NCBI GenBank assembly: GCA_016789845.1
Contig: JAEUQA010000017.1
Coordinates: 1-64,000 of the forward strand
Source of the DNA: Chromatiales bacterium
GTDB taxonomy: Bacteria > Pseudomonadota > Gammaproteobacteria > Steroidobacterales > GCA-2729495
Direction of reading: 5' to 3'
Length of the DNA stretch: 64,000 bases
Numbering within the stretch: position 1 is the first letter of the stretch; each line of letters opens with the position of its first letter. The notes under the pieces were generated by a model. It was given only the letters and a program-made list of their open reading frames with translations, was not told where the DNA came from and did not search any database. A program made the position numbers and the translations under genes. Below, piece by piece: positions 1-64,000 of the stretch.

Positions 1-227
1 GGCCGTGCCGGTCCCACCAGGAGAGCAGCGCGGGGGCCAGGCGGGGGGCGAAGGTGTCGGACATGGGGTGGAAGGTTAGGCACCGGGTTTGGCATCTGGC
101 CACTTCCGCGGCACCGCCGCGGAAGTTGCCAGATGCCAAACCCGGTGCCTAACCTTCCACCCCATGTCCGACACCTTCGCCCCCCGCCTGGCCCCCGCGC
201 TGCTCTCCTGGTGGGACCGGCACGGCC
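1..227. repeat. Long near-perfect palindrome over the mutY start
   Basis: Positions 1-112 are the reverse complement of 116-227 around a 3-base loop at 113-115. The only mismatch I see is 101 against 127. The right arm holds the mutY leader and its first 21 codons, so the left arm carries the same codons on the minus strand, starting at 64 and running off the window edge. Arms this long and this exact at a sequence end often come from fold-back or chimeric assembly, but a genuine inverted duplication cannot be excluded. Confidence 0.9.
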
Positions 228-1216
228 GCAGGGACCTGCCCTGGCAGCAGGATCCGACCCCTTACCGGGTCTGGGTCTCGGAAATCATGCTGCAGCAGAC
301 CCAGGTGGCCACGGTCCTGCGCTACTACGACGCCTTCCTGGCCGCCTTCCCCGACGTCACCGCCCTGGCCGATGCAGAGCCCGACGCCGTCCTGCACCGC
401 TGGTCCGGCCTCGGCTACTACGCCCGGGCCCGCAACCTGCACCGGGCCGCCCGGGTGGTGCGTGACGACCATGGCGGCCGGGTGCCCACCGACTTCGACA
501 CGCTGGCCGGCCTGCCCGGCATCGGCCCGTCCACCGCCGGCGCCATCCTGGCCCTGGCCGACCACCAGCGGCACCCGATCCTGGACGGCAACGTGAAGCG
601 CGTGCTCACGAGGGTCTTCCGGGTGGAGGGTTACCCGGGGGACACCGCGGTGGCGAAACAGCTCTGGACGCTCGCGGACCAGTGCACCCCGACGGAACGT
701 GTCGCCAACTACACCCAGGCCATCATGGATCTCGGCGCCTCGCTCTGCGCCCGGCGGAAGCCCGCCTGCCCGCTGTGCCCGCTGGCCTCCGGCTGCGTCG
801 CACACCGGGACGGCGTGGCCGCGCAGCTGCCGGCCCGCAAGCCGGCGAAGGCCCGGCCCCGGAAGGCGACGGTCGTCCTCCTCTGTGTCCGGCCCGACGG
901 CGCCGTGCTCCTCGAGCGCCGCCCCGATGCGGGCATCTGGGGCGGCCTCTGGGGCCTGCCGGAGACCGGGACGGTCGACGGCGCCGCCGGCTGGTGCGCC
1001 ACGGCCCTCGGCGCCGCCCCCGTGAGCCAGCGGGTGCGCCCCGTGCTCCAGCACGCCTTCAGCCACTTCGACCTGGACATGACGCCGGTGGAGCTGCATG
1101 TGCCGGCCCCGCCGGGCCGGGCGATGGAGGGCGACCGGTGGCTCTGGTATAAAACCGATGCGCCGGCCCGCGTCGGCCTCGCGGCCCCCATCGCCAAACT
1201 GCTCTCATCCCTGTAG
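164..1216 (+). CDS. mutY: Adenine DNA glycosylase MutY
   Basis: MutY removes adenine mispaired with 8-oxoguanine or guanine in base excision repair. The 350-aa product has the helix-hairpin-helix glycosylase core, with the EIMLQQTQV segment near residue 40 and LPGIGPSTAG near 120. A four-cysteine iron-sulfur loop follows near residues 193-210 (CARRKPACPLCPLASGC). The C-terminal part is the NUDIX-like 8-oxoG recognition domain with GIWGGLWGLPE. I chose the ATG at 164 because MSDTFAPRLAPALLSWWD matches the usual MutY N-terminus; upstream in-frame codons fall in the palindromic leader. The TAG stop lies inside a REP element. The gene sits directly before yggX, the usual gammaproteobacterial pairing. 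Confidence 0.95.
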   Translation: MSDTFAPRLAPALLSWWDRHGRRDLPWQQDPTPYRVWVSEIMLQQTQVATVLRYYDAFLAAFPDVTALADAEPDAVLHRWSGLGYYARARNLHRAARVVRDDHGGRVPTDFDTLAGLPGIGPSTAGAILALADHQRHPILDGNVKRVLTRVFRVEGYPGDTAVAKQLWTLADQCTPTERVANYTQAIMDLGASLCARRKPACPLCPLASGCVAHRDGVAAQLPARKPAKARPRKATVVLLCVRPDGAVLLERRPDAGIWGGLWGLPETGTVDGAAGWCATALGAAPVSQRVRPVLQHAFSHFDLDMTPVELHVPAPPGRAMEGDRWLWYKTDAPARVGLAAPIAKLLSSL

Positions 1217-1235
1217 GAGCGCCTTCAGGCGCGAC
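1213..1235 (+). repeat. REP element supplying the mutY stop codon
   Basis: This 23-bp REP begins GTAGGAGCGCCTTCAGGC and ends CGCGAC, with an imperfect hairpin core. Its bases 2-4 (TAG) are the stop codon of mutY. Confidence 0.9.
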
Positions 1236-1243
1236 ACCGAAAC

Positions 1244-1507
1244 ATGCCCCGCACCGTCAACTGCGTCCTCCTCCGCATCCCGGCCGATGGCCTGGATTAC
1301 CAGCCCTACCCGGGCGACCTCGGCAAGCGCATCTACGAGAACGTGTCGAAGCAGGCCTGGCAGCAGTGGCTGGCCCACCAGACCATGCTGATCAACGAGT
1401 ACCGGCTGAGCCCGATCGAGCCGAAGGCGCGGAAGTACCTGGAGGGCGAGATGGAGAAGTTCTTCTTCGGCGGCGGCTCGGAGAAGCCGCCCGACTTCAA
1501 GGGGTAG
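1244..1507 (+). CDS. yggX: Probable Fe(2+)-trafficking protein YggX
   Basis: YggX is a small cytosolic protein that protects iron-sulfur clusters from oxidative damage and is proposed to traffic ferrous iron, including to MutY. The 87-aa length is typical. Family signatures visible are the N-terminal RTVNCVLL with its conserved cysteine, [37 protein letters not shown], and a C-terminal [14 protein letters not shown]. The gene starts 27 bases after the mutY stop, with a REP in the gap, so the two are probably co-transcribed. Its own stop TAG also falls inside a REP. Confidence 0.95.
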
Positions 1508-1526
1508 GAGCGCCTTCAGGCGCGAC
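1504..1526 (+). repeat. REP element supplying the yggX stop codon
   Basis: This is the same 23-bp sequence as at 1213-1235. Its TAG is the stop codon of yggX. Confidence 0.9.
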
Positions 1527-1591
1527 CCCCCGGCTGGCTTGGCCCCGCCGGCTCGGCTTACAATGCGCCCCCCTGCCCGGGTTCTCCCCCG

Positions 1592-1614
1592 GCAGGAGCG
1601 CCCCCAGGCGCGAC
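1592..1614 (+). repeat. Degenerate REP element
   Basis: The sequence GCAGGAGCGCCCCCAGGC followed by GCGAC is a diverged REP between yggX and the tRNA gene. It has lost the TAG and is intergenic. Confidence 0.7.
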
Positions 1615-1630
1615 CCGGTTCCCCGGAAAT

Positions 1631-1706
1631 GGCCAGGTAGCTCAGTTGGTAGAGCAGCGGATTGAAAATCCGCGTGTCGGTGGTTCGATCCCGCCCCTGG
1701 CCACCA
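1631..1706 (+). tRNA. tRNA-Phe (GAA)
   Basis: The 76-nt cloverleaf has acceptor stem GGCCAGG (1631-1637) paired with CCTGGCC (1696-1702), followed by discriminator A and an encoded CCA. The anticodon loop reads TTGAAAA within CGGATTGAAAATCCG, giving anticodon GAA. The T loop GGTTCGATCC is normal. The 3' end is the attachment site of the adjacent island and is fully restored by the insertion. Confidence 0.96.
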
Positions 1707-1707
1707 T
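1693..1707 (+). repeat. attL of the tRNA-Phe island
   Basis: The 15 bases GCCCCTGGCCACCAT at the tRNA 3' end recur exactly, in direct orientation, at 30556-30570. An integrase gene begins 177 bases inside, the usual arrangement of a tRNA-targeting island. Confidence 0.88.
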
Positions 1708-1820
1708 TTCGATGTCCGGGGACATCCAAGAAGGTCCCAGAGCCATGTTAAATACCTGATTTATTGGGGCTTTCGCATCCAAGGGCGTCCGGCCACATTC
1801 TGTTAAATCCGGCCTTCTTT

Positions 1821-1878
1821 GGGGTAACTCTGGGGGTAGCATGCCAGCTAAGGCACCAACTGACCCCGGAGTTACCCC
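1821..1878. other. GGGGTAAC repeats inside the left island end
   Basis: GGGGTAACTC at 1821-1830 is followed by a second, diverged copy (GGGGGTAGC, 1832-1840) and by an inverted GTTACCCC at 1871-1878, just before the integrase ATG. The pattern GGGGTAAC, spacer, GGGGTAAC also occurs at 30473-30493 inside the right end. Integrase arm-type or excisionase sites are a reasonable reading but unproven. Confidence 0.45.
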
Positions 1879-1883
1879 ACTTT

Positions 1884-3101
1884 ATGGCCCTCTCCGACCT
1901 CGCAGTCCGCACTGCCAAGCCCGGACCCAAGCCGCGCAAGCTCTATGACGAGCGCGGATTGTTCCTCCTCGTCAACCCAACGGGCTCCAAATGGTGGCGA
2001 TTGAAGTACCGCTTCGCTGACCGGGAGAAGTTGCTGTCCCTTGGGACCTATCCCGACGTGTCGCTCAAGGACGCCCGGGACCGACGCGACCAGGCCCGGC
2101 AGCAGCTGGTGGCGGGTCTCGACCCAGGTGAGGCCCGAAAGGCCGCCAAAGTTGCCGCCCAAGCCGACCTGGAGACGTTCAAATCCATCGCCTGCGAATG
2201 GCTCCAGAAGCGGTCGCCTCTCTGGGCAGACGGCCATGCAGAGAAGATCCGGCGCCGGCTCGATCTGGATGTGTTCCCCCGGATCGGCGGCATGCCGATA
2301 GCTGCCGTCACCGCTCCGGAGCTCCTGAAGATGGCGAAACTTATCGAGAGCCGCGGGGCCATCGATACGGCGCACCGGGCCGTCCAGAACTGTGGTCAGA
2401 TTATCCGGTATGCCATTGCCACTGGCCGGGCCATCAGCGACCCGACGCCAGCCCTGCGAGGTGCGTTAACGCCCACCCGCGAGAGGCACTACTCATCAAT
2501 CACGGAACCAAAGGCCGTGGGCGCCTTGCTTCGCGCCATCGATGGCTATGGGGGTTCATACGTAACGAGGGCAGCGCTTCGATTGGCACCGCTGGTGTTC
2601 GTACGTCCTGGTGAGCTGCGGAAGGCTGAGTGGAGCGAATTCGACCTCGACAACGCTGAGTGGCGGATACCGGCAGCGAGAATGAAGATGCGGCAGCCCC
2701 ACGTTGTACCGCTGGCCAGGCAGGCTCTGGACATCCTTACGGAGTTGAAGCCGGTAACTGGGAACGGAGTCCACGTGTTCCCCGGCGCCCGCGGGCGCGG
2801 TCGGCACATGAGTGAGAACACTGTGAACGCCGCCCTCCGGCGGCTAGGGTTCGCGAAAGAGGACATGACAGGCCACGGCTTCCGGAGCATGGCCTCCACG
2901 CTACTAAATGAGCAGGGATGGCACCGAGATGCGATTGAGCGGCAGTTGGCCCATCAGGAGCGCGATGCGATCCGTGCTGCCTACAACTACGCAGAGCATC
3001 TGCCGGAACGACGCAAGATGATGCAGGCGTGGGCCGATTACCTTGATGACCTTCGAACAGGTGCGAAGGTAATCCAGATTCGCGCCAACCAAAAAACCTA
3101 A
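1884..3101 (+). CDS. Tyrosine-type site-specific integrase (P4 family)
   Basis: The integrase recombines the island attP with the 3' end of tRNA-Phe. The 405-aa protein has an N-terminal DUF4102 arm-binding domain (LSDLAVRTAKPGPKP to LGTYPDVSLKDAR), a core-binding helical region, and a C-terminal catalytic domain. Catalytic residues visible are the Arg of FVRPGELRKAEW near residue 240, HGFR near 331, and a probable nucleophile Tyr in AAYNYAEHLPERR near 367. I chose the ATG at 1884 because MALSDLAVRTAKPG matches family N-termini; the earlier in-frame start at 1764 would run through the GGGGTAAC repeats. It lies next to attL and reads into the island, as is usual for tRNA-integrating elements. 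Confidence 0.93.
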   Translation: MALSDLAVRTAKPGPKPRKLYDERGLFLLVNPTGSKWWRLKYRFADREKLLSLGTYPDVSLKDARDRRDQARQQLVAGLDPGEARKAAKVAAQADLETFKSIACEWLQKRSPLWADGHAEKIRRRLDLDVFPRIGGMPIAAVTAPELLKMAKLIESRGAIDTAHRAVQNCGQIIRYAIATGRAISDPTPALRGALTPTRERHYSSITEPKAVGALLRAIDGYGGSYVTRAALRLAPLVFVRPGELRKAEWSEFDLDNAEWRIPAARMKMRQPHVVPLARQALDILTELKPVTGNGVHVFPGARGRGRHMSENTVNAALRRLGFAKEDMTGHGFRSMASTLLNEQGWHRDAIERQLAHQERDAIRAAYNYAEHLPERRKMMQAWADYLDDLRTGAKVIQIRANQKT

Positions 3102-3196
3102 TCAGCCTCGCCTCACCCCACCGGGGACAACTGGAATGCCCTTTCCCGGCTGGCGAGGCAACCGTCTCTGAAGCGAACGCACTGAAAGAGCATGTC

Positions 3197-3817
3197 ATGG
3201 AGTTGTTCACCCCCGAGTGGCCTTACTGGCAGAAGAAGCAACACGCGGCCCTATGGGAGTGCGTAGCGCTGAGCTGTGGAATCGACCCCCAGACCATTAC
3301 GCCACGGACCCTAGATGCGCTGCGTGGTGCGGACATGACCGCGATCGACTTCTCATCCGCGCTACAGGCCCAGCTGTTTCCGAAGATCCAATCCCGCCTT
3401 GACGCTGCTATCGAGGCCCTGGATGACGGCGATTTCAAGGTCATCGAGTTGCAGGTCACACGGTGGAATCCCGAGGTCGACCAAGCCAGGTTGGCACCGG
3501 TGGCGCTGGCCGAATTCTTTGGTTGGGCCATCGGCCAGCCATGGGAACTTCCGGACGAAGCGGCCAGCTTGTCAGGTCCCCCAAAGGGCAAGGTGTCGCC
3601 TGCAGCGGAAAACAATCTCACCCTGGTCGGCGCGCTTTTGGAGTTGCTGTTACCAACCTATCACGGGAAACAGGATGCACTCATCGCAGACCTGCCTGAT
3701 AAGTTTCCCGGGGTTAAGGGACTTGGCGAGAGCAACTTGAAGCACAAATTCGCCGACGCAAAAAAGAGCCTTGGAAATGCGCAACAGACCGCCCAGCTGA
3801 AGGTCAAGAAGAAGTAA
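3197..3817 (+). CDS. Hypothetical mobile-element protein, 206 aa
   Basis: I do not recognise a characterised family. The 206-aa protein is soluble, with an N-terminal part rich in aromatic and acidic residues (LFTPEWPYWQ) and a helical C-terminal part. The segment ALIADLPDKFPGVKGLGESN followed by LKHKFADAKKSL and a lysine-rich tail resembles small proteins often found beside integrases in proteobacterial islands. It starts 95 bases after the integrase stop and precedes the AlpA-like regulator. A role in island maintenance or regulation is possible, but nothing in the sequence shows it. Confidence 0.7.
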   Translation: MELFTPEWPYWQKKQHAALWECVALSCGIDPQTITPRTLDALRGADMTAIDFSSALQAQLFPKIQSRLDAAIEALDDGDFKVIELQVTRWNPEVDQARLAPVALAEFFGWAIGQPWELPDEAASLSGPPKGKVSPAAENNLTLVGALLELLLPTYHGKQDALIADLPDKFPGVKGLGESNLKHKFADAKKSLGNAQQTAQLKVKKK

Positions 3818-3879
3818 CGCAGGCAAACACAGCGCGCAGATCCCTTAACACAAGTTTCTCCGCAGAGTGCCGCTAGCCG

Positions 3880-4209
3880 GTGCAATTGCACCGACTCCGC
3901 CTCAACTTGCATTGTGGCGGGCTTCAGTCAGCACCCAGAATCCGGGCAGGTTCAATCAAGCCCGACGAGGTGCGCCAGGTGATTAACAGCTCAATCCGTG
4001 TGGGGATCCTGCCCGAGACCGGTTACGTTCGGCTGCCACAGATTCTCGCGGTCTTCCCAGTTTCGCGTTCGGCCTGGTACGAGGGAATTGCCGCGGGACG
4101 GTTCCCCAAGCCACACAAACTTGGACTACGCACAGCCGCGTGGCGCGTGGAGGACGTCAGGGCCGTCATGATCGCCGCGAGTGCCGGCGGCCTTGGTGGC
4201 CGCCTGTGA
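3880..4209 (+). CDS. AlpA-family DNA-binding transcriptional regulator
   Basis: AlpA-like proteins are small winged-helix activators that control integrase or excision genes in P4-like and other integrative elements. The recognisable part is VRLPQILAVFPVSRSAWYEG, then AGRFPKPHKLGLRTAAWRVEDV, the typical AlpA/MerR-like helix-turn-helix. The ATG at 3880 gives 109 aa, but the first 30 residues look non-conserved. GTG codons at 3970 or 3979 (VINSSIRVG...) would give a more typical length of about 76-79 aa and may be the true start. The stop overlaps the next start in TGATG, so it is translationally coupled to the primase gene. Confidence 0.82.
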   Translation: MQLHRLRLNLHCGGLQSAPRIRAGSIKPDEVRQVINSSIRVGILPETGYVRLPQILAVFPVSRSAWYEGIAAGRFPKPHKLGLRTAAWRVEDVRAVMIAASAGGLGGRL

Positions 4210-5024
4210 TGACTCCCACAGCCACGAAGGTGACCGTGCCGAGCCCTCCGGACATTTCCATGCCGCCACAGCGGGCCCCGAGGATGATTGAAGTGGCCCT
4301 CCAATATGCTGCCCACGCCTGGCCGGTCCTCCCCTTGGTGCCGGGCGGCAAGGTGCCCGTAATTCGTGGTGGACGCGGTTGTCATGATGCCAGCACCAAC
4401 GGGGACCAGATCCGCGACTGGTGGTCGCGATATCCAGAAGCCAACGTGGGCCTTGCGACAGGGCGGCGTTCGGGGGTCGTGGTCCTCGACATTGACGTCA
4501 AGGACGGAAAGCCCGGGCTGCGGTCGCTCAGTGAGTTGTCCCCCCCACCCACGTTCACCGTACGCACCGCCAGCGGCGGCCTTCACCTCTACTACCGCAT
4601 GCCACCCGGCGCCGACATCGGGATCGGTGCAGGGATATTGCCCGGCATTGACTGGCGCGGGACAGGGGGTTACGTCGTTGCGGCCGGCGCGGTCACTCCG
4701 GCTGGCGTCTATGCCATTACAGAAGGCCTTCCCCTCGCAGACTTGCCGCCCCGTTTGGCCGACCTTCTCCGCCGGGGACCAAAACGTCCAGCACTTGCAG
4801 CTGATTCCCGTGGCGAGCTCGTAGTTCCTGAAGGCCAGCGCGATGACGCCCTGATGCGCATGGCGTGCGGATTGCGCCGCTTCGGGGTGGGCGCCCAAGC
4901 GATTCTGGCGGCACTGCGTGGACTCAACGCAGCGTTGTGCCACCCACCTCTTCCTGATACGGACCTTCAGCGAATTGCCGTATCGGCCGCGAAGTATCCA
5001 CCCGCCAATCGGGGGATGGCATGA
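4209..5024 (+). CDS. PrimPol (bifunctional DNA primase/polymerase) domain protein
   Basis: This 271-aa protein belongs to the archaeo-eukaryotic-type PrimPol family (Pfam Prim-Pol), which starts replication of many plasmids, satellites and prophages. The N-terminal domain shows ALQYAAHAWPVLPLVPGGKV, the catalytic DxD of VVVLDIDVKDG near residue 98, and the SGGLHLYYR histidine motif near 125. It overlaps the AlpA gene by one base upstream and the VirE-type ATPase gene by four (ATGA), so the three form one operon. The start at 4209 is set by this coupling. Together with the ATPase it should form a stand-alone primase-helicase pair for autonomous replication of the excised island. Confidence 0.88.
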   Translation: MTPTATKVTVPSPPDISMPPQRAPRMIEVALQYAAHAWPVLPLVPGGKVPVIRGGRGCHDASTNGDQIRDWWSRYPEANVGLATGRRSGVVVLDIDVKDGKPGLRSLSELSPPPTFTVRTASGGLHLYYRMPPGADIGIGAGILPGIDWRGTGGYVVAAGAVTPAGVYAITEGLPLADLPPRLADLLRRGPKRPALAADSRGELVVPEGQRDDALMRMACGLRRFGVGAQAILAALRGLNAALCHPPLPDTDLQRIAVSAAKYPPANRGMA

Positions 5025-6298
5025 GTGCGGTGCTGTCGGTAGTTGGTGCACTTCCAAAGGCGGAGCCGAAGACCTGGGTTGAACAGCTGCGCAAAGGCCG
5101 TGACGGCTACGCCGGTGATGAGCGCAATGTCGTGATCGCACTGCGCAACGCCCCCGAACTTCGTGGCTTGATCCGCTTCAACGAGTTCGGCCTCGTGGTG
5201 GAATTTACGCGGTCCCCCCCGTGGCGGACGTGTGCCGTGGGCGCGCCCTGGACAGAGCCCGACGACACGGCGCTGGCGGTCTGGCTGCAAACTGAAGGAA
5301 TCCGTGTGCGTGGGCGGGCGACGGTCGCCGACTCGGTATTTCTGGTTGCTCTGGACGCCGCCTACCACCCCGTCCGCGAATACTTGCGGGGGTTGGTCTG
5401 GGACGGCGAGCCAAGACTCGAGACGTGGCTCGAGCTGTACCTCAATGCCAGCGGTGACCGGGACTACCTCGCAGCAATAGGTGGGCGCTTCATGATCTCG
5501 GCCGTCGCCAGAATCTTCCGGCCAGGCTGCCAGGCTGATCACGTGCTGACCCTCGAAGGACCTCAGGGGATTGGCAAGACGAGCGTAGCTCGCGCGTTGG
5601 CGATGGTGCCGGAGTGGTTCGCAGGCTCCCTGCCTGACGTTCACAACAAAGACGCGGCCCTGCAACTGGTCGGTCGCTGGATTATCGAGCTCGCGGAACT
5701 CAAGGCCATTCGATACGCTCAGTTGGAATCGATAAAAGCATTCTTGACTGAAACGGTCGACACATTCCGGCCACCTTATGGCCGACGTACCTCGCAGTTC
5801 CCGCGACAATCCGTGTTCATCGCGACGACTAACGAAAGCGAGTATCTGCGGGACCGGACGGGTAATCGGAGGTATTGGCCAGTTCGCTGCGGCAGCGTGA
5901 ATCTTGCTGCACTGATGGCGGATCGCGCCCAGTTATGGGCCGAAGCGGTCTACGAGTTCGACCAGGGCGCTACCTGGCATCTCACCGCCGACGAAGCCGA
6001 GCTCGCGGAACAGGAGCAGCGCGGGCGCGTATACGTTACGGAGATCGAGGCCGATGTGGGCGAGTTCCTTGTCAGGCTCCGGGCCGACGGCGATGACGAG
6101 GTATCCGTCCGGGATGTGCTGGTCAATTGCCTCCGCATGGACCCGACCTCTGCTGGATATGCCGAGAGTGCTCGCCGGCTGGGGCCGGCGGTGGCCGAGG
6201 CCCTCGAGCACTGTGGCTGGCAGAAGGTTGGCCGCCGCCGGGGTGGGCCAGGTCGGAGGACCATTTATCGGTTTTCTGGCCAAGGTGGCCAAGGTTAA
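5021..6298 (+). CDS. VirE-type P-loop ATPase/helicase (replication)
   Basis: The 425-aa product matches the virulence-associated E (VirE, PF05272) family, SF3/D5-like ATPases that accompany PrimPol in mobile elements. Walker A is LEGPQGIGKTSVARAL near residue 183. An acidic Walker B-like strand follows (GRWIIELAELKAI), and the sensor region reads FIATTNESEYLRDRTGNRRY near 267-286, with the arginine-rich finger typical of this family. An N-terminal linker domain (LRFNEFGLVV-like, here LIRFNEFGLVVEF) precedes it. The start overlaps the primase stop (ATGA). The probable role is replicative helicase of the island. Confidence 0.88.
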   Translation: MSAVLSVVGALPKAEPKTWVEQLRKGRDGYAGDERNVVIALRNAPELRGLIRFNEFGLVVEFTRSPPWRTCAVGAPWTEPDDTALAVWLQTEGIRVRGRATVADSVFLVALDAAYHPVREYLRGLVWDGEPRLETWLELYLNASGDRDYLAAIGGRFMISAVARIFRPGCQADHVLTLEGPQGIGKTSVARALAMVPEWFAGSLPDVHNKDAALQLVGRWIIELAELKAIRYAQLESIKAFLTETVDTFRPPYGRRTSQFPRQSVFIATTNESEYLRDRTGNRRYWPVRCGSVNLAALMADRAQLWAEAVYEFDQGATWHLTADEAELAEQEQRGRVYVTEIEADVGEFLVRLRADGDDEVSVRDVLVNCLRMDPTSAGYAESARRLGPAVAEALEHCGWQKVGRRRGGPGRRTIYRFSGQGGQG

Positions 6299-6599
6299 TG
6301 AATAGACCTTTCCCCCGCTGTACGCACATACATATACGCGAAGTGTGGACTAACCCCATGGCCACCTTGGCCGGAAGGCGCTGCGACCGGGCCACCGTAG
6401 GTTCGTTAAGGGTTGCGGCTGCGGACCTTCTGCGTTACTCGGCCCAGGAGCGTCCAGCGGTTGGAATGGCAGAATCGATTGGTGCACATATTTGCACTAG
6501 TTGGCCTATTCATTCTCGGCAGCGTCGATGTCAGTGGCCAGCACGCCCAATCTTGGAAGTCGACAACCGGTGCTGCCGAGTGATTGCCGGAGGGAAGTG
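6299..6599. other. Intergenic region between the VirE-type and HTH genes
   Basis: About 300 bases hold no convincing gene. An imperfect dyad GTGCA-N6-TGCAC lies at about 6482-6497, and a strong Shine-Dalgarno GGAGGG precedes the ATG at 6600. The dyad could be an operator for the downstream gene, but this is only a guess. Confidence 0.4.
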
Positions 6600-7055
6600 A
6601 TGAATGACCTAGCTCAGCAGCTTCGCGGCATTTCGGTCGATGTGATGCTTCGGCAAGACCGGGAACGCATCAACCGCCAGATCAAGCTGACCGGGCTTGC
6701 CGAAATCTTGCAGCTGCAGAAGGACACCGTCCGCCGCCTGGGTCTGCGCCCTGATCGGTACGGCGCCCGCGGGAGAGAGGCAAAGTACCTGATCGACACG
6801 GTGGCGCGGGAACTGAAGCAGAGGAACCCTGATCTAGTAGACGTCTGGCCGAATAAGGATGGGCGCTTTCTCACCCCAATCCAGGCAGTGCAGGTCCTCA
6901 ATGAGCTGAGGGTGGGACCGCTGGTAAATGTGCAGCGCCTAGCGAAGTGGCGTCACGAAGGTCGAGGCCCCGTCTACATTCGGGTCACGCGGAAGGCAAT
7001 ACGGTACCGGCGTGAGGACCTGGAGGCATGGGTCGCGGGTGGGATTCCGGAATGA
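6600..7055 (+). CDS. Helix-turn-helix DNA-binding protein
   Basis: This 151-aa basic protein carries two DNA-binding-like segments. LTGLAEILQLQKDTVRRLGL near residues 26-45 resembles a helix-turn-helix. The C-terminal VQRLAKWRHEGRGPVYIRV and IRYRREDLEAWVAGG is the pattern of HTH_17/excisionase-type winged helices that bend DNA. The ATG at 6600 follows GGAGGGAAGTG and is preferred over the upstream start at 6501. Its place between the replication and terminase modules suggests a regulator or recombination directionality factor for the island; which of these cannot be told from sequence. Confidence 0.72.
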   Translation: MNDLAQQLRGISVDVMLRQDRERINRQIKLTGLAEILQLQKDTVRRLGLRPDRYGARGREAKYLIDTVARELKQRNPDLVDVWPNKDGRFLTPIQAVQVLNELRVGPLVNVQRLAKWRHEGRGPVYIRVTRKAIRYRREDLEAWVAGGIPE

Positions 7056-7174
7056 ATGAGCTAAGTATTGCAACAAATGCAAACCGGCTCGTCGAAGGCG
7101 CTCTATGTGATTTCAGGGCAATGCGACGCGTGCTGCACTCAAGTGCAGTAATCCGCGGTAGGAGAAAGTAGACC

Positions 7175-7606
7175 GTGGGCGCTATCGTCCAGATTGAGGC
7201 CAGCCTCAATGCCAAGCAGCGAACCGCGCTGTTGCTGATGGCTCAGGGTCTGCCGTATACCCAAGTCGCTGAGCAGTCAGGCCTGGCCATACAGACGCTT
7301 TACAACCTGCGGGCCAGCAGCCCTGAGTTCCGGCGCGAGCTGGACCGGCTGCAGCGGCTGGCCTACGCGGAGGGCGTCTATCAGCTACGATCCCTCGTTG
7401 GGCAGGCCACCGAGACCCTCAGGGCCATCATGGCGGCCCCCGATGCCTCCTATCGTGACAAGCTCGGGGCAGCACGGGCGGTCTTCGAGTACGCGGGCGT
7501 GAGCCCAGATGACAACGCAGGCGTGGCCGAGGAGGGCGACGACCCCGAGTTCGCGGCACTCCTGGCCATCATGGAATCTGTGCTCGGTGCGACCGATGGC
7601 CACTAG
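7175..7606 (+). CDS. Terminase small subunit-like protein
   Basis: The 143-aa protein starts with a helix-turn-helix (LNAKQRTALLLMAQGLPYTQ then VAEQSGLAIQTLYNLRASSP) followed by helical segments and an acidic tail. This is the layout of small terminase subunits that bind pac or cos DNA. The GTG at 7175 follows GGAGAAAG. It overlaps the large-terminase-like gene by 11 bases, which supports the assignment. No sequence motif alone proves TerS function, and a DNA-binding regulator remains possible. Confidence 0.68.
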   Translation: MGAIVQIEASLNAKQRTALLLMAQGLPYTQVAEQSGLAIQTLYNLRASSPEFRRELDRLQRLAYAEGVYQLRSLVGQATETLRAIMAAPDASYRDKLGAARAVFEYAGVSPDDNAGVAEEGDDPEFAALLAIMESVLGATDGH

Positions 7607-9425
7607 TAAGCATTCCAAAACGGCGACCCCGGTGGCTGAGGCCCGTGCCCGGCTGCTCGCTCTGTCGCCGGAGCGTCGGGCGGAGTTCGCCCACTACGCT
7701 CGCCGGGCCTTGCAGGAGAAGCAGCGCCGTCGGCCTCGGGCGGGGCGCGGCGTTGAGGAGTTCATTACCTCGACGGAGTACCTGGGCAAGGCGGGGGAGG
7801 TCTACCCCCGCGTCATGGAGGCCCTGGTCGAGCTCAACTCGGGGCGCTATCAGGAGGCGGTGCTCACGGGCAGCATCGGGGTGGGCAAGACGTCTATCGC
7901 AGTCCTGTCCCAGGCCTACCAGCTCTACCTACTCTCGCTCGTGGGTAGCCCCCAGCGCGAGTTCGGCCTGGATCCGAGCAGCGAGATCGTGATCGTCTTC
8001 CAGAGCCTCAACGAGAAGCTGGCCCGATCGGTCGACTTCGCCCGCTTCAAGGCGCTGATCGACAACTCGCCGTACTTTCGGGTGCACTTCCCATACGACC
8101 GCCGGGTTGAGAGTGAGCTGCGCTTTCCGAACCGGATCATCGTCAGGCCCGTGACCGGGGACATAGCCGGAGCGATCGGCCAGAACGTGATCGGCGGAGT
8201 GCTGGACGAGACTCAGGCGATGGCCCGGATCGACCGCTCCAAGAAGTCCGTGGACGGCGGCCAGTACGACCAGGCGACCGCCCTCTACAACAGCATCGTT
8301 CGCCGGCGGAAATCGCGCTTCATGCGCGGTGGGCAGCTGCCAGGGATCCTCTGCTTGGTCGGCTCGAAGCGCTACCCGGGCCAGTTCAGCGACCAGCGCA
8401 TCGCCGCCGCCCAGGCCGACCCGACCATCTTCGTCTACGACAAGCGCACCTGGGAGGTACTGCCGGCGGACCGGTTTCGGGGGGAGTGGTTCCACGTTTT
8501 CGTCGGCGACCAGAGCCGGCAGCCCCGGATCCTCGACGCCGGGGAACCCACGCATCCCACGGACCGGGACCTCGTCCTCCCAGTCCCGGTTGAGTATCGG
8601 GACGATTTTGAGCGGGACATCCACGAAGCCCTGCGGGAGATCGGTGGTGTATCGACCCTGGCAGTGCACCCGTTCTTCGGCAACCGGGAGCGCCTAACGG
8701 CTAGCTTCGGCAAAGCCAAGTCTATTCTGAGTCTCACGACCATCGACTTCTCTCAGGATGAGGGCAAGTTGCAGTTCGACCCGAGACGGCTTCGGAACCC
8801 GAAGCAGCCGCGCTTTGCCCACATCGATCTTGCCCTGACGGGGGACTCCGTGGGCCTGTGCATCGGCCATGTAGCCCGGTATGTCGACGTCGGCGACGAT
8901 GAGTACACTCAGGGGAAAATGCCGCACATCGTGATCGATGCGACCCTCAGGATTACCCCACCCCGCAACGGGGAAATCGACTTTGCCCGTGTCCGAAAAG
9001 TGCTCTTCAGGCTTCAGGAGGCGGGCATGGACCTTCGCATGGTTACGTTAGACGGGTACCAGTCGCGCGACACGATCCAGATTCTACGGAGCCGCCAGAT
9101 CACCTCGGGACTCCAGTCGATGGACACCACGCCAGAGCCCTACAGTTACCTGAAGACGGCCTTCTACGACGGTCGGCTAGAGATACCCACGGACGCGCAC
9201 CTGCTCGGGGAGTTACTGGCGCTGGAATACGACGCCGAGCGGGGCAAGGTAGACCACCCCGCCCGGGCTGGGGGCTCCAAAGACGTGGCTGACGCGCTGT
9301 GCGGCGTCGTCTACGGCCTGACGCGGATGCGCCTGTTCTGGGCCATGCACGGCGTCAATCCAGTGCAAGCCCCCGCCGTTCTAAGGAGAGGGCCTGCCGG
9401 TGGGTCAAACAAAATGGCCGAGTAA
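7596..9425 (+). CDS. Terminase large subunit-like ATPase/nuclease
   Basis: Large terminases pump DNA into phage heads with an N-terminal ATPase and cut it with a C-terminal RNase H-like nuclease. The 609-aa product has a Walker A GSIGVGKTS near residue 95 and a Walker B with catalytic acid IGGVLDETQAM near 200-210. The nuclease region carries the expected acidic residues in HIDLALTGDSVGLCIGH near 410, VTLDGYQSRD near 484, and GGSKDVADALCGVVYGL near 560. The ATG at 7596 overlaps the TerS-like gene. No portal, capsid, protease or tail gene follows, so the pair would have to act with a helper phage's heads or be a remnant. Confidence 0.82.
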   Translation: MATSKHSKTATPVAEARARLLALSPERRAEFAHYARRALQEKQRRRPRAGRGVEEFITSTEYLGKAGEVYPRVMEALVELNSGRYQEAVLTGSIGVGKTSIAVLSQAYQLYLLSLVGSPQREFGLDPSSEIVIVFQSLNEKLARSVDFARFKALIDNSPYFRVHFPYDRRVESELRFPNRIIVRPVTGDIAGAIGQNVIGGVLDETQAMARIDRSKKSVDGGQYDQATALYNSIVRRRKSRFMRGGQLPGILCLVGSKRYPGQFSDQRIAAAQADPTIFVYDKRTWEVLPADRFRGEWFHVFVGDQSRQPRILDAGEPTHPTDRDLVLPVPVEYRDDFERDIHEALREIGGVSTLAVHPFFGNRERLTASFGKAKSILSLTTIDFSQDEGKLQFDPRRLRNPKQPRFAHIDLALTGDSVGLCIGHVARYVDVGDDEYTQGKMPHIVIDATLRITPPRNGEIDFARVRKVLFRLQEAGMDLRMVTLDGYQSRDTIQILRSRQITSGLQSMDTTPEPYSYLKTAFYDGRLEIPTDAHLLGELLALEYDAERGKVDHPARAGGSKDVADALCGVVYGLTRMRLFWAMHGVNPVQAPAVLRRGPAGGSNKMAE

Positions 9426-9471
9426 GGCGATGTAACTCTTGCGAGCTGGAATCAATCCGGCTCCTGTCTCG

Positions 9472-10266
9472 TCAAGTGTTTCTGGGGAGAACAATCCTAT
9501 CAGCATGAAATTCATGGATGCCTCCGTCCGGGTCTCCGAGTTTGTACTGCGGAATCCCATGAAACCGAATTTCGCGACCAATGAGGACTCTCAATCGGCG
9601 CACCTTCTCGAAAAGCGTCGGGTCCAAAACTACCCGAATGTAGTGCCCAGGCGCGTCCTCAATGTCGAGACGGTAGGATTGCGGAAGCAATTTAGTTACG
9701 ACCCCGGAGATGGTAATCCTCTTTCCGGGGACCAGTTGGAATTCGAGTTCTCGGATATAGCCTTGTGTATCGGCGTCAATCGATAGCCCTTGCCCTGTCC
9801 TATCTGACGGACCTTGCAACGTAATTCGGTCAATCCCGCCGATGTTGCCAACGCGATCAGCCAGTTGTTTGATTTCCGGATAAATATTGACGACAAGTAG
9901 CTGATTCCTTGGCGCCGGTTGTTGTGTGCCGATTCTTTTGTGGATGTAGGCTCCAGCGGCCACTAAGCCCGCGACTACTAGGCCTTGCAAGATCGGACCT
10001 GTCGCTGGATCGCTTAGGTACGGCCCAAGACCCCAGAGGTCCGACCCCTTTCGGTGGCTCACAATTTGTAGCGCTAGGTGTTCTCGCCGCTTCGGTGGAA
10101 GCCTAATTCCCTTATCGAGCTTCCCCTCTTCGAATAGTGCCGTCTTATGGACGATGCGCTGAATCGCAACTAAGGACGAGGCAAGTTCGTATATTGGAAC
10201 GGAGCGGGTCGCCAGCCCCTCACCCTCAAACGCAATCGACAGAAGATTTTCGGTAATGCGAGTCAT
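9472..10266 (-). CDS. Hypothetical protein with one membrane segment, 264 aa
   Basis: I do not recognise a characterised family. The first 80 residues look like a compact soluble domain (MTRITENLLSIAFEGEGLAT, later VPIYELASSLVAIQRIVHK). One hydrophobic helix follows near residues 90-108 (ILQGLVVAGLVAAGAYIHKR). The C-terminal half is beta-rich (VPGKRITISGVVTKLLPQS, IRVVLDPTLFEKVRRL), perhaps an OB-like fold. It runs convergently with the terminase gene and divergently from the large helicase gene, sharing the 10267-10550 spacer. Its place beside the defence operon makes an accessory or sensing role conceivable, but that is only context. Confidence 0.65.
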   Translation of the reverse strand: MTRITENLLSIAFEGEGLATRSVPIYELASSLVAIQRIVHKTALFEEGKLDKGIRLPPKRREHLALQIVSHRKGSDLWGLGPYLSDPATGPILQGLVVAGLVAAGAYIHKRIGTQQPAPRNQLLVVNIYPEIKQLADRVGNIGGIDRITLQGPSDRTGQGLSIDADTQGYIRELEFQLVPGKRITISGVVTKLLPQSYRLDIEDAPGHYIRVVLDPTLFEKVRRLRVLIGREIRFHGIPQYKLGDPDGGIHEFHADRIVLPRNT

Positions 10267-10550
10267 ACCAATTGAACGTAACGGGAACTGTCGTTCCAGT
10301 AGTCCTCTCGGGAGTTCCTGGGGCGATGGCCCGATGATGGCGCCATGATCCGGCCCTTGAAAGATCGCGGTGAATAGTTACTGGTGGTGGGCTATATTGC
10401 AACCTGATACTCGCGGTCCTGCCGGGCCACTGGCCTTTGGTTAGGCCAAGAACGCTACACATAAAAATGGCCATTGATGACTAGTAGGTCCTCAGTACAT
10501 ACCCCGGCGGGCGCTGCCTTGAAATCCCCCAAAGATTCTGGGATTCCGGC

Positions 10551-13500
10551 GTGAACGTATTCGAGCTTCGCGATCGACTGGTCGCGGACTACGCCAATTA
10601 CACCCGCAGTTTCATAAAAATCCGCGACGAGCGCGTCTCCAGCCACGTGGCCAGCGCGCTGGACGCTGGTGCATTCTGGCCGGAGCCACTGTTGCAGCTC
10701 AATCCGACGTTCCTGCCGGGCGGGACCATCGACGATCTGGTCGGCCAGGGCGCACTGCACGCAGAGTGCAAACGGATTTTCCGGATCGACAAGACCGACA
10801 GTGACCACACTGGCAAGCAGCTATTGCTTCATGCCCATCAGCGTGACGCCATCCTAAAGGCTAAAGAGGGCCAGTCGTACGTCCTAACGAGCGGTACAGG
10901 GTCTGGCAAGAGCCTGACCTACATCGTCCCTATTGTTGACCATGTTCTGCGTAACGGTTCCGGACGCGGGATCCAGGCGATCGTTGTCTACCCGATGAAT
11001 GCGCTTGCCAATAGCCAGGACGAGGAACTCAGAAAGTTTCTCGAAAAGGGCTATCCGGAAGGCCAGTCTCCGGTCAGGTTCGCCCGTTATACCGGTCAGG
11101 AGAAGGGTGAGGCGCGGGAGGCAATTCGCACCAACCCACCGGACATTCTCCTAACCAACTACATGATGTTGGAGCTGCTCCTGACCCGGACGGAGGACCG
11201 GGAGCTGGTTCGAGCCGCGCAGGGCCTGAAGTTTCTCGTGTTTGATGAGATGCACACGTATCGGGGGCGACAGGGGGCTGACGTTGCATTGTTGATTCGG
11301 CGCTGTCGGCAGGCGTTCGGCGGCCATAACATCATTTGCATCGGTACGTCTGCGACGATGGCAAGTGGGGGTGCCACCACAGATCAGAAGGCATCCGTTG
11401 CGCGAGTTGCGCAGGCATTATTCGGCACCGGATTCGGTCCAAACCAGGTTATCGGCGAGACGCTTGAGCGAGCTACGCCGGAGTTGCGGTTCGACGACTC
11501 TCAGGTCCTGGACGTCCTTCGCAGCACAATCTCCTCGGATGCGTCCCCGCCAAGTGATTACGAAGGGTTTCGGCTTAACCCGCTTTCTTCGTGGATCGAA
11601 TCGATGTTTGGCGTTCGTGCCGAGGAGGACACGGGGCGGCTGATTCGTCAAATGCCACGTCGCCTTCAGGGTGCCGTTATCGAGGGCCAGAGCAGCGCTG
11701 CCACGGAGCTTGCGTTACTAACCGGAGCTCATGATGCGCAGTGCGCAGCGGTCCTGCGTCGATTCCTGCTCCAGGGCGCCAGCCTTCGCAGGGGTGAGTC
11801 TAGTCGCTTCCCCATCTTTGCCTTCCGTCTCCATCAGTTCTTCACCCGCGGAGACACGGTCTGGGCGACGTTGGAGCCTGACTCCATGCGCCATATGGAG
11901 ATGGCAAAGAAGGTCTCGAAGCCGGGAGAGCCTGACAAGCCGTTGTTCCCTCTGGTCTTCTGTCGCCATTGCGGCACAACGTATTACCGCGTCAAGCAAG
12001 CCTCAGACGAGCACGGGGCGTACCTGCAAGCTCGTGAGAACCGTAGGGAAGAGAACGATGATGGCAGTGGAGAGGCGTACCTATTTGTTTCGGAACTGGC
12101 CCCTTGGCCGCGCACAGATGGCTCAGCACTGTTACAACGACTGCCGGAGTTCCTGAAGGAGACGACGCCCCAGGGCGTTGAGCGCGTACGACCGGACAAT
12201 CGCGGCGATGTGCCCGAGCCAATCTTCGTCAATGCCGCTGGTCGTATCGTTTCGGAGGGACAAGGTATCCCTGCGGCCCTGATACGCAAGAACTTTCTGT
12301 TCTGTCTCGAGCCAACCTGTGGCGTGGCCTACACCAAGAGCCAGCGCTCGGAGCGCAATAAGCTCGCGACGCTGGGCGTGGACAATCGCAGTACTGCAAC
12401 CACGATCCTGGCCGTTCGCTCGCTAATCGAGTTGCAGGGCGACCGCGACCTCAAACCCGAAGCGCGGAAGCTCTTGAGCTTTACCGACAATCGTCAGGAC
12501 GCGTCGCTACAGGCCGGGCACTTCAACGATTTCGCGCAGGTGGCGTTGCTGCGGTCAGCCCTGCACAAGGCAACCCAGGACAAGCGGGCCACCGGCCTCA
12601 ACCATGGTGATCTGTCGCGCAGTGTTTTTGATGCCATGCAACTCCGTTTCGACGAGTACGCAGCCGATCCTGAAGTGCGCGGCCCGGCACGTAACGGGAC
12701 TCACGATGCCTTACGCCGGGTCATCGATTACTACCTCTACAGAGACCTGCAACGCGGCTGGCGGGTAACTGCGCCAAATCTGGAAGACTGCGGTCTGCTG
12801 ACGTTCGATTACGATGGCTTAAAGGGTGAGGAGGGCCTTCTCGGTGATTCCGGGCTGTGGTCTGCGGGCTTCGAGATTGGCAACGACCGTGATGGAAAGC
12901 AGTTCATCGAGACGCCGGTGCCGTTGCGCTCCTGCTCCGATGACGTTCGGGAGGAGGTGCTCAGAACGTTACTCGATGTCCTGCGCCGTGCGCTCGCTCT
13001 AAAAGTCGATGTCCTCGATCCCCAGAAACAGCTGGACCTGGTCGAGCAAACCAAGCAGCGGCTACTCGAGGATACCGTGTGGCATCTGGAGGACGCCCGA
13101 GAGCTGACCAAGGCCGTTGTGGCTTTCCCCCGGCCGAAGACCAGGCAAGACCGGACTGGCCTGTTTGTGTCGTCCTACGGGTCCTTCGGGCGCTACCTCA
13201 AGCGCACGCTAGCGCCCCATGTCCAGCCGGGTCAGCCCTTCGGCCGTCCCGAGGTTGATCAAGCCATCCAGTTCCTGTTACTCGCCCTAAAGCGATACGG
13301 CATTGTCGAGCAGGTCCGAAGCGGTCGCGACGGTGGTGATCCTGGCTACCAAGTCAACGCGGATGCACTTCGGTGGCGGCCCGGCGATGGTGACGTTCGG
13401 CCGATTGACCGGACGCGCATGATGGAGGCCGGTGAGATACCACCGGAAGTCAATCGCTACTTTGTCGATTGTTACCAGCGCTTCGTTGATCTCAAATGCG

Positions 13501-15830
13501 TACTTGAAGCCCGGGAACACACGGCCCAAGTCACGTCCGAGGACCGGGAGAGTCGCGAGGACAGGTTCCGCACCGGCGATCTACCACTACTGTTCTGCTC
13601 GCCCACTATGGAGCTGGGTGTCGATATTGCCCAGTTGAACCTTGTCAATCTGCGTAATGTTCCGCCGACACCGGCCAACTACGCCCAGCGCAGCGGACGC
13701 GCCGGTCGCGGTGGTCAACCGGCGCTCGTCTTTACGTATTGTGCCGGCCGGAGTCCGCACGACCAGTATTTCTTCCGCCAGCCCAGCAAGATGGTCGCGG
13801 GGGCGGTCGCACCCCCGCGTATCGACCTCCGAAACAGGGACCTCATTCGCGCGCACATCAATGCAGTCTGGATGGGTGCGGCCAGACCAAATCTAGGCAA
13901 GACACTGACCGCCGTTATTGATCCGACTGCTGTGGATGGTCGTCTTCCATTGCCAGTCCGAGACGGTGTCCTCCTGGAGCTCAGGAATCCCGTACACCGT
14001 GCAGCGGCCCTCGCAAAGGCCAACGAGCTGGTCGACGGCATTCGGGACGGCCTGTCTACTGCGGCATGGTTCCACGATGGCTGGGTTCGCGAGGTCCTGG
14101 ATCAAATCGAGCGTAGCTTCGATTCCGCTTGTGAGCGCTGGCGGAGTCTATATCGGTCGGCTGTCCGTCAGCGCGAACTTCATCACCGGATCATCGGCGA
14201 CCATTCCCGGCCGGAGCAGGAGCGGAACCATTCACGCCGGTTGCGGGCCCAGGCTGAGAGCCAGATCCGGCTTCTGACTGAGGCTGAGGGTATCTACGAA
14301 GGGGACTTCTACTCCTACCGATACTTTGCCGCTGAGGGGTTCCTGCCTGGCTACAATTTCCCGCGGCTGCCGCTGTCGGCTTACGTGCCTGGCCGGCGGC
14401 AGCGGAGGGGACGCGACGAGTTCGTGTCGCGACCCCGATTCCTGGCCATTTCGGAGTTTGGACCCCGAGCCCTTGTCTATCACGAGGGCGCGCGGTACCG
14501 CGTGTACAAGGTCAATCTGGACTTCGGCTCGGATGACATTGAGGCGACGCATAATCTGACGACGGCCACCATGAAGCGTTGTCCCGCTTGTGCCTATGCG
14601 CACCTCGAGCAGGGGCACAATCTGGCGGAAATCTGTGATCGCTGTGGTGCTGCGCTTGAGGGTCAAGCCAAGATCGAGAACCTGGTACAGCTGCAGAACG
14701 TCAGCCTCAAGCTGGCGCAGCGCATCACCTGCGACGAGGAGGAGCGGCAGCGCTTCGGTTACAAGCTGGTGACTTCCTACCGATTCCCGGAGATCGGGGG
14801 CCGCCTGGACCGAAAGGATGCCGAGGTCTGTCGCGACGGCGCCCTGATTGCCGGACTGAGCTACGGCGATGCCACGGACCTGTATCGCCTGAACCTCGGG
14901 TGGACTAACCAGGGCCCGGGCCAGCCGGCCGGCTTCAACCTCGATCTCGAGCGCGGGTACTGGTCGCGCAACCAGGCCGACGCCGACGACCAGGACGACG
15001 CCACGACGCAGGCCCGACTCCAGCGGGTGGTTCCCTATGTGAAGGACACGAAGAACGCTCTGGTCATGCGCTTTGAGCCTTCGCGGACCGGCCCCCAGAT
15101 GGCAGGCCTGCAGTCTGCGTTAAAGCAGGCCATCCAGGCACAGTTTCAGCTGGAGCCCCGGGAGCTTGCCTGCGAGCCGATGCCCTCGCCGCAGAACCGC
15201 CTGGAGATTCTGTATTACGAAGCCACGGAAGGCGGCGCGGGCGTCCTTCGCCAGATTGCAGATGATCCGCTGGTCCTGCCGGCGCTGGCGCGCCGGGCAC
15301 TTGAAATCTGCCACTATGATCCGGACACTCTGGAAGACCTCGGCGCAGCGAGCTGTGGCAAGGCCTGTTACGAGTGCCTGCTCGACTACGGGAACCAGCC
15401 AGATCACAAGGACCTGGATCGCTCCCTGATTCGCGACATCCTGGCAGAGCTGGCCCGATCAGAATGCCGGCCTGCTGGCGGCACAGGGTCACGCGCGGAG
15501 CGGATGGTCGCACTGCGCAACCGCTGCGACAGCCAGTTGGAAAAGCGCTGGCTAGACATGCTGGATGGCCAGATGCTGCGGCCACCAAGTGATGCCCAGT
15601 ACCTCATCGAGTCCTGCTCCACCCGACCGGATTTCTTCTATCGCGAACATAATGCGGCGATCTATGTCGATGGCCCGCCGCACGATGAAGCGGACCAGAT
15701 TCGGAAGGATGAGGAAATCAGCCAGCGCCTGATGGAGCAGGGTTACATCGTTATCCGCTTCCATCACCGTGCGGACTGGAACGAGATTGTCCGTCGCCAT
15801 CCTGACGTCTTCGGTACGCCCAGGATATGA
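10551..15830 (+). CDS. Giant SF2 helicase with DUF1998 and C-terminal nuclease-like domain
   Basis: This 1759-aa protein is probably a DNA translocase-nuclease of an anti-phage system. The SF2 core shows TSGTGSGKS near residue 115, FDEMHTYRGRQGADVALL near 231 and GTSATMASGG near 267; the second RecA lobe ends in NYAQRSGRAGRGGQ near 1046. Zinc-type cysteine pairs occur at CRHCG (about 470) and CPAC...CDRCG (about 1344-1367). The DUF1998 region includes YYEATEGGAGVLRQI near 1555 and CGKACYECLLDYGNQ near 1602. The last 110 residues (TRPDFFYRE, AAIYVDGPPHDEAD, GYIVIRFHH) follow the Vsr/DUF559 endonuclease pattern. The GTG at 10551 gives the family N-terminus VNVFELRDRLVADYANYTRS. It resembles DrmA plus DrmB of DISARM, or Druantia DruE. 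It heads the operon, and its ATGA overlap couples it to the next gene. Confidence 0.85.
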   Translation: MNVFELRDRLVADYANYTRSFIKIRDERVSSHVASALDAGAFWPEPLLQLNPTFLPGGTIDDLVGQGALHAECKRIFRIDKTDSDHTGKQLLLHAHQRDAILKAKEGQSYVLTSGTGSGKSLTYIVPIVDHVLRNGSGRGIQAIVVYPMNALANSQDEELRKFLEKGYPEGQSPVRFARYTGQEKGEAREAIRTNPPDILLTNYMMLELLLTRTEDRELVRAAQGLKFLVFDEMHTYRGRQGADVALLIRRCRQAFGGHNIICIGTSATMASGGATTDQKASVARVAQALFGTGFGPNQVIGETLERATPELRFDDSQVLDVLRSTISSDASPPSDYEGFRLNPLSSWIESMFGVRAEEDTGRLIRQMPRRLQGAVIEGQSSAATELALLTGAHDAQCAAVLRRFLLQGASLRRGESSRFPIFAFRLHQFFTRGDTVWATLEPDSMRHMEMAKKVSKPGEPDKPLFPLVFCRHCGTTYYRVKQASDEHGAYLQARENRREENDDGSGEAYLFVSELAPWPRTDGSALLQRLPEFLKETTPQGVERVRPDNRGDVPEPIFVNAAGRIVSEGQGIPAALIRKNFLFCLEPTCGVAYTKSQRSERNKLATLGVDNRSTATTILAVRSLIELQGDRDLKPEARKLLSFTDNRQDASLQAGHFNDFAQVALLRSALHKATQDKRATGLNHGDLSRSVFDAMQLRFDEYAADPEVRGPARNGTHDALRRVIDYYLYRDLQRGWRVTAPNLEDCGLLTFDYDGLKGEEGLLGDSGLWSAGFEIGNDRDGKQFIETPVPLRSCSDDVREEVLRTLLDVLRRALALKVDVLDPQKQLDLVEQTKQRLLEDTVWHLEDARELTKAVVAFPRPKTRQDRTGLFVSSYGSFGRYLKRTLAPHVQPGQPFGRPEVDQAIQFLLLALKRYGIVEQVRSGRDGGDPGYQVNADALRWRPGDGDVRPIDRTRMMEAGEIPPEVNRYFVDCYQRFVDLKCVLEAREHTAQVTSEDRESREDRFRTGDLPLLFCSPTMELGVDIAQLNLVNLRNVPPTPANYAQRSGRAGRGGQPALVFTYCAGRSPHDQYFFRQPSKMVAGAVAPPRIDLRNRDLIRAHINAVWMGAARPNLGKTLTAVIDPTAVDGRLPLPVRDGVLLELRNPVHRAAALAKANELVDGIRDGLSTAAWFHDGWVREVLDQIERSFDSACERWRSLYRSAVRQRELHHRIIGDHSRPEQERNHSRRLRAQAESQIRLLTEAEGIYEGDFYSYRYFAAEGFLPGYNFPRLPLSAYVPGRRQRRGRDEFVSRPRFLAISEFGPRALVYHEGARYRVYKVNLDFGSDDIEATHNLTTATMKRCPACAYAHLEQGHNLAEICDRCGAALEGQAKIENLVQLQNVSLKLAQRITCDEEERQRFGYKLVTSYRFPEIGGRLDRKDAEVCRDGALIAGLSYGDATDLYRLNLGWTNQGPGQPAGFNLDLERGYWSRNQADADDQDDATTQARLQRVVPYVKDTKNALVMRFEPSRTGPQMAGLQSALKQAIQAQFQLEPRELACEPMPSPQNRLEILYYEATEGGAGVLRQIADDPLVLPALARRALEICHYDPDTLEDLGAASCGKACYECLLDYGNQPDHKDLDRSLIRDILAELARSECRPAGGTGSRAERMVALRNRCDSQLEKRWLDMLDGQMLRPPSDAQYLIESCSTRPDFFYREHNAAIYVDGPPHDEADQIRKDEEISQRLMEQGYIVIRFHHRADWNEIVRRHPDVFGTPRI

Positions 15831-18661
15831 CTGCGGCAGTCCTTTCCACACCCGGCACCCTGATCCACGCCCGTGGGCGTGAGTGGGTGGTTCTGCCAGA
15901 GTCGACTGAAGAGCTCCTGATTGCGCGGCCCCTGGGCGGCCTCGATGAGGAAGTCACCGGGATCCTGCCGGCCGTAGAGCCCGTTGCTTCCGCAACGTTC
16001 CGGCTGCCGACTGCAGAGGACCTGGGCGACTTCTCGTCCGGGCGGCTGCTCAGGGACGCGGCACGCCTCTCCACCCGCGCAGCAGCAGGCCCTTTCCGCA
16101 GTTTCGGCCGTATCGCCGCCGAGCCAAGGCCGTACCAGCTGGTGCCGCTGATGATGGCGCTCAAGCTGGACCCGGTGCGCCTCTTGATAGCCGACGACGT
16201 GGGTATCGGTAAGACCATCGAGGCCTGCCTGATTGCCCGCGAGCTGCTCGACCGTGGTGAAATCCGCCGGTTCGCGGTCCTGTGCCCACCCAGTCTGGCC
16301 GAGCAGTGGCAGCGCGAGTTGAACCAGAAGTTCCACATAGATGCCGAGCTCGTCCTGTCGAGTACGATCCAGCGCCTGGAGCGGAATCTCCCTGTTGGTG
16401 TTTCGGTCTTCGACCGGCACCGGTTCACTGTGGTTTCGACGGACTTCATCAAGTCTCCACGGCGGGCCGAGGATTTCGCCCTCAAGTGTCCGGAGTTCGT
16501 GATCGTGGACGAGGCTCACGGCTGCACCCTCGCAGGTGGGGTCGGACGCAGCCGCCAGCAGCGCTTCGACCTCCTGCGTCGGGTTACCGAAGTGCCCGAC
16601 CGTCACCTCGTGCTGGTTACAGCGACGCCTCACAGCGGCAACGAGGACGCGTTTCGCTCGCTGCTGAGTCTTCTCGACCCCGAGTTTGCCGGTCTGCCCA
16701 CTGACCTTGACCGTGCCGAGCGGGAGGGCGCACGGCGCCGATTATCAAAGCATTTTGTGCAGCGGCGGCGGGCTGACATTCGCCACTACCTCGAGGCGGA
16801 CACCGCTTTTCCCGAGCGGCAGGACAAGGAAGCCACCTATACCTTCAGCAAGCCCTACCGTTCGCTCTTCGAGGATATCCTCGGATTCGCCCGCGACTAC
16901 GTGTCCGAGACGGACGATGGCCAGCGCCGAAGGCGGGTGCGCTACTGGTCGGCACTGGCGCTGCTTCGCTGTGTCTCATCGAGTCCCGCGGCTGCAGCCG
17001 CCACGCTGCGCAGTCGCGCCGCAGTTGACCAGGCGGAGGACGAAACCGTGGACGAGGTGGGGCGCCGGACGGTCCTCGACCAGGGCGACGACGATGCCGC
17101 GGTCACACTCGATTTCAGTCCGGGCTCCGAGACGGAAGGGGATGAGGAAGCCACGCGCCGCCAACTGCTCGAGTTCGCCCGACAGGCAGAGGCGATTGCT
17201 CCCGAGGATGACCAGAAGCTGCAGGGCGCTGTCCGAGAGCTCAAGGCATTGTTGAAGGACGGCTACCAGCCGATCGTCTTCTGCCGCTTCGTGGACACGG
17301 CCGAGTATGTCGCCCGCCAGCTTCGGGAGGCCCTGCCGGCCCGGGTGCGCGTGGAGTCCGTGACCGGCCAGCTGCCGCCGGTGGAGCGGGAGGAGCGCAT
17401 CGCCGGGCTGGTCGCCGATGCCGACAGCTACGTGCTCGTGTGCACGGATTGCCTCTCGGAGGGCGTGAACCTCCAGGACAACTTCAACGCGGTACTGCAC
17501 TACGACCTCGCCTGGAACCCGACCCGCCACGAGCAGCGCGAGGGCCGTGTCGACCGCTTCGGCCAGGAGAAGTCGGAGGTCCGCGTACTGACCTACTACG
17601 GCACCGACAACCCGATCGACGGCGTGATCCTTGACGTGCTGATCCGCAAGCACAAGACCATCAAGAGCGCCCTTGGTGTGACGGTGGCAGTGCCTGGCTC
17701 CAGCGAGCAGATCGCCGAGGCGCTGTTCGAGGGCGCGCTCTTCCGCGAGCAGACGCGATCCGGGAACCGGCAGATGGCGCTCGCCTTCATCGATGACCTC
17801 GGTCCGAAGCGGGACGCCGTGCACAAGGACTGGGACAACGCCCGGGACCGGGAAAAAGCTACCCGTTCACGGTTCGCCCAGCACACGCTGAGCCCCGAAG
17901 CGGTGGCGGTCGAGCTGGAGGCAGTACGGTCGGCGATTGGCCGAAGTGAGGATGTCGCACGGTTCTTCAGCGAGGCGCTGCAGGCTGCCAACGTTCCCAT
18001 TGAGGTGAACGGCAAGGCAGTGACCGTGTCCTTGAGCACCGAGACACGCCGCGCCCTGCGCCAGGCGATCGGGCACGACGAGCCGATCACCGGTCGCTTT
18101 GATCTGCCGGTGCCAGCCGGCGAGTTCTATCTCGGCCGCACCAGCGCGATCGTGGAAGGCCTGGCGGGCTGGGTGCTCGATGAGGCCCTGGACCCGGTTG
18201 CACGGGACGGCGACCCCGTGGCGTCGCGTTGTGGTGTCGTGTCCACGTCGGCGGTGAGTGGCCGCACGATTCTTCTCGTCGGCCGTTTTCGCTACCACGT
18301 AAAGATCGCCGGGACGGCTGCGGAGACGATTCTGTGCGAGGAAATCGTGCCGCTGGCCTGCACGGGCTCTGCGGAAGCCCCACAGTGGCTCTCAGCTGAA
18401 GAAGGTGAGCGCCTCCTCGGTGCACGCCCCGAACGAAACCTGATTCAGACTGCCATCGATCAGCAGCTGGGCCTGCTGTTGTCCGCCCTGCCGAAACTGC
18501 AGGCCGCGCTGGCCACCGTGGCCCAGGAGCGGGCAGTCGCGCAACTGGAAGCCCACGCCCGCGTACGCGAGGCCTCACGCACTAAGGGTCGGGTGAGCAT
18601 AGAGCCAGTACTGCCTGCCGATATCCTCGGTGCCTACGTCGTCCTTCCCAAGGTCGGGTAG
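15827..18661 (+). CDS. DrmD-like SNF2-family helicase
   Basis: The 944-aa protein is a SNF2/RapA-type ATPase, the class called DrmD in class 1 DISARM, which acts on double-stranded DNA. Motifs are RLLIADDVGIGKTIEA near residues 118-134, VIVDEAHGC near 225, VTATPHSGNEDAF near 265, and in the second lobe VLVCTDCLSEGVNLQDNF near 536 and HEQREGRVDRFGQ near 568. The C-terminal 300 residues carry a family-specific region ending in coiled-coil-like helices (LPKLQAALATVAQERAVAQL). It overlaps the giant helicase stop by four bases (ATGA) and lies six bases before the next gene. The DrmD assignment rests on motif pattern, size and neighbours. Confidence 0.85.
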   Translation: MTAAVLSTPGTLIHARGREWVVLPESTEELLIARPLGGLDEEVTGILPAVEPVASATFRLPTAEDLGDFSSGRLLRDAARLSTRAAAGPFRSFGRIAAEPRPYQLVPLMMALKLDPVRLLIADDVGIGKTIEACLIARELLDRGEIRRFAVLCPPSLAEQWQRELNQKFHIDAELVLSSTIQRLERNLPVGVSVFDRHRFTVVSTDFIKSPRRAEDFALKCPEFVIVDEAHGCTLAGGVGRSRQQRFDLLRRVTEVPDRHLVLVTATPHSGNEDAFRSLLSLLDPEFAGLPTDLDRAEREGARRRLSKHFVQRRRADIRHYLEADTAFPERQDKEATYTFSKPYRSLFEDILGFARDYVSETDDGQRRRRVRYWSALALLRCVSSSPAAAAATLRSRAAVDQAEDETVDEVGRRTVLDQGDDDAAVTLDFSPGSETEGDEEATRRQLLEFARQAEAIAPEDDQKLQGAVRELKALLKDGYQPIVFCRFVDTAEYVARQLREALPARVRVESVTGQLPPVEREERIAGLVADADSYVLVCTDCLSEGVNLQDNFNAVLHYDLAWNPTRHEQREGRVDRFGQEKSEVRVLTYYGTDNPIDGVILDVLIRKHKTIKSALGVTVAVPGSSEQIAEALFEGALFREQTRSGNRQMALAFIDDLGPKRDAVHKDWDNARDREKATRSRFAQHTLSPEAVAVELEAVRSAIGRSEDVARFFSEALQAANVPIEVNGKAVTVSLSTETRRALRQAIGHDEPITGRFDLPVPAGEFYLGRTSAIVEGLAGWVLDEALDPVARDGDPVASRCGVVSTSAVSGRTILLVGRFRYHVKIAGTAAETILCEEIVPLACTGSAEAPQWLSAEEGERLLGARPERNLIQTAIDQQLGLLLSALPKLQAALATVAQERAVAQLEAHARVREASRTKGRVSIEPVLPADILGAYVVLPKVG

Positions 18662-18667
18662 GGCCGC

Positions 18668-19576
18668 ATGCAGCGCCTGAACACCAGTGAAGTCGCCGCA
18701 ATCGAGGCAAACCTCTTCGCGGGTGCGCGGCGAATAGTGCGCGAGCAGCCCGACTTTCCATGGCACCGCGACAGTCGCGGCGCCGTGACCGCAACCCAGC
18801 CGAACTCCTCGCAGGCCCTCGCCGTCGATCTGTTCGGAACCATTGATGTACTGAGTTCCAGAAATGCGATTGTCGATGCCTGGATGGCAGACATGTCGCT
18901 GACCCTCGCCGGGCCATGGACGATCGAACTCGAGGCCCTGCTGCCACGCGAGCTGTTGGGCGAGCGGCGCCAGACCCAGATGGATGCCCTGGCAATCGGG
19001 ATTACCGGAATAGCCGTGTTCGAGTGCAAGTTCACGGAACCCGATGGCGGCGGGTGCAGTCAGCCGGTGCCCCTATCACGTGGGGCACATGGTGGCATGA
19101 GGCAGTGCGATGGGAACTTCCGCGACCAGGTCAATCCGGTGAACAACGTGCGGGCGCCATGCGCACTCACCGGGAAGGGCATCAGGTACTGGGATTTAAT
19201 CCCGGATGTGCTCGCGATCGATCCGACTCTGGAACATCGGCCCTGCCCGTTTTCCGGGGGCTGGTACCAATGGATGCGCAATCTCGTTGCGGCGAGCGCT
19301 CTTGGACGTACCAAGGGCTTGCCGGCAGCCGTCGTGGTCGTCTATGCGGATGGTCCATTCCCCATGGCCTGGAAGGTCGGTAGCGGGGAATGGCATCGAC
19401 TCAATGAGCTTGCCGCGGGGCGGCAGGTTCCGCTCCGCACCGTTTCCTACCAGCATCTGCTCGTTGTTGCGGCTAACGCCGCGCAGGCCACCGAGCGAGC
19501 CCTGATCGATCAACTGTCGGCGTGGATGGAAGCGAAATACGCGACAGTCGCGGCCATCCCGGAGCCCACCGCGTGA
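18668..19576 (+). CDS. PD-(D/E)XK nuclease-like protein in the defence operon
   Basis: The 302-aa product has a candidate PD-(D/E)XK core: QTQMDALAIG near residue 105 supplies the Asp, and GIAVFECKFTEPDGGGC near 115-131 supplies the E-x-K. Cysteines and aromatic motifs follow (MRQCDGNFRDQV, PCALTGKGIRYWDLI, PCPFSGGWYQW), reminiscent of PGN_0703-type putative restriction endonucleases. It sits six bases after the SNF2 gene and overlaps the methyltransferase start in GTGA, so it is a full member of the operon. DISARM as described has no such gene here. I infer a DNA-cleaving subunit; metal-dependent activity is not proven by sequence alone. Confidence 0.72.
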   Translation: MQRLNTSEVAAIEANLFAGARRIVREQPDFPWHRDSRGAVTATQPNSSQALAVDLFGTIDVLSSRNAIVDAWMADMSLTLAGPWTIELEALLPRELLGERRQTQMDALAIGITGIAVFECKFTEPDGGGCSQPVPLSRGAHGGMRQCDGNFRDQVNPVNNVRAPCALTGKGIRYWDLIPDVLAIDPTLEHRPCPFSGGWYQWMRNLVAASALGRTKGLPAAVVVVYADGPFPMAWKVGSGEWHRLNELAAGRQVPLRTVSYQHLLVVAANAAQATERALIDQLSAWMEAKYATVAAIPEPTA

Positions 19577-22500
19577 GCCGCCGGGGTCAGGAGTTCCAGA
19601 CCATCCGCTCCGAGGGCGGCCTGCTGCCGCCGGACCTTCTGCGACGCGTAATCGATCCGCGGTCGAACCTGCCCGGCACGAGCCCGAAGGACTACGGGCT
19701 GCCAGAGGGGGAGCGGCTCAACGAGGTGATCACCCAGTCCTGGAACCGCCTCCGCAAGCACTGGGCCGAGTTCCGCACGGCCGCCGCGAACCTGCCGGAG
19801 GGTGAGGCTGGAACCGGCCTGACCAACGACCGCTGGAGCCTTCCGCTGCTCCGCGAGCTGGGGTTCGGTTTCCTGCCGGCGAGTGCCGGTCCGGAAGTCC
19901 AGGGCCGCAGTTACCCGATCAGCCGCTTTTTTGGACCGGTACCGGTGCACCTGGTCGGCTGTGGCCTGTCCCTCGACCGTCGTGCCGCCGGCCAGCGGGG
20001 CGCTGCCGCCGGCAACCCGCACGGACTGGTGCAGGAGTTCCTGAACCGGAGCGCCGGGAACCTGTGGGCGATCGTCTCCAACGGCCTGCGTTTACGGGTA
20101 ATGCGCGACAACCAGGCGCTCTCGCGCCAGTCGTTCCTGGAGTTCGATGTCGAAGCCATGTTCGCCGGCGAGGTCTACTCCGACTTCGTATTGCTCTGGC
20201 TGATGGCCCATGCCACGCGCTTTGCGCCGCGCGAGGCCGATCGGCCGGAGACCTGCTGGCTGGAGGTATGGACCCGCGAGGCGGAGGAGCAGGGCACCCG
20301 GGCGCTGGGTGACCTGCGCGGTGGCGTGGAGCGCGCACTGCAGGTGCTGGGCGAGGGCTTCGTTGGCCACCCGAAGAATGCAGCGCTACGCGACTCGCTC
20401 CGCTCGGGCCAGCTCAGTCTCAACGACTTCCACGGCCAGCTGCTCCGTGTGGTGTACCGGCTGATCTTTCTGTTTGTGGCCGAGGACCGCACGCTCGACG
20501 GCAAGCCCTTGCTTCACCCACCCGATGAATCCGCAGCAGCCGTGACCGCTCGCGAGCGGTACGCGTCCAGCTATTCGACCGCCCGCCTGCGCGAGATGGC
20601 GGGCCGGATCAAGGGCAGCCGCCACGGCGACCTGTGGCGGCAGTTCCAGCTCCTGGTAGGCGCCCTGTCAGGCGATCCGGCGTTTGCCGCAGCGCGTGAG
20701 CACCTGGCTCTGCCAGCCCTGGGCAGCTTCCTGTGGGATCCGGCCTCGACGGCGGCACTGAACGATACTGAGATCACCAATTACGACGTGCTGGAAGCAC
20801 TGCGCCACCTGGCGTTTACCCGGCAGGGCAACGCGTTGCGGCCGGTGGACTACCGGAACCTCGGGGCCGAGGAACTGGGGGGCGTCTACGAGACCCTGCT
20901 AGCGCTCACCCCACAGATCAGCGCCGACGGCGCGCGCTTCACCTTCGCCGAATTCGCCGGCAACGAGCGGCGGACTTCCGGCTCGTACTACACACCGGAT
21001 TCGTTGGTGCAATGCCTGCTCGATTCGGCGTTGGACCCGGTGGTCGCGGACACCTTAAAGGGCAAGTCCGGGGCCGAGGCGGAGCAGGCCATCCTTGGGC
21101 TGAAAGTCTGCGATCCCGCTGTGGGCTCCGGTCATTTCCTCGTGGGCGCGGCCCACCGGCTGGCCCGCCATCTAGCCCGCGTGCGGGCGGAAGCTGGAGG
21201 GGAGAGCGAGCCATCGCCGCTGCTGTACCAGCATGCGCTTCGCGACGTGATCGGCCGCTGCCTGTACGGCGTGGACATCAATCCCATGGCCGCCGAGCTG
21301 TGCCGCGTGAGCCTATGGCTGGAGGCCCTTGAGCCCGGCAGGCCGCTTTCGTTTCTCGACCACCACATTCGAGTTGGTAACAGCCTAGTGGGTGCAGCGC
21401 CGGATCTCGTCGAAGCGGGATTGCCCGACGATGCCTTCAAGCCCATCGAGGGCGACGAATCTGACTTCTGCTCGGCCCTCAAGAGACGTAATAGGGAGGA
21501 GCGCGAAGGCCGACAGCTGGGCCTCGACCTGCAGGCGGCGGAGCCGAGAGCGAGCTACGATGCCATCGCCTCCGGCCACGAAGAACTAGACGAACGACCT
21601 GATGACAGCTTTGAAGCGGTCCAGGGTAAGGCCGCGCAGTTCTGCCGGTTGACTGACTCTCCCGAGTATCGCCGCCGGAAGCGGGTGGCTGACGCTTGGT
21701 GCGCTGCCTTCGTCTGGCGCAAAGTGCGCGGCGCACCGAACCCGATAACCACTGACACAATCCGCCGGCTCGAAAGGGACGCCAATGCCCTAAGTCTCGA
21801 GCAGCAGGCAGAGCTGGAGGAACTAACCAAGCAATATCAGTTCTTCCATTGGAAGCTCGCCTTTCCAGAGGTTTTCGCGCGCACCGGATTCGACTGCGTC
21901 CTAGGCAACCCGCCGTGGGAGAAGATCCAGATCGAGGAGTCTAAGTTCTTCGCCTACTTGGCGCCGGATATTGCTACTGCCCGAGCGCAGAAGAGAAAGG
22001 CAGCAATTGCCGGTCTGAAGGCAGAACGGCCCTCTCTTTACGTTCTATACAAGAACGCGCTTAGAAGAGTGGCTGGTCAGGTTCATCAAATCAAGACTTC
22101 CGGTCGATTCCCCCTCTCCGGCGGGGGGAATGTTTCAACCCATTCCTTGTTTATCGAGTTGTGCGTCATCCTGAACGGCGGGGTTGGTAGCACAGGCCTC
22201 GTTGTTCCGAGCGGATTAGCAACCCAAGATAGCCAAAAGCACCTCTTTCGAGAGCTCACGAGAAACAACAGGTTAAGTAGTCTTTTCGACTTCGAGAACC
22301 GCTTGGCGATCTTCCCTGACGTCGATTCTCGCTTCAGATTCTGCCTAGTCACAATTAGACAACCGTCCAAGGCCTCCACCTCCTTGTTTGCGTTCTTTCT
22401 CGATTCTCCAGAAGCAATCAAACAGGATGAGCGTCTGTTCTCTCTAACGTTCGCTGAGCTTGAACGCCTTAGTCCGAATACAGGTTCATGTCCTCAGTTA

Positions 22501-24042
22501 TCGGGACGAATGGAGGCTGCACTTCTTACAAAGCTGTACAGTCACGGCGCGGTAATTCTCAATGAGTCATCAGGCGAGAATCCATGGGGTTGGCATTCAT
22601 GGCAAATGATCAATGAAACGCACGAATCCGCGCTTTTGTCGGACACAGGGGAAGAAAGTGGCGCTATTCGTTTGTATGAGGCAAAGCTCTTTCATCAGTT
22701 TGACCACAGGTATGCCACCTATGTGAGCAGCGACATAACCAAGCACGCCAGTGACGAGCAAAGACTATCTCCCGACTTTTGTGTTTCAACTAGGTACTTC
22801 GTCGCAGAAAACCTCTGGAACGAGCGCGTTAAGGGGCGAGGACACACTGCTAACTGGATCATGGCGTTTCGTAGGATCACTAACGCTACGAATCAGAGAA
22901 CCGCAATCTTCAGCGTCCTTCCGGTATGCGGAGCCGGTAGTCAAACGCCCGTTGTGACGACAAACTGCACTGCGGAAGTGACGGGGTCCCTGTTGGCAAA
23001 TCTAAATTCCTTTGCCTTTGATTTCGCTGCGCGCCGCCGGGTTGGTGGGACAGATCTCAATCACTTTATTATTCATCAGCTACCGACTCTGCCGCGAGAT
23101 CGATTCACGGATGCATGCACTCTAGATGCTTCAAAGACGCATTGGGCAGCATGGGTGTCGTCGCGCACCCTAGAGCTAACCTACACGGCGTGGGATCTCG
23201 AACCATTCGCCCGCGATTGCAGATGGGATGGGCCACCATTTCGATGGGACGAGCAGCGTCGATTCCTGCTACGTTGTGAATTGGATGCTGCATTCTTTCG
23301 CCTCTACCTGCCCGCTGACGAAGCCGGCAATTGGCGCCTTACGCCGGAGATTGACGGGCGCCCGAATGACGAGGCGGCCAGGGGGATTACTGAGCTCCGG
23401 CAACATTTCCCCAATCCTCGACACGCCGTGGCTTACATCATGGACACCTTCCCCCTAGTCCGCCGCAAGGACGAGGAGAAGTACGACGGCGATTATCGAA
23501 CTAAGCGCATAATCCTCGAGATCTACGACGACATGCAGGACGCGATTCGTACCGGAAAGCCCTATCAGTCCCGGCTCGATCCCCCACCCGGTCCGCCCTT
23601 GGGTGCCGACGGGACGTTTGTACAGTACGCCGATATCGCCGCCAATCCACCGCCGCACATTCACCTGCCGCGGGACGGAAGCGCGGTCGACGGGATGGAG
23701 CTGCAGCTGTCTGATCTGGGCGGGCACTTTCCCGGGAACTCTTGTGTTGTACGCCTGGGGTCCGGCGCGAACGCGCCCCGTGTTCGCGTACGGCCGGTGC
23801 GGCCTGAGGAGCTTCGGGCCGGCGCCAGGATCGTCCTGGCGAGCACGGAGCTGCGGCGAAACGGTGCGGAAGCTGGAGTCGCGATCGGCAAGCTCCGGGT
23901 CGAGTCACGAACCGACGCCACTACCGGATCGGCGTACCTGCTGGTTTCCGTCAAGGGCGACGATGGCCTGGCCCAGGCCCGGTTCTCCGAGGATCAGTGG
24001 CGCAACCTGACGACCGTCGGCGTCGTCGAAGATCTCGACTAG
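19573..24042 (+). CDS. DrmMI/Eco57I-like adenine-N6 DNA methyltransferase
   Basis: This 1489-aa protein is a gamma-class adenine methyltransferase of the Eco57I/PglX/DrmMI type. After a long N-terminal domain comes GNERRTSGSYYTPDSLV near residue 460. The AdoMet motif I VCDPAVGSGHFLVGAAHRLA starts near 511, YGVDINPMAAELCRVSLWLE near 564, and the catalytic FDCVLGNPPWEKI near 772. Beyond it, roughly residues 830-1180 form the expected target-recognition region, whose DNA is visibly less GC-rich than both flanks. The GTG at 19573 is set by the GTGA overlap with the nuclease-like gene; the ATG at 19522 would overlap it by 55 bases. It probably marks host DNA so the helicases and nucleases spare it. 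Confidence 0.87.
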   Translation: MSRRGQEFQTIRSEGGLLPPDLLRRVIDPRSNLPGTSPKDYGLPEGERLNEVITQSWNRLRKHWAEFRTAAANLPEGEAGTGLTNDRWSLPLLRELGFGFLPASAGPEVQGRSYPISRFFGPVPVHLVGCGLSLDRRAAGQRGAAAGNPHGLVQEFLNRSAGNLWAIVSNGLRLRVMRDNQALSRQSFLEFDVEAMFAGEVYSDFVLLWLMAHATRFAPREADRPETCWLEVWTREAEEQGTRALGDLRGGVERALQVLGEGFVGHPKNAALRDSLRSGQLSLNDFHGQLLRVVYRLIFLFVAEDRTLDGKPLLHPPDESAAAVTARERYASSYSTARLREMAGRIKGSRHGDLWRQFQLLVGALSGDPAFAAAREHLALPALGSFLWDPASTAALNDTEITNYDVLEALRHLAFTRQGNALRPVDYRNLGAEELGGVYETLLALTPQISADGARFTFAEFAGNERRTSGSYYTPDSLVQCLLDSALDPVVADTLKGKSGAEAEQAILGLKVCDPAVGSGHFLVGAAHRLARHLARVRAEAGGESEPSPLLYQHALRDVIGRCLYGVDINPMAAELCRVSLWLEALEPGRPLSFLDHHIRVGNSLVGAAPDLVEAGLPDDAFKPIEGDESDFCSALKRRNREEREGRQLGLDLQAAEPRASYDAIASGHEELDERPDDSFEAVQGKAAQFCRLTDSPEYRRRKRVADAWCAAFVWRKVRGAPNPITTDTIRRLERDANALSLEQQAELEELTKQYQFFHWKLAFPEVFARTGFDCVLGNPPWEKIQIEESKFFAYLAPDIATARAQKRKAAIAGLKAERPSLYVLYKNALRRVAGQVHQIKTSGRFPLSGGGNVSTHSLFIELCVILNGGVGSTGLVVPSGLATQDSQKHLFRELTRNNRLSSLFDFENRLAIFPDVDSRFRFCLVTIRQPSKASTSLFAFFLDSPEAIKQDERLFSLTFAELERLSPNTGSCPQLSGRMEAALLTKLYSHGAVILNESSGENPWGWHSWQMINETHESALLSDTGEESGAIRLYEAKLFHQFDHRYATYVSSDITKHASDEQRLSPDFCVSTRYFVAENLWNERVKGRGHTANWIMAFRRITNATNQRTAIFSVLPVCGAGSQTPVVTTNCTAEVTGSLLANLNSFAFDFAARRRVGGTDLNHFIIHQLPTLPRDRFTDACTLDASKTHWAAWVSSRTLELTYTAWDLEPFARDCRWDGPPFRWDEQRRFLLRCELDAAFFRLYLPADEAGNWRLTPEIDGRPNDEAARGITELRQHFPNPRHAVAYIMDTFPLVRRKDEEKYDGDYRTKRIILEIYDDMQDAIRTGKPYQSRLDPPPGPPLGADGTFVQYADIAANPPPHIHLPRDGSAVDGMELQLSDLGGHFPGNSCVVRLGSGANAPRVRVRPVRPEELRAGARIVLASTELRRNGAEAGVAIGKLRVESRTDATTGSAYLLVSVKGDDGLAQARFSEDQWRNLTTVGVVEDLD

Positions 24043-24055
24043 AAAGCAGGGGCGG

Positions 24056-25732
24056 ATGGCGAGGCTGTTTCCGAAGATCGAGCCGTCCGAGATCGAGAAT
24101 CCGGGCGAGCGCAAGGTGGCGGAGGCGCTGATCAGCCAGCTGCCGAGCCATGTCGAGGTCTTCCACAGTTTCAACTGGCTGACGCCGACCCACCGGGGGA
24201 CGTTGCAGGAGGGGGAGTGCGACTTCGTCTTGCTCGACCGCGAGAACGGTCTGCTGTTCGTCGAGGTCAAGGGCGGGTCGCTCGAGTTCTTCCCGGACCG
24301 GGGGGAATGGGTGCGCATCACGTCAGCGGGGGAGGAGCGCCGTCTCAACAAGGACCCGTTCGCGCAGGCCCAGAAGAGCATGCACGAGATAACCGAGCGA
24401 GTTAAGGCTCGGCTTCCCGGTGCCGGCGGTGGCTTGCCGTTTACCCACGGGTTCGCCGTGGCATTCCCGGACTGCCGCTATTCCGGCAGCCTGCCTCCGG
24501 CGATTGTGCCGGATCTCATCCTCGATGCGGCCCGCTGCCGGGAACTGGGACGGGCCGTGCAGGTGGTCTTCGACCGCTTCCGGCGCAAGGCCCATGCGGG
24601 GCTGTCCTCCGTGGAAATCGAGGCGATCTACGAGGCCCTGTTCCCCAAGTACGCAATCCTGCCGGTCATCTGGCGGAAGGTCGAAGATCAGGAAGAGCGC
24701 CTGCGGCGCCTCACGGCCGAGCAGCAGCGCCTGCTCGACTTCCTTGGTGGGCACAACAGGGCGGCCATTCGCGGCGTGGCCGGCTCGGGCAAGACCATCC
24801 TGGCCCTGGCCAAGGCCCAGGAGACGGCGCGCAAGGGCATGCGTACGCTATTCGTCTGTTACAACAAGCTGCTCAAGGACTGGCTTCAGCAGTCGATCCC
24901 CGAGTCTTTTGGGGACAATCTGGTCATCGACAACTATCACGGACTGGTGGACGACCTGTGCCGGGCGGCCGGGGTGATGTTGTGGAAGGACGCGAACCCG
25001 AAGGAGCAGTCCTTCTGGTCCGAGCACGCACCTGAGAGCCTGATGAAGGCCTGCGAGCAGCTCGGCCCCGAGCACAAGTTTGACGCCGTGATCGTCGACG
25101 AGGGCCAGGACTTCCAGGACCTGTGGTGGACCAGCCTGGAGGACGTGTTCCGGGACCCGGCCCGCAAGGGCTGCTACTACGTTTTCTACGACCCGAACCA
25201 GAACCTGTTCGTGGAGGCCCCGTCCATTCCCGGCGAGCTCGGGTCGCCTTATGACCTGCCGGTGAACTGTCGAAACACCGTGCGCATCGCCGAGCATTGC
25301 GCCGCACTGGTGGGGCTGGAGAACCATAGCCTCGACAGTGCGCCAATCGGGGATGAGCCGGAGGTGATCCAAGTGGCCTCGCTTCAGGACGCATTCAAGG
25401 AAGCCGGCAAGAAGGTTCGCAGCTGGTGCATGCCCAACGCCGGGGGGCTCAAGTTGGCCCAGGTCGCCGTGCTGGCTCCTGGGGGCACGGATCGTGCCTG
25501 GCCACGGGATTTCAAGACGATTGCGATTGCCCGCGACCTGGACAAGTGGCGGGGCAGCGAGGGCGTGCTGCTCACCTCGTGGAGCCGCTTCAAGGGGCTC
25601 GAGGCGGATGCCATCGTCCTGATCGAGGCGCCGACCGCTGATGCGGAGCATGAGAAGGCGAATCGCTACGTGGCGAGGTCGCGGGCCAAGCATCTGCTCA
25701 CAATCGTCAACGTCACTAACGCCACGACTTAG
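24056..25732 (+). CDS. NERD nuclease-UvrD-like SF1 helicase
   Basis: The 558-aa protein joins an N-terminal NERD (nuclease-related) domain to a UvrD-like SF1 helicase. In NERD, ECDFVLLDRENGLLFVEVKG near residues 54-73 gives the D...ExK pattern of PD-(D/E)XK enzymes. In the helicase, Walker A is GVAGSGKTILALAKAQE near 240, Walker B is AVIVDEGQDFQDLWW near 343, and a motif like TSWSRFKGLEADAIVLIEAP lies near 503. It starts 13 bases after the methyltransferase and is the last gene of the five-gene operon. NERD helicases occur in several defence islands; its exact job here is inferred only from context. Confidence 0.85.
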   Translation: MARLFPKIEPSEIENPGERKVAEALISQLPSHVEVFHSFNWLTPTHRGTLQEGECDFVLLDRENGLLFVEVKGGSLEFFPDRGEWVRITSAGEERRLNKDPFAQAQKSMHEITERVKARLPGAGGGLPFTHGFAVAFPDCRYSGSLPPAIVPDLILDAARCRELGRAVQVVFDRFRRKAHAGLSSVEIEAIYEALFPKYAILPVIWRKVEDQEERLRRLTAEQQRLLDFLGGHNRAAIRGVAGSGKTILALAKAQETARKGMRTLFVCYNKLLKDWLQQSIPESFGDNLVIDNYHGLVDDLCRAAGVMLWKDANPKEQSFWSEHAPESLMKACEQLGPEHKFDAVIVDEGQDFQDLWWTSLEDVFRDPARKGCYYVFYDPNQNLFVEAPSIPGELGSPYDLPVNCRNTVRIAEHCAALVGLENHSLDSAPIGDEPEVIQVASLQDAFKEAGKKVRSWCMPNAGGLKLAQVAVLAPGGTDRAWPRDFKTIAIARDLDKWRGSEGVLLTSWSRFKGLEADAIVLIEAPTADAEHEKANRYVARSRAKHLLTIVNVTNATT

Positions 25733-25804
25733 TGCTCGTGCGAGCAGGCTTATGGCTGGCACCCTTGCGCCTTTGGCTGGCTGAAGACGTCAACGGAGAA
25801 AGAA

Positions 25805-26056
25805 ATGGCGGAGCATCGCGTACACTTCAAGACGCAGTCCTGTGAGGTCACCCGCGGCGACCGGGTCGTATTCAGGGTCGACGGAGATGAGACCAAGGTC
25901 GGCGAACTCCATGTTTCCGTGCAAGGAGTCGCATGGATGTCCAAGTCCAAGAGAAAGGGTCACAAGATGACCTGGGAGATGTTCGATCAGGTGATGCAGA
26001 GGGCGCCCGGGTGGGAGATTCCTCGCAACCCGCGTCCTCGGAAGAAGAAGCGCTGA
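25805..26056 (+). CDS. Small basic hypothetical protein, 83 aa
   Basis: The 83-aa product begins MAEHRVHFKTQSCEVTRGDR and ends in a strongly basic tail (RNPRPRKKKR). The N-terminal half looks like a short beta domain, and the tail could bind nucleic acid. It follows AACGGAGAAAGAA, a good ribosome binding site. It lies 72 bases after the NERD helicase gene and before the DUF6994-like gene. I do not recognise a family. Confidence 0.6.
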   Translation: MAEHRVHFKTQSCEVTRGDRVVFRVDGDETKVGELHVSVQGVAWMSKSKRKGHKMTWEMFDQVMQRAPGWEIPRNPRPRKKKR

Positions 26057-26101
26057 GAGTTGGGTGAAGTGCCCCGAACGTCCGACGGTACACAGTAGGG
26101 G

Positions 26102-26926
26102 GTGGGGGTGACTCGCGCGCCGTGGCTCAACGAGGACGGGACGTACCGCTGCTTTTTCTGCGAGACGCCGCGTAAGGCAACCGGTCGACCACGAGATCCC
26201 GACTCCTGGCACAAGGGTTTGCGCGAATCCCACAGAATCCTGTGGAGCAGACCACTGCGGCCTGGCAACGCCTGGTCGCTCAGGCCGAAAAGCGGCTCGT
26301 ACCTGAAAAGCACCGAGCCCCGAGAGAACGGACCGGCTCAGTGGTCTGTAGGTAGCGACAACTTCGCGACGACGCACACCAAGGCCCTGCCGACAATGGC
26401 CGCCGCGATTCCCGGCTATGAGAATGAGCATCTCCATGCCTTCTGCAGCATTGGTGGCTACATAGTCTTTCCCAACGCCATCGCACAGACCCGCAACACC
26501 GACGTGCCAGCGAGACAATGGACGCTCAATCAGGCCAGGGGCTGCGAGCCACGGATCTCAGATCGCGTGGACCTGACGCTCGAGGCGATCCGTCTCTACT
26601 TCGCTGGAGTAACGAAGCGCGACAAGAATCCTATCGGCGATGTGCTGGATGCGTACGGCTGGTTCTTCGACGCATTTGGTAGGGGTGCCGAGGGCTTTGA
26701 CGCCTACGTCGACTACTTCTTTCTCAACCCGCTGGTGTCCGGTGGGCGAGTCCGGGCCCTATATGGCCGGGAACTGACCTTCAGTGACGCCCTTCCTCGC
26801 CGTGAGTCCGACTACAAAGCCTACATAGAGAAACAGGGCGCGGTCGTGAGTGAGCGCAACGAATTCATTACCCGTTGGTGGGAGCAGAACAACAAGGGGT
26901 CTCCAAGTGCCAATCAGCCACAGTGA
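26102..26926 (+). CDS. DUF6994-like protein
   Basis: This 274-aa protein resembles the DUF6994 family, which has no known function. Typical pieces are DSWHKGLRESHRILWSRPL, LKSTEPRENGPAQWSVGSDN, IGGYIVFPNA, WTLNQARGCEPRISDRVDLT and DAYGWFFDAFG...YVDYFFLNPLV. The start is a GTG at 26102. It overlaps the next gene by 20 bases, so the two are probably co-translated. It lies downstream of the defence operon; family members often occur in variable regions, but I can state no biochemical role. Confidence 0.72.
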   Translation: MGVTRAPWLNEDGTYRCFFCETPRKATGRPRDPDSWHKGLRESHRILWSRPLRPGNAWSLRPKSGSYLKSTEPRENGPAQWSVGSDNFATTHTKALPTMAAAIPGYENEHLHAFCSIGGYIVFPNAIAQTRNTDVPARQWTLNQARGCEPRISDRVDLTLEAIRLYFAGVTKRDKNPIGDVLDAYGWFFDAFGRGAEGFDAYVDYFFLNPLVSGGRVRALYGRELTFSDALPRRESDYKAYIEKQGAVVSERNEFITRWWEQNNKGSPSANQPQ

Positions 26927-27413
26927 TCTTCTGCGCCTCGTCGGGACCTTCCCCGGCCAGCTCCCCCGCACACTGGAACTCGAGAAACGAATTCAAATCG
27001 GGGCGGGGTTCCATGGCAAGTGGTATGCATCCCAGGGCGAACACTGGCGGGGCTGGATGGGCCACAAGGATGCAGTTCTTCGCCGATCCGGACGCGATCC
27101 CTCCTCAGTGCCTGCCCAGGTCCGCTGGAACCTGAACTGCGCACCCATGATGTTTTGGCTTGCGGAGGCCGCGGGCATCCCGGCCGAAAGACTGGATCGG
27201 GCTGAGGAGGCTGCCAAGACCGCCGCCGCCCGGGTTGGCCACGATCACCCCTCGCACGGAAAGGCGATGCGCGCCGTGTTGCCCTGGCGCCTGATCGAGG
27301 AAGCCCTGGAAGCGCTGCCGCCGCTGTCTGCGCAGGCGGCCACTGTGGGCGAGGTGGCGGTCGCTCGGGCCCACGAGAAGCTGGTGGCCGCATGCGGGAA
27401 GCGGTACTCCTGA
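26907..27413 (+). CDS. Hypothetical protein, 168 aa
   Basis: I do not recognise this 168-aa protein as a characterised enzyme. The GTG at 26907 follows AAGGGG at an acceptable distance and gives the N-terminus VPISHSDLLRLVGTFPGQLP. The conserved-looking core is GEHWRGWMGHKDAVLRRSGR then AQVRWNLNCAPMMFWLAEAAG, followed by a helical C-terminal half ending in LPWRLIEEALEALPPL. It overlaps the DUF6994-like gene by 20 bases. Its soluble helical make-up suggests a small accessory protein of the island cargo. Confidence 0.6.
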   Translation: MPISHSDLLRLVGTFPGQLPRTLELEKRIQIGAGFHGKWYASQGEHWRGWMGHKDAVLRRSGRDPSSVPAQVRWNLNCAPMMFWLAEAAGIPAERLDRAEEAAKTAAARVGHDHPSHGKAMRAVLPWRLIEEALEALPPLSAQAATVGEVAVARAHEKLVAACGKRYS

Positions 27414-27493
27414 ACTCCGGTTGGTTCGCGCCTCCGGGGTAACTTGGTATTGCCTGTCGAGAGCAGGGGCCGCTTCTATGCCACTTTGTCCCG

Positions 27494-28627
27494 TCAGACT
27501 CCAGCGTCCTCGAGAGACTCATCCCGCGATCGCGCAATCGATTCAGCCATAGCGGCGGCCATTGGAGCCCACTTGTCCGGTTCCACACGCCGTTCCGCCG
27601 TGTCTACGACGTCGAGGGGAATCCCGGTCCGCTCGAAAGCCGCCCGTATCCGGGCTTGCCAGGCTTTTGCCAGATCACTATCGCTCAGCCATAGCGTTTT
27701 CACATTCATCGTGCCGTCGGAATACAGGGATATCGGTCCGCGCCTGCTCAGCCTCGAGTCAATCGGCGTGTACGACCCCCTCGCCGATCCGGTCCCCCAG
27801 CGCGCCTCAAATCCAGCTCCGTCCAATCGGTCCAGTAGGTCCTCGATTGCACGTGTCGTAACCGACGTTTCCCCGCAACGGGATCGCACATCGGAAAGAA
27901 AGCTTTCCCGGGACCACGCGCGCCGCGCCCCGGCGGCCTGCTTCCGCTGCAGGTCCATGCGCGCCGTGCGTCCCATCACCCTCGGTACGTGAGTGGCATA
28001 GCCGTTCCCGGCGTAGTACTTCAACTCCAGCGCAAGGACTTCGGTGAGCGTCATGCTTTCGTTCAGAAACTCAACTATCCGCTGGACCTCTGGCGCGATA
28101 CGGTCGGCTACCAACACCAGGCGCATGTTGCCTTTCTCAAGGTTGGCGTGAACCTCCTCCCAGAATGTCTGGACAGGGCGCTCCTGGCGCAGGAATCCAG
28201 ACAGTGCGAGGTCGGGATCATTGCCGGTACCACACTGTCCGGCAAACTGCTCCTTCAACCAGCCCGGCGTCCAGAAGGTCGGCGCGTTGGCGGCATATTC
28301 GAGGATCTGGCCGAATACTTCCCGGCGCAACCGCGTATCCGACTTGCGCTTGACTTCGACCAGCGTAGGAATCGCCTCCTGGTCGACGAACAGGAGATCC
28401 AGATCCCAGCGCGCCACATCCACTACGCCGTCCGAAATGCCGACCTGCCGCCCCACCAGCAGCCAGCGACGCGGATTCTCGGGGTCGATTTGCTCGCCGT
28501 CCATCAGGGACGGGTGATCAGCGAGAAGGGACTCAAAGTCCTTTTCTTCCTCGTAGCGCTCGGTGGTTAACTCCACGACGGTTCGCTCCTTGGTCATCAG
28601 GTAGATCCTGCTCACCTCATCGGTCAT
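27494..28627 (-). CDS. PD-(D/E)XK nuclease-like protein
   Basis: The 377-aa protein has a clear PD-(D/E)XK arrangement near residues 70-115: VVDVARWDLDLLFVD, PTLVEVKRKSDTRLR, then FGQILEYAANA. This gives D, E-x-K and the later Gln typical of many restriction-like nucleases. The N-terminal YEEEKDFESLLADHPSLMDG resembles DUF91/NucS-like proteins. The remainder is helical, with a C-terminal winged-helix-like domain (IEDLLDRLDGAGFEARWGTG). I chose the ATG at 28627 (MTDEVSRIYLMTKERTVVEL); an upstream in-frame ATG at 28687 lacks support. It points against the surrounding genes and appears to be its own unit. A restriction-like or repair role is inferred. Confidence 0.72.
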   Translation of the reverse strand: MTDEVSRIYLMTKERTVVELTTERYEEEKDFESLLADHPSLMDGEQIDPENPRRWLLVGRQVGISDGVVDVARWDLDLLFVDQEAIPTLVEVKRKSDTRLRREVFGQILEYAANAPTFWTPGWLKEQFAGQCGTGNDPDLALSGFLRQERPVQTFWEEVHANLEKGNMRLVLVADRIAPEVQRIVEFLNESMTLTEVLALELKYYAGNGYATHVPRVMGRTARMDLQRKQAAGARRAWSRESFLSDVRSRCGETSVTTRAIEDLLDRLDGAGFEARWGTGSARGSYTPIDSRLSRRGPISLYSDGTMNVKTLWLSDSDLAKAWQARIRAAFERTGIPLDVVDTAERRVEPDKWAPMAAAMAESIARSRDESLEDAGV

Positions 28628-28687
28628 ACATGTATCTCCACGGCCCTCAGACTGATTGCGGAAAGGCAGTATGTTCCACGTGAGCAT

Positions 28688-28951
28688 AGGGCAAACGAGG
28701 CCGCTGCCCGCAGTGCTAACCTGGCTAAACAGGTCCCCTCGAAGGCTGGTTCAACCCGCATCGCCGCCACTGGTCCCCTCGGCTACTTGTCACCCATCAA
28801 CTACGAACGGAGAATGATGCCCAACGCCGCTTGAAGTCCCAAACCATTCGCCGTCCAGGAAAGCGGGTTAACTCCACCCAGGGATACACGGCGTTGCCAG
28901 CGGCAGCCCTTAAGGGGGGCTCTGGGACTAAGTCCAGAGGAGCAAGCAACT
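28688..28951. other. Intergenic region inside the island cargo
   Basis: These 264 bases hold no recognisable gene. A GC-rich inverted repeat with AGCCCTTAAGGGGGGCT lies near 28903-28920, followed by GAGGAG before the next ATG. It may be a weak hairpin. Confidence 0.4.
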
Positions 28952-29152
28952 ATGAAAATCAGTTTTGTTCACTTGGACGGCAAGGGCTACGTCTATATCG
29001 TGGACAATGAGCGCAGGCGTCAGAAGGTTTGGCGGCTCGACGACGACACTAGTCAGTGGATACCAGCCGAGAACATGGCGGACGTGCTATTTAACGGTCG
29101 CCTGATGTCGGAAGCCGAGTTCGGAAAGCATCCGCCACTGCCGAGCCTCTAG
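28952..29152 (+). CDS. Small hypothetical protein, 66 aa
   Basis: The 66-aa product (MKISFVHLDGKGYVYIVDNE at the start) is preceded by a good Shine-Dalgarno, AGAGGAGC, seven to ten bases upstream. It reads like a small beta-rich domain (YVYIVDNE, KVWRLDDDTSQWIPA). I recognise no family. The clean ribosome binding site and codon use argue that it is real. Confidence 0.55.
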   Translation: MKISFVHLDGKGYVYIVDNERRRQKVWRLDDDTSQWIPAENMADVLFNGRLMSEAEFGKHPPLPSL

Positions 29153-29277
29153 CTGTTGCATTTTTCACAACCGACCGCGGGGTAGTGCACTCGGAGCGTG
29201 TCACCGGGGTCTCAATGATCCTCTTGAGGATCGCCAACGTCCGTTCGTCAAGTTGCTGAGAGCGTTAGGGAGCTAGA

Positions 29278-29670
29278 TTGGTAGTGGCTAATAAAGTGGC
29301 AGGTCGCCCAAGCGTATCTGGCGCACTGAATGACAGGTTTGCGACGATCCCATGTATGCCCGGCTCGGCACTGCGAGCTATCCGGTCTTGGCGCGAGATG
29401 CATGACGAAATGCAGGTTACCGGAGTCCAGTTCGACGCGGAGTGGTACGAGGGCGTCGCCGAGGGGGTTGTTTGCTTCTTCAGTTGGGCGGGCACGCCGC
29501 GCGCTACGGTCCTCGCCGTTGTCGATGGCCCCACCTTACTGCACGTTGAATGCCGACAGACCCGAGACCGGGAACTGACTGCCGAGGAGGCGCTGCCAAT
29601 AGTCCGGGAAGTCGAGTTGGCGTTTCAGCTGGCCGGAGCGGTGGTCCCGCCGGTTAGTCAGTGGAACTAG
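29278..29670 (+). CDS. Hypothetical protein, 130 aa
   Basis: The 130-aa protein has no family I recognise. A TTG at 29278 is preceded by AGGGAG at proper spacing and is my choice of start; a GTG at 29284 or the ATG of MPGSALRAIRSWREM are alternatives. The C-terminal part (EEALPIVREVELAFQLAGAV) is helical. Its TAG stop is four bases before the GTG of the DUF429 gene, so the two may be translated together. Confidence 0.55.
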   Translation: MVVANKVAGRPSVSGALNDRFATIPCMPGSALRAIRSWREMHDEMQVTGVQFDAEWYEGVAEGVVCFFSWAGTPRATVLAVVDGPTLLHVECRQTRDRELTAEEALPIVREVELAFQLAGAVVPPVSQWN

Positions 29671-29674
29671 GGGC

Positions 29675-30376
29675 GTGGGACACGCCGCGGGCGCAGATGG
29701 TTGTCGAGGCGGATGGTTGTGCGTCAAGAGGGAGGGCGACTCGGCCTCACTGCGGGCTAGTGTTCATCCGACGGCCGGGCAGATGCTTGAGAGTCTCGGC
29801 GGTAATGCTGTCCTCTGCATAGACATACCCATCGGCCTAACCGACGCGGGGCCCAGAACCTGCGATCTCGAGGCCAGGGCCCTCCTTGGCAGGCGCGGCA
29901 GCAGTGTATTCCCTGCCCCGATCCGGCCCATGCTCAAGGCGGGATCGTACGGCGAGGCTTGCGAAATCGGCCGGCAGCGCGCCGGGAAGGCACTGAGCAA
30001 GCAATGCTGGGCCATCGTTCCCAAGATTGACGAGGTCGATCGGGCCCTTCGCACGTTGGCGGCTACTGGCCCCACGGTGCGCGAGGTTCATCCGGAAGTC
30101 TGCTTCGCGACCTGGGCGGGCCATCCGATGCAGCATGGCAAGAAGCATGTGGAGGGGCGGCGGGAGCGGCTTGCGCTCGTCGCGGGCTACTTCGGACCGG
30201 ATGCCTATCGCTCTGTCCGGGAGCAGGTTGGTTCGGCGCACGCGGCTGACGACGACGTCCTCGACGCGTTGGCGGCCCTCCGGACCGCCGAGCGGGTGCT
30301 CGCCGGCGCTCACCAGACGCTACCGGCAGATCCACCCCGCGATTCCTGCGGCTTGCCCATGGAAATCGTGTACTGA
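29675..30376 (+). CDS. DUF429 family protein (predicted RNase H-like nuclease)
   Basis: The 233-aa product matches DUF429, an uncharacterised family predicted to have an RNase H-like fold. Typical pieces are the N-terminal GADGCRGGWLCV, VLCIDIPIGLTDAGPRTCD near residue 48, GRRGSSVFPAPIRP near 73, SKQCWAIVPKIDEVD near 108, VREVHPEVCFATWAG near 135, and DDDVLDALAALRTAERVLAG near 190, which supplies late acidic residues. The start is a GTG at 29675, coupled to the preceding stop. It is the last gene before the island's right end. Confidence 0.85.
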   Translation: MGHAAGADGCRGGWLCVKREGDSASLRASVHPTAGQMLESLGGNAVLCIDIPIGLTDAGPRTCDLEARALLGRRGSSVFPAPIRPMLKAGSYGEACEIGRQRAGKALSKQCWAIVPKIDEVDRALRTLAATGPTVREVHPEVCFATWAGHPMQHGKKHVEGRRERLALVAGYFGPDAYRSVREQVGSAHAADDDVLDALAALRTAERVLAGAHQTLPADPPRDSCGLPMEIVY

Positions 30377-30791
30377 GTTCTGGCTTTTGGCCGCCGATAC
30401 GCACTCGAGCCAGCCAGGGCCAACGAGGCGCGTAGGCCATCACCCCACTACTGGCAGAGCGGAGCCAATCCAGGGGTAACTTTGGGGGTAACTCTCGCTG
30501 CTTCGGGCATGGAAAACGCAGTGCTATCAGCAGCTTGGACTCCAGATTCCAGAGTGCCCCTGGCCACCATAACTTCTCTACCCTCGCGCGACCTGCCGGC
30601 CAATAAACAAGTCGGGACGGGCCCTGATACCCGCTCCGCGCCCGGTTATGTCAACTGCCAGCATCACCCATTTGGGTGATGCGCCGCAGCTGTCCTGGGC
30701 CTAGGATCAAGCCGACAACTCTAATAACCCGTCCCCGGCGGCACCGCCGGGCCGGCGGCGAACAACAGGCTCCTCGACAGGGACATAACCC
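30377..30791. other. Right island end and attR flank
   Basis: This 415-base stretch has no convincing gene. It contains GGGGTAAC at 30473-30480 and again at 30485-30492, echoing the left end, then attR at 30556-30570. In the chromosomal part, a tight hairpin with arms GCATCACCCA and TGGGTGATGC lies at 30661-30682, upstream of the VPLPA-CTERM gene. Confidence 0.6.
30556..30570 (+). repeat. attR of the tRNA-Phe island
   Basis: GCCCCTGGCCACCAT is an exact direct copy of the tRNA-Phe 3' end at 1693-1707. The sequence on either side does not continue the tRNA, as expected for the distal attachment site. Confidence 0.88.
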
Positions 30792-31448
30792 GTGAAAAGC
30801 TCATCAGTCCTGCTCCGTCGTTCGCTCGTGGCGGTCACGCTGGTCCTGGCGTCGGTCGCTGCGAATGCCGCTTCGGTCACCTTCAACAACGTCGCCAACT
30901 CGGTCAACCGGGGCGGCGTGTACTCCGGGTACTACTCGCTGACGATCGACTCGATGTCCATCCTGGGCCTCTGCGATTCCGTCAACAGCCAGGTCAATCC
31001 GCCCGTCACCTGGACGGCCGACATCCTCACCTACGCCGACATCCAGGCGGGCCTGATCGGCAAGTTCAACAACCCGCCGAACCCCATCACGAAGTCGAAC
31101 TACAGCAAGGCCGGCTGGCTCTTCAGCCAGCTCGGCACGCTGGCGCCCAACGACTACTCCGGCCAGGCGGACATCCAGGAGGCCATCTGGAAGATCATGT
31201 CGCCCGCCTACGTGCTGGTGGGCGCCGGCGCCTCGGCCTGGTACACGGCCGCTGCCGCCCAGGGCGCCTTCGACTGGACCAACGTCATGCGCGTCGTCAC
31301 CCCGAACCCGCTGGTCCAGGACGGGATCGATGTCCAGGAATTCCTCATCGGGCCGGCCATCGCCGTGGTGCCGGTGCCCGCCGCGGTCTGGCTGTTCGGC
31401 TCGGCGCTGGGCATCATGGGCTGGGTCCGGCGGAAGACTACCGCCTAG
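30792..31448 (+). CDS. VPLPA-CTERM sorting-domain exported protein
   Basis: The 218-aa protein has an N-terminal signal peptide (LLRRSLVAVTLVLASVAANA) and ends in a VPLPA/PEP-CTERM-like sorting signal. That signal is VVPVPAAVWLFGSALGIMGW followed by basic VRRK. Such signals direct export and processing by an exosortase-type enzyme, not seen in this window. The middle portion is rich in Asn, Tyr and Trp without a recognised catalytic motif. The start is a GTG at 30792. It is the first chromosomal gene right of the island, and a rho-independent terminator follows. Confidence 0.8.
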   Translation: MKSSSVLLRRSLVAVTLVLASVAANAASVTFNNVANSVNRGGVYSGYYSLTIDSMSILGLCDSVNSQVNPPVTWTADILTYADIQAGLIGKFNNPPNPITKSNYSKAGWLFSQLGTLAPNDYSGQADIQEAIWKIMSPAYVLVGAGASAWYTAAAAQGAFDWTNVMRVVTPNPLVQDGIDVQEFLIGPAIAVVPVPAAVWLFGSALGIMGWVRRKTTA

Positions 31449-31500
31449 CGTTCCTGCTCCGGAGCCTGCTGCTCCGGAGCGGGTCCAGTGAATTCCAGGG

Positions 31501-31521
31501 AACCCGCTTCGGCGGGTTTTC
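31501..31521 (+). terminator. Rho-independent terminator after the VPLPA-CTERM gene
   Basis: Stem AACCCGC (31501-31507) pairs with GCGGGTT (31512-31518) around loop TTCG, followed by a T run. It ends transcription of the preceding gene and lies immediately before the DUF808 gene. Confidence 0.8.
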
Positions 31522-31539
31522 TGCGTGTGGGGAACCGGT

Positions 31540-32448
31540 TTGGCCACCAGCCTGCTAGCGCTGCTCGACGACATCGCCACGATCCTCGACGACGTGGCGC
31601 TGCTCACCAAGGTGGCGGCGAAGAAGACCACTGGCGTGCTGGGCGACGACCTCGCCCTCAACGCCCAGCAGGTGAGCGGCGTGGCCGCGGACCGGGAACT
31701 GCCCGTGGTGTGGGCGGTGGCCCGGGGGTCGCTGGTCAACAAGGCGATCCTCGTGCCGGCCGCGCTCGTGATCAGCGCCGTCGCGCCCTGGCTCGTGGCA
31801 CCCCTGCTGATGATCGGCGGTGCCTTCCTCTGCTACGAGGGCTTCGAGAAACTCGTCCACGTCTTCGCCCGCCGGAAGGGGGATCACCAGGCCCGGCAGC
31901 GGGAACTGGCCCGGGCCCTGGCCGATCCGGCCATGGACCTGGTGGCAATCGAGCGGGACAAGATCAAGGGCGCCATCCGCACCGACTTCATTCTCTCGGC
32001 GGAGATCATCGTGATCTCCCTCGGCACCGTGGCCAGTGCGCCGCTTCCGCAGCGCGTGGCGGCCCTCATCGGCATCGCGCTGCTGATGACCGTCGGCGTC
32101 TACGGCCTGGTCGCGGGCATCGTCAAGCTGGACGACGGCGGCCTGCACCTCCTGGGGCGGACCGGTGCCAGCCTGTGGGCCCGGGCCCAGCGGGCGCTGG
32201 GTGCCGCGATACTCCGCGCCGCTCCGTGGCTCATGAAGGGCCTCGCGGTGGCAGGTACCACGGCGATGTTCCTCGTGGGCGGCGGGATCATCGGCCACGG
32301 CATCCCGCCACTGCATCACTGGGTCGAGTCCCTGCCAGGCGGCTTGCCCGTCGCGCTGCTGCTCGATGCGCTGACCGGCATCCTGGCCGGCGCGCTGGTG
32401 GTGATCGGCGTCCTTGCCGTTCAGTGGCTCCGGCCGGCTGCGCGCTAG
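31540..32448 (+). CDS. DUF808/YedI-family inner membrane protein
   Basis: The 302-aa product matches the DUF808 (YedI) family of inner membrane proteins of unknown function. Conserved stretches are SLLALLDDIATILDDVALL, KVAAKKTTGVLGDDLALNAQ, VSGVAADRELPVVWAVARGS and APLLMIGGAFLCYEGFEK. About six to eight hydrophobic segments follow, including FILSAEIIVISLGTVASA and LAVAGTTAMFLVGGGIIG. I chose the TTG at 31540, with GGGGA at 31529-31533 as ribosome binding site, because family members start close to SLLALLDD; a GTG at 31525 would add five residues and is also possible. Confidence 0.85.
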   Translation: MATSLLALLDDIATILDDVALLTKVAAKKTTGVLGDDLALNAQQVSGVAADRELPVVWAVARGSLVNKAILVPAALVISAVAPWLVAPLLMIGGAFLCYEGFEKLVHVFARRKGDHQARQRELARALADPAMDLVAIERDKIKGAIRTDFILSAEIIVISLGTVASAPLPQRVAALIGIALLMTVGVYGLVAGIVKLDDGGLHLLGRTGASLWARAQRALGAAILRAAPWLMKGLAVAGTTAMFLVGGGIIGHGIPPLHHWVESLPGGLPVALLLDALTGILAGALVVIGVLAVQWLRPAAR

Positions 32449-32496
32449 CCAGCAGCGCGGAATTGCGCGGTCGCGTCTCGCTATTCCGGTCCGGAC

Positions 32497-33312
32497 ATGG
32501 ACAATAACCCCATGGGAAATCCGGTGTACCTGGGCCTGCTCGGCCTGCTGCTAACCAGCGCCGCGTCCGCCGATGGCGGCTGGGCCGATGGCCTGGCGGC
32601 CTGGCGGCGTGGCGAGCCCGCCGTGGCGGCGGAGTTGTTCCGTCCGCTGGCGGAGCAGGGCGATCCCGATGCCCAGTACAACCTCGGCGTGATCTACACC
32701 TCCGGCCAGGGCGTCACCCAGGATTTTGCCGAGGGCCTGAAGTGGTTCCGCAGCGCGGCCGGTCGCGGCAATCCGCTGGCCGAGGCGGCCCTGGGCTACG
32801 CGTATCTCCACGGCCAGGGCGTGGTGCGTGACTACAACGAGGCGGCCACCTGGTACCGGAAGTCCGCGGAGCAGGGTTACTCCGCCGGCCAGGCGGGCCT
32901 GGCCTACCTGTTTGCCAAGGGCCAGGGCGTCCACCGGGACTACGACGAGGCGGTGAAGTGGTACCGGAAGGCAGCGGAGCAGGGGTATGGCCTGGCCCAG
33001 GCGGGACTCGCCGAGCTGTACACCCGCGGCGAGGGCGTTCCGGTCGATTACGAGGAGGCAGCTGCCTGGTACCGGAAGGCGGCCGAGCGCGGTTACGCCC
33101 AGGGAATGGCCGGCCTCGGTTACCTCTACGCCACCGGCAAGGGCGTGCCCCAGGAGAACCGCACCGCGCACCTCTGGTTCAATCTCGCCGCCGCCAGCGG
33201 CGACGGGGACGCGGCCCGGGCCCGGGACATCGTGGCCCTGCGGCTGACCCCCGCGGAGCTGGAAGAGGCGCAACTGGCCGCGCGGGCGTGGCGCCCGACT
33301 TATCCCCGGTAG
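32497..33312 (+). CDS. Sel1-like repeat (SLR) exported protein
   Basis: The 271-aa protein carries a short signal sequence (VYLGLLGLLLTSAASA) and five or six tandem Sel1-type repeats of about 36 residues. Examples are AQYNLGVIYTSGQGVTQDF, AALGYAYLHGQGVVRDYNEA, GLAYLFAKGQGVHRDYDEAV and GLAELYTRGEGVPVDYEEA. These alpha-solenoid repeats mediate protein-protein contacts, commonly in the periplasm or at the envelope. ATGs at 32497 and 32512 are both possible. It stands between the DUF808 gene and the subtilase-like gene in the same direction. The partner is unknown. Confidence 0.88.
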   Translation: MDNNPMGNPVYLGLLGLLLTSAASADGGWADGLAAWRRGEPAVAAELFRPLAEQGDPDAQYNLGVIYTSGQGVTQDFAEGLKWFRSAAGRGNPLAEAALGYAYLHGQGVVRDYNEAATWYRKSAEQGYSAGQAGLAYLFAKGQGVHRDYDEAVKWYRKAAEQGYGLAQAGLAELYTRGEGVPVDYEEAAAWYRKAAERGYAQGMAGLGYLYATGKGVPQENRTAHLWFNLAAASGDGDAARARDIVALRLTPAELEEAQLAARAWRPTYPR

Positions 33313-33424
33313 GGCCAAGCGCACCGATCGGGCTGACATAAGGCCGGTTTGCGGGGAAGCCATGGCCTTTCGCCACGGGCTTGCCCTACCATCGGGCTCG
33401 AAGGTGCCGCAAGAGCCCCGCCCC

Positions 33425-35203
33425 ATGATCAGACTTCGCCCCGCCTGGACCAACCCGCTCGCCGCCATGGCGGCCTGCGGCCTGGCACTGGTGTCCGCCG
33501 GTTCCCTGGCCGATTACCGCGCCGACGTGGGCTACACCCGCCTGCAGCAGGAGCTGGGCGGCGCCTTGCCGGACGGCGCCGGCGTGGTCGTCAGCCAGAT
33601 CGAGGGCGTGCAGAGTGTCTACGGCCAGGACGCCTGGATGCCGGACATCACCGACGGCGAGTTTGCCGGGAAGACCATCCTCAACGTGTCCAACGCCACC
33701 GCGGGGCTCTACTCCGGCCATGCCACGGGAGTGGCGACGGATTTCTATGGCCTGACGTCCTCCATGGCGCCGGCCATCACCAGCATCTCGGCCTATGCCG
33801 CCTTCGACTGGATGGGCCCGCGCTACCTGGCCACGACCTACCAGGCCGCCGGTGGGCCGACGCCCGTCGTCTCCACGAGCCGCATCGCAAACCACAGCTG
33901 GGTCGCGTCCGCCCCCGGGCTCGACACCTACGTCCTGCGGCGGCTCGACTGGGTCATCGAGACCGACGAGTTCATCCACGTCGCCGGACTGAACAACGGC
34001 AACGGCTCCAGCCCGAGCGCCAGCGCGCTGCTCACGAGCGCCTTCAACGTGATCGCGGTCGGGCGCAGCAGCGGCCAGCACGACACGGGCACCGCGGCGG
34101 TGGACGGCATCTACACCGCCGGTCGCGCGCGGCCCCACATCGTGGCCCCCGGCAATTCGACCAGCCTCTCGACGCCGCACGTCGCCGCGGCGGCGGCCCT
34201 GCTCGTCGCCACCGGCCACGCCAATGCCGTCCTGTCGTCCGACCCGGTGTCGGTCGGCATGACGAACCGGGCCGGGGTCGTCGTGCGGAATGCCGAGCGC
34301 TCGACAGTGGTGAAGGCGGCGCTGATGGCCGGCGCCGACCGGGTGACCCACAACTCGTCCGAAGGCAACCTCGGCATCTACCGGGACGTCGCCGGCAACC
34401 GGACCGCCAACGGCCTGGATCGTCGCTACGGCGCGGGCCAGCTCAACGTGCGGAACAGCTACCTGATCATCGCCGCCGGCGAGCAGGGCAGCGGCGAGGA
34501 CGGAGGCCCGGCGTCCAGCGTGGCCACCCGCGGCTTCGATTACGATCCCGCCTTTGGCGGCGCCAGCGGCAGCAACGCCACGGCCACGTACCTTCTGCCC
34601 GTGAGCGCGCAGCCCCAGCTGCTCACCGCGGCACTGGTCTGGAACATCGACGTCACGGGCCCCGTGCCGCCGGGGATGGGCTTCGACACGTCGGCCACCC
34701 TGCACAACCTGGACCTGCTGCTGATCGACCTGGCTGCCGGCGGCGCCACGGTGGCGGCGTCCCAGGGCACGGCCGACAACACCGAGAACCTCTGGGTGGT
34801 GGTCCCGGCCAATGCCCAGTACGCGCTGCGCGTGATCCCGGCCGGCACCTTCAGCCGGGACTACGGGCTGGCCTGGCAGCTGCTGCCCGATGCGGACGGG
34901 GATGGCGCCCCGGATGAGCGGGACAACTGTCGTGCGGTGGCGAACGGGCCCGTCCTGCGGGATGCCGGCGGCAACAGCCAGCTGGACACCAATGGCGATG
35001 GCTACGGCAACCGCTGTGACGCGGACTTCAACAACAACGGCGTCGTCGACAGCCAGGACGGGGCGCTGCTCCGCGTGGCCTTCGGCTCGGCGGGCTACCC
35101 CGACCGGGACCTGAACGGCAACGGCATCGTGGACTCCCAGGACGGGGCGCTGCTCCGGGTGGCGTTCGGCCAGCCGCCGGGACCGTCGGGCCTGGTGCAG
35201 TAA
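33425..35203 (+). CDS. Subtilase-like (S8) exported protein with calcium-binding C-terminal repeats
   Basis: The 592-aa product begins with a signal peptide ending near ALVSAGSLA and has a subtilase-like domain. SGHATGVATDFYG near residue 99 gives the His, GLNNGNGSSPSASAL near 190 the oxyanion Asn region, and GNSTSLSTPHVAAAAALLVA near 243-262 the Ser. Where the catalytic Asp is expected (VVVSQIEGV near 60) the sequence has Glu, so activity is uncertain. The C-terminal tail has thrombospondin type 3-like DADGDGAPDERDNC and two near-identical dockerin-like loops (NNNGVVDSQDGALLRVAFG, NGNGIVDSQDGALLRVAFG) 28 residues apart, likely calcium-binding. I chose the ATG at 33425 ahead of the signal peptide; 33362 would add 21 residues. 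Confidence 0.72.
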   Translation: MIRLRPAWTNPLAAMAACGLALVSAGSLADYRADVGYTRLQQELGGALPDGAGVVVSQIEGVQSVYGQDAWMPDITDGEFAGKTILNVSNATAGLYSGHATGVATDFYGLTSSMAPAITSISAYAAFDWMGPRYLATTYQAAGGPTPVVSTSRIANHSWVASAPGLDTYVLRRLDWVIETDEFIHVAGLNNGNGSSPSASALLTSAFNVIAVGRSSGQHDTGTAAVDGIYTAGRARPHIVAPGNSTSLSTPHVAAAAALLVATGHANAVLSSDPVSVGMTNRAGVVVRNAERSTVVKAALMAGADRVTHNSSEGNLGIYRDVAGNRTANGLDRRYGAGQLNVRNSYLIIAAGEQGSGEDGGPASSVATRGFDYDPAFGGASGSNATATYLLPVSAQPQLLTAALVWNIDVTGPVPPGMGFDTSATLHNLDLLLIDLAAGGATVAASQGTADNTENLWVVVPANAQYALRVIPAGTFSRDYGLAWQLLPDADGDGAPDERDNCRAVANGPVLRDAGGNSQLDTNGDGYGNRCDADFNNNGVVDSQDGALLRVAFGSAGYPDRDLNGNGIVDSQDGALLRVAFGQPPGPSGLVQ

Positions 35204-35265
35204 ACCCGCGTCGCGGGGCGCGTCGTGCCGGGCGCTTCCCGGACCCGGTGCTATCGTAGCGGGCC

Positions 35266-35748
35266 ATGACCTCCCAGCTGCATCCCTACGTCGTGCACTT
35301 CTCCGTCGGGCTGATCCTGCTCGGCGTGGTCCTGTTCTGGGTCGGCACCCTCGCCGGCTCGCGGCCCTGGGCAGCGGACCTGCTGACGGCCGCGCGCTGG
35401 AACCTGTGGATCGGCTCGCCGCTGGCGCTGGTGTCCATCGGCAGCGGCTTCGTGGACTACATCGCCGCCCAGTGCGATGCCGACGCCGTCGCCGCGACGA
35501 TCCTGCACCGGCGTTCCGGTGCCGTGACCTGGTGGTCGTCCCTGATTGCGGCCATCGCCGTGTATCGCACCCGGCACCGGGCGCCGGGTCCGTTGCTGCT
35601 CGCCTGGCTGCTCCTGGTCGGGGTGGCCGCCGCCACCGCCGCCGCCCTCGGCACCGGGCTCACCTACGATCGTGCCGTGGGCGTCCACGGGGCCTGGCCG
35701 GCCGACACGGGCCGCTGCTTCGAACTGGAGCGCTCGCCGCCGCTGTAG
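35266..35748 (+). CDS. DUF2231 family membrane protein
   Basis: The 160-aa protein has about four membrane helices and the DUF2231 start LHPYVVHFSVGLILLGVVLF, with the paired histidines typical of this family. Other helices are WIGSPLALVSIGSGFVDYI, WWSSLIAAIAVYR and LLLAWLLLVGVAAATAAAL. Family members are small cytoplasmic-membrane proteins, possibly redox-related, but without a proven function. The TAG stop is the second to fourth base of a REP in the REPIN that separates it from the convergent Rieske gene. Confidence 0.85.
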   Translation: MTSQLHPYVVHFSVGLILLGVVLFWVGTLAGSRPWAADLLTAARWNLWIGSPLALVSIGSGFVDYIAAQCDADAVAATILHRRSGAVTWWSSLIAAIAVYRTRHRAPGPLLLAWLLLVGVAAATAAALGTGLTYDRAVGVHGAWPADTGRCFELERSPPL

Positions 35749-35838
35749 GAGCGCCGACCGGCGCGACTCGCCTTCCCGCGAGAATCGAGTCCGCGAGTCT
35801 CGAGCGGGAAGGTGAGTCGCGCCGGTCGGCGCTCCTAC
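35745..35838. repeat. REPIN supplying stop codons to two convergent genes
   Basis: Two inverted REPs (35745-35767 and 35816-35838) face each other around a spacer that itself contains the inverted repeat CTTCCCGC/GCGGGAAG. The left TAG ends the DUF2231 gene and the right TAG, on the minus strand, ends the Rieske oxygenase gene. The structure can fold into a long hairpin and may act as a bidirectional terminator. Confidence 0.9.
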
Positions 35839-36959
35839 AGCAACGCCGCGAGCCGCTCCGCGTACCAGCGGTCGAAGGTGTGCACGCAGTCCTCGGCGGG
35901 CTGGTAGGGCCCGGGCCGGTAGCCCCGGGATGCCGCGCCCAGCTGGGTCCGCTCGCACAATGCCCAGTCCTGGCGGTTGGTGATGTCCCAGAAGTTCGCC
36001 ATGTCCGCCGGGTCGAAGCCGGGGCGCTCCAGCGCCTCCCGGGTGAAGAGCAGCTCGCACTCCACGCGGGTGCGGTCCACCGCCAGGGGCCAGGCGGTGT
36101 GGGTGAGCACGTAGTCCGGGTGGGGGCTGAGCAGCAGGTTGGGGTAGATCACGTAGTAATAGACGTAGCGGTGATCGTCGGCCGACAGGCCCGGGATCGG
36201 GGTTACCGTGCGTTTGCCGCTCAGGGACATGGTCTCGATGCCGTCCTTCAGCTGCATGGGGCCGCCGTTGTAGCAGTCGCCGATCTCCATGGGCCGGGAG
36301 CTGCGGCTGATGAGGTCGGAGAGGCGGGCCAGCTGCGGGTGGGCCCCGGGGCAGTGGTAGCACTCGCTGTAGTTCTCGCAGATGAGCTTCCAGTTGGCCT
36401 GCACCTCGTAGGTGCGGCGCCACCCGACCCGGAGGTCGGGCAGCTGGAAGCGCGAGAAGTCGGGCAGGTCTTCCAGCTGCAGGGCCAGCGGCGCGGCGGC
36501 CGGGTCCAGGTTCACGAAGATGAAGCCGTCGTGGGTGCCGGTGTGCACGGGAACCAGGCCGGGCTGCTCCCGTGCCGCCGCGTCGCCACCGGGCAGCCGG
36601 GCCAGCGTGCCGTCCAGGCGGTAGGTCCAGGCGTGGTAGGGGCAGACGATGCGGGCGAGGCCCTTGCCGGCACTGTCGTCAATCAGGCGTGATCCGCGAT
36701 GCCGGCACACATTGAAGAAGCCGCGCACCCGGCCGTCGTCGCCCCGGACCAGGATGACCGGGTCGCCCGCGATGTCCCGGGTGAGGAAATCCCCGGCGGC
36801 GGGAATGTCGGCCTCCCGTCCGGCGCAGAGCCAGGTCCTGCCGAAGAGCCCGGACTGTTCCGTGGCCAGCACCTCCGGCGACGTATACACCGCCGCGGGC
36901 AGCGTGCGGGCCTCGGCAAACGGGAGGCAGGTGGCGTGGAGTTCGACCGGGTCGATCAT
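35835..36959 (-). CDS. Rieske-type aromatic ring-hydroxylating oxygenase alpha subunit
   Basis: The 374-aa product is a Rieske non-heme iron oxygenase alpha subunit of the choline/carnitine-monooxygenase-like group. The 2Fe-2S site is CRHRGS near residue 85 and CPYHAW near 106. The mononuclear iron site is in ICENYSECYHCPGAH near 190, with two His and a conserved Glu. Substrate is unknown; a reductase is not encoded next to it. The ATG at 36959 (MIDPVELHATCLPF) is chosen; an in-frame ATG at 37016 is possible. The open frame continues far upstream, but only as the antisense of the sulfotransferase gene. Its stop is inside the REPIN. Confidence 0.9.
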   Translation of the reverse strand: MIDPVELHATCLPFAEARTLPAAVYTSPEVLATEQSGLFGRTWLCAGREADIPAAGDFLTRDIAGDPVILVRGDDGRVRGFFNVCRHRGSRLIDDSAGKGLARIVCPYHAWTYRLDGTLARLPGGDAAAREQPGLVPVHTGTHDGFIFVNLDPAAAPLALQLEDLPDFSRFQLPDLRVGWRRTYEVQANWKLICENYSECYHCPGAHPQLARLSDLISRSSRPMEIGDCYNGGPMQLKDGIETMSLSGKRTVTPIPGLSADDHRYVYYYVIYPNLLLSPHPDYVLTHTAWPLAVDRTRVECELLFTREALERPGFDPADMANFWDITNRQDWALCERTQLGAASRGYRPGPYQPAEDCVHTFDRWYAERLAALL

Positions 36960-37052
36960 GCGGGCTGGGAGTCTGCAGTGGGCTGAATTGACAAGCAGCG
37001 GGTGGCAGTCTTTCATTGGCCCGGACGCGGTGTCAAAGCCACAAGAACCAGA

Positions 37053-38903
37053 ATGAACCCGGCTGACCAGCCTGCCGCCACGTCCCCCGCGGGGACGCTC
37101 GACGTGGCGTTGGCCCATGCGCGGGCCCTCCTGGCCTCGAGCCCGAAGCTCGCCATCCAGCAGGCGGGGGAGATCCTCAAGGCCAGGCCCGGGCATGCCG
37201 GCGCGCTCGTCATCCTGGCCGAGGCCTGGCAGGCCCTGGGCGACCACTACACCGTGCTCGGCGAGACGGCGGCGGCGGACGCGGCCTATGCCCTGCACAT
37301 CCAGGCGGCCACCCGGGACCCGCGCCTGCTGGCGCCGGCGGCGGCGCTGGCCGAGGGCCGCATCGCGGTGGCCGAGCACCTGCTCCGGGAGCACCTCAAG
37401 CAGCACCCCACCGACGTTCCGGCGATCCGGATGTTGGCCGAGGTGGCGGGCCGCCTGCGCCGCTACACCGATGCGGAGAACCTGCTGGCCCGCTGCCTGG
37501 AACTGGCGCCCGGCTTCGCCGCCGCCCGGCAGAACTACGCGCTCGTCCTGCACCGGCAGAACAAGCCGGCGGCGGCGCTGGAGCAGCTGGACCAGCTGCT
37601 CGCGGCCGAGCCGCGCAATCCCGGCCTGCGCAACCTGAAGGCGGCGGTGCTGGGGAGCATCGGCGAGTACGGCCCGGCGCTGGACCTCTACGCCGGCATC
37701 GTCGCCGAGTACCCGACCCAGCCGAAGGTGTGGATGAGCTATGGCCATGCGCTGAAGACGGCGGGCCGCCGGGAGGACAGCATCGCCGCCTACCGGAAGT
37801 GCATCGGGCTGAAACCGGGGCTCGGCGAGGCCTGGTGGAGCCTCGCGAACCTGAAGACCTTCCGGTTCTCGCCGGCGGACCTCGCCACCATCCGCTCCCA
37901 GCTCGGGCGCCAGGACCTGACGGACGAGGACCGCCTGCACTTCCAGTTCGCCCTGGGCAAGGCGCTGGAGGATGCGGGCGAGTATGCGGAATCCTTCCGC
38001 CACTACGCCGGGGCGAATCGCCTGCGGCGCGCCGCCGTGAGCTACGACGCGGAGGAAACCAGCGCCTACGTGCAGCGCTGCAAGGAACTGTTTACCCGGG
38101 AGTTCCTGGCGTCCCACGCGGGCACCGGCTGCCCGGCGCCGGACCCGGTCTTCATCGTCGGCCTGCCCCGGTCGGGCTCGACCCTCGTTGAGCAGATCCT
38201 GGCCAGCCACCCGCTGGTGGAGGGCACCATGGAGCTGCCGGACCTGGTGGGCATCGTTCGCCGCCTCGGGGGCCGGAAGACGCGGGACGAGCCGTCCCGG
38301 TATCCGGGCCTGCTGCCGGACCTGGAGCCCGGGCAGTTCCGCGCCCTGGGCGAGGAATACCTGGAGCGGACCCGCATCCAGCGGAAGACCGGCGCGCCTT
38401 TCTTCATCGACAAGCTGCCCAACAACTGGGCTCACACCGGCCTGATCCACCTGATCCTGCCCAACGCGAGGATCATCGACGCCCGGCGCCACCCCCTGAG
38501 CTGCTGCTTTTCCGGCTTCAAGCAGCACTTCGCCCGGGGCCAGCACTTCACCTACAGCCTGCCCGAGATCGGCCGCTACTACCGGGACTACGTGGAGCTG
38601 ATGGCCTGGTTCGACGCCGTGCTGCCGGGCCGGGTGCACCGCGTGATCTACGAGCAGATGGTGGCCGACACGGAGGGGGAGGTCCGGCGGCTGCTGGACT
38701 ATTGCGGCCTGCCCTTCGACGAGCGCTGCCTGGAGTTCTGGCGCAACGACCGGGCCGTGCGTACCGCCAGCTCCGAGCAGGTGCGCCGGCCCATCTACCA
38801 GGACGCCCTGGAGCAGTGGCGCCACTACGATGCCTGGCTCGCGCCCCTGAGGGATGCACTCGGGCCGGTGCTGGAAACCTATCCGGCGGCACCCGACTTC
38901 TGA
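37053..38903 (+). CDS. TPR-repeat sulfotransferase
   Basis: This 616-aa protein combines an N-terminal half of tetratricopeptide repeats (roughly residues 30-300, such as PAIRMLAEVAGRLRRYTDAE) with a C-terminal PAPS-dependent sulfotransferase domain. The 5'-phosphosulfate-binding loop is FIVGLPRSGSTLVEQILASH near residue 368. FIDKLPNNWAHTGLIHLILP follows near 451, with the 3'-phosphate region ARIIDARRHPLSCCFSGFKQ. Such TPR-sulfotransferases probably sulfate proteins or small acceptors; the acceptor is not identifiable. The ATG at 37053 is preferred to the upstream one at 37002. It is divergent from the Rieske gene and followed by the TonB receptor. Confidence 0.9.
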   Translation: MNPADQPAATSPAGTLDVALAHARALLASSPKLAIQQAGEILKARPGHAGALVILAEAWQALGDHYTVLGETAAADAAYALHIQAATRDPRLLAPAAALAEGRIAVAEHLLREHLKQHPTDVPAIRMLAEVAGRLRRYTDAENLLARCLELAPGFAAARQNYALVLHRQNKPAAALEQLDQLLAAEPRNPGLRNLKAAVLGSIGEYGPALDLYAGIVAEYPTQPKVWMSYGHALKTAGRREDSIAAYRKCIGLKPGLGEAWWSLANLKTFRFSPADLATIRSQLGRQDLTDEDRLHFQFALGKALEDAGEYAESFRHYAGANRLRRAAVSYDAEETSAYVQRCKELFTREFLASHAGTGCPAPDPVFIVGLPRSGSTLVEQILASHPLVEGTMELPDLVGIVRRLGGRKTRDEPSRYPGLLPDLEPGQFRALGEEYLERTRIQRKTGAPFFIDKLPNNWAHTGLIHLILPNARIIDARRHPLSCCFSGFKQHFARGQHFTYSLPEIGRYYRDYVELMAWFDAVLPGRVHRVIYEQMVADTEGEVRRLLDYCGLPFDERCLEFWRNDRAVRTASSEQVRRPIYQDALEQWRHYDAWLAPLRDALGPVLETYPAAPDF

Positions 38904-38937
38904 CAGAATCGAATTACCTTCGGGGGAGGGATAGCTC

Positions 38938-41487
38938 ATGACGCGCAGTCGCCGGCGGAAGCTGCAGCGGGCAGCCATTGCCCATCGTCCGGCCGGGGCA
39001 ACCTCCCGGCCGCGGCTGGTCCGGACGCCGCTATCGCCCATCCGGCAGGCCGTGCGGCTTGCGCCGCTCCTGCTGGCCGGGTACGTCCCGGTGGCCGTCC
39101 AGGCCCAGCAGTCGCCCCTCGGCCTCGACGAGATCATCGTCACCGCCCAGAAGCGGGAGGAGAGCCTGCAGAACGTGCCGATCAGCGTGCAGGCGCTGGG
39201 CACCGTGAAGCTGGAGCAGCTCAACGTCGCCGACTTCGAGGACTACGCCAACCTGCTGCCCAGCGTGTCCTTCGTCACCATTCGGCCGGGCTATGCCCAG
39301 GTGTACATGCGCGGCGTGGCCAGCGCCGGCGACGCGGACGCCAACCACTCGGGCTCGCTGCCCCTCATCGGCACCTACCTGGACGAGCAGCCGATCACCA
39401 CCATCCAGGGCGCCCTGGACGTGCACCTGTATGACATCGCCCGGGTCGAGGCGCTGGCGGGCCCCCAGGGCACCCTCTACGGCGCCAGTTCCGAGGCGGG
39501 GACGGTGAAGATCGTCACCAACAAGCCCGACCCCACCGGCTTCGCGGGCGGCTACGGCCTGGAGGGCAACTACCTCTCCGGCGGCGACAGCGGCTACCTG
39601 GCCGAGGGCTTCGTCAACCTGCCCATGGCCGACAACATGGCCATCCGGCTCGTGGGCTGGGCGCGCCACGACGCGGGCTACATCGACAACGTGCCGTTCC
39701 AGCGCACCTTCCCGAGCACGCTGATCACGGTCCCGCCCGACGGGATAACCACGGACAACGCGGCCCGCGTCGAGGACGACTACAACGGCGTCGACACCTA
39801 CGGCGCCCGGGCCGCGCTCCGCATCGACCTCAACGACTCCTGGACCGTCACGCCCTCGGTGATGGCCCAGAAGCAGAAGGCCGACGGCTCCTTCGGCGCC
39901 GACAACACCCTGGGCGAGTACCAGGTTGGCCACGGTTTCGCTGAGGGCTCGGACGACAAGTGGTGGCAGGCCGCCCTGACGGTGGAGGGCCGCATCGGCA
40001 GCATCGACATGGTCTACACCGGTTCCTACCTGGACCGGGACGTGGACTTCGACTTCGACTACGCCGACTACTCCTACTGGTATGACGTGGCCTACCTGGC
40101 CGACGGCGTCAACTTCAGCAGCTATTTCTACAACGACGTTGGCGACGCCATCGACTTCTCCCAGTACGTCCTGTCGTCGGACCGTTACAAGAAATACAGC
40201 CAGGAGCTGCGCTTCTCGACGCCCCAGGAGAACCGGCTGCGGGCCCTGGTTGGCGCCTTCTGGCAGCGCCAGGAGCACGCCATCTACCAGGACTACAAGA
40301 TCAACGACCTGGCCGAGTCCCTGTCGGTGACCGGCAAGGAGGACACGCTCTGGCTCACCGAGCAGGAGCGGATCGACGAGGACTACGCGCTGTTCGGCGA
40401 GGTGTACTACGACTTCACCGAGAAGCTGACCGGCACCGTCGGCGCCCGCTGGTTCAAGTACGACAACTCGCTGGAAGGCTACTTCGGCTTCGGGCTGGGC
40501 TACAGCAGCTCGGGCAACAGCGGCGAGGCGCTCTGCGACAAGAACTTCGGCGACGGGCTCCCGCCCGACGGCGGGCCGAACACCGGTGCCGACCTGCCCG
40601 ACTACGGCAGCGCGCCCTGCAAGAACCTGGACGACAGCACCGACGACTCGGACAGCATCTACAAGGTCAACCTGGCCTACAAGCTGACGGACGACGCCCT
40701 CATCTACGCCACCTACTCGGAAGGCTTCCGGCCGGGCGGCATCAACCGGCGGGGCACGGTCCCGCCCTACAAGCCGGACTTCCTCTACAACTACGAGCTC
40801 GGCTGGAAGTCCAGCTGGCTGGACGACCGGCTGCGCTTCAACGGCGCCGTGTTCTACCAGCAGTGGGAGGACTTCCAGTATTCCATCCTGGGCCCCAACG
40901 GCCTGACTGAAGTGACCAACGCGCCCGGCGACGCCGAGATCACCGGGCTCGAGATGGACGTGAACTGGGCAGTCACCGAGGGCCTCGGGCTCTCCGCCGG
41001 CGTCGCGTTCATCGATGCGGAACTGAGCGGGCCCTACTGCCAGAACCTCTTCGGGGGCGCGGCCGTCTCCGCGGATCCCTGCCCGGTGGACGGCGGCGGC
41101 AGCGAGCCGCCGGCGGCTCCCAAAGGCACCAAGCTGCCGGTCACGCCGGACTTCAAGGGCAACATCACGGGCCGCTACCAGTTCCCGCTGGGCACCCTCG
41201 ACGCCCACTTCCAGGCGGCGGTGATCTACGTGGGCGAGCGGGAAACCGACCTGCGGACCTTCGAGAACGACATCGTGGGCCAGCTGCCCAGCTACACCCT
41301 CACCAACCTCTCCTTCGGCGCGGGCACGGGCGACTGGGCCGTGGAGTTCTTCCTGACCAACGCCTTCGACGAGTACGCCGAGTTCAGCCGCTACACCGAG
41401 TGCCCGGAGGCCCGCTGCGGCCCCCAGACCTACTCGATCGTGGCGCCGCCGCGGACCTTCGGCGTGAAGTTCAGCCAGGACTTCTAG
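38938..41487 (+). CDS. TonB-dependent outer membrane receptor
   Basis: The 849-aa protein is a TonB-dependent receptor that imports a ligand across the outer membrane. After a long basic signal region (RLAPLLLAGYVPVAVQAQ) comes the TonB-box-like DEIIVTAQKREESLQNVPIS. The plug domain holds YMRGVASAGDADANHSGSLP, VEALAGPQGTLYGASSEAG and KIVTNKPDPTGF. The C-terminal 22-strand barrel ends in the expected aromatic residue (FGVKFSQDF). The sequence type is common in gammaproteobacteria that take up sterols or other hydrophobic substrates, but the ligand cannot be assigned. A strong GGGGGAGGG ribosome site precedes the ATG. Confidence 0.93.
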   Translation: MTRSRRRKLQRAAIAHRPAGATSRPRLVRTPLSPIRQAVRLAPLLLAGYVPVAVQAQQSPLGLDEIIVTAQKREESLQNVPISVQALGTVKLEQLNVADFEDYANLLPSVSFVTIRPGYAQVYMRGVASAGDADANHSGSLPLIGTYLDEQPITTIQGALDVHLYDIARVEALAGPQGTLYGASSEAGTVKIVTNKPDPTGFAGGYGLEGNYLSGGDSGYLAEGFVNLPMADNMAIRLVGWARHDAGYIDNVPFQRTFPSTLITVPPDGITTDNAARVEDDYNGVDTYGARAALRIDLNDSWTVTPSVMAQKQKADGSFGADNTLGEYQVGHGFAEGSDDKWWQAALTVEGRIGSIDMVYTGSYLDRDVDFDFDYADYSYWYDVAYLADGVNFSSYFYNDVGDAIDFSQYVLSSDRYKKYSQELRFSTPQENRLRALVGAFWQRQEHAIYQDYKINDLAESLSVTGKEDTLWLTEQERIDEDYALFGEVYYDFTEKLTGTVGARWFKYDNSLEGYFGFGLGYSSSGNSGEALCDKNFGDGLPPDGGPNTGADLPDYGSAPCKNLDDSTDDSDSIYKVNLAYKLTDDALIYATYSEGFRPGGINRRGTVPPYKPDFLYNYELGWKSSWLDDRLRFNGAVFYQQWEDFQYSILGPNGLTEVTNAPGDAEITGLEMDVNWAVTEGLGLSAGVAFIDAELSGPYCQNLFGGAAVSADPCPVDGGGSEPPAAPKGTKLPVTPDFKGNITGRYQFPLGTLDAHFQAAVIYVGERETDLRTFENDIVGQLPSYTLTNLSFGAGTGDWAVEFFLTNAFDEYAEFSRYTECPEARCGPQTYSIVAPPRTFGVKFSQDF

Positions 41488-41496
41488 GGGCCGTAG

Positions 41497-42774
41497 CTGG
41501 ACAGCGCCGGTCGCATCGGCCCGCTGCGGGCCACCTTCCTGGTGGCCGGCAACATGATCGGGTCGGGCGTCTACCTGCTGCCAGCCACGCTGGGGGCCTT
41601 CGGCTCCGTCAGCGTCATCGGCTGGGTCGTGTCGGGCCTCGGCGCGTTCCTGCTCGCGGGCGTCTTCGTGATGCTGATAAGCCTCCGGCCGGAGAGCGTC
41701 GGCATGGTGCGCCAGGTGCGGGACGGCCTCGGGCGCTTCTTCGGCTTCCACGCCAGCCTGCTCTACTGGGCCGGCGGCTGGATCGGCAACGTGGCCATCG
41801 CCGTGGCCGGCACCGGCTACCTCTCGATCTTCTTTCCGGCGCTCAAGGGCAACCTGCCGTCGATGGCCTGCACGCTAGCCATCATCTGGCTGATGACGCT
41901 CATCAATTTCCGGGGCGCCCGGCGGGTGACGGACTTCGAGGGTGCCACGCTGCTGATCGGGCTGCTGCCCGTGCTCGGCGTGGCGGTGCTCGGCTGGTTC
42001 GCCTTCGATCCGGTGGTCTTCCAGGAGTCCTGGAACGTCACCGGCCGGCCGGACGCCCAGGTGGTACCGGCCACCTTCGCGCTGATCTTCTGGGCCTTCG
42101 TCGGCCTGGAAAGCGCGTCGGTGGCGGCGGCGATCGTCCGCAATCCTGCCCGCGACGTGCCGGTGGCCACCCTGGGCGGCGTGGCGCTGGCCGCCTTCGT
42201 GTACCTGGGGGCGTCCGTGGCCATCAGCGGCCTGCTGCCGGCGGCCACCCTGGCCCAGTCCAGCGCCCCGTTCGCGGACGCGGCGGGACGCTGGATCGGC
42301 GCGGGGGCGGCGGCGCTGGTGGCGGCCTGCGCGGTGCTGAAGGCCATCGGCACGCTGTCCGGCTGGATCCTGGTGACGGCGGAGGTGGCCCGTTCCGGCG
42401 CCGACTCCGGCGTGTTCCCGCGCCTGTTTCGCGAGGGCCTCGACGGTCCCCCCCGGCGGAACCTGCTGATCGTTGCCGGCCTCATGTCGCTGATCGTCGT
42501 GCTGAGTTCCCTCGCCCCGACGCTCGCCGCCCAGTTCACGATCCTCATCAACCTGGCGACGCTGCTCTACCTGGTGATCTATGCCTACTGCTGCGCGGCC
42601 CTGTGGCGGTCCACGGGCAATTGGGGCATCCGCCTTGTCGCCGTCCTTGCGGCCGGCTTCTGCGCGTGGGCAATCTCGGCGTCCGACGGGCAGCAGCTGG
42701 TCTACCTCGCCGTGCTGTGCGCCCTTGGCGTGCCGCTGTACCTGGGGCTGCGAAGTGGCATGCCGGTTCGCTAG
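41497..42774 (+). CDS. APC-family amino acid permease or antiporter
   Basis: The 425-aa product is a 12-helix APC-superfamily transporter, close in pattern to arginine/agmatine-type antiporters. The first helix contains the substrate-site motif VAGNMIGSGVYLLPATLGAF, and later helices include LIFWAFVGLESASVAAAIV and NRNP-like RNPARDVPVATLGGVAL. The family N-terminus (here LDSAGRIGPLRATFL) starts at a CTG at 41497 preceded by AGGGG at 41486-41490. No ATG, GTG or TTG exists in frame between the upstream stop at 41494 and the GTG at 41542, which would delete half of helix 1. A CTG start or a sequence error is therefore likely. It overlaps the peptidase gene by 20 bases. Confidence 0.85.
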   Translation: MDSAGRIGPLRATFLVAGNMIGSGVYLLPATLGAFGSVSVIGWVVSGLGAFLLAGVFVMLISLRPESVGMVRQVRDGLGRFFGFHASLLYWAGGWIGNVAIAVAGTGYLSIFFPALKGNLPSMACTLAIIWLMTLINFRGARRVTDFEGATLLIGLLPVLGVAVLGWFAFDPVVFQESWNVTGRPDAQVVPATFALIFWAFVGLESASVAAAIVRNPARDVPVATLGGVALAAFVYLGASVAISGLLPAATLAQSSAPFADAAGRWIGAGAAALVAACAVLKAIGTLSGWILVTAEVARSGADSGVFPRLFREGLDGPPRRNLLIVAGLMSLIVVLSSLAPTLAAQFTILINLATLLYLVIYAYCCAALWRSTGNWGIRLVAVLAAGFCAWAISASDGQQLVYLAVLCALGVPLYLGLRSGMPVR

Positions 42775-44143
42775 CGTTCTCGCGTTGCTGCTCGTGTGGG
42801 GCGGCGCCAGCGCGCTGACCCCCACGGAGGATCTCGCCCGGGACATCCTCGCCGAGCTCGTGGCCATGGACACCTCGCCCGCCGGCGACACCGGCCGCAC
42901 GAAGGAGTCCGCCGACCGGCTCGCCGCCATGCTGAAGCGCGCCGGCTTCCCCGAGGCGGACGTGCAGGTGCTGGGGCTGAACCCCGGCGATGGCAACCTC
43001 ATTGCCCGGTACCGCAGCCGGCGACCGAAGCAGAAGCCGGTGCTGCTGATCGCCCACCTGGACGCCGTGTCGGCCTCGCCCTTCACCTGGGACACCAACC
43101 CGCTGCAGCTGGTGGAGAAGGAGGGCTACTACTATGGCCGGGGCACCCGGGACATCAAGGGCGGCGTGGCGATGCTCGTGGCCAACTTCATCCGCCTCAG
43201 GGCCGAGGGCTTCCGCCCGAACCGGGACCTGATCCTGCTCTTCACCGCCGACGAGGAGTACAGCGGCGGCAACGTGGACTGGCTCCTGAAGGAACACCGG
43301 CCGCTGATCGACGCCGCCTTCGCCCTGAACACGGACGCGGGCCAGGTGGACCTGCTCCCTGACGGGCGGCCGGAGGCCTTCGGGGTACAGACCGCGGAGA
43401 AGATCTACGCGAGTTTCGCCCTGGAGGCGTCCAGCCCGGGCGGTCACAGTTCCCGGCCGGGCCCCGACAACGCCATCTACAAGGTTGCCCGGGCACTGGC
43501 CCGGGTCGAGCAGTTCCGGTTTCCCCGGGACCTGAACGAGACGGCGCGGGTCTACTTCGAGCGCTGGGCGGCCATGGCCCCCCCGGAACTGGCCCCGGGC
43601 GCCCGCGCCCTGGGCGCCGCCCGGCTGGACGACCCGGCCATCGACACGGTCGAGGAGTCGCCCTACCTCAACGCCCTGATCCGTACCACCTGCGTCGCCA
43701 CCCAGCTCCGGGGCGGCAGCGCCGAGAACTCCCTGCCCGAGCGCGCCCGGGCGGTCGTGAACTGCCGGATCCTGCCCCAGTCCTCGCCGGCGGCCGTGGA
43801 AACCGTGTTGCGGGACCTGGTGGCCGCGGACGGCGTCACCGTCGCCCCCGTGGCGCCGGCGCCCGTGGGGCCGCCATCGCCGCTCGATCCGCGGGTGCTT
43901 GGGCCCATCGAGGCCGTTGCCGGCGAGATGTGGCCGGGCATCCCGCTGCTGCCCGAGATGAGCCCCGGCGCGACCGACGGCGTCTTCCTGCGGGGCGCCG
44001 GCATTCCCACCTATGGGGTGGGCGCGGTGCCCGAGGACCCGGACGACGATACCTCCCACGCGCCCAACGAGCGGATCCGCATCGAGGCGTTTCACCAGGC
44101 CATGGAGTTCTGGTACCGGCTGACCAAGCGCCTGGCGGAGTGA
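42755..44143 (+). CDS. M20-family zinc metallopeptidase, exported
   Basis: The 462-aa protein is an M20/M28-type carboxypeptidase or aminoacylase-like dinuclear zinc hydrolase. Metal-site motifs are LLIAHLDAVSASPF (His, Asp), YGRGTRDIKGGVAM (Asp), TADEEYSGG (catalytic and ligand Glu), NTDAGQ (Asp) and DTSHAPNERI (His), all in expected order. The lid or dimerisation domain begins near SPGGHSSRPG. The GTG at 42755 provides a signal peptide (RFASVLALLLVWGGASA), so the enzyme is probably periplasmic. It overlaps the permease gene by 20 bases. The pair suggests coupled peptide hydrolysis and amino-acid uptake, which is an inference. Confidence 0.9.
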   Translation: MACRFASVLALLLVWGGASALTPTEDLARDILAELVAMDTSPAGDTGRTKESADRLAAMLKRAGFPEADVQVLGLNPGDGNLIARYRSRRPKQKPVLLIAHLDAVSASPFTWDTNPLQLVEKEGYYYGRGTRDIKGGVAMLVANFIRLRAEGFRPNRDLILLFTADEEYSGGNVDWLLKEHRPLIDAAFALNTDAGQVDLLPDGRPEAFGVQTAEKIYASFALEASSPGGHSSRPGPDNAIYKVARALARVEQFRFPRDLNETARVYFERWAAMAPPELAPGARALGAARLDDPAIDTVEESPYLNALIRTTCVATQLRGGSAENSLPERARAVVNCRILPQSSPAAVETVLRDLVAADGVTVAPVAPAPVGPPSPLDPRVLGPIEAVAGEMWPGIPLLPEMSPGATDGVFLRGAGIPTYGVGAVPEDPDDDTSHAPNERIRIEAFHQAMEFWYRLTKRLAE

Positions 44144-44416
44144 CGCTGGCTCCAGCGTTCCCGGTGCGCCGGGGTGGCCGGTTTATGTCTAATCGCCCCG
44201 CTGCCCGGGCGCCGCTGCTGTGCTTGACACCAAGCCATGACCGGCGCAGATTCGCTGCAAGCGCGCAAACTTGGTTGTGCGCAGTTTCCGTGCCGGATCT
44301 CCGCAGGGAAGCGTCTCACTCCCTACTTTCTGCTGTCTTCGACCCATCACCGACAGGATGTCGCCCGCGGCACTGGCCTGCGCGGCCCCGCGACCCCCTG
44401 TTGTGGAGACCTGGTG
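44144..44416. other. Intergenic region before the repeat-rich exported protein
   Basis: No gene is apparent. A small hairpin, ACGCTGG/CCAGCGT, lies just after the peptidase stop without a T run. GGAGACC precedes the ATG at 44417. I see no clear promoter. Confidence 0.4.
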
Positions 44417-47400
44417 ATGAATGCAGCAGCGATTCGTTGGACGTTCGGAGTCTTGTCCGGGGTGATCTCGTGCGGCCTGGTGGCACCAGCTGGTGCGGCC
44501 TCGCTGACCTGGAATGGCCTCACGGCCGACTGGACCGTCGGCACCAACTGGACGCCCGGGGGTCCACCGGGCATCACTGACACGGCGACCGTCAACGCGG
44601 GCAACGCCCAGCTCAATGCCGACACGACCATCCTGGGCCTCACCCAGGGGGGCGGCACCCTGTCGGGAACTGGCACCCTCACCGTCACCGGCCCGTCCAC
44701 CTGGACCGCCGGCACCCAGAACGGCACGGGCACGACCCAGTACGAGTCCACGCTCGGCATCACCGGCATCGGCACCAAGTCCATCACCGGTGGCCGGACC
44801 ATCAGCCTGGGCGGCGCCACGACCTGGAGCGGGAACACCGGCGCCAACAACACCATCTCCATGGCGAACGCCAGCTTCATCAACAATGCCGGAACCTTCA
44901 CCGACGCCAACGCCTTCGGCAGCACCATCAGCGGCAGCGGCACCTTCAACAACACCGGGACGTTCAACAAGCAGTCCGACACGACCACGTCCATGGCCGT
45001 GGTCTTCAATAACAACGGCACGGTCAACGTGAATGCGGGCCTGCTGTTGCCCAGCGCCGGCGGCACCAGCACGGGGGTGTTCAACATTGCCAGCGGGGCA
45101 ACACTGGAGTTCCGCAACGGCAGTCATACGCTGAACAATGTCACGACCAGCGGCGCGGGCACCCTGCAGGTCAGCACCGACAACGTGGGCGCCGACGCCA
45201 CCGTCGCCATCAATGGCGGCACCCTGAACGCCCCTCTGCTGCTGAGTGGCAGCACGCTGACCGGTACCGACCAGGTCTTTGGCGGGGCCGCCACCTGGAC
45301 GGGCGGCACCCTTAACGGCGCGGCCGGCACGACGACCACCTTCGGCAGCACGCTGGCCATCAGCGGCACCGGCACCAAGGTCCTGTCGGGCGGGCGCGCC
45401 GTCAACGCGGGGAACACCACCTGGTCCGGCAATAGCGGGGCCAACAACACGATCTCCATGGCCAACGCCAGCATCTTCAACAACACCGGCACGTTCACCG
45501 ACAGTAACGCCTTCGACAGCACCATCACCGGCAGCGGCGTCTTCAACAACAACGGGACCTTCAGCAAGCAATCCGCCACGACCACGTCCATAGCCGTGGT
45601 CTTCAACAATAGCGCCACGGTCAACATCAACGCGGGGACTTTGCTGCCCGGCGGCGGGGGTACCAGCTCCGGCGTGTTCAATATCGCCGACGGGGCGAAG
45701 CTCGAGCTGCGCAATGGCAGTCACGTGCTGAACGACGTTACGACCAGTGGCGCCGGGCTCTTCCAGATCAGCACGGACAACGTGGGCGCGGATGCTTCGG
45801 TCGCCCTGAATGGCGGCACCCACACGACCGCATTCCTCCTGAGCGGCAGCACCCTTGGCGGGGCCAGTCACACCCTGTCGGGGCCGGCCACCTGGACCGG
45901 CGGCACGATCAATGGCACGGGGGCCCAGAGCACCACGTTCGGTAACTCGCTCGCCATCAGTGGCATTGGCTCGAAGGTGTTGTCTGGCGGGCGCACCGTG
46001 AACGCCGGCGATACGACCTGGTCGGGCAACACGGGAGCCAACAACACCATCTCCATCGCCACCGCCAGCGTCTTCAACAGCAACGGCACGTTCACCGACA
46101 GCAACGCCTTCGACAGCAGCATCGCCGTCGGCAATGGCGGCGGTACCTTCAACAACAACGGCATCTTCAACAAGCAGTCGAATACCACCACGTCCCTGGG
46201 CGTCGCCTTCAACAACAACGGGACGGTCAACGTCAATGCGGGCACCTTCCTGCCGGGGGGCGGCGGGACGAGCTCGGGGGTCTACAACATCGCCGATGGG
46301 GCCAGGCTGGAGTTCCGCAATGGCAATCACACCCTGAACGGCGTGACGACGGCGGGGCTGGGCCTCCTGCAGATCAGCACGGACAACGTCGGTGCCGATG
46401 CCGTCGTCACCCTCAACGGCGGGACCCATACCACCAGCCTGCTGTTGAGCGGCAGCACCCTGCAGGGCACGGACCATGCCTTCCAGGGCGTCGCCACCTG
46501 GACCGGGGGCGCCATCAGCGGGGCCGCGAGCACCACCTTCAACAATGATGTGACGATTTCAGGCAACGGCCTGAAGACCATCGTGGGCGGCCGCACCGTC
46601 AACCTGAACCAGACGACGAACTGGACCGGCAATACGGTGAACGACAACAACGCCATCCGCTTCTGGAACGGCGCCACGCTCAACAACTACGGGACGTTCA
46701 ACGACGCCAATGCCTTCAATTCCTTCATCGAGCACAACGTGGGCGGCCCCCACAATTTCAACAACATCGGCACCTACAACAAGCAGTCAAACACCATCAC
46801 CACGGTCGACCTGGGGGTGAACTTCAACAATACCGGCAACCTGAACATCAACGCCGGGACGATGCGGGTGGCCAACGCGTTCGACAACCAGGGGACCATC
46901 ACCGTGGCCACCGGGGCGACCTTTGCGACCACGGCCACGAACGTGGACATGCAGAATCACGGTGTGCTGCAGGGCACGGGGACCTACGACCCGGCGGCCG
47001 GGCGAGCCGTGATCAACTCCGGCCAGGTCCAGCCCGGGACCCCCACCTCGGTGGGTGAACTGCTGATCGCCGGCAATTACACCCAGAACACGGCCGGGCT
47101 CATCGAATTCAACCTGGCGTCGCTGCTCAACTTCGACAAGATGGACGTGCTGGGCAACCTGACCCTGGCCGGCACGGTCCATGTGTCCAGCCTGGGGGGC
47201 TACAACCCGAATGACGGCGACACCTTCACGATCATCACCTTCGATGACGGCGTCGCGGACGTCTCCGACCTGCTCGGCACGTTCTCGGCTGTCACATGGT
47301 CGGGGTTCAATCCGGGAGTGGCCTTCACGGCGCTCTACTTTGACCATTCGGTCGTGCTGAGCGCCGTGAATGAGGTCCCCCTGCCGGCGAGCGCCTGGCT

Positions 47401-47455
47401 GCTGGCCACGGCTTCCGCATCGCTGGTAGGCTGGAGGCTGCGCCGCCGGCGGTAG
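44417..47455 (+). CDS. Large repetitive exported protein with VPLPA-type C-terminus
   Basis: The 1012-aa product has a signal peptide (WTFGVLSGVISCGLVAPAGA) and then about four tandem repeats of roughly 200 residues rich in Gly, Thr, Asn and Ser. Each contains TWSGN...NNTIS, FNNNGTVNVNAG-like and STDNVGADA segments; the fourth is diverged. The pattern predicts a right-handed beta-helix surface protein like autotransporter passengers. Instead of a barrel, the C-terminus is a sorting signal, NEVPLPASAWLLATASASL then RLRRRR, as in VPLPA-CTERM proteins. The ATG at 44417 with GGAGACC upstream is chosen over 44237. A role in the extracellular matrix or adhesion is inferred. Confidence 0.82.
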   Translation: MNAAAIRWTFGVLSGVISCGLVAPAGAASLTWNGLTADWTVGTNWTPGGPPGITDTATVNAGNAQLNADTTILGLTQGGGTLSGTGTLTVTGPSTWTAGTQNGTGTTQYESTLGITGIGTKSITGGRTISLGGATTWSGNTGANNTISMANASFINNAGTFTDANAFGSTISGSGTFNNTGTFNKQSDTTTSMAVVFNNNGTVNVNAGLLLPSAGGTSTGVFNIASGATLEFRNGSHTLNNVTTSGAGTLQVSTDNVGADATVAINGGTLNAPLLLSGSTLTGTDQVFGGAATWTGGTLNGAAGTTTTFGSTLAISGTGTKVLSGGRAVNAGNTTWSGNSGANNTISMANASIFNNTGTFTDSNAFDSTITGSGVFNNNGTFSKQSATTTSIAVVFNNSATVNINAGTLLPGGGGTSSGVFNIADGAKLELRNGSHVLNDVTTSGAGLFQISTDNVGADASVALNGGTHTTAFLLSGSTLGGASHTLSGPATWTGGTINGTGAQSTTFGNSLAISGIGSKVLSGGRTVNAGDTTWSGNTGANNTISIATASVFNSNGTFTDSNAFDSSIAVGNGGGTFNNNGIFNKQSNTTTSLGVAFNNNGTVNVNAGTFLPGGGGTSSGVYNIADGARLEFRNGNHTLNGVTTAGLGLLQISTDNVGADAVVTLNGGTHTTSLLLSGSTLQGTDHAFQGVATWTGGAISGAASTTFNNDVTISGNGLKTIVGGRTVNLNQTTNWTGNTVNDNNAIRFWNGATLNNYGTFNDANAFNSFIEHNVGGPHNFNNIGTYNKQSNTITTVDLGVNFNNTGNLNINAGTMRVANAFDNQGTITVATGATFATTATNVDMQNHGVLQGTGTYDPAAGRAVINSGQVQPGTPTSVGELLIAGNYTQNTAGLIEFNLASLLNFDKMDVLGNLTLAGTVHVSSLGGYNPNDGDTFTIITFDDGVADVSDLLGTFSAVTWSGFNPGVAFTALYFDHSVVLSAVNEVPLPASAWLLATASASLVGWRLRRRR
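44650..46850 (+). repeat. Tandem repeats of about 600 bp in the exported-protein gene
   Basis: The segment encoding STDNVGADA occurs at about 45172, 45769 and 46375, so the repeat unit is close to 600 bp, with a fourth, more diverged unit. The copies are diverged at DNA level but clearly homologous. Confidence 0.8.
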
Positions 47456-47530
47456 CCCCTTTGCGACCTTGCGCCGGCCGGGCGATTCTGGCTCGCACGG
47501 CGTCAACTTCGAGGTCGCAGGGAGGCCGCC

Positions 47531-48670
47531 ATGTTCATGAACTTCTGGTACCCCGCCGAGGAGAGCAGCAAGCTCACCGATCAGCCGCTGAAGGTGCAGA
47601 TGCTCGGCCTCTGGTTCGTGCTCTGGCGCGACAGCGAGGGCAGGGCGCACTGCGTGCACAACACCTGCACCCACCGGGGCGGGTCCCTGGGCGACGGCAA
47701 GGTGGTGGGCGACTGCATCCAGTGCCCCTACCACGGCTGGAAGTTCAACGGCGCCGGCAACTGCGAGCGCATCCCGTCGCTGGGACCGCTGGCCAAGGTC
47801 CCCACCCGCGCCCGGATCGACGCCTACCCGGTGGAGGAGCGCTACGGCCTGGTGTTCGTCTTCCTGGGCGACCTGCCCGAGGGCGAGCGCCCGAGCATCA
47901 TGCCCAACAACGAGTGGGGCCAGCCCGGCTGGCGCAGCCTGTCCATGCGCTACCGGTGGAACATCAACTACGTGCGGCTGGTGGAGAACCAGTCCGACCC
48001 GTCCCACATCGAGTACGTGCACGCCGGCTTCGGCATGGCGGGCAAGAGCACCAATTACGAGGTGCCGAAGATCAACGTGGAAGAGAGCGCCTGGGGCGCG
48101 GGCGCCATGGTGGTGTTCTATTCACCAGACCTGCCCGACAAGGACATGAAGAAGCTCCAGCCCGAGGGCCGCAACGAGTCCGGCTCCGGCTACCACGGGG
48201 CCGCGTCCACCTGGACCCGGGTGAACTTCAGCCCGACCAACCACATGCACATCTACCTCTACGCCGTGCCCCGGGACGAGGTGGACCTGGAGATCTTCCT
48301 GGTTATGCAGCGCAACTGCATGCTCGAGGACAGGTACGACGAGAACTTCCTGAAGCGCATGGCGGTGGCGGTGGAGGAAGACCGCATCGTGGTCGAGAAG
48401 CTGGACCCCCAGATCCCGTCCACCGAGGCCATCGGCGAGTTCATCGTGCCGGCGGACGACGTGATCATGAACTACCGGCAGCGCCTGCAGGACTGGGAGC
48501 GGCGTGGCTGGCGCCTGGACTACGAGACGCTGAAGAAGAACCGGGGGCGGGTGGCCTACTCGATTCCCTCGCCGGCCCGGCGGCAGGATCCCCAGAACTG
48601 GGCGGTCACGGCGGCGCCGGTGCTGCGGCCCGCGGGGATCGAACGGCGGCGGCTGCCCACGGGAGGCTAG
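47531..48670 (+). CDS. Rieske-type oxygenase alpha subunit (VanA-like)
   Basis: The 379-aa protein is a Rieske non-heme iron oxygenase of the VanA/phenoxybenzoate-dioxygenase-like type, probably a demethylase or hydroxylase. The 2Fe-2S site is CTHRGGSLGDGKV near residue 46 and CIQCPYHGWKFNG near 63. The mononuclear site is VENQSDPSHIEYVHAGFG near 153-170, with the Asp and two His. Substrate cannot be assigned and no ferredoxin or reductase lies alongside. A good site AGGGAGG precedes ATG 47531; an ATG two codons later is equally possible. It differs from the Rieske protein at 35835-36959 in both motifs and length of the catalytic domain. Confidence 0.9.
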   Translation: MFMNFWYPAEESSKLTDQPLKVQMLGLWFVLWRDSEGRAHCVHNTCTHRGGSLGDGKVVGDCIQCPYHGWKFNGAGNCERIPSLGPLAKVPTRARIDAYPVEERYGLVFVFLGDLPEGERPSIMPNNEWGQPGWRSLSMRYRWNINYVRLVENQSDPSHIEYVHAGFGMAGKSTNYEVPKINVEESAWGAGAMVVFYSPDLPDKDMKKLQPEGRNESGSGYHGAASTWTRVNFSPTNHMHIYLYAVPRDEVDLEIFLVMQRNCMLEDRYDENFLKRMAVAVEEDRIVVEKLDPQIPSTEAIGEFIVPADDVIMNYRQRLQDWERRGWRLDYETLKKNRGRVAYSIPSPARRQDPQNWAVTAAPVLRPAGIERRRLPTGG

Positions 48671-48763
48671 CCCGGGGCTGTCCGGCCCGATTCGACGTGA
48701 TAACGTAAGGAACGATCCGAAATTCCCCCGGCAACAATGCCGAAGCAGCAAGAGGAATAGGCG

Positions 48764-49366
48764 ATGGCAGCGAAGAAGAAGGCCCGGACGTCGGCCAGTG
48801 CACCGCGGAGCAAGACCAGGTCCAGGGCACCGGCGAGCGTTGCCCTGGAAGCGGCCCGCAACCGGGCCGCCGAGCTCAAGAAGACCATCAAGACGGCCAA
48901 GAAAGAGCTCAAGGAGGTTCGTCGCGAGCTCAAGGCCGCCAAGAAGGAGGCGAAAAAGCGCCTGAAGGCGGTCCGGGCCGCGGCGGAGAAGCGCCTCGCC
49001 CGCATGCAGGCGGCAGCCCAGCTGCGGCGTGCCGCGCTGGCGAAGAAGATCGCGCCGGCAGTCGCGGCGAAGTCACCGGCCAGGAAGTCGCCCCTGCCGA
49101 AGGCTGAGGTAGAGAAGCCTGCGGTAAGAAAGCCCACTGCGGTGAAGGCGATGGCCGCGAAGCCGCGGGTGGTGGCGGCCAAGGCAGCACCGGCGCCGGC
49201 CCCGGCCAAGCGTCCCCTCACCACCATCGAGCACTTGGCGGTCAGTGCAACTCCGCGCCGGGTTCCCGACAAGCGGCCGGCCCCGGCGAAGAGGCCGGAC
49301 GAGAAGGGGGAGTCCGTGGCCTCCAGTCAGGTGGTCGCGGCGCCCCCGGGCCCGCCTTTGACATAA
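48764..49366 (+). CDS. Lysine/alanine-rich histone H1-like protein
   Basis: The 200-aa product is extremely basic. A coiled-coil-like KKxLKxxRxxLK helix covers residues 30-90 (RAAELKKTIKTAKKELKEVR). A disordered Ala/Pro/Lys tail follows (KAAPAPAPAKRPL). Such proteins resemble bacterial histone H1-like or AlgP/Hc1-type DNA-compacting proteins, but low-complexity sequence alone cannot prove DNA binding. A good AGAGGAA site precedes the ATG. It stands alone between the second Rieske gene and the VPLPA-CTERM cluster. Confidence 0.72.
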   Translation: MAAKKKARTSASAPRSKTRSRAPASVALEAARNRAAELKKTIKTAKKELKEVRRELKAAKKEAKKRLKAVRAAAEKRLARMQAAAQLRRAALAKKIAPAVAAKSPARKSPLPKAEVEKPAVRKPTAVKAMAAKPRVVAAKAAPAPAPAKRPLTTIEHLAVSATPRRVPDKRPAPAKRPDEKGESVASSQVVAAPPGPPLT

Positions 49367-49469
49367 GCAGGATCCCTGAAATCGGGATGGCGGTCCCTGG
49401 TTTTGTCTGGTAGCCTCGAACCCATAAATCAATAAAACAACGACTTCATACGACGTGGGGAAACAAACA

Positions 49470-50222
49470 ATGAATCAGTTCCGGAAAATCGCCGCGATTG
49501 CGCTTCTCGCAGCAGCGCCAGGCATCAGCTCGGCATTCACGGTGTACGACGACTTCGGCGCGTTCCCGGATGCGACGTGGGCGGGCTCCGGCATTCCGAA
49601 CGATGCGGTAGCCGCGTCAAAACAGATCATCGACGGCGACACCACGATCCGGATCGCCATGAACGCCACCGGGCGTTTTTCGAACCCGCAGCTGGCCAAT
49701 AACGGCGCCGGCGTCTTTTATGCCGGCCCCGGCAGCAATTGCGGTATCGCCAGCGACCCCGTGGGTTGCCCCAGCGGCACCCAGGGCGCGCTTTGGAACT
49801 GGAACTACTTCATCGACATCACCAGCGGCTCGGGCAAGGTGCTGGCCGATTACCAGATCGACATCTGGTACGACTTCAATCCGGCTGGCCCCACGGCTTG
49901 CTGCGTGCCTGGCACGGGTCGCATCAACGTGACCAATGCCCTGCTCTTCTCGAACCCGACGTCGACCCTGCAGCAGGGTTCCGAGAATCTGCTCTTCGCC
50001 TACCTGGCCGCCAACGCTCCGCCGGTAATCACCGCGCCGGGCGGTCTCTTCAACCCGAACGCGCTGGGCAACTACCAGTTCGCGATCACGGTCTCGAGCG
50101 GTGGTTTCCCCCTCGACTCCGTCGCCATGGAGGTCCAGGTGGTACCGGTGCCGGCCGCCGTCTGGCTGTTCGGCTCGGCTCTGGGCCTGATGGGCGTGAT
50201 CCGCCGCCGCGCCAGGGCCTGA
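49470..50222 (+). CDS. VPLPA-CTERM sorting-domain exported protein
   Basis: The 250-aa protein has a signal peptide (FRKIAAIALLAAAPGISSAF), a Gly/Asn-rich middle with paired cysteines (GSNCGIASDPVGC, ACCVPGTG), and a C-terminal sorting signal VPVPAAVWLFGSALGLMGVI followed by RRRAR. It is likely exported and processed by an exosortase-like enzyme. I chose the ATG at 49470, preceded by GTGGGG; a GTG at 49455 is in frame. It is the first of three consecutive, same-strand VPLPA-CTERM genes and has its own terminator. Confidence 0.82.
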   Translation: MNQFRKIAAIALLAAAPGISSAFTVYDDFGAFPDATWAGSGIPNDAVAASKQIIDGDTTIRIAMNATGRFSNPQLANNGAGVFYAGPGSNCGIASDPVGCPSGTQGALWNWNYFIDITSGSGKVLADYQIDIWYDFNPAGPTACCVPGTGRINVTNALLFSNPTSTLQQGSENLLFAYLAANAPPVITAPGGLFNPNALGNYQFAITVSSGGFPLDSVAMEVQVVPVPAAVWLFGSALGLMGVIRRRARA

Positions 50223-50254
50223 TATCCCACGGAGCCACCAGGCTACGACTACCG

Positions 50255-50280
50255 GAAGACCCCGCCCAGGCGGGGTCTTC
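50255..50280 (+). terminator. Rho-independent terminator
   Basis: Arms GAAGACCCCG (50255-50264) and CGGGGTCTTC (50271-50280) form a perfect 10-bp stem with a six-base loop, followed by TCGTTTC. It closes the first gene of the VPLPA-CTERM cluster. Confidence 0.85.
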
Positions 50281-50513
50281 TCGTTTCCGGGCCAGTAAAT
50301 CGAAGTCTTTCAGGGTCTTGGAGGGTCCCGCCCCACCAGGCCCCGCCGGGATCATCCAGGGTGCTTTACATAAGGCTCGTCCGGCTTGCCGTGATGAAAA
50401 TTACCTGCTGGTAAGGAACAAAGTTCTGCTATGTTTGACCCATAAAGCGCGTCCTTCAGCAGACGCCAGAACGATGACCAACTACCAATAACGAGTGGGG
50501 TCGGGGGATCACC

Positions 50514-51185
50514 ATGCAGAAGAAGATCGCGCACAAGGTGAAGCTGGCAGTGGCGATGGCCAGTCTCCTGGGGCTCGCTGCCGGCGTCGAGGCAGCGCCA
50601 ATCCAGTACAACTTCGTCAGTGGCTCCGCCACCCTGAGCCTTACCTACAGTGGTGGGAGTCTCCTGGCCCCCGGCAGCTCGGTTCCCCTCACGGGCGGCC
50701 AGGTGACCGTCGACACGGCCGCGTCCCAGGTCAACTCCTTCCAGTTCGACAACGCGGGACCCTCAAACGTCAATGGCGCCAACCTGCTCAGCGGCTCCGT
50801 CCTCACTATCACCAATCTGAGCATCACCCCGGACGTGGGCTATAGCACGCTGTCGCTCACCGGCTCGAACCCTTACAACTACCTCGTCGGGCCGGTGGCC
50901 GTGTCCGGCACCTACTCGGTAAGCGGCGCTTTTAATCTGCCGCCCACGGCGTTCTCGGGCTCCAACCCGACTCTCGCGGGCGCGTTTACGCTGGGTGGCG
51001 TTACCACCCTGTCGCTGAATGGCATCACCCTGGGCACCTTCGCGGTAGCGACGCCCTTCGGTCCCCAGAACGCCACGCTGAAGGCGGACATCATCTTCAA
51101 TGGCGTCGTGCCCGTGCCGGCCGCCGTTTGGCTCTTGGGCTCCGGCCTGGGCCTGCTCGGCGTGATGCGTCGCCGCCTGGCCTGA
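50514..51185 (+). CDS. VPLPA-CTERM sorting-domain exported protein
   Basis: The 223-aa protein starts with a signal peptide (VKLAVAMASLLGLAAGVEAA) and ends with the sorting signal VVPVPAAVWLLGSGLGLLGV plus MRRRLA. The body is rich in Ser, Gly, Thr and Leu with a beta-strand pattern and no catalytic motif I can see. The ATG follows GGGG at good spacing. The 290-base upstream spacer contains GACCCATAAAG near 50443, similar to GAACCCATAAATC near 49419 upstream of the previous VPLPA gene, possibly a shared promoter element. Confidence 0.8.
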   Translation: MQKKIAHKVKLAVAMASLLGLAAGVEAAPIQYNFVSGSATLSLTYSGGSLLAPGSSVPLTGGQVTVDTAASQVNSFQFDNAGPSNVNGANLLSGSVLTITNLSITPDVGYSTLSLTGSNPYNYLVGPVAVSGTYSVSGAFNLPPTAFSGSNPTLAGAFTLGGVTTLSLNGITLGTFAVATPFGPQNATLKADIIFNGVVPVPAAVWLLGSGLGLLGVMRRRLA

Positions 51186-51264
51186 GCGGCACGAAAAGCG
51201 CGGCACGAAAAAGCAAACAGAACTGCATGCGTTGCGACTGATCTGGTGTGGGGAGACGATAGCC

Positions 51265-51933
51265 ATGGGACGATCTGAATTCACCGCCAAAGCGGATCGC
51301 GGACCGGCCGCCGGACGCCTTGCGGCACTTGCCCTCGTACTCGCGCTGGTGGCGGCTCCCGCAACCACCTTTGCCACGACGGTGGCCGTCACGGGCGGCC
51401 CAGGCCTCGATCAGGGCGAATTCTGCACCACGGGCGTCCTCTGCCCTGGCAATCCAGTGTTCAGCCTGGTTGGCGCCGGCCCGGTAACCGGTTCCTTCAC
51501 CTACAACGTCGGTCCCCAGACCGTGGACTTCCTCCTCACCCTCACGGGCCCGGCCAACTTCGGCGGCCTGTCCATCGTCGCGGGTTCCACGTTCTCCGCC
51601 ACGGGCGTGCCGGTGATCCAGCTGCCCTTCGGCGGCGGCATCCTGGTCGTGCAGGCTGGTTCGGCCAGCGGCCTGGCGGGTCCCGTGGCGACGGTCCCGG
51701 GCCTGCCCCTCGTCGCTAACACGCCCGCCATCTCCGGCCTGACCTGCTCCATCGGCACCGGCAGTGACCAGTGCGGCGTGTCCCTGGGCGCCTCCGGCCT
51801 CCAGCTCGGCACCTTCGACGCCTTCCTCACCTTCAACACCAACGTCACCGTGGTGCCACTGCCGGCGGCGGTGTGGCTGCTGGGCTCCGGCCTCGGCCTG
51901 ATGGGTGCCCTGCGGCGCCGCACCGCGGCCTGA
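51265..51933 (+). CDS. VPLPA-CTERM sorting-domain exported protein
   Basis: The 222-aa product has a signal peptide (RLAALALVLALVAAPATTFA), two cysteine pairs (EFCTTGVLCPG; TCSIGTGSDQCG) and the terminal signal VVPLPAAVWLLGSGLGLMGA followed by LRRRTA. Its ATG at 51265 follows GGGGAGACG and is preferred to the TTG at 51232. It is the third member of the cluster, with its own terminator just before the GGGGACATGCC palindrome. Confidence 0.8.
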   Translation: MGRSEFTAKADRGPAAGRLAALALVLALVAAPATTFATTVAVTGGPGLDQGEFCTTGVLCPGNPVFSLVGAGPVTGSFTYNVGPQTVDFLLTLTGPANFGGLSIVAGSTFSATGVPVIQLPFGGGILVVQAGSASGLAGPVATVPGLPLVANTPAISGLTCSIGTGSDQCGVSLGASGLQLGTFDAFLTFNTNVTVVPLPAAVWLLGSGLGLMGALRRRTAA

Positions 51934-51963
51934 AGCGCCCCAAGTCGCACGGCTCCGGCCACC

Positions 51964-51989
51964 GAGAACCCCGCTCCGGCGGGGTTCTC
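51964..51989 (+). terminator. Rho-independent terminator
   Basis: Arms GAGAACCCC and GGGGTTCTC form a strong stem, followed by CGCGTTTTG. It ends the VPLPA-CTERM cluster. Confidence 0.82.
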
Positions 51990-51996
51990 GCGTTTT

Positions 51997-52062
51997 GGGG
52001 ACATGCCTAATTATGCAGTGCCCGAGGCCGGCCTCGGGCACTGCATAATTAGGCATGTCCCC
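51997..52062. repeat. GGGGACATGCC palindrome carrying the moxR-like start codon
   Basis: A perfect 66-bp palindrome begins GGGGACATGCCTAATTATGC and is centred between 52029 and 52030. The ATG of the MoxR-type gene (52055-52057) is part of its right arm (AGGCATGTCCCC). The arm ends match the element at 52900-52993. Confidence 0.92.
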
Positions 52063-52900
52063 ACGCTTCACCGGTTCGAAGACCTACGTCGCCACCGACG
52101 ACCTGCGCCTCTCCGTCAACGCGGCGATCACGCTTGGCCGGCCCCTGCTGATCAAGGGCGAGCCGGGCACCGGCAAGACCCGCCTGGCGGAGGAGGTGGC
52201 CCGGGGGCTCGGCATGCCATTGCTGGAGTGGCACATCAAGTCCACCACGAAGGCGCAGCAGGGCCTCTACGAGTACGACGCGGTGTCCCGCCTGCGGGAC
52301 TCCCAGCTAGGCGACCCGAAGGTCCACGACATCGCCAACTACATCGTGCCCGGGATGCTCTGGCAGGCCTTCGAGAGCGACACGCCGGTGGTGCTGCTGA
52401 TCGACGAGATCGACAAGGCGGACATCGAGTTCCCCAATGACCTGCTGCGGGAGCTGGACCGGATGGAGTTCTACGTCTACGAGACGCGGCAGCTCATCCG
52501 GGCGAAGCAGCGGCCCCTGGTCTTCATCACCAGCAACAACGAGAAGGACCTGCCGGACGCCTTCCTGCGCCGCTGCTTCTTCCACTACATCCGGTTCCCC
52601 GATAAGGAAACCATGGAGCAGATCGTCGAGGTGCACTACCCGGGGATCAAGAAGGCCCTGCTCAGGGAGGCCCTGGAGGCCTTCTTCGCGGTCCGGGAGG
52701 TGCCGGGGCTGAAGAAGAAGCCGTCCACGTCCGAGCTGCTGGACTGGCTGAAGCTGCTGCTGGCCGAGGACATCCCGCCGGAGGCCCTCCGCACCGACGA
52801 CCGGAAATCCATCATCCCGCCGCTGCACGGGGCGCTGCTGAAGAACGAGCAGGACGTGCACCTGTTCGAGCGCCTGGTGTTCATGTCCCGGCGGAGTTAG
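52055..52900 (+). CDS. MoxR-type AAA+ ATPase
   Basis: The 281-aa protein is a MoxR-family AAA+ ATPase, a chaperone-like protein that typically works with a VWA-domain partner to insert metals or mature enzymes. Walker A is LLIKGEPGTGKTRLAEEVAR near residue 32, Walker B is VVLLIDEIDKADIEFPNDLL near 111, and sensor 1 is VFITSNNEKDLPDAFLRRC near 152. The VWA gene downstream is the expected partner. The ATG lies inside a palindromic element, so the first codons (MSP) derive from it; no better start exists upstream because of the palindrome and terminator. No Shine-Dalgarno is visible outside the hairpin. Confidence 0.92.
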   Translation: MSPRFTGSKTYVATDDLRLSVNAAITLGRPLLIKGEPGTGKTRLAEEVARGLGMPLLEWHIKSTTKAQQGLYEYDAVSRLRDSQLGDPKVHDIANYIVPGMLWQAFESDTPVVLLIDEIDKADIEFPNDLLRELDRMEFYVYETRQLIRAKQRPLVFITSNNEKDLPDAFLRRCFFHYIRFPDKETMEQIVEVHYPGIKKALLREALEAFFAVREVPGLKKKPSTSELLDWLKLLLAEDIPPEALRTDDRKSIIPPLHGALLKNEQDVHLFERLVFMSRRS

Positions 52901-52993
52901 GGGACATGCCTGATTTCCCGAGACCGCAACAGGCGTGAGCCTTAGTCCCGGGAAATCAGGCATGTCCCCGTGCAGGAAATCAGGCATGTCCCC
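52900..52993. repeat. GGGGACATGCC palindrome with an extra half copy
   Basis: Arms GGGGACATGCCTGATTTCCC (52900-52919) and its reverse complement (52950-52969) flank a 30-base loop. A third, half copy ends at 52993, directly before the VWA start codon. The first arm overlaps the last base of the moxR-like stop codon. Confidence 0.9.
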
Positions 52994-54184
52994 ATGCTGA
53001 GCCAGTTCTTCTTCACGCTGCGCGAGCACCAGGTGCCGGTCACGATCCCGGAGTACCTGACGCTGCTCGAGGCGCTGAAGGGCGATGTCATCGGCCCCAA
53101 CATCGACGAGTTCTACCTGCTGGCCCGCTCGGCGCTGGTGAAGGACGAGACCCACTTCGACAAGTTCGACCGGGCCTTCGCCGCGTTCTACAGGGGCGTG
53201 GAGGCGGCCACCGGCCCCAGCCACGAGATCCCGCTGGAGTGGCTGCGGAAGCAGGCGGAGCTGAACCTCTCGGCCGAAGAGAAGGCCCTCATCGAATCGC
53301 TCGGCGGCTGGGACGAGCTGATGAAGCGCTTCCGGGAGCGGCTCGAGGAGCAGAAGGAGCGGCACGAGGGGGGCAAGAAGTGGATCGGCACCGCGGGCAA
53401 GTCCCCGTTCGGAGCCTACGGCTTCAACCCCGAGGGCATCCGCATCGGCCAGCAGGAGTCCCGCAATCGCTCGGCGGTGAAGGTCTGGGACGCCAGGGAG
53501 TTCCGCAACCTGGACGGCGACGTGCAACTCGGCACCCGCAACCTCAAGGTGGCCCTGCGGCGGCTGCGCCGTTTCGCCCGGGAGGGCGCGGCCAGCGAGC
53601 TGGACCTGGACAGCACCATCGACCATACCGCCCGCAATGCGGGCCTGCTCGACCTGCAGCTCCGGCCGGAACGGCACAACGCGGTGAAGGTGCTGCTGCT
53701 GCTGGACATCGGCGGCTCCATGGACGAGCACTCGCGCCTCTGCTCGGAGCTGTTCTCCGCCGCGCGGGCCGAGTTCAGGCACCTGGAGTTCTTCTATTTC
53801 CACAACTGCGTCTACGACCACGTCTGGAACGACAACCGCCGCCGCCACGGCGCCCGCACGGCCACCTGGGACCTGATGCACAGGTTCAATGCCGACTACC
53901 GGCTGATCTTCGTCGGCGACGCCACCATGAGCCCCTTCGAGATCCTCCGCCCCGGCGGGTCGCTGGAATACATGAACGAGGACGCCGGCGCCGATTGGCT
54001 GCAGCGCCTGACCGACGTCTACCAGCGCTCCATCTGGCTTAACCCGACACCGGAGGAAAACTGGGGCTACCACTACACCATCGGCGTGATCCGCGACCTG
54101 ATGGGCGGCCGGATGTTCCCCCTTACCCTGGACGGCCTGGAGCGGGGCATGCGCGCCCTGGCCCGCAAAGGCCCTCTCCTGTAG
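52994..54184 (+). CDS. VWA-domain (CoxE-like) protein, MoxR partner
   Basis: The 396-aa product has a helical N-terminal part (LSQFFFTLREHQVPVTIPEY) and a C-terminal von Willebrand A domain. Its MIDAS-type sequence is LLLLDIGGSMDEHSRLCSEL near residue 232, the DIGGS variant typical of this CoxE-like subfamily in place of DxSxS. FVGDATMSPFEIL near 309 gives later metal-site residues. It probably acts with the preceding MoxR ATPase in maturation of an unidentified target. The ATG at 52994 directly follows a GGGGACATGCC half palindrome; the in-frame GTG at 52970 would start inside it. Its stop TAG is within a REP. Confidence 0.87.
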   Translation: MLSQFFFTLREHQVPVTIPEYLTLLEALKGDVIGPNIDEFYLLARSALVKDETHFDKFDRAFAAFYRGVEAATGPSHEIPLEWLRKQAELNLSAEEKALIESLGGWDELMKRFRERLEEQKERHEGGKKWIGTAGKSPFGAYGFNPEGIRIGQQESRNRSAVKVWDAREFRNLDGDVQLGTRNLKVALRRLRRFAREGAASELDLDSTIDHTARNAGLLDLQLRPERHNAVKVLLLLDIGGSMDEHSRLCSELFSAARAEFRHLEFFYFHNCVYDHVWNDNRRRHGARTATWDLMHRFNADYRLIFVGDATMSPFEILRPGGSLEYMNEDAGADWLQRLTDVYQRSIWLNPTPEENWGYHYTIGVIRDLMGGRMFPLTLDGLERGMRALARKGPLL

Positions 54185-54203
54185 GAGCGCCTTTAGGCGC
54201 GAC
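54181..54203 (+). repeat. REP element supplying the VWA-gene stop codon
   Basis: GTAGGAGCGCCTTTAGGC followed by GCGAC; bases 2-4 (TAG) end the VWA gene. Confidence 0.9.
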
Positions 54204-54214
54204 CCGCAAACCTC

Positions 54215-54997
54215 ATGCCCCAAAAACTCCCCGCCCTCTTCCTCGGCCACGGCAACCCCATGAACGCCCTGGCCACCAACCCCTGGACCGAAGCCTGGTC
54301 CCGGCTCGGCCGGGAAACCGGCAAGCCCCGGGCCGTGCTCTGCATCTCCGCCCACTGGTACGGCCCGGGCTGCAGCGTGACCGCGATGGCGACGCCCCGC
54401 ACGATCCACGACTTCGGCGGCTTTCCCCGGGAACTCTTCGAGGTGCAGTACCCGGCGCCCGGGGATCCGGCGCTCGCGGAACGGGTGCGATCACTGCTGG
54501 CGCCCGTGGACGTCGCACCCGATCACGACTGGGGTCTCGACCACGGTGCCTGGTCCGTACTAATCAAGGTCTTTCCCGCCGCCGACGTGCCGGTGGTGCA
54601 GCTCCGCATCGACGCGACCCGGCCGCCTGCCTGGCACTACGCCCTGGGCCGCGCCCTGCGTCCGCTGCGGGAGGAGGGCGTGCTGATCGTGGGCAGCGGC
54701 AACCTGGTGCACAACCTGCAGCAGTACGGCTGGGGCGAGCCGGAGAGACCCGCCTATGACTGGGCCACGCGCTTCGAGGCCCGGGCCCGGGCGCTGATCG
54801 CTGCCGGCGACCACGAGCCCCTGATCGGCTACGAGCAGCTGGGTCGGGACGCCCGGCTCAGCATCCCGACCCCGGAGCACTACCTGCCGCTGCTCTACGT
54901 CCTGGGGGCACAGGAGGAAGGGGAGGCCGTGTCCTTCCCCGTCGAAGGCACGGACGGCGGCTCGATCTCGATGCTGGCCGTGCAGGTGGGCCAGTAG
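54215..54997 (+). CDS. ygiD: YgiD-type 4,5-DOPA dioxygenase extradiol
   Basis: The 260-aa protein belongs to the YgiD/DODA class III extradiol ring-cleavage dioxygenases. Zinc or iron ligands are expected in LFLGHGNPMNAL near residue 12, CISAHWYGPGC near 45, and the downstream LIVGSGNLVHNL near 162. Other conserved parts are IHDFGGFPRELFEVQYPAPG and DWGLDHGAWSVLI. It is a cytosolic enzyme acting on catechol substrates in vitro; the physiological substrate is unclear. It lies just after the MoxR-VWA pair, separated by a REP, and its own TAG is supplied by the following REP. Confidence 0.9.
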   Translation: MPQKLPALFLGHGNPMNALATNPWTEAWSRLGRETGKPRAVLCISAHWYGPGCSVTAMATPRTIHDFGGFPRELFEVQYPAPGDPALAERVRSLLAPVDVAPDHDWGLDHGAWSVLIKVFPAADVPVVQLRIDATRPPAWHYALGRALRPLREEGVLIVGSGNLVHNLQQYGWGEPERPAYDWATRFEARARALIAAGDHEPLIGYEQLGRDARLSIPTPEHYLPLLYVLGAQEEGEAVSFPVEGTDGGSISMLAVQVGQ

Positions 54998-55016
54998 GAG
55001 CGGCTTCAGCCGCGAC
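54994..55016 (+). repeat. REP element supplying the ygiD stop codon
   Basis: GTAGGAGCGGCTTCAGCC followed by GCGAC; its TAG is the stop codon of the dioxygenase gene. This is the same variant as the three copies inside hsdR. Confidence 0.92.
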
Positions 55017-55051
55017 CGCCCATTTCTGCGGCCAATGCCCGGAAATACGGC

Positions 55052-55081
55052 TTGACCCGATTTCCATTACCCGGGTAATGT
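55052..55081 (+). promoter_or_regulatory. Candidate vapBC promoter and operator
   Basis: TTGACC (55052-55057) and TAATGT (55076-55081) are 18 bases apart, a plausible sigma-70 pair. A perfect 16-bp palindrome CATTACCCGGGTAATG (55065-55080) overlaps the spacer and -10. This fits autorepression by the AbrB-type antitoxin, as is common for toxin-antitoxin operons. Confidence 0.62.
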
Positions 55082-55088
55082 AGTCCTC

Positions 55089-55352
55089 ATGGTCACCGCA
55101 AACTCCCGCCTGACGGCCCAGGGCCAGATTTCCGTCCCGGCCGAGATCCGCCGCAAGCTCGGCCTCGGGCCCGGCGCGGTCCTGGAGTGGCGCGAGGTGG
55201 AGGGCGAGGTCGTCGTCCGGCGCGCCGGTCGGTATACCTCGGCGGACATCCGGCGCGCACTCTTTCCAAAGGGACTCCCCGCGGGCCGCGGCCCCGTGGA
55301 CACGAAGGCCGCCCTCCGGGAGCACGCCCGCCAGCGCCATGCGCGCCGTTGA
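55089..55352 (+). CDS. vapB: AbrB/MazE-type antitoxin (VapB)
   Basis: The 87-aa protein carries a swapped-hairpin AbrB DNA-binding domain: TAQGQISVPAEIRRKLGLGP then VLEWREVEGEVVVRR. The basic C-terminal tail would wrap and inhibit the toxin. It overlaps the PIN-domain toxin gene by 14 bases. A 16-bp palindrome in its promoter is a likely binding site. This is a standard type II toxin-antitoxin arrangement, with antitoxin first. Confidence 0.87.
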   Translation: MVTANSRLTAQGQISVPAEIRRKLGLGPGAVLEWREVEGEVVVRRAGRYTSADIRRALFPKGLPAGRGPVDTKAALREHARQRHARR

Positions 55353-55719
55353 TACGAACCTGCTGATCAGGCTCCTCACCGGCGACGATGAAGCCCAGGC
55401 CAGGGTTGCGGAGGACTTCATCGCCGCCGGCGCCTGGATCCCCCACATCGTCCTCGCGGAGGCAACCTGGGTCCTCGCCTCCGCGTTCGATCTCGGCCGC
55501 CCGAAGATTGCCGAGGCGGTCGACATGCTTCTGAACCACAACTCCCTGGCCGTCCAGGACAGCGAGGTCGTGTCCGCGGCCCTGGCCAATTTCCGCGAGT
55601 ACGCAGGCGTCGAGTTCTCGGACTGCCTTGCCCTCGAGACCGCCCGCCGTGCCGGACACCTGCCCTTCGGCACCTTCGACAAGCGCTTCGGCCGGCTGCC
55701 GGGGGTGCTGCGCCTCTAG
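55339..55719 (+). CDS. vapC: PIN-domain ribonuclease toxin (VapC)
   Basis: The 126-aa protein is a PIN-domain toxin that cleaves RNA, typically tRNA or rRNA. The acidic catalytic residues are all present: AVDTNLLIRLL (Asp, near 4), HIVLAEATWVL (Glu, near 43), FSDCLALETAR (Asp, near 95) and FGTFDKRFG (Asp, near 114). It starts inside the end of vapB. No truncation is visible, so the pair is probably active. Confidence 0.88.
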   Translation: MRAVDTNLLIRLLTGDDEAQARVAEDFIAAGAWIPHIVLAEATWVLASAFDLGRPKIAEAVDMLLNHNSLAVQDSEVVSAALANFREYAGVEFSDCLALETARRAGHLPFGTFDKRFGRLPGVLRL

Positions 55720-55753
55720 TGATCGCTGGAGGCGCCGCACCCTGTCTCGCGCC

Positions 55754-58036
55754 CTACCCGTCGATCAAGGCGAACCCCCACCAGCTCTCCTCCGTCACCC
55801 CGTCCAGCAGCCGCTGCACCGCCGCCCGCGCCTTGCGCACTTCCCGGCTGCTGAACACGTCGCCCTCCAGCGCCGCGCGCTGTTCGGCTGTGAGCCAGCT
55901 GCCCGCCGGAGAGTGGGCCAGCACGGCCACGAAGATCCGCGCGTAGTCGTCCTTGCCGGCGTGGGCGAGGGCGCGGAGCTGGTTCATGATGTGCTCGGGG
56001 ACGCCAAGGCTTTCCAGCAGGTCGAGCGACATCGGGTTTTCCTGCGGGTCGTTCTCCAGGAGCAGTTCGAGCACCTCCCGGGGCGTGGCGCCGGTTCCGG
56101 AGCTCTCTGCACCGAATTCGTCTGCGTCGTCCCGGTAGCTCGCATGCGCTTCCCGGGGGTAGCTGGGCAGATCGTCGCTCGCCCGACTTGCCCAGACCAG
56201 CCCCCGGGTCCGCTTCACCAAGCGGTCGGAAAGGTCCATGTCGGAAAGGTCCAGGTCGCAACGGTCCATGGATGGCTGCGGGAGGGACGCCGATCGGGCC
56301 AGGGCCGGAACGGCGCCCACCCCACCCCAGCCCGCCGCCAGCATCTGGGGCACCGCCGCCAGCACGGGGTGCCGGGCCGGCTTCTCGCCCGCCGCCCGCT
56401 CCTGCACCACCACGAAGCTGGTGTGCCGGGACACGAGCTGGTGCCGCTCCGCCAGCGCGGCGGCCTCCTCGTCGGGCAGGGCCGCCAGCCGGAGCGCCGC
56501 CGCTACCCGGGGCAGCAGTTCCAGCCCCGACACCGCAGCAACCGGGCAACTCAGGACCAGGTCGCCTTCCGCCATCCCGGCAATGGTCACGCGCACCTCG
56601 CCGGCCGGTGCCGACCGGAAGCCTGCCATCAGGTGCAGCGTGTCGCCGGAGAAGACCATCGCGGGCAGGGGCGCGGTCCACTCAGGACTAACGGGCCAGT
56701 CCACCGCGGCGATGCGCTTGGGCGCTTCCCGCATCCGCTGGAACGTGCGGACGATGGCGCCCTCGATGTCCTCGCTGGGGCTGACGAACTCCACGGCGCC
56801 GCCGGTCTTCTCGCTGAGGAGCCGGGCCAGGCCTTCCGCCGGCGCCGCGCCCACCGCCACCACGAACAGCCGGTGCCCGGAGCGGGCGGCGAGGTCCACC
56901 ACCGGCTCCACGGCCCAGACTTCGCCATCGGTGATGAGGAGGAGGTCCCTGGGCGCGCCGAGGGGCGTGTCCTTGTGGGTGCGAATGCCGATGGCCGCCT
57001 GCAGGGCGCCCGCCAGCTCCGTGCCGCCCAGGTCCGCGTCCATCTCCCGCACCGCGTGGGACAGCTGGGCGATGGCCGGCGCGTCGGCGCTCACCATGCC
57101 TTGCGTGAGATGCTCGAAACGGCTGCCGAAGCGCGTCAGGCTCACCGCATCCGCGGGCCCGAGCCGCCCCAGCACCGCGAGCAGGGCGCGGCGCGCCTGG
57201 GCGATGCTGTCGCCGCCCATGGAGCCGGAGCAGTCCACCACCAGCTTGAGCGCGACCGGCCGCGTCTCGCCGGTGCCCAGACGGGTGTCCAGGCTCACCA
57301 GGCTGACGAAGCCGTCGCCGTCCGGTGCCGTGAGGCTGGCCGATTCCGTGACCGCGCCGGTGAGCTGCAGGATGAAGTCCCGGTCCAGCTCCGCGCCCTT
57401 CGCCAGCGTCACCCGCATCCCGCCGTCCATGGCCGAAACCTGCATGGTGTGGCTGGGCGAGCTGAACGCGGCCCGGGCCTGGTCGCCCAGCACCTGGATC
57501 TCGAGGGAGAAGGGGTAGGCAGCCAGCAGCGCCACGCCCGGCACCTGGTGGGGCTGGAGGCCGCCGGCCACCGCGTCCCCGTAGCGCGGCGCGATGACGG
57601 TCGGCACGCAGAGGCGGACGTAGTCCTCGTGCCGGTCCAGCAGCTCGGCGTACCGGTAGCGGATCACCGCCTGCTCGCCGGCCAGCAGGTTGCCGAGGCT
57701 GAGCGTGTACAGCCCGTCGCCGGCCTGCTCCAGCAGCGCGGCGGTATTGCCTTCCTCCATCGCCTCTTCGTACCGCTCGGACGCCTCCTTCCGGCGCACG
57801 GCAACGCCCGACAGCCTGCGCGCGCCGATCTCGAGGTCGAGGCCGAGCAGCACGGCCCGGTGGGGCACGGGGAAGGTGTACACCGCCTCGATGTTGGCCG
57901 TGCCGGTGTTCCGGTAGGTCTGCTCGACGGTGAGCTCGAAGAGGAGGCCGTTGAGCCTGCCCCGGGCGGTGACGCCCTGGAGGGGCACCGGGGTGCCGTG
58001 GGTGGATTCGAGGACTGCCTTTGCTTCCGCGCTCAT
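55754..58036 (-). CDS. VIT and VWA domain protein
   Basis: The 760-aa protein has an N-terminal VIT domain (GRLNGLLFELTVEQTYRNTG to TFPVPHRAVLLGLDLEIGAR) and a central VWA domain. The complete MIDAS is LVVDCSGSMGGDS near residue 258, then GGTELAGAL near 329 and LLLITDGEVW near 355. A long, low-complexity C-terminal region follows, ending in a helical domain (EESWWGFALIDG). There is no signal peptide, so it is probably cytoplasmic. It overlaps the MerR-type gene in ATGA and is co-transcribed with it, the regulator first. VIT-VWA/MerR pairs recur in bacteria; the function is unknown. Confidence 0.88.
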   Translation of the reverse strand: MSAEAKAVLESTHGTPVPLQGVTARGRLNGLLFELTVEQTYRNTGTANIEAVYTFPVPHRAVLLGLDLEIGARRLSGVAVRRKEASERYEEAMEEGNTAALLEQAGDGLYTLSLGNLLAGEQAVIRYRYAELLDRHEDYVRLCVPTVIAPRYGDAVAGGLQPHQVPGVALLAAYPFSLEIQVLGDQARAAFSSPSHTMQVSAMDGGMRVTLAKGAELDRDFILQLTGAVTESASLTAPDGDGFVSLVSLDTRLGTGETRPVALKLVVDCSGSMGGDSIAQARRALLAVLGRLGPADAVSLTRFGSRFEHLTQGMVSADAPAIAQLSHAVREMDADLGGTELAGALQAAIGIRTHKDTPLGAPRDLLLITDGEVWAVEPVVDLAARSGHRLFVVAVGAAPAEGLARLLSEKTGGAVEFVSPSEDIEGAIVRTFQRMREAPKRIAAVDWPVSPEWTAPLPAMVFSGDTLHLMAGFRSAPAGEVRVTIAGMAEGDLVLSCPVAAVSGLELLPRVAAALRLAALPDEEAAALAERHQLVSRHTSFVVVQERAAGEKPARHPVLAAVPQMLAAGWGGVGAVPALARSASLPQPSMDRCDLDLSDMDLSDRLVKRTRGLVWASRASDDLPSYPREAHASYRDDADEFGAESSGTGATPREVLELLLENDPQENPMSLDLLESLGVPEHIMNQLRALAHAGKDDYARIFVAVLAHSPAGSWLTAEQRAALEGDVFSSREVRKARAAVQRLLDGVTEESWWGFALIDG

Positions 58037-58476
58037 TCGCCTTGCTCCTTGTTGTTCGCCGACCGTGTGATTTCGCTGTAGCTATCCAGGACGCTCTTGA
58101 ACAGTTTCCGCACCTCCTCGGGTTTCAGCCCGGCCCGCCCAGGCTCGATCACCAGCTCCACCCCGTCCGCCACGACCAGGTGGCTCATGACCTCCACGGA
58201 CCCGGGCTTCCGGGGCTTCGGCGCCGGCACTCCCGGCTCGTCGCCCCGGAGCAGCTCGCTGATACGCTCCAGGGACAGCCCACCCTCGGTCCATTTCCGG
58301 ATGGTCAGGAGCTGCTGCAGGTGCCGGTCGGTGTAGTACGCCCCGCGGGTGGCCCCGATGGGCGGGTCCACCAGTTTCAGCTGGATGTAGTAGCGCACCG
58401 TGCGGCGCGGCAAGCCGGCCAGGGTGCAGAGGGTGTCCAGGGGGTACTGGGTGGGGGTGTTCGCTGGCGTGTTCAT
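58033..58476 (-). CDS. MerR-family transcriptional regulator
   Basis: The 147-aa product has a MerR-type winged helix-turn-helix at the N-terminus: LDTLCTLAGLPRRTVRYYIQ, GATRGAYYTDRHLQQLLTIR and GLSLERISELLRGDE. The C-terminal part lacks the usual metal-binding cysteines and contains MSHLVVADGVELVIEPGRAG. The regulator and the VIT-VWA protein overlap by four bases. A dyad CCAGTGATACTGG sits in its promoter, so it probably regulates this operon. Confidence 0.86.
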   Translation of the reverse strand: MNTPANTPTQYPLDTLCTLAGLPRRTVRYYIQLKLVDPPIGATRGAYYTDRHLQQLLTIRKWTEGGLSLERISELLRGDEPGVPAPKPRKPGSVEVMSHLVVADGVELVIEPGRAGLKPEEVRKLFKSVLDSYSEITRSANNKEQGE

Positions 58477-58484
58477 GGGGGTGA

Positions 58485-58520
58485 TTTATACACCAGTGAT
58501 ACTGGCGTAAACAAGTGTCC
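58485..58520 (-). promoter_or_regulatory. Promoter and operator of the MerR/VIT-VWA operon
   Basis: On the minus strand, TTGTTT and TATAAA are separated by 18 bases that contain the dyad CCAGTATCACTGG (plus-strand 58493-58505). A dyad inside a lengthened spacer is the classic MerR-family operator layout. Confidence 0.6.
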
Positions 58521-58543
58521 CAATGAACGGGGTGCTGGCGGAG

Positions 58544-58978
58544 CTAGTTCATGGACGCCAACTGGTCGCGGATGCTGCGGGCCTGAAGCCGGGTCGTGTC
58601 ATTGGCTCCGGCGACACATTCCAGGACAGGTCGAAGGGCGGCTGCCGGGAGACGGAGTGCTTCTGCCAGTACTCCCCTGCGGACCTGTCCGGCGGCTGCA
58701 GCATCGTCCAGGTCGCCCAGGAAACGAAGATCCAGCCACGACTTGCTGCCCAGGGGGCCACCGAGCACGCCCAGGTAGTACCCCGGATAGGGATCCCCGT
58801 GGAAGCAGGGCGGACTCTCCCGCCTGCCGTGCGCCTGGCTTGTGAGGAGGCGGGCGACAATGTCGTCGCCGGGCGTGTGGGCAAGGACCAGGAAGAACTT
58901 GGGCAAGAGCTCCCCGGTTGCCGGATCGCTATAGAACTCCCGGTGCCGATAGATGGCACCGATCTGCAGCGCAGGCAT
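58544..58978 (-). CDS. Hypothetical protein, possible toxin partner of the Panacea protein
   Basis: The 144-aa protein begins MPALQIGAIYRHREFYSDPA and contains GELLPKFFLVLAHTPGDDIV then ARLLTSQAHGR. This looks like a small beta-barrel domain faintly resembling PemK/MazF-type toxins. It starts 8 bases after the Panacea-domain gene on the same strand. Panacea proteins act as antitoxins to very diverse toxins in panAT operons, so a toxin role is possible. I recognise no catalytic residues. Confidence 0.6.
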   Translation of the reverse strand: MPALQIGAIYRHREFYSDPATGELLPKFFLVLAHTPGDDIVARLLTSQAHGRRESPPCFHGDPYPGYYLGVLGGPLGSKSWLDLRFLGDLDDAAAAGQVRRGVLAEALRLPAAALRPVLECVAGANDTTRLQARSIRDQLASMN

Positions 58979-58986
58979 ACCGCGGC

Positions 58987-59553
58987 TCAGTGCGGCCGCG
59001 AATCGGCCGCCGCGATGGCCTCGTACTCCTCCGCGGCGCCGAGAATGGCGTCCCTGTTCGGATCGGTGTCGGTAACCGCGAGCCCGTAGGGGATACGTTC
59101 GTTGGCTCCCCGCCCGTTATCCCAGATCTTGTCCCAGGGGCCACGCTCGGCGTGGGTGAAGCTGATCAGGGGCTTCGTCACCTCGTCCCGATACTTGGCC
59201 GCGAGCTCCTCCATGAGGCGCAGTTCCCGGGGTGTGAACTGGCTGTCGTCGAACTTCGCCTTCGCCACCACCCGTTCCCGGGTGTAGTCGATGACCCGCT
59301 CGGGAACGATGTCGATCGCCGCCGCGAGGTCGCCTTGCAGTTGCTCCCATTCCTGGGCCAGTTCCAGGGGCACGGGGCCGAGCCGCCAGGCGAGGTAGTC
59401 GAGGCCGGTGACGCTGCGGCCGGTTTCGCGAAAGTGGCCGAAATCGAGCAGATACAGCAGCTTGAACAGCTTCACCTTGCCGCAATAGCGGGTGTTCGCC
59501 GCGAAATAGACGACGGCATTGATGAGCTTGGTGCGGTTGGGGTTGGTCAGCAT
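58987..59553 (-). CDS. Panacea-domain (DUF4065) protein, probable antitoxin
   Basis: The 188-aa protein matches the Panacea/SocA (DUF4065) domain. Typical segments are LINAVVYFAANTRYCGKVKL, FKLLYLLDFGHFRETGRSV, GLDYLAWRLGPVPLELAQEW and later FTPRELRLMEELAAKYRD. Panacea domains neutralise partner toxins (PanAT) or act as proteolytic adaptors, as with SocA. It is the first gene of a two-gene unit and diverges from hsdR, with 135 bases between the starts. Confidence 0.85.
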   Translation of the reverse strand: MLTNPNRTKLINAVVYFAANTRYCGKVKLFKLLYLLDFGHFRETGRSVTGLDYLAWRLGPVPLELAQEWEQLQGDLAAAIDIVPERVIDYTRERVVAKAKFDDSQFTPRELRLMEELAAKYRDEVTKPLISFTHAERGPWDKIWDNGRGANERIPYGLAVTDTDPNRDAILGAAEEYEAIAAADSRPH

Positions 59554-59688
59554 GGCTTGCCCGGCTAAGGTACGGATCGCGGCGCCGGGACGCTAGGGCC
59601 AGATCTCCAGACTTGCCACAGAAATGGGCATAAGACGGCCCCGGACCGCCCACACGAATGATGCAAAAGGGGCCGCGGCTGTGGTCCC

Positions 59689-62535
59689 ATGGCAACAATT
59701 GCAGCGCAGCCAGAAAGGCGCCCCGTCAGTTTCTGCATGGTCCCCCAATCCCCCGAGGCCCTGGCCCGCCAGGAGATCGACGAGCTCCTGGCCCAGGCGG
59801 GCTGGGTGGTCGTGGACATCGGCCAGGCGGACCTGACGGCCAGCCGGGGCGTGGCGATCCGCGAGTTTCCCTTGCAGTCCGGCTTTGGCTTCGCCGACTA
59901 CCTGCTGTACGTGGATGGCAAGGCGGCCGGGGTGGTGGAGGCCAAGAAGGCGGGAGCCACCCTGATCGGCGTGGAGATCCAGTCGGCCCGCTACGCCCAG
60001 GGGCTGCCGGCGTCGCTGCCCGCGTGGCGCCGACCCTTGCCCTTTGCGTACGAGTCCACCGGCCTGGAAACGCGGTTTACCAACTCGCTGGACCCCGACC
60101 CCCGCTCCCGGGGCGTGTTCGCCTTCCATCGCCCCGAAACCCTCAGCTCCTGGCTCGATACGCCCCCTGTAGGAGCGGCTTCAGCCGCGACCCCAACTGA
60201 GGTCGCGGCTGAAGCCGCTCCTACCTACCTCCCCGGCACCTTCCTCTCCCGCGTCCGCCAGATGCCCGAGCTGGTCACCCAGTGGGCCGACTTCAAACTC
60301 TGGCCCGCCCAGATCATCGCCATCCGCAACCTGGAAGCGTCCCTGGCCGCCAACAAGCCGAAGGCGCTGATCCAGATGGCCACCGGCTCCGGCAAGACCT
60401 TCACGGCGATCAGCTTCATCTACCGGCTGATCAAGTTCGGCGGGGCGCGGCGGGTGCTCTTCCTGGTGGACCGGGGCAACCTGGGCCGCCAGGCGAAGAA
60501 GGAGTTCGACCAGTACGTCTCGCCCTACAACAACTACAAATTCGGCGAGGAGTACATCGTCCAGCACCTGACCAGCAACAACCTGGACACCACGGCGCGG
60601 GTGACGATCAGCACCATCCAGCGCATGTTCAGCATGCTCAAGGGCCAGGAGCTGGCCGAGTCCGATGACGAACTCTCCGTAGGAGCGGCTTCAGCCGCGA
60701 CCTTCAAGACCCCAGTCCCCATCGACTACAACCCCCACTACCCCATAGAAACCTTCGACATCATCGTCACCGACGAGGCCCACCGCTCGATCTACAACCT
60801 CTGGCGCCAGGTGCTGGAGTACTTCGACGCCTACCTGATCGGCCTGACGGCCACCCCGAACAAGCAGACCTTCGGCTTCTTCAACCAGAACCTGGTGATG
60901 GAGTACGGCCACGAGCAGGCGGTAGCGGACGGCGTGAACGTGAACTACGACGTCTACCGGATCAAGACCGAGGTGACGGAGGCGGGGAGCAAGGTAGAGG
61001 CGGGCTACTGGCTGGAAGTGCGGGACAAGGCGACCCGGGCCCGGCGGGACTGGCAGCTGGACGACGACTTCGAGTACGAGCCGACTGAGCTGGACCGGAG
61101 CGTGCAGACGCCGGACCAGATCCGCACCATCGCCCGCACCCTGCGGGACAACTGGCAGCGGGACCTGTTTCCCCAGCGGGAGGAGCTGCCGAAGACCCTG
61201 GTGTTCGCCAAGGATGACAACCACGCGGAGGCGATCGTGGAGATCCTCCGGGAGGAGTTCAACCGGGGGAACGAGTTCGCCCAGAAGATCACCTACCGGA
61301 CCACCGGGGCCAGGCCCGAAGACCTGATCAAGGCCTTCCGCACCAGCTACTACCCGCGGATCGCCGTGACCGTGGACATGATCGCCACGGGAACGGATAT
61401 CAAGCCGGTGGAGATGGTGGTGTTCATGCGGAGCGTGAAGAGCCGGTCCTTCTTCGAGCAGATGAAGGGCCGCGGGGTGCGGGTGATCAAGGACGACGAC
61501 CTGCGGGGCGTGAATCCCGGCGAGCACGTGCACAAGGACCACTTCGTGATCGTGGATTGCGTGGGGGTGTGCGAGCGGGACAAGACGGACTCCCGGCCCA
61601 TGGACCAGAAGAAGTCCGTACCGCTGGACAAGCTGCTGCAGGCGGTGAGCCTGGGCAACGTGGAGCCGGAGGTGCTGTCGAGTGTCGCGGTGCGGCTGGC
61701 GCGTCTGGAAGGGCAGCTGACGGATGCGGAGCAGGCGCGGGTGGTGGCTATGTCCGGGGGCATGGGGCTGAAGGAACTGGCCCGGGGGATCGTGTCCGCC
61801 CTGAACCCGACGGCCGACCGGTCGCCCCAGGAGGCAGAGGCCGCCCTGCGGGGCGCCGTGAAGCCGCTGTCGAACCCGAGGCTGCGGGATCTGGTCATCG
61901 AGCTGAAGACCAGCAAGGACCTGGTGATCGACACGGTGACGCAGGACCGGGTGATCGAAGCCGGGTTCTCGGAGGCAGCCCGGGAACGGGCGCAGGGGAT
62001 CGTGAAGAGCTTCGAGGAGTTCATCCAGCAGCACCGGGACGAGATCACGGCGCTGCAGATTCTCTATAACCGGCCCACCAAGGCGCCGCTGAAGTTTGAG
62101 GATCTGAAGGCGCTGGCGGATAGCCTGCAGGCGCCGCCGCGGCTGTGGACGGAGGGGCAGTTGTGGCGGGCGTATGCGGCGCTGGACAAGGGGAAGGTGA
62201 AAGGTACGAGCAACCGCCGCATCCTGACAGACCTTGTCTCCTTAGTCCGCTACGCCATGCACCAGGAAAACGAACTGGTCCCCTATCCAGACCGCGTCGC
62301 GTCGAACTTCAAAGCCTGGGTAGGAGCGGCTTCAGCCGCGACTCCATTTACGTCAGAGCAGCTCCACTGGCTGGAGATGATCCGGGATCACATTGCGGCG
62401 AATCTCGGGATTCAGATGGAGGATTTTGACTACGCGCCGTTCAACAAGGAAGGTGGACTGGGGAAGGTGCATCAGCTGTTTGGGGTGGAGTTGCCGAGGG
62501 TGATTGAGAATTTAACCAAGGCGTTGGCGGCGTGA
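59689..62535 (+). CDS. hsdR: Type I restriction enzyme R subunit with three in-frame REP insertions
   Basis: HsdR is the ATP-dependent translocase and nuclease of a type I restriction system, here of the EcoEI-like class. The nuclease core is FADYLLYVDGKAAGVVEAKK near residue 70, Walker A is MATGSGKTFTAISFIYRLIK near 230, DEAH is FDIIVTDEAHRSIYNLW near 356, and the C-terminal EcoEI-type domain follows (LDKLLQAVSLGNVEPEVLSS onward). Unusually, REP elements at 60169-60224, 60679-60701 and 62320-62342 are translated in frame, giving VGAASAAT each time. The frame stays open to the end, so the gene may be functional. ATG 59689 or 59737 (MVPQSPEALARQEID) can be the start. Confidence 0.92.
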   Translation: MATIAAQPERRPVSFCMVPQSPEALARQEIDELLAQAGWVVVDIGQADLTASRGVAIREFPLQSGFGFADYLLYVDGKAAGVVEAKKAGATLIGVEIQSARYAQGLPASLPAWRRPLPFAYESTGLETRFTNSLDPDPRSRGVFAFHRPETLSSWLDTPPVGAASAATPTEVAAEAAPTYLPGTFLSRVRQMPELVTQWADFKLWPAQIIAIRNLEASLAANKPKALIQMATGSGKTFTAISFIYRLIKFGGARRVLFLVDRGNLGRQAKKEFDQYVSPYNNYKFGEEYIVQHLTSNNLDTTARVTISTIQRMFSMLKGQELAESDDELSVGAASAATFKTPVPIDYNPHYPIETFDIIVTDEAHRSIYNLWRQVLEYFDAYLIGLTATPNKQTFGFFNQNLVMEYGHEQAVADGVNVNYDVYRIKTEVTEAGSKVEAGYWLEVRDKATRARRDWQLDDDFEYEPTELDRSVQTPDQIRTIARTLRDNWQRDLFPQREELPKTLVFAKDDNHAEAIVEILREEFNRGNEFAQKITYRTTGARPEDLIKAFRTSYYPRIAVTVDMIATGTDIKPVEMVVFMRSVKSRSFFEQMKGRGVRVIKDDDLRGVNPGEHVHKDHFVIVDCVGVCERDKTDSRPMDQKKSVPLDKLLQAVSLGNVEPEVLSSVAVRLARLEGQLTDAEQARVVAMSGGMGLKELARGIVSALNPTADRSPQEAEAALRGAVKPLSNPRLRDLVIELKTSKDLVIDTVTQDRVIEAGFSEAARERAQGIVKSFEEFIQQHRDEITALQILYNRPTKAPLKFEDLKALADSLQAPPRLWTEGQLWRAYAALDKGKVKGTSNRRILTDLVSLVRYAMHQENELVPYPDRVASNFKAWVGAASAATPFTSEQLHWLEMIRDHIAANLGIQMEDFDYAPFNKEGGLGKVHQLFGVELPRVIENLTKALAA
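60169..60224. repeat. REPIN inside hsdR, translated in frame
   Basis: Two inverted REPs (60169-60191 and 60202-60224) with a 10-base spacer are read as VGAASAATPT then EVAAEAAPT within HsdR. They lie between the N-terminal nuclease domain and the helicase motifs. Confidence 0.92.
60679..60701 (+). repeat. REP inside hsdR, translated in frame
   Basis: A single REP (GTAGGAGCGGCTTCAGCC, then GCGAC) is read as VGAASAAT just before the DEAH motif region of HsdR. Confidence 0.92.
62320..62342 (+). repeat. REP inside hsdR, translated in frame
   Basis: The third identical REP in hsdR is read as VGAASAAT within the C-terminal domain, between NFKAW and PFTSEQ. Confidence 0.92.
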
Positions 62536-63686
62536 TCGGTCCTGACACGAAAGCTTGGACAACCGGGACGCTCGGCGAGTTGCTTCCTATTAAGTACGGC
62601 AAGAGCCTACCGGAGAAGATGCGCGATGCGTCAGGAACTATCCCAGTCTTTGGGTCGAGTGGTCGGGTCGGCGTACACGCGCAGCCACTTACGAAGGGAC
62701 CAGCACTGATCGTAGGACGAAAGGGCACTGTCGGTGCTGTCTACTTCTCGGCCGAACCCTGCTGGCCAATCGATACGGTCTATTTCGCAGAGGCCGACCA
62801 GGGCCAGAACCTTCGCTACTTCAAGTACCTGCTAGACTCACTAAATCTCGTCAGGCTAGATAGGTCGACTGCTGTTCCTGGGCTGAGTCGCGACGATTAC
62901 AACGCGCTAAATGTAAAGATTGCGCCGGCGGAGGAACAATATCGCATCGTCGCCGAAATCGATAAGCAGTTCTCCCGCCTCGACGAAGCCGTCGCCAACC
63001 TCAAGCGCGCCAAAGTGTCGATTTCACGCTATCGCACATCTGTCCTCGCTGATGCGGCGGGATCCAACGAAGACAGCTGGCCAACCTGCACGATTGGAAG
63101 CCTTCTCTGCGAACCGATCGTTAATGGACTTTCGATCAAGGAAAGCCAGACTCCAACCGCGGTACGCGCATTGCGTCTAAGCGCAATGTCTGACGCGGGC
63201 TTGGACTATGCAGACTACCGATTTCTTCCTCTTCAGCCTACAGCAGTCGAAGACATAGTGGTGCGCGAAGGGGAGTTCTTCGTATCTCGTGGAAATGGAA
63301 GTCTTGCGCTTGTCGGTCGCGGATCCACTGCGCAGACGCCCCCGGGTCCAGTGATCTTCCCTGACACAATGATGCGATTGCGTTTTGCCGATGCCAGTGT
63401 GAGGCGTTGGGTGGCGATGCTGTGGCCTAGTCGGTTGGTACGAAGCCAGATAGAGCACCGGGTGAAGACCACCGCGGGCATCTACAAGATTGCTCAGCCC
63501 CAGGTGGCGTCTATTTCTGTGCCGCTCCCTCCTGCTACGGAACGGGACCGAATCCTCGCCGAAGTCGACCGCCGCTTGTCGATCGTCCACGAAGTCGAGA
63601 CCGAGGTCGATTCGAACCTGAGGGCCGCGAAGTCGTTGCGTCAGGCGGTGCTGCGGCGCGCCTTCAGTGATGGAGTGGAAGGGTGA
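62532..63686 (+). CDS. hsdS: Type I restriction specificity subunit
   Basis: HsdS reads the DNA target for the type I complex with two target-recognition domains separated by helices. The 384-aa protein shows the first TRD (WTTGTLGELLPIKYGKSLPE, IVGRKGTVGAVYF), a conserved helix EEQYRIVAEIDKQFSRLDEA near residue 133, a second TRD, and the repeat helix ERDRILAEVDRRLSIVHEVE near 336. Its GTG overlaps the hsdR stop (GTGA). The DNA looks less GC-rich than hsdR, common for exchangeable specificity genes. No hsdM is visible in the window. Confidence 0.92.
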   Translation: MIGPDTKAWTTGTLGELLPIKYGKSLPEKMRDASGTIPVFGSSGRVGVHAQPLTKGPALIVGRKGTVGAVYFSAEPCWPIDTVYFAEADQGQNLRYFKYLLDSLNLVRLDRSTAVPGLSRDDYNALNVKIAPAEEQYRIVAEIDKQFSRLDEAVANLKRAKVSISRYRTSVLADAAGSNEDSWPTCTIGSLLCEPIVNGLSIKESQTPTAVRALRLSAMSDAGLDYADYRFLPLQPTAVEDIVVREGEFFVSRGNGSLALVGRGSTAQTPPGPVIFPDTMMRLRFADASVRRWVAMLWPSRLVRSQIEHRVKTTAGIYKIAQPQVASISVPLPPATERDRILAEVDRRLSIVHEVETEVDSNLRAAKSLRQAVLRRAFSDGVEG

Positions 63687-64000
63687 AGGGGAGAAAGGGG
63701 AGATCTGGCGTAAAGGGAGAACTTGTCGAAAAGAGCATTGACGCCTATGTGCTGGCTCTTGAGACGATCAATCGCCTGTCGATCAAATACCGGGTCGAGA
63801 GCTTCGCATACCTGATCTGCAATGCATGGGAGCTACTGCTAAAGGCGCGTCTCATCGAGACCGAAAAATCGAGGGACGCAATCTACTATAGAAAGAAGCG
63901 AAACGAGCTCAAACGAACACTTTCCCTGCGGGACAGTGTTGCGAAAGTTATTCCAAGTGATAAGGACCCAGTTCGGCGCAACCTCGAAAAGGTAGCCGAG
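63683..64000 (+). CDS. DUF3644 protein (partial, runs off the window)
   Basis: The first 106 codons of a gene starting with GTG in a GTGA overlap with hsdS are visible. The sequence KSIDAYVLALETINRLSIKY, then RVESFAYLICNAWELLLKAR and YYRKKRNELKRTLSLRD, matches DUF3644. That uncharacterised family is often found inside type I restriction loci. The stop lies beyond the window. Translational coupling to hsdS shows it belongs to the hsd operon. Confidence 0.82.
   Translation, partial: MKGRKGRSGVKGELVEKSIDAYVLALETINRLSIKYRVESFAYLICNAWELLLKARLIETEKSRDAIYYRKKRNELKRTLSLRDSVAKVIPSDKDPVRRNLEKVAE

Follow-up and report, generated by a model that had tools for sequence, protein, structure and literature searches.

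A five-gene operon on a tRNA-Phe island, probably an ARMADA Type I locus with two acquired accessory nucleases

A stretch of 64,000 nucleotides from a Chromatiales bacterium (contig JAEUQA010000017.1, positions 1 to 64,000; the whole stretch is called the window below) contains five closely packed genes for helicases, nucleases and a methyltransferase. A first-pass annotation had described them as a DISARM-related defence operon and had taken them for a distinct system. Which defence system do these genes represent, and do all five belong to it? The answer that we favour, with a probability of roughly 0.8, is that the operon is ARMADA Type I plus two acquired accessory nucleases, located on a satellite-like island at a tRNA-Phe gene.

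All five ORFs of the ARMADA-like operon (10551-25732, forward strand) were present and intact. They encode a YprA-family SF2 helicase with a DUF1998/MZB region and a fused C-terminal Vsr-type PD-(D/E)XK nuclease (10551..15830, 1759 aa; ArmC-like), a RapA/BrxHII-like SNF2 helicase (15827..18661, 944 aa; ArmA-like), an accessory PD-(D/E)XK nuclease of the REase-ARP family (18668..19576; Pfam PF22558, 3e-12, above the cut-off), a PglX/Eco57I-like N6-adenine methyltransferase (19573..24042, 1489 aa; ArmB-like), and an accessory fusion of a NERD nuclease with a UvrD/SF1 helicase (24056..25732, 558 aa). The listed methyltransferase ORF starts upstream, at 19522, but since the relatives start at approximately residue 18 of that ORF, we preferred the GTG at 19573. 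With this start, the tight packing proposed by the first-pass annotation was confirmed, as the successive junctions were a 4-base overlap (15827-15830), a 6-base gap, a 4-base overlap and a 13-base gap. Its domain calls also held: DEAD, Helicase_C and MZB (DUF1998) in the first protein, SNF2 and Helicase_C in the second, then REase-ARP, Eco57I/N6_Mtase, and NERD with UvrD.

The helicase motifs of the operon were intact. In the YprA protein, Pfam matched the DEAD, Helicase_C and MZB domains. PADLOC models of both DruE and DrmA matched the protein, with 370.8 bits for DruE3 versus 51.9 bits for DrmA. The structure of residues 1385-1759 was predicted (pLDDT 84.8) and used for a fold search. The results showed that the modelled part matched OB-CON-DUF1998 of MrfA (Z 13.9), that its DUF1998 portion also matched DrmB of DrmAB (Z 9.6), and that the C-terminus after DUF1998 matched the Vsr endonuclease 1cw0 (Z 9.1, 2.5 A, 91 residues, 26% identity) and I-Bth0305I (Z 9.6). 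The Vsr-type domain, at approximately residues 1636-1759 (15456..15827, forward strand), has conserved E and D residues. The predicted structure thus bore out the earlier proposal of a nuclease fused to the first helicase. A BrxA-like helical insert after RecA1 is common to the YprA proteins of ARMADA, BRIGADE, TALON and Druantia; a fold search for such an insert with residues 265-480 (pLDDT 86.7, mostly helical) gave no significant match.

The RapA-like protein matched the PADLOC 'DpdE' model PDLC02853 over its full length (1.8e-247), and RapA was recovered when the PDB was searched with it. Its scores against the NCBIfam models were 302 bits for DrmD (cut-off 610) and 198 for DpdE (cut-off 500). 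The methyltransferase METHYLTRANSFERASE has an intact GSG (518) and NPPW (779) and matched the DrmMI model (8.6e-67, 224 bits); its PglX score was 42.6 bits, the curated cut-off being 400. In the REase, alignment with the homologues of locus L003 and of Rhizobium showed intact catalytic residues D106...E119-C-K121. The NERD-UvrD protein was matched by NERD in Pfam (1.7e-9) and by RTasNERD-Hel (6e-53) and C3a187 NERD+UvrD (8.5e-27) in PADLOC. Sequence searches of the PDB found no relative of the methyltransferase or of the NERD-UvrD protein, and only chance-level matches to the REase. The helicase-nuclease architecture of YprA and the motifs of the operon were established by these analyses.

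The catalytic half of the methyltransferase is conserved. Mean identity to 12 close relatives was 0.72-0.91 within residues 1-600 and fell to 0.24-0.53 within residues 601-1200. The hypervariable part (21370..23170, forward strand) also shows a sharp dip in GC, from approximately 0.68 to 0.48-0.57 in its centre. The loss of identity together with the GC dip suggests that this region is a target-recognition domain that has been exchanged. The intact motifs and the hypervariable region suggest, in turn, that the methyltransferase may provide methylation-based, sequence-specific self recognition.

ARMADA Type I has been defined by the gene order YprA-BrxHII-PglX and a Vsr-fused YprA (Bell et al., bioRxiv 2025, PMC12458937, as its Type I text describes it). 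The window shows the same order of YprA, BrxHII/RapA-like helicase and PglX-like methyltransferase, with one extra gene between the last two; its YprA has DUF1998 and a C-terminal Vsr nuclease, and its relatives are likewise spread widely across phyla. It differs in two added genes: REase-ARP separates the helicase gene from the methyltransferase gene, and NERD-UvrD lies at the 3' end. Neither appears in the Type I text of that preprint. On the preprint's definition, the earlier claim of a distinct system, although a sensible reading of the sequence, is therefore not supported as a novelty. Anti-phage activity has been demonstrated for ARMADA II, where the NPPW motif and all four genes were required and the defence was non-abortive, according to the ARMADA II text of the same preprint (PMC12458937); in the literature we found activity, methylome or phage data for no Type I system.

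The ARMADA II systems of E. coli ATCC 8739 and NCTC 12900 have homologous YprA, BrxHII and PglX and a trailing UvrD-family helicase. However, their order is BrxHII-PglX-YprA-ArmD (E. coli reference locus L097), whereas the operon of the window starts with YprA, and ArmD has a RelE-like domain where the trailing helicase of the window has NERD. The YprA proteins also lie on separate branches. In a FastTree analysis of 46 YprA proteins, which held few references and did not include the published Type I reference WP_108720193.1, the window YprA grouped with actinobacterial and Cloacimonadota loci of identical gene order; this group had strong support and was separate from both ARMADA II and Druantia III. 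The ARMADA II side contained E. coli ATCC 8739 (L097), a close copy of it carried by an E. coli plasmid, and Haematobacter. The assignment to the Type I clade was made because of the gene order, the architecture, and the exclusion from Type II and Druantia.

Other named systems were also considered. Among named relatives of the window YprA in PADLOC, DruE of Druantia Type III scored highest, but the window nuclease is Vsr rather than PLD-type, a methyltransferase and a RapA-like helicase are present, and a scan of the operon and neighbouring genes gave no match to DruH; Druantia Type III was therefore rejected for want of the DruH partner and for the Vsr C-terminus. BREX was rejected because of the low PglX score and because PglZ/BrxZ had no match among the proteins scanned. 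Dpd was rejected despite the one PADLOC DpdE match, since the NCBIfam DpdE score was below its cut-off and neither the operon nor the neighbouring genes that were scanned contained a DpdA or 7-deazaguanine partner.

The possibility exists that the operon is a true Class 1 DISARM variant, with DrmD, DrmMI, a fused DrmAB and other nucleases in place of drmC. The DrmD and DrmMI matches and the DrmB-like fold of the DUF1998 module agree with this. However, the DrmA match is weak beside that of DruE3, the DrmD score is less than half the curated cut-off, DUF1998 is fused to the helicase, the gene order is different, and there is neither a separate drmB nor a PLD drmC. We therefore rejected membership of DISARM Class 1, and consider the variant most improbable. 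The same scores and missing partners upheld the earlier view that the operon is related to DISARM, lacks separate drmB and drmC genes, and is neither DISARM, Druantia nor BREX. The PADLOC search that had been proposed gave matches to models from three other systems (DruE, DpdE and DrmMI).

With the RapA-like protein, we retrieved 80 related loci from many phyla, one genome per species. YprA, RapA-like and methyltransferase genes occurred in this order in 75 of them, and the remaining five end at contig ends; such synteny is far beyond chance. The accessory genes behaved otherwise. The REase was found in a single locus (L003; 60% identity), at the RapA/methyltransferase junction as in the window, and a full-length NERD-UvrD also in one (L008; 66% identity), at the matching 3' position. 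The spacing between RapA-like and methyltransferase genes exceeded 300 bases in five loci, including L003. Among the 47 genes found after the methyltransferase, 17 had an AAA_5 (McrB-like) domain; there were 8 UvrD helicases, or 9 if the NERD-UvrD of L008 is counted, and HamA, SIR2, TIR, FRG or AIPR were represented by single or few genes. The association with McrBC agrees with PMC11090510. In L003, Hachiman HamA and HamB (17707-21890) lie directly 3' of the ARMADA methyltransferase with a 4-base overlap, and L010 has an LmuB-like gene 3' of its methyltransferase.

These data bear on whether the REase and NERD-UvrD are obligatory subunits of a new five-gene system. The operon-like spacing extends across all five genes, and each extra gene occupies the matching place in one sister locus. 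Yet no second locus among the 80 had both, each being present in 1/80, and where REase-ARP homologues occurred elsewhere, in six further genomes of the phylum and two Rhizobium plasmids, they were not near ARMADA genes. Thus, recurring in one locus each, the accessory genes do not make the five a recurrent unit, and an obligatory five-subunit system is unlikely. It is also possible to view the REase and methyltransferase as a classical restriction-modification pair inside an ARMADA operon, with the helicases separate; their 4-base overlap and the intact catalytic residues of the REase fit this, but the methyltransferase is an ordinary ARMADA core gene, and nearly all loci that have it lack the REase, which makes such a pair very unlikely. 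Since varied genes fill the accessory positions and REase-ARP occurs elsewhere away from ARMADA, the extra nucleases are best read, from the sequence comparisons, as exchangeable additions to an ARMADA I core. More tentatively, the window may represent an ARMADA I sub-variant in which three independent nucleases (Vsr, REase-ARP and NERD) serve one methylation-guided core and the two outer positions are exchangeable effector slots, comparable to the accessory effectors found in other defence systems of modular design.

The close kin of the window YprA were labelled Actinomycetota, Myxococcota, Thermodesulfobacteriota, Acidobacteriota, Binatota and Pseudomonadota, suggesting that the system moves between phyla, with the limitation that many of these are metagenome bins and may be misassigned. 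Across the class, the RapA-like protein was found in 7 of 369 genomes, counting that of the window. A YprA match was present in 2 of 98 other related genomes, as a fragment in one (G051) and truncated in the other (G010). The latter, the closest kin genome and a member of the same family, has a decayed ARMADA copy (locus L099, 9553-17339) without the YprA start, the RapA end and the methyltransferase, and because of this truncation it gives no information on accessory genes. Over 7.6 kb, the DNA of this copy is 96% identical to that of L003, a locus with the label Actinomycetes. In viral contigs there were four relatives of YprA, three of them near full-length (35-41% identity), and a pattern scan found no relative of the REase.

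The operon is cargo of an integrase/VapE island of approximately 28.9 kb (window 1631-30570), a satellite-like mobile element. ARAGORN identified the integration target, tRNA-Phe(GAA), at 1631..1706 on the forward strand. The 15-bp direct repeat GCCCCTGGCCACCAT consists of the last 14 tRNA bases plus one; it forms attL (1693..1707) and recurs once in the window, as the exact copy attR (30556..30570, both given on the forward strand), where an order-2 model expects 0.0008. After the tRNA, on the forward strand, come an adjacent tyrosine integrase (1764..3101, start approximate; PF00589, PF22022, PF13356; phrog_1), a VapE-like helicase of the phage/satellite replication type (5021..6298; PF05272 6e-77; phrog_256), and a small terminase-like/HTH protein (7175..7606; phrog_2538 2e-7). 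GC3 was 0.91-0.98 in four genes measured outside the island and 0.71-0.86 inside it. The mutY-yggX-tRNA-Phe flank is shared with three congeners, in which similarity stops at window positions 1706, 1709 and 1727. It is from the direct repeats, the GC3 contrast and these end points that we conclude integration. The right flank of the window was not found beside mutY-yggX-tRNA-Phe in the three congeners, so that an empty attachment site was not recovered. A 638-aa protein upstream of the operon (7509-9425) had no Pfam, NCBIfam, PADLOC or PHROGs match, and a gene on the reverse strand inside the island (27494-28687) matched the PADLOC candidate family PDC-S11 (2.7e-14), possibly a further defence gene. 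In E. coli ATCC 8739, ARMADA II adjoins tRNA-Phe and an integrase in a mobile element, as the preprint reports in its account of that strain (PMC12458937).

By analogy with ARMADA II, DISARM and DruE of Druantia III, we infer how the ARMADA I operon might act, in what order, and with what part for the accessory nucleases. With its exchangeable recognition domain, the methyltransferase would mark host DNA at a short sequence. As in DISARM and ARMADA II, the methyltransferase and the RapA-like motor would then recruit or license YprA on unmarked invading DNA. YprA would load at 3' single-stranded regions and unwind the DNA, which its Vsr domain would cut, as the activities of MrfA and DruE suggest; the YprA-related DruE engages 3' ssDNA (PMC13192584). 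The REase and NERD-UvrD might further cleave and unwind the DNA thus exposed, from the positions where sister loci have McrB-like, HamAB or other UvrD genes. The cell would be expected to survive, the defence being direct and non-abortive, as measured for ARMADA II.

The locus ties a conserved ARMADA I core to changing accessory genes (McrB-like, HamAB, LmuB-like, SIR2, TIR, NERD-UvrD and REase-ARP), and places an ARMADA I operon on a tRNA-Phe satellite-like element whose target is shared with the E. coli ARMADA II element. As the 2023 PADLOC models name its parts DruE, DpdE and DrmMI, these models can lead to ARMADA loci being mistaken for pieces of three other systems. The core has already been described; the novelty that remains is which accessory genes accompany it and where they are found, although the supplementary tables of PMC12458937 may list the same genes.

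Elsewhere in the window, an HsdR-like gene (EcoEI_R_C, HSDR_N) and, after it, an ORF of 384 aa that may be HsdS lie at 59689-63686 and probably form a type I restriction-modification locus. The REP-like palindromic family GTAGGAGCGCCTTCAGGCGCGAC occurs at 1210, 1501, 1589, 35742, 54178, 54991, 60166, 60676 and 62317, with many more copies genome-wide. Three tandem copies of approximately 600 bases lie within a 1072-aa ORF (44818-46435), and proteins near these repeats (31365, 50139, 51105, 51850) have a common C-terminal motif that resembles a PEP-CTERM sorting signal.
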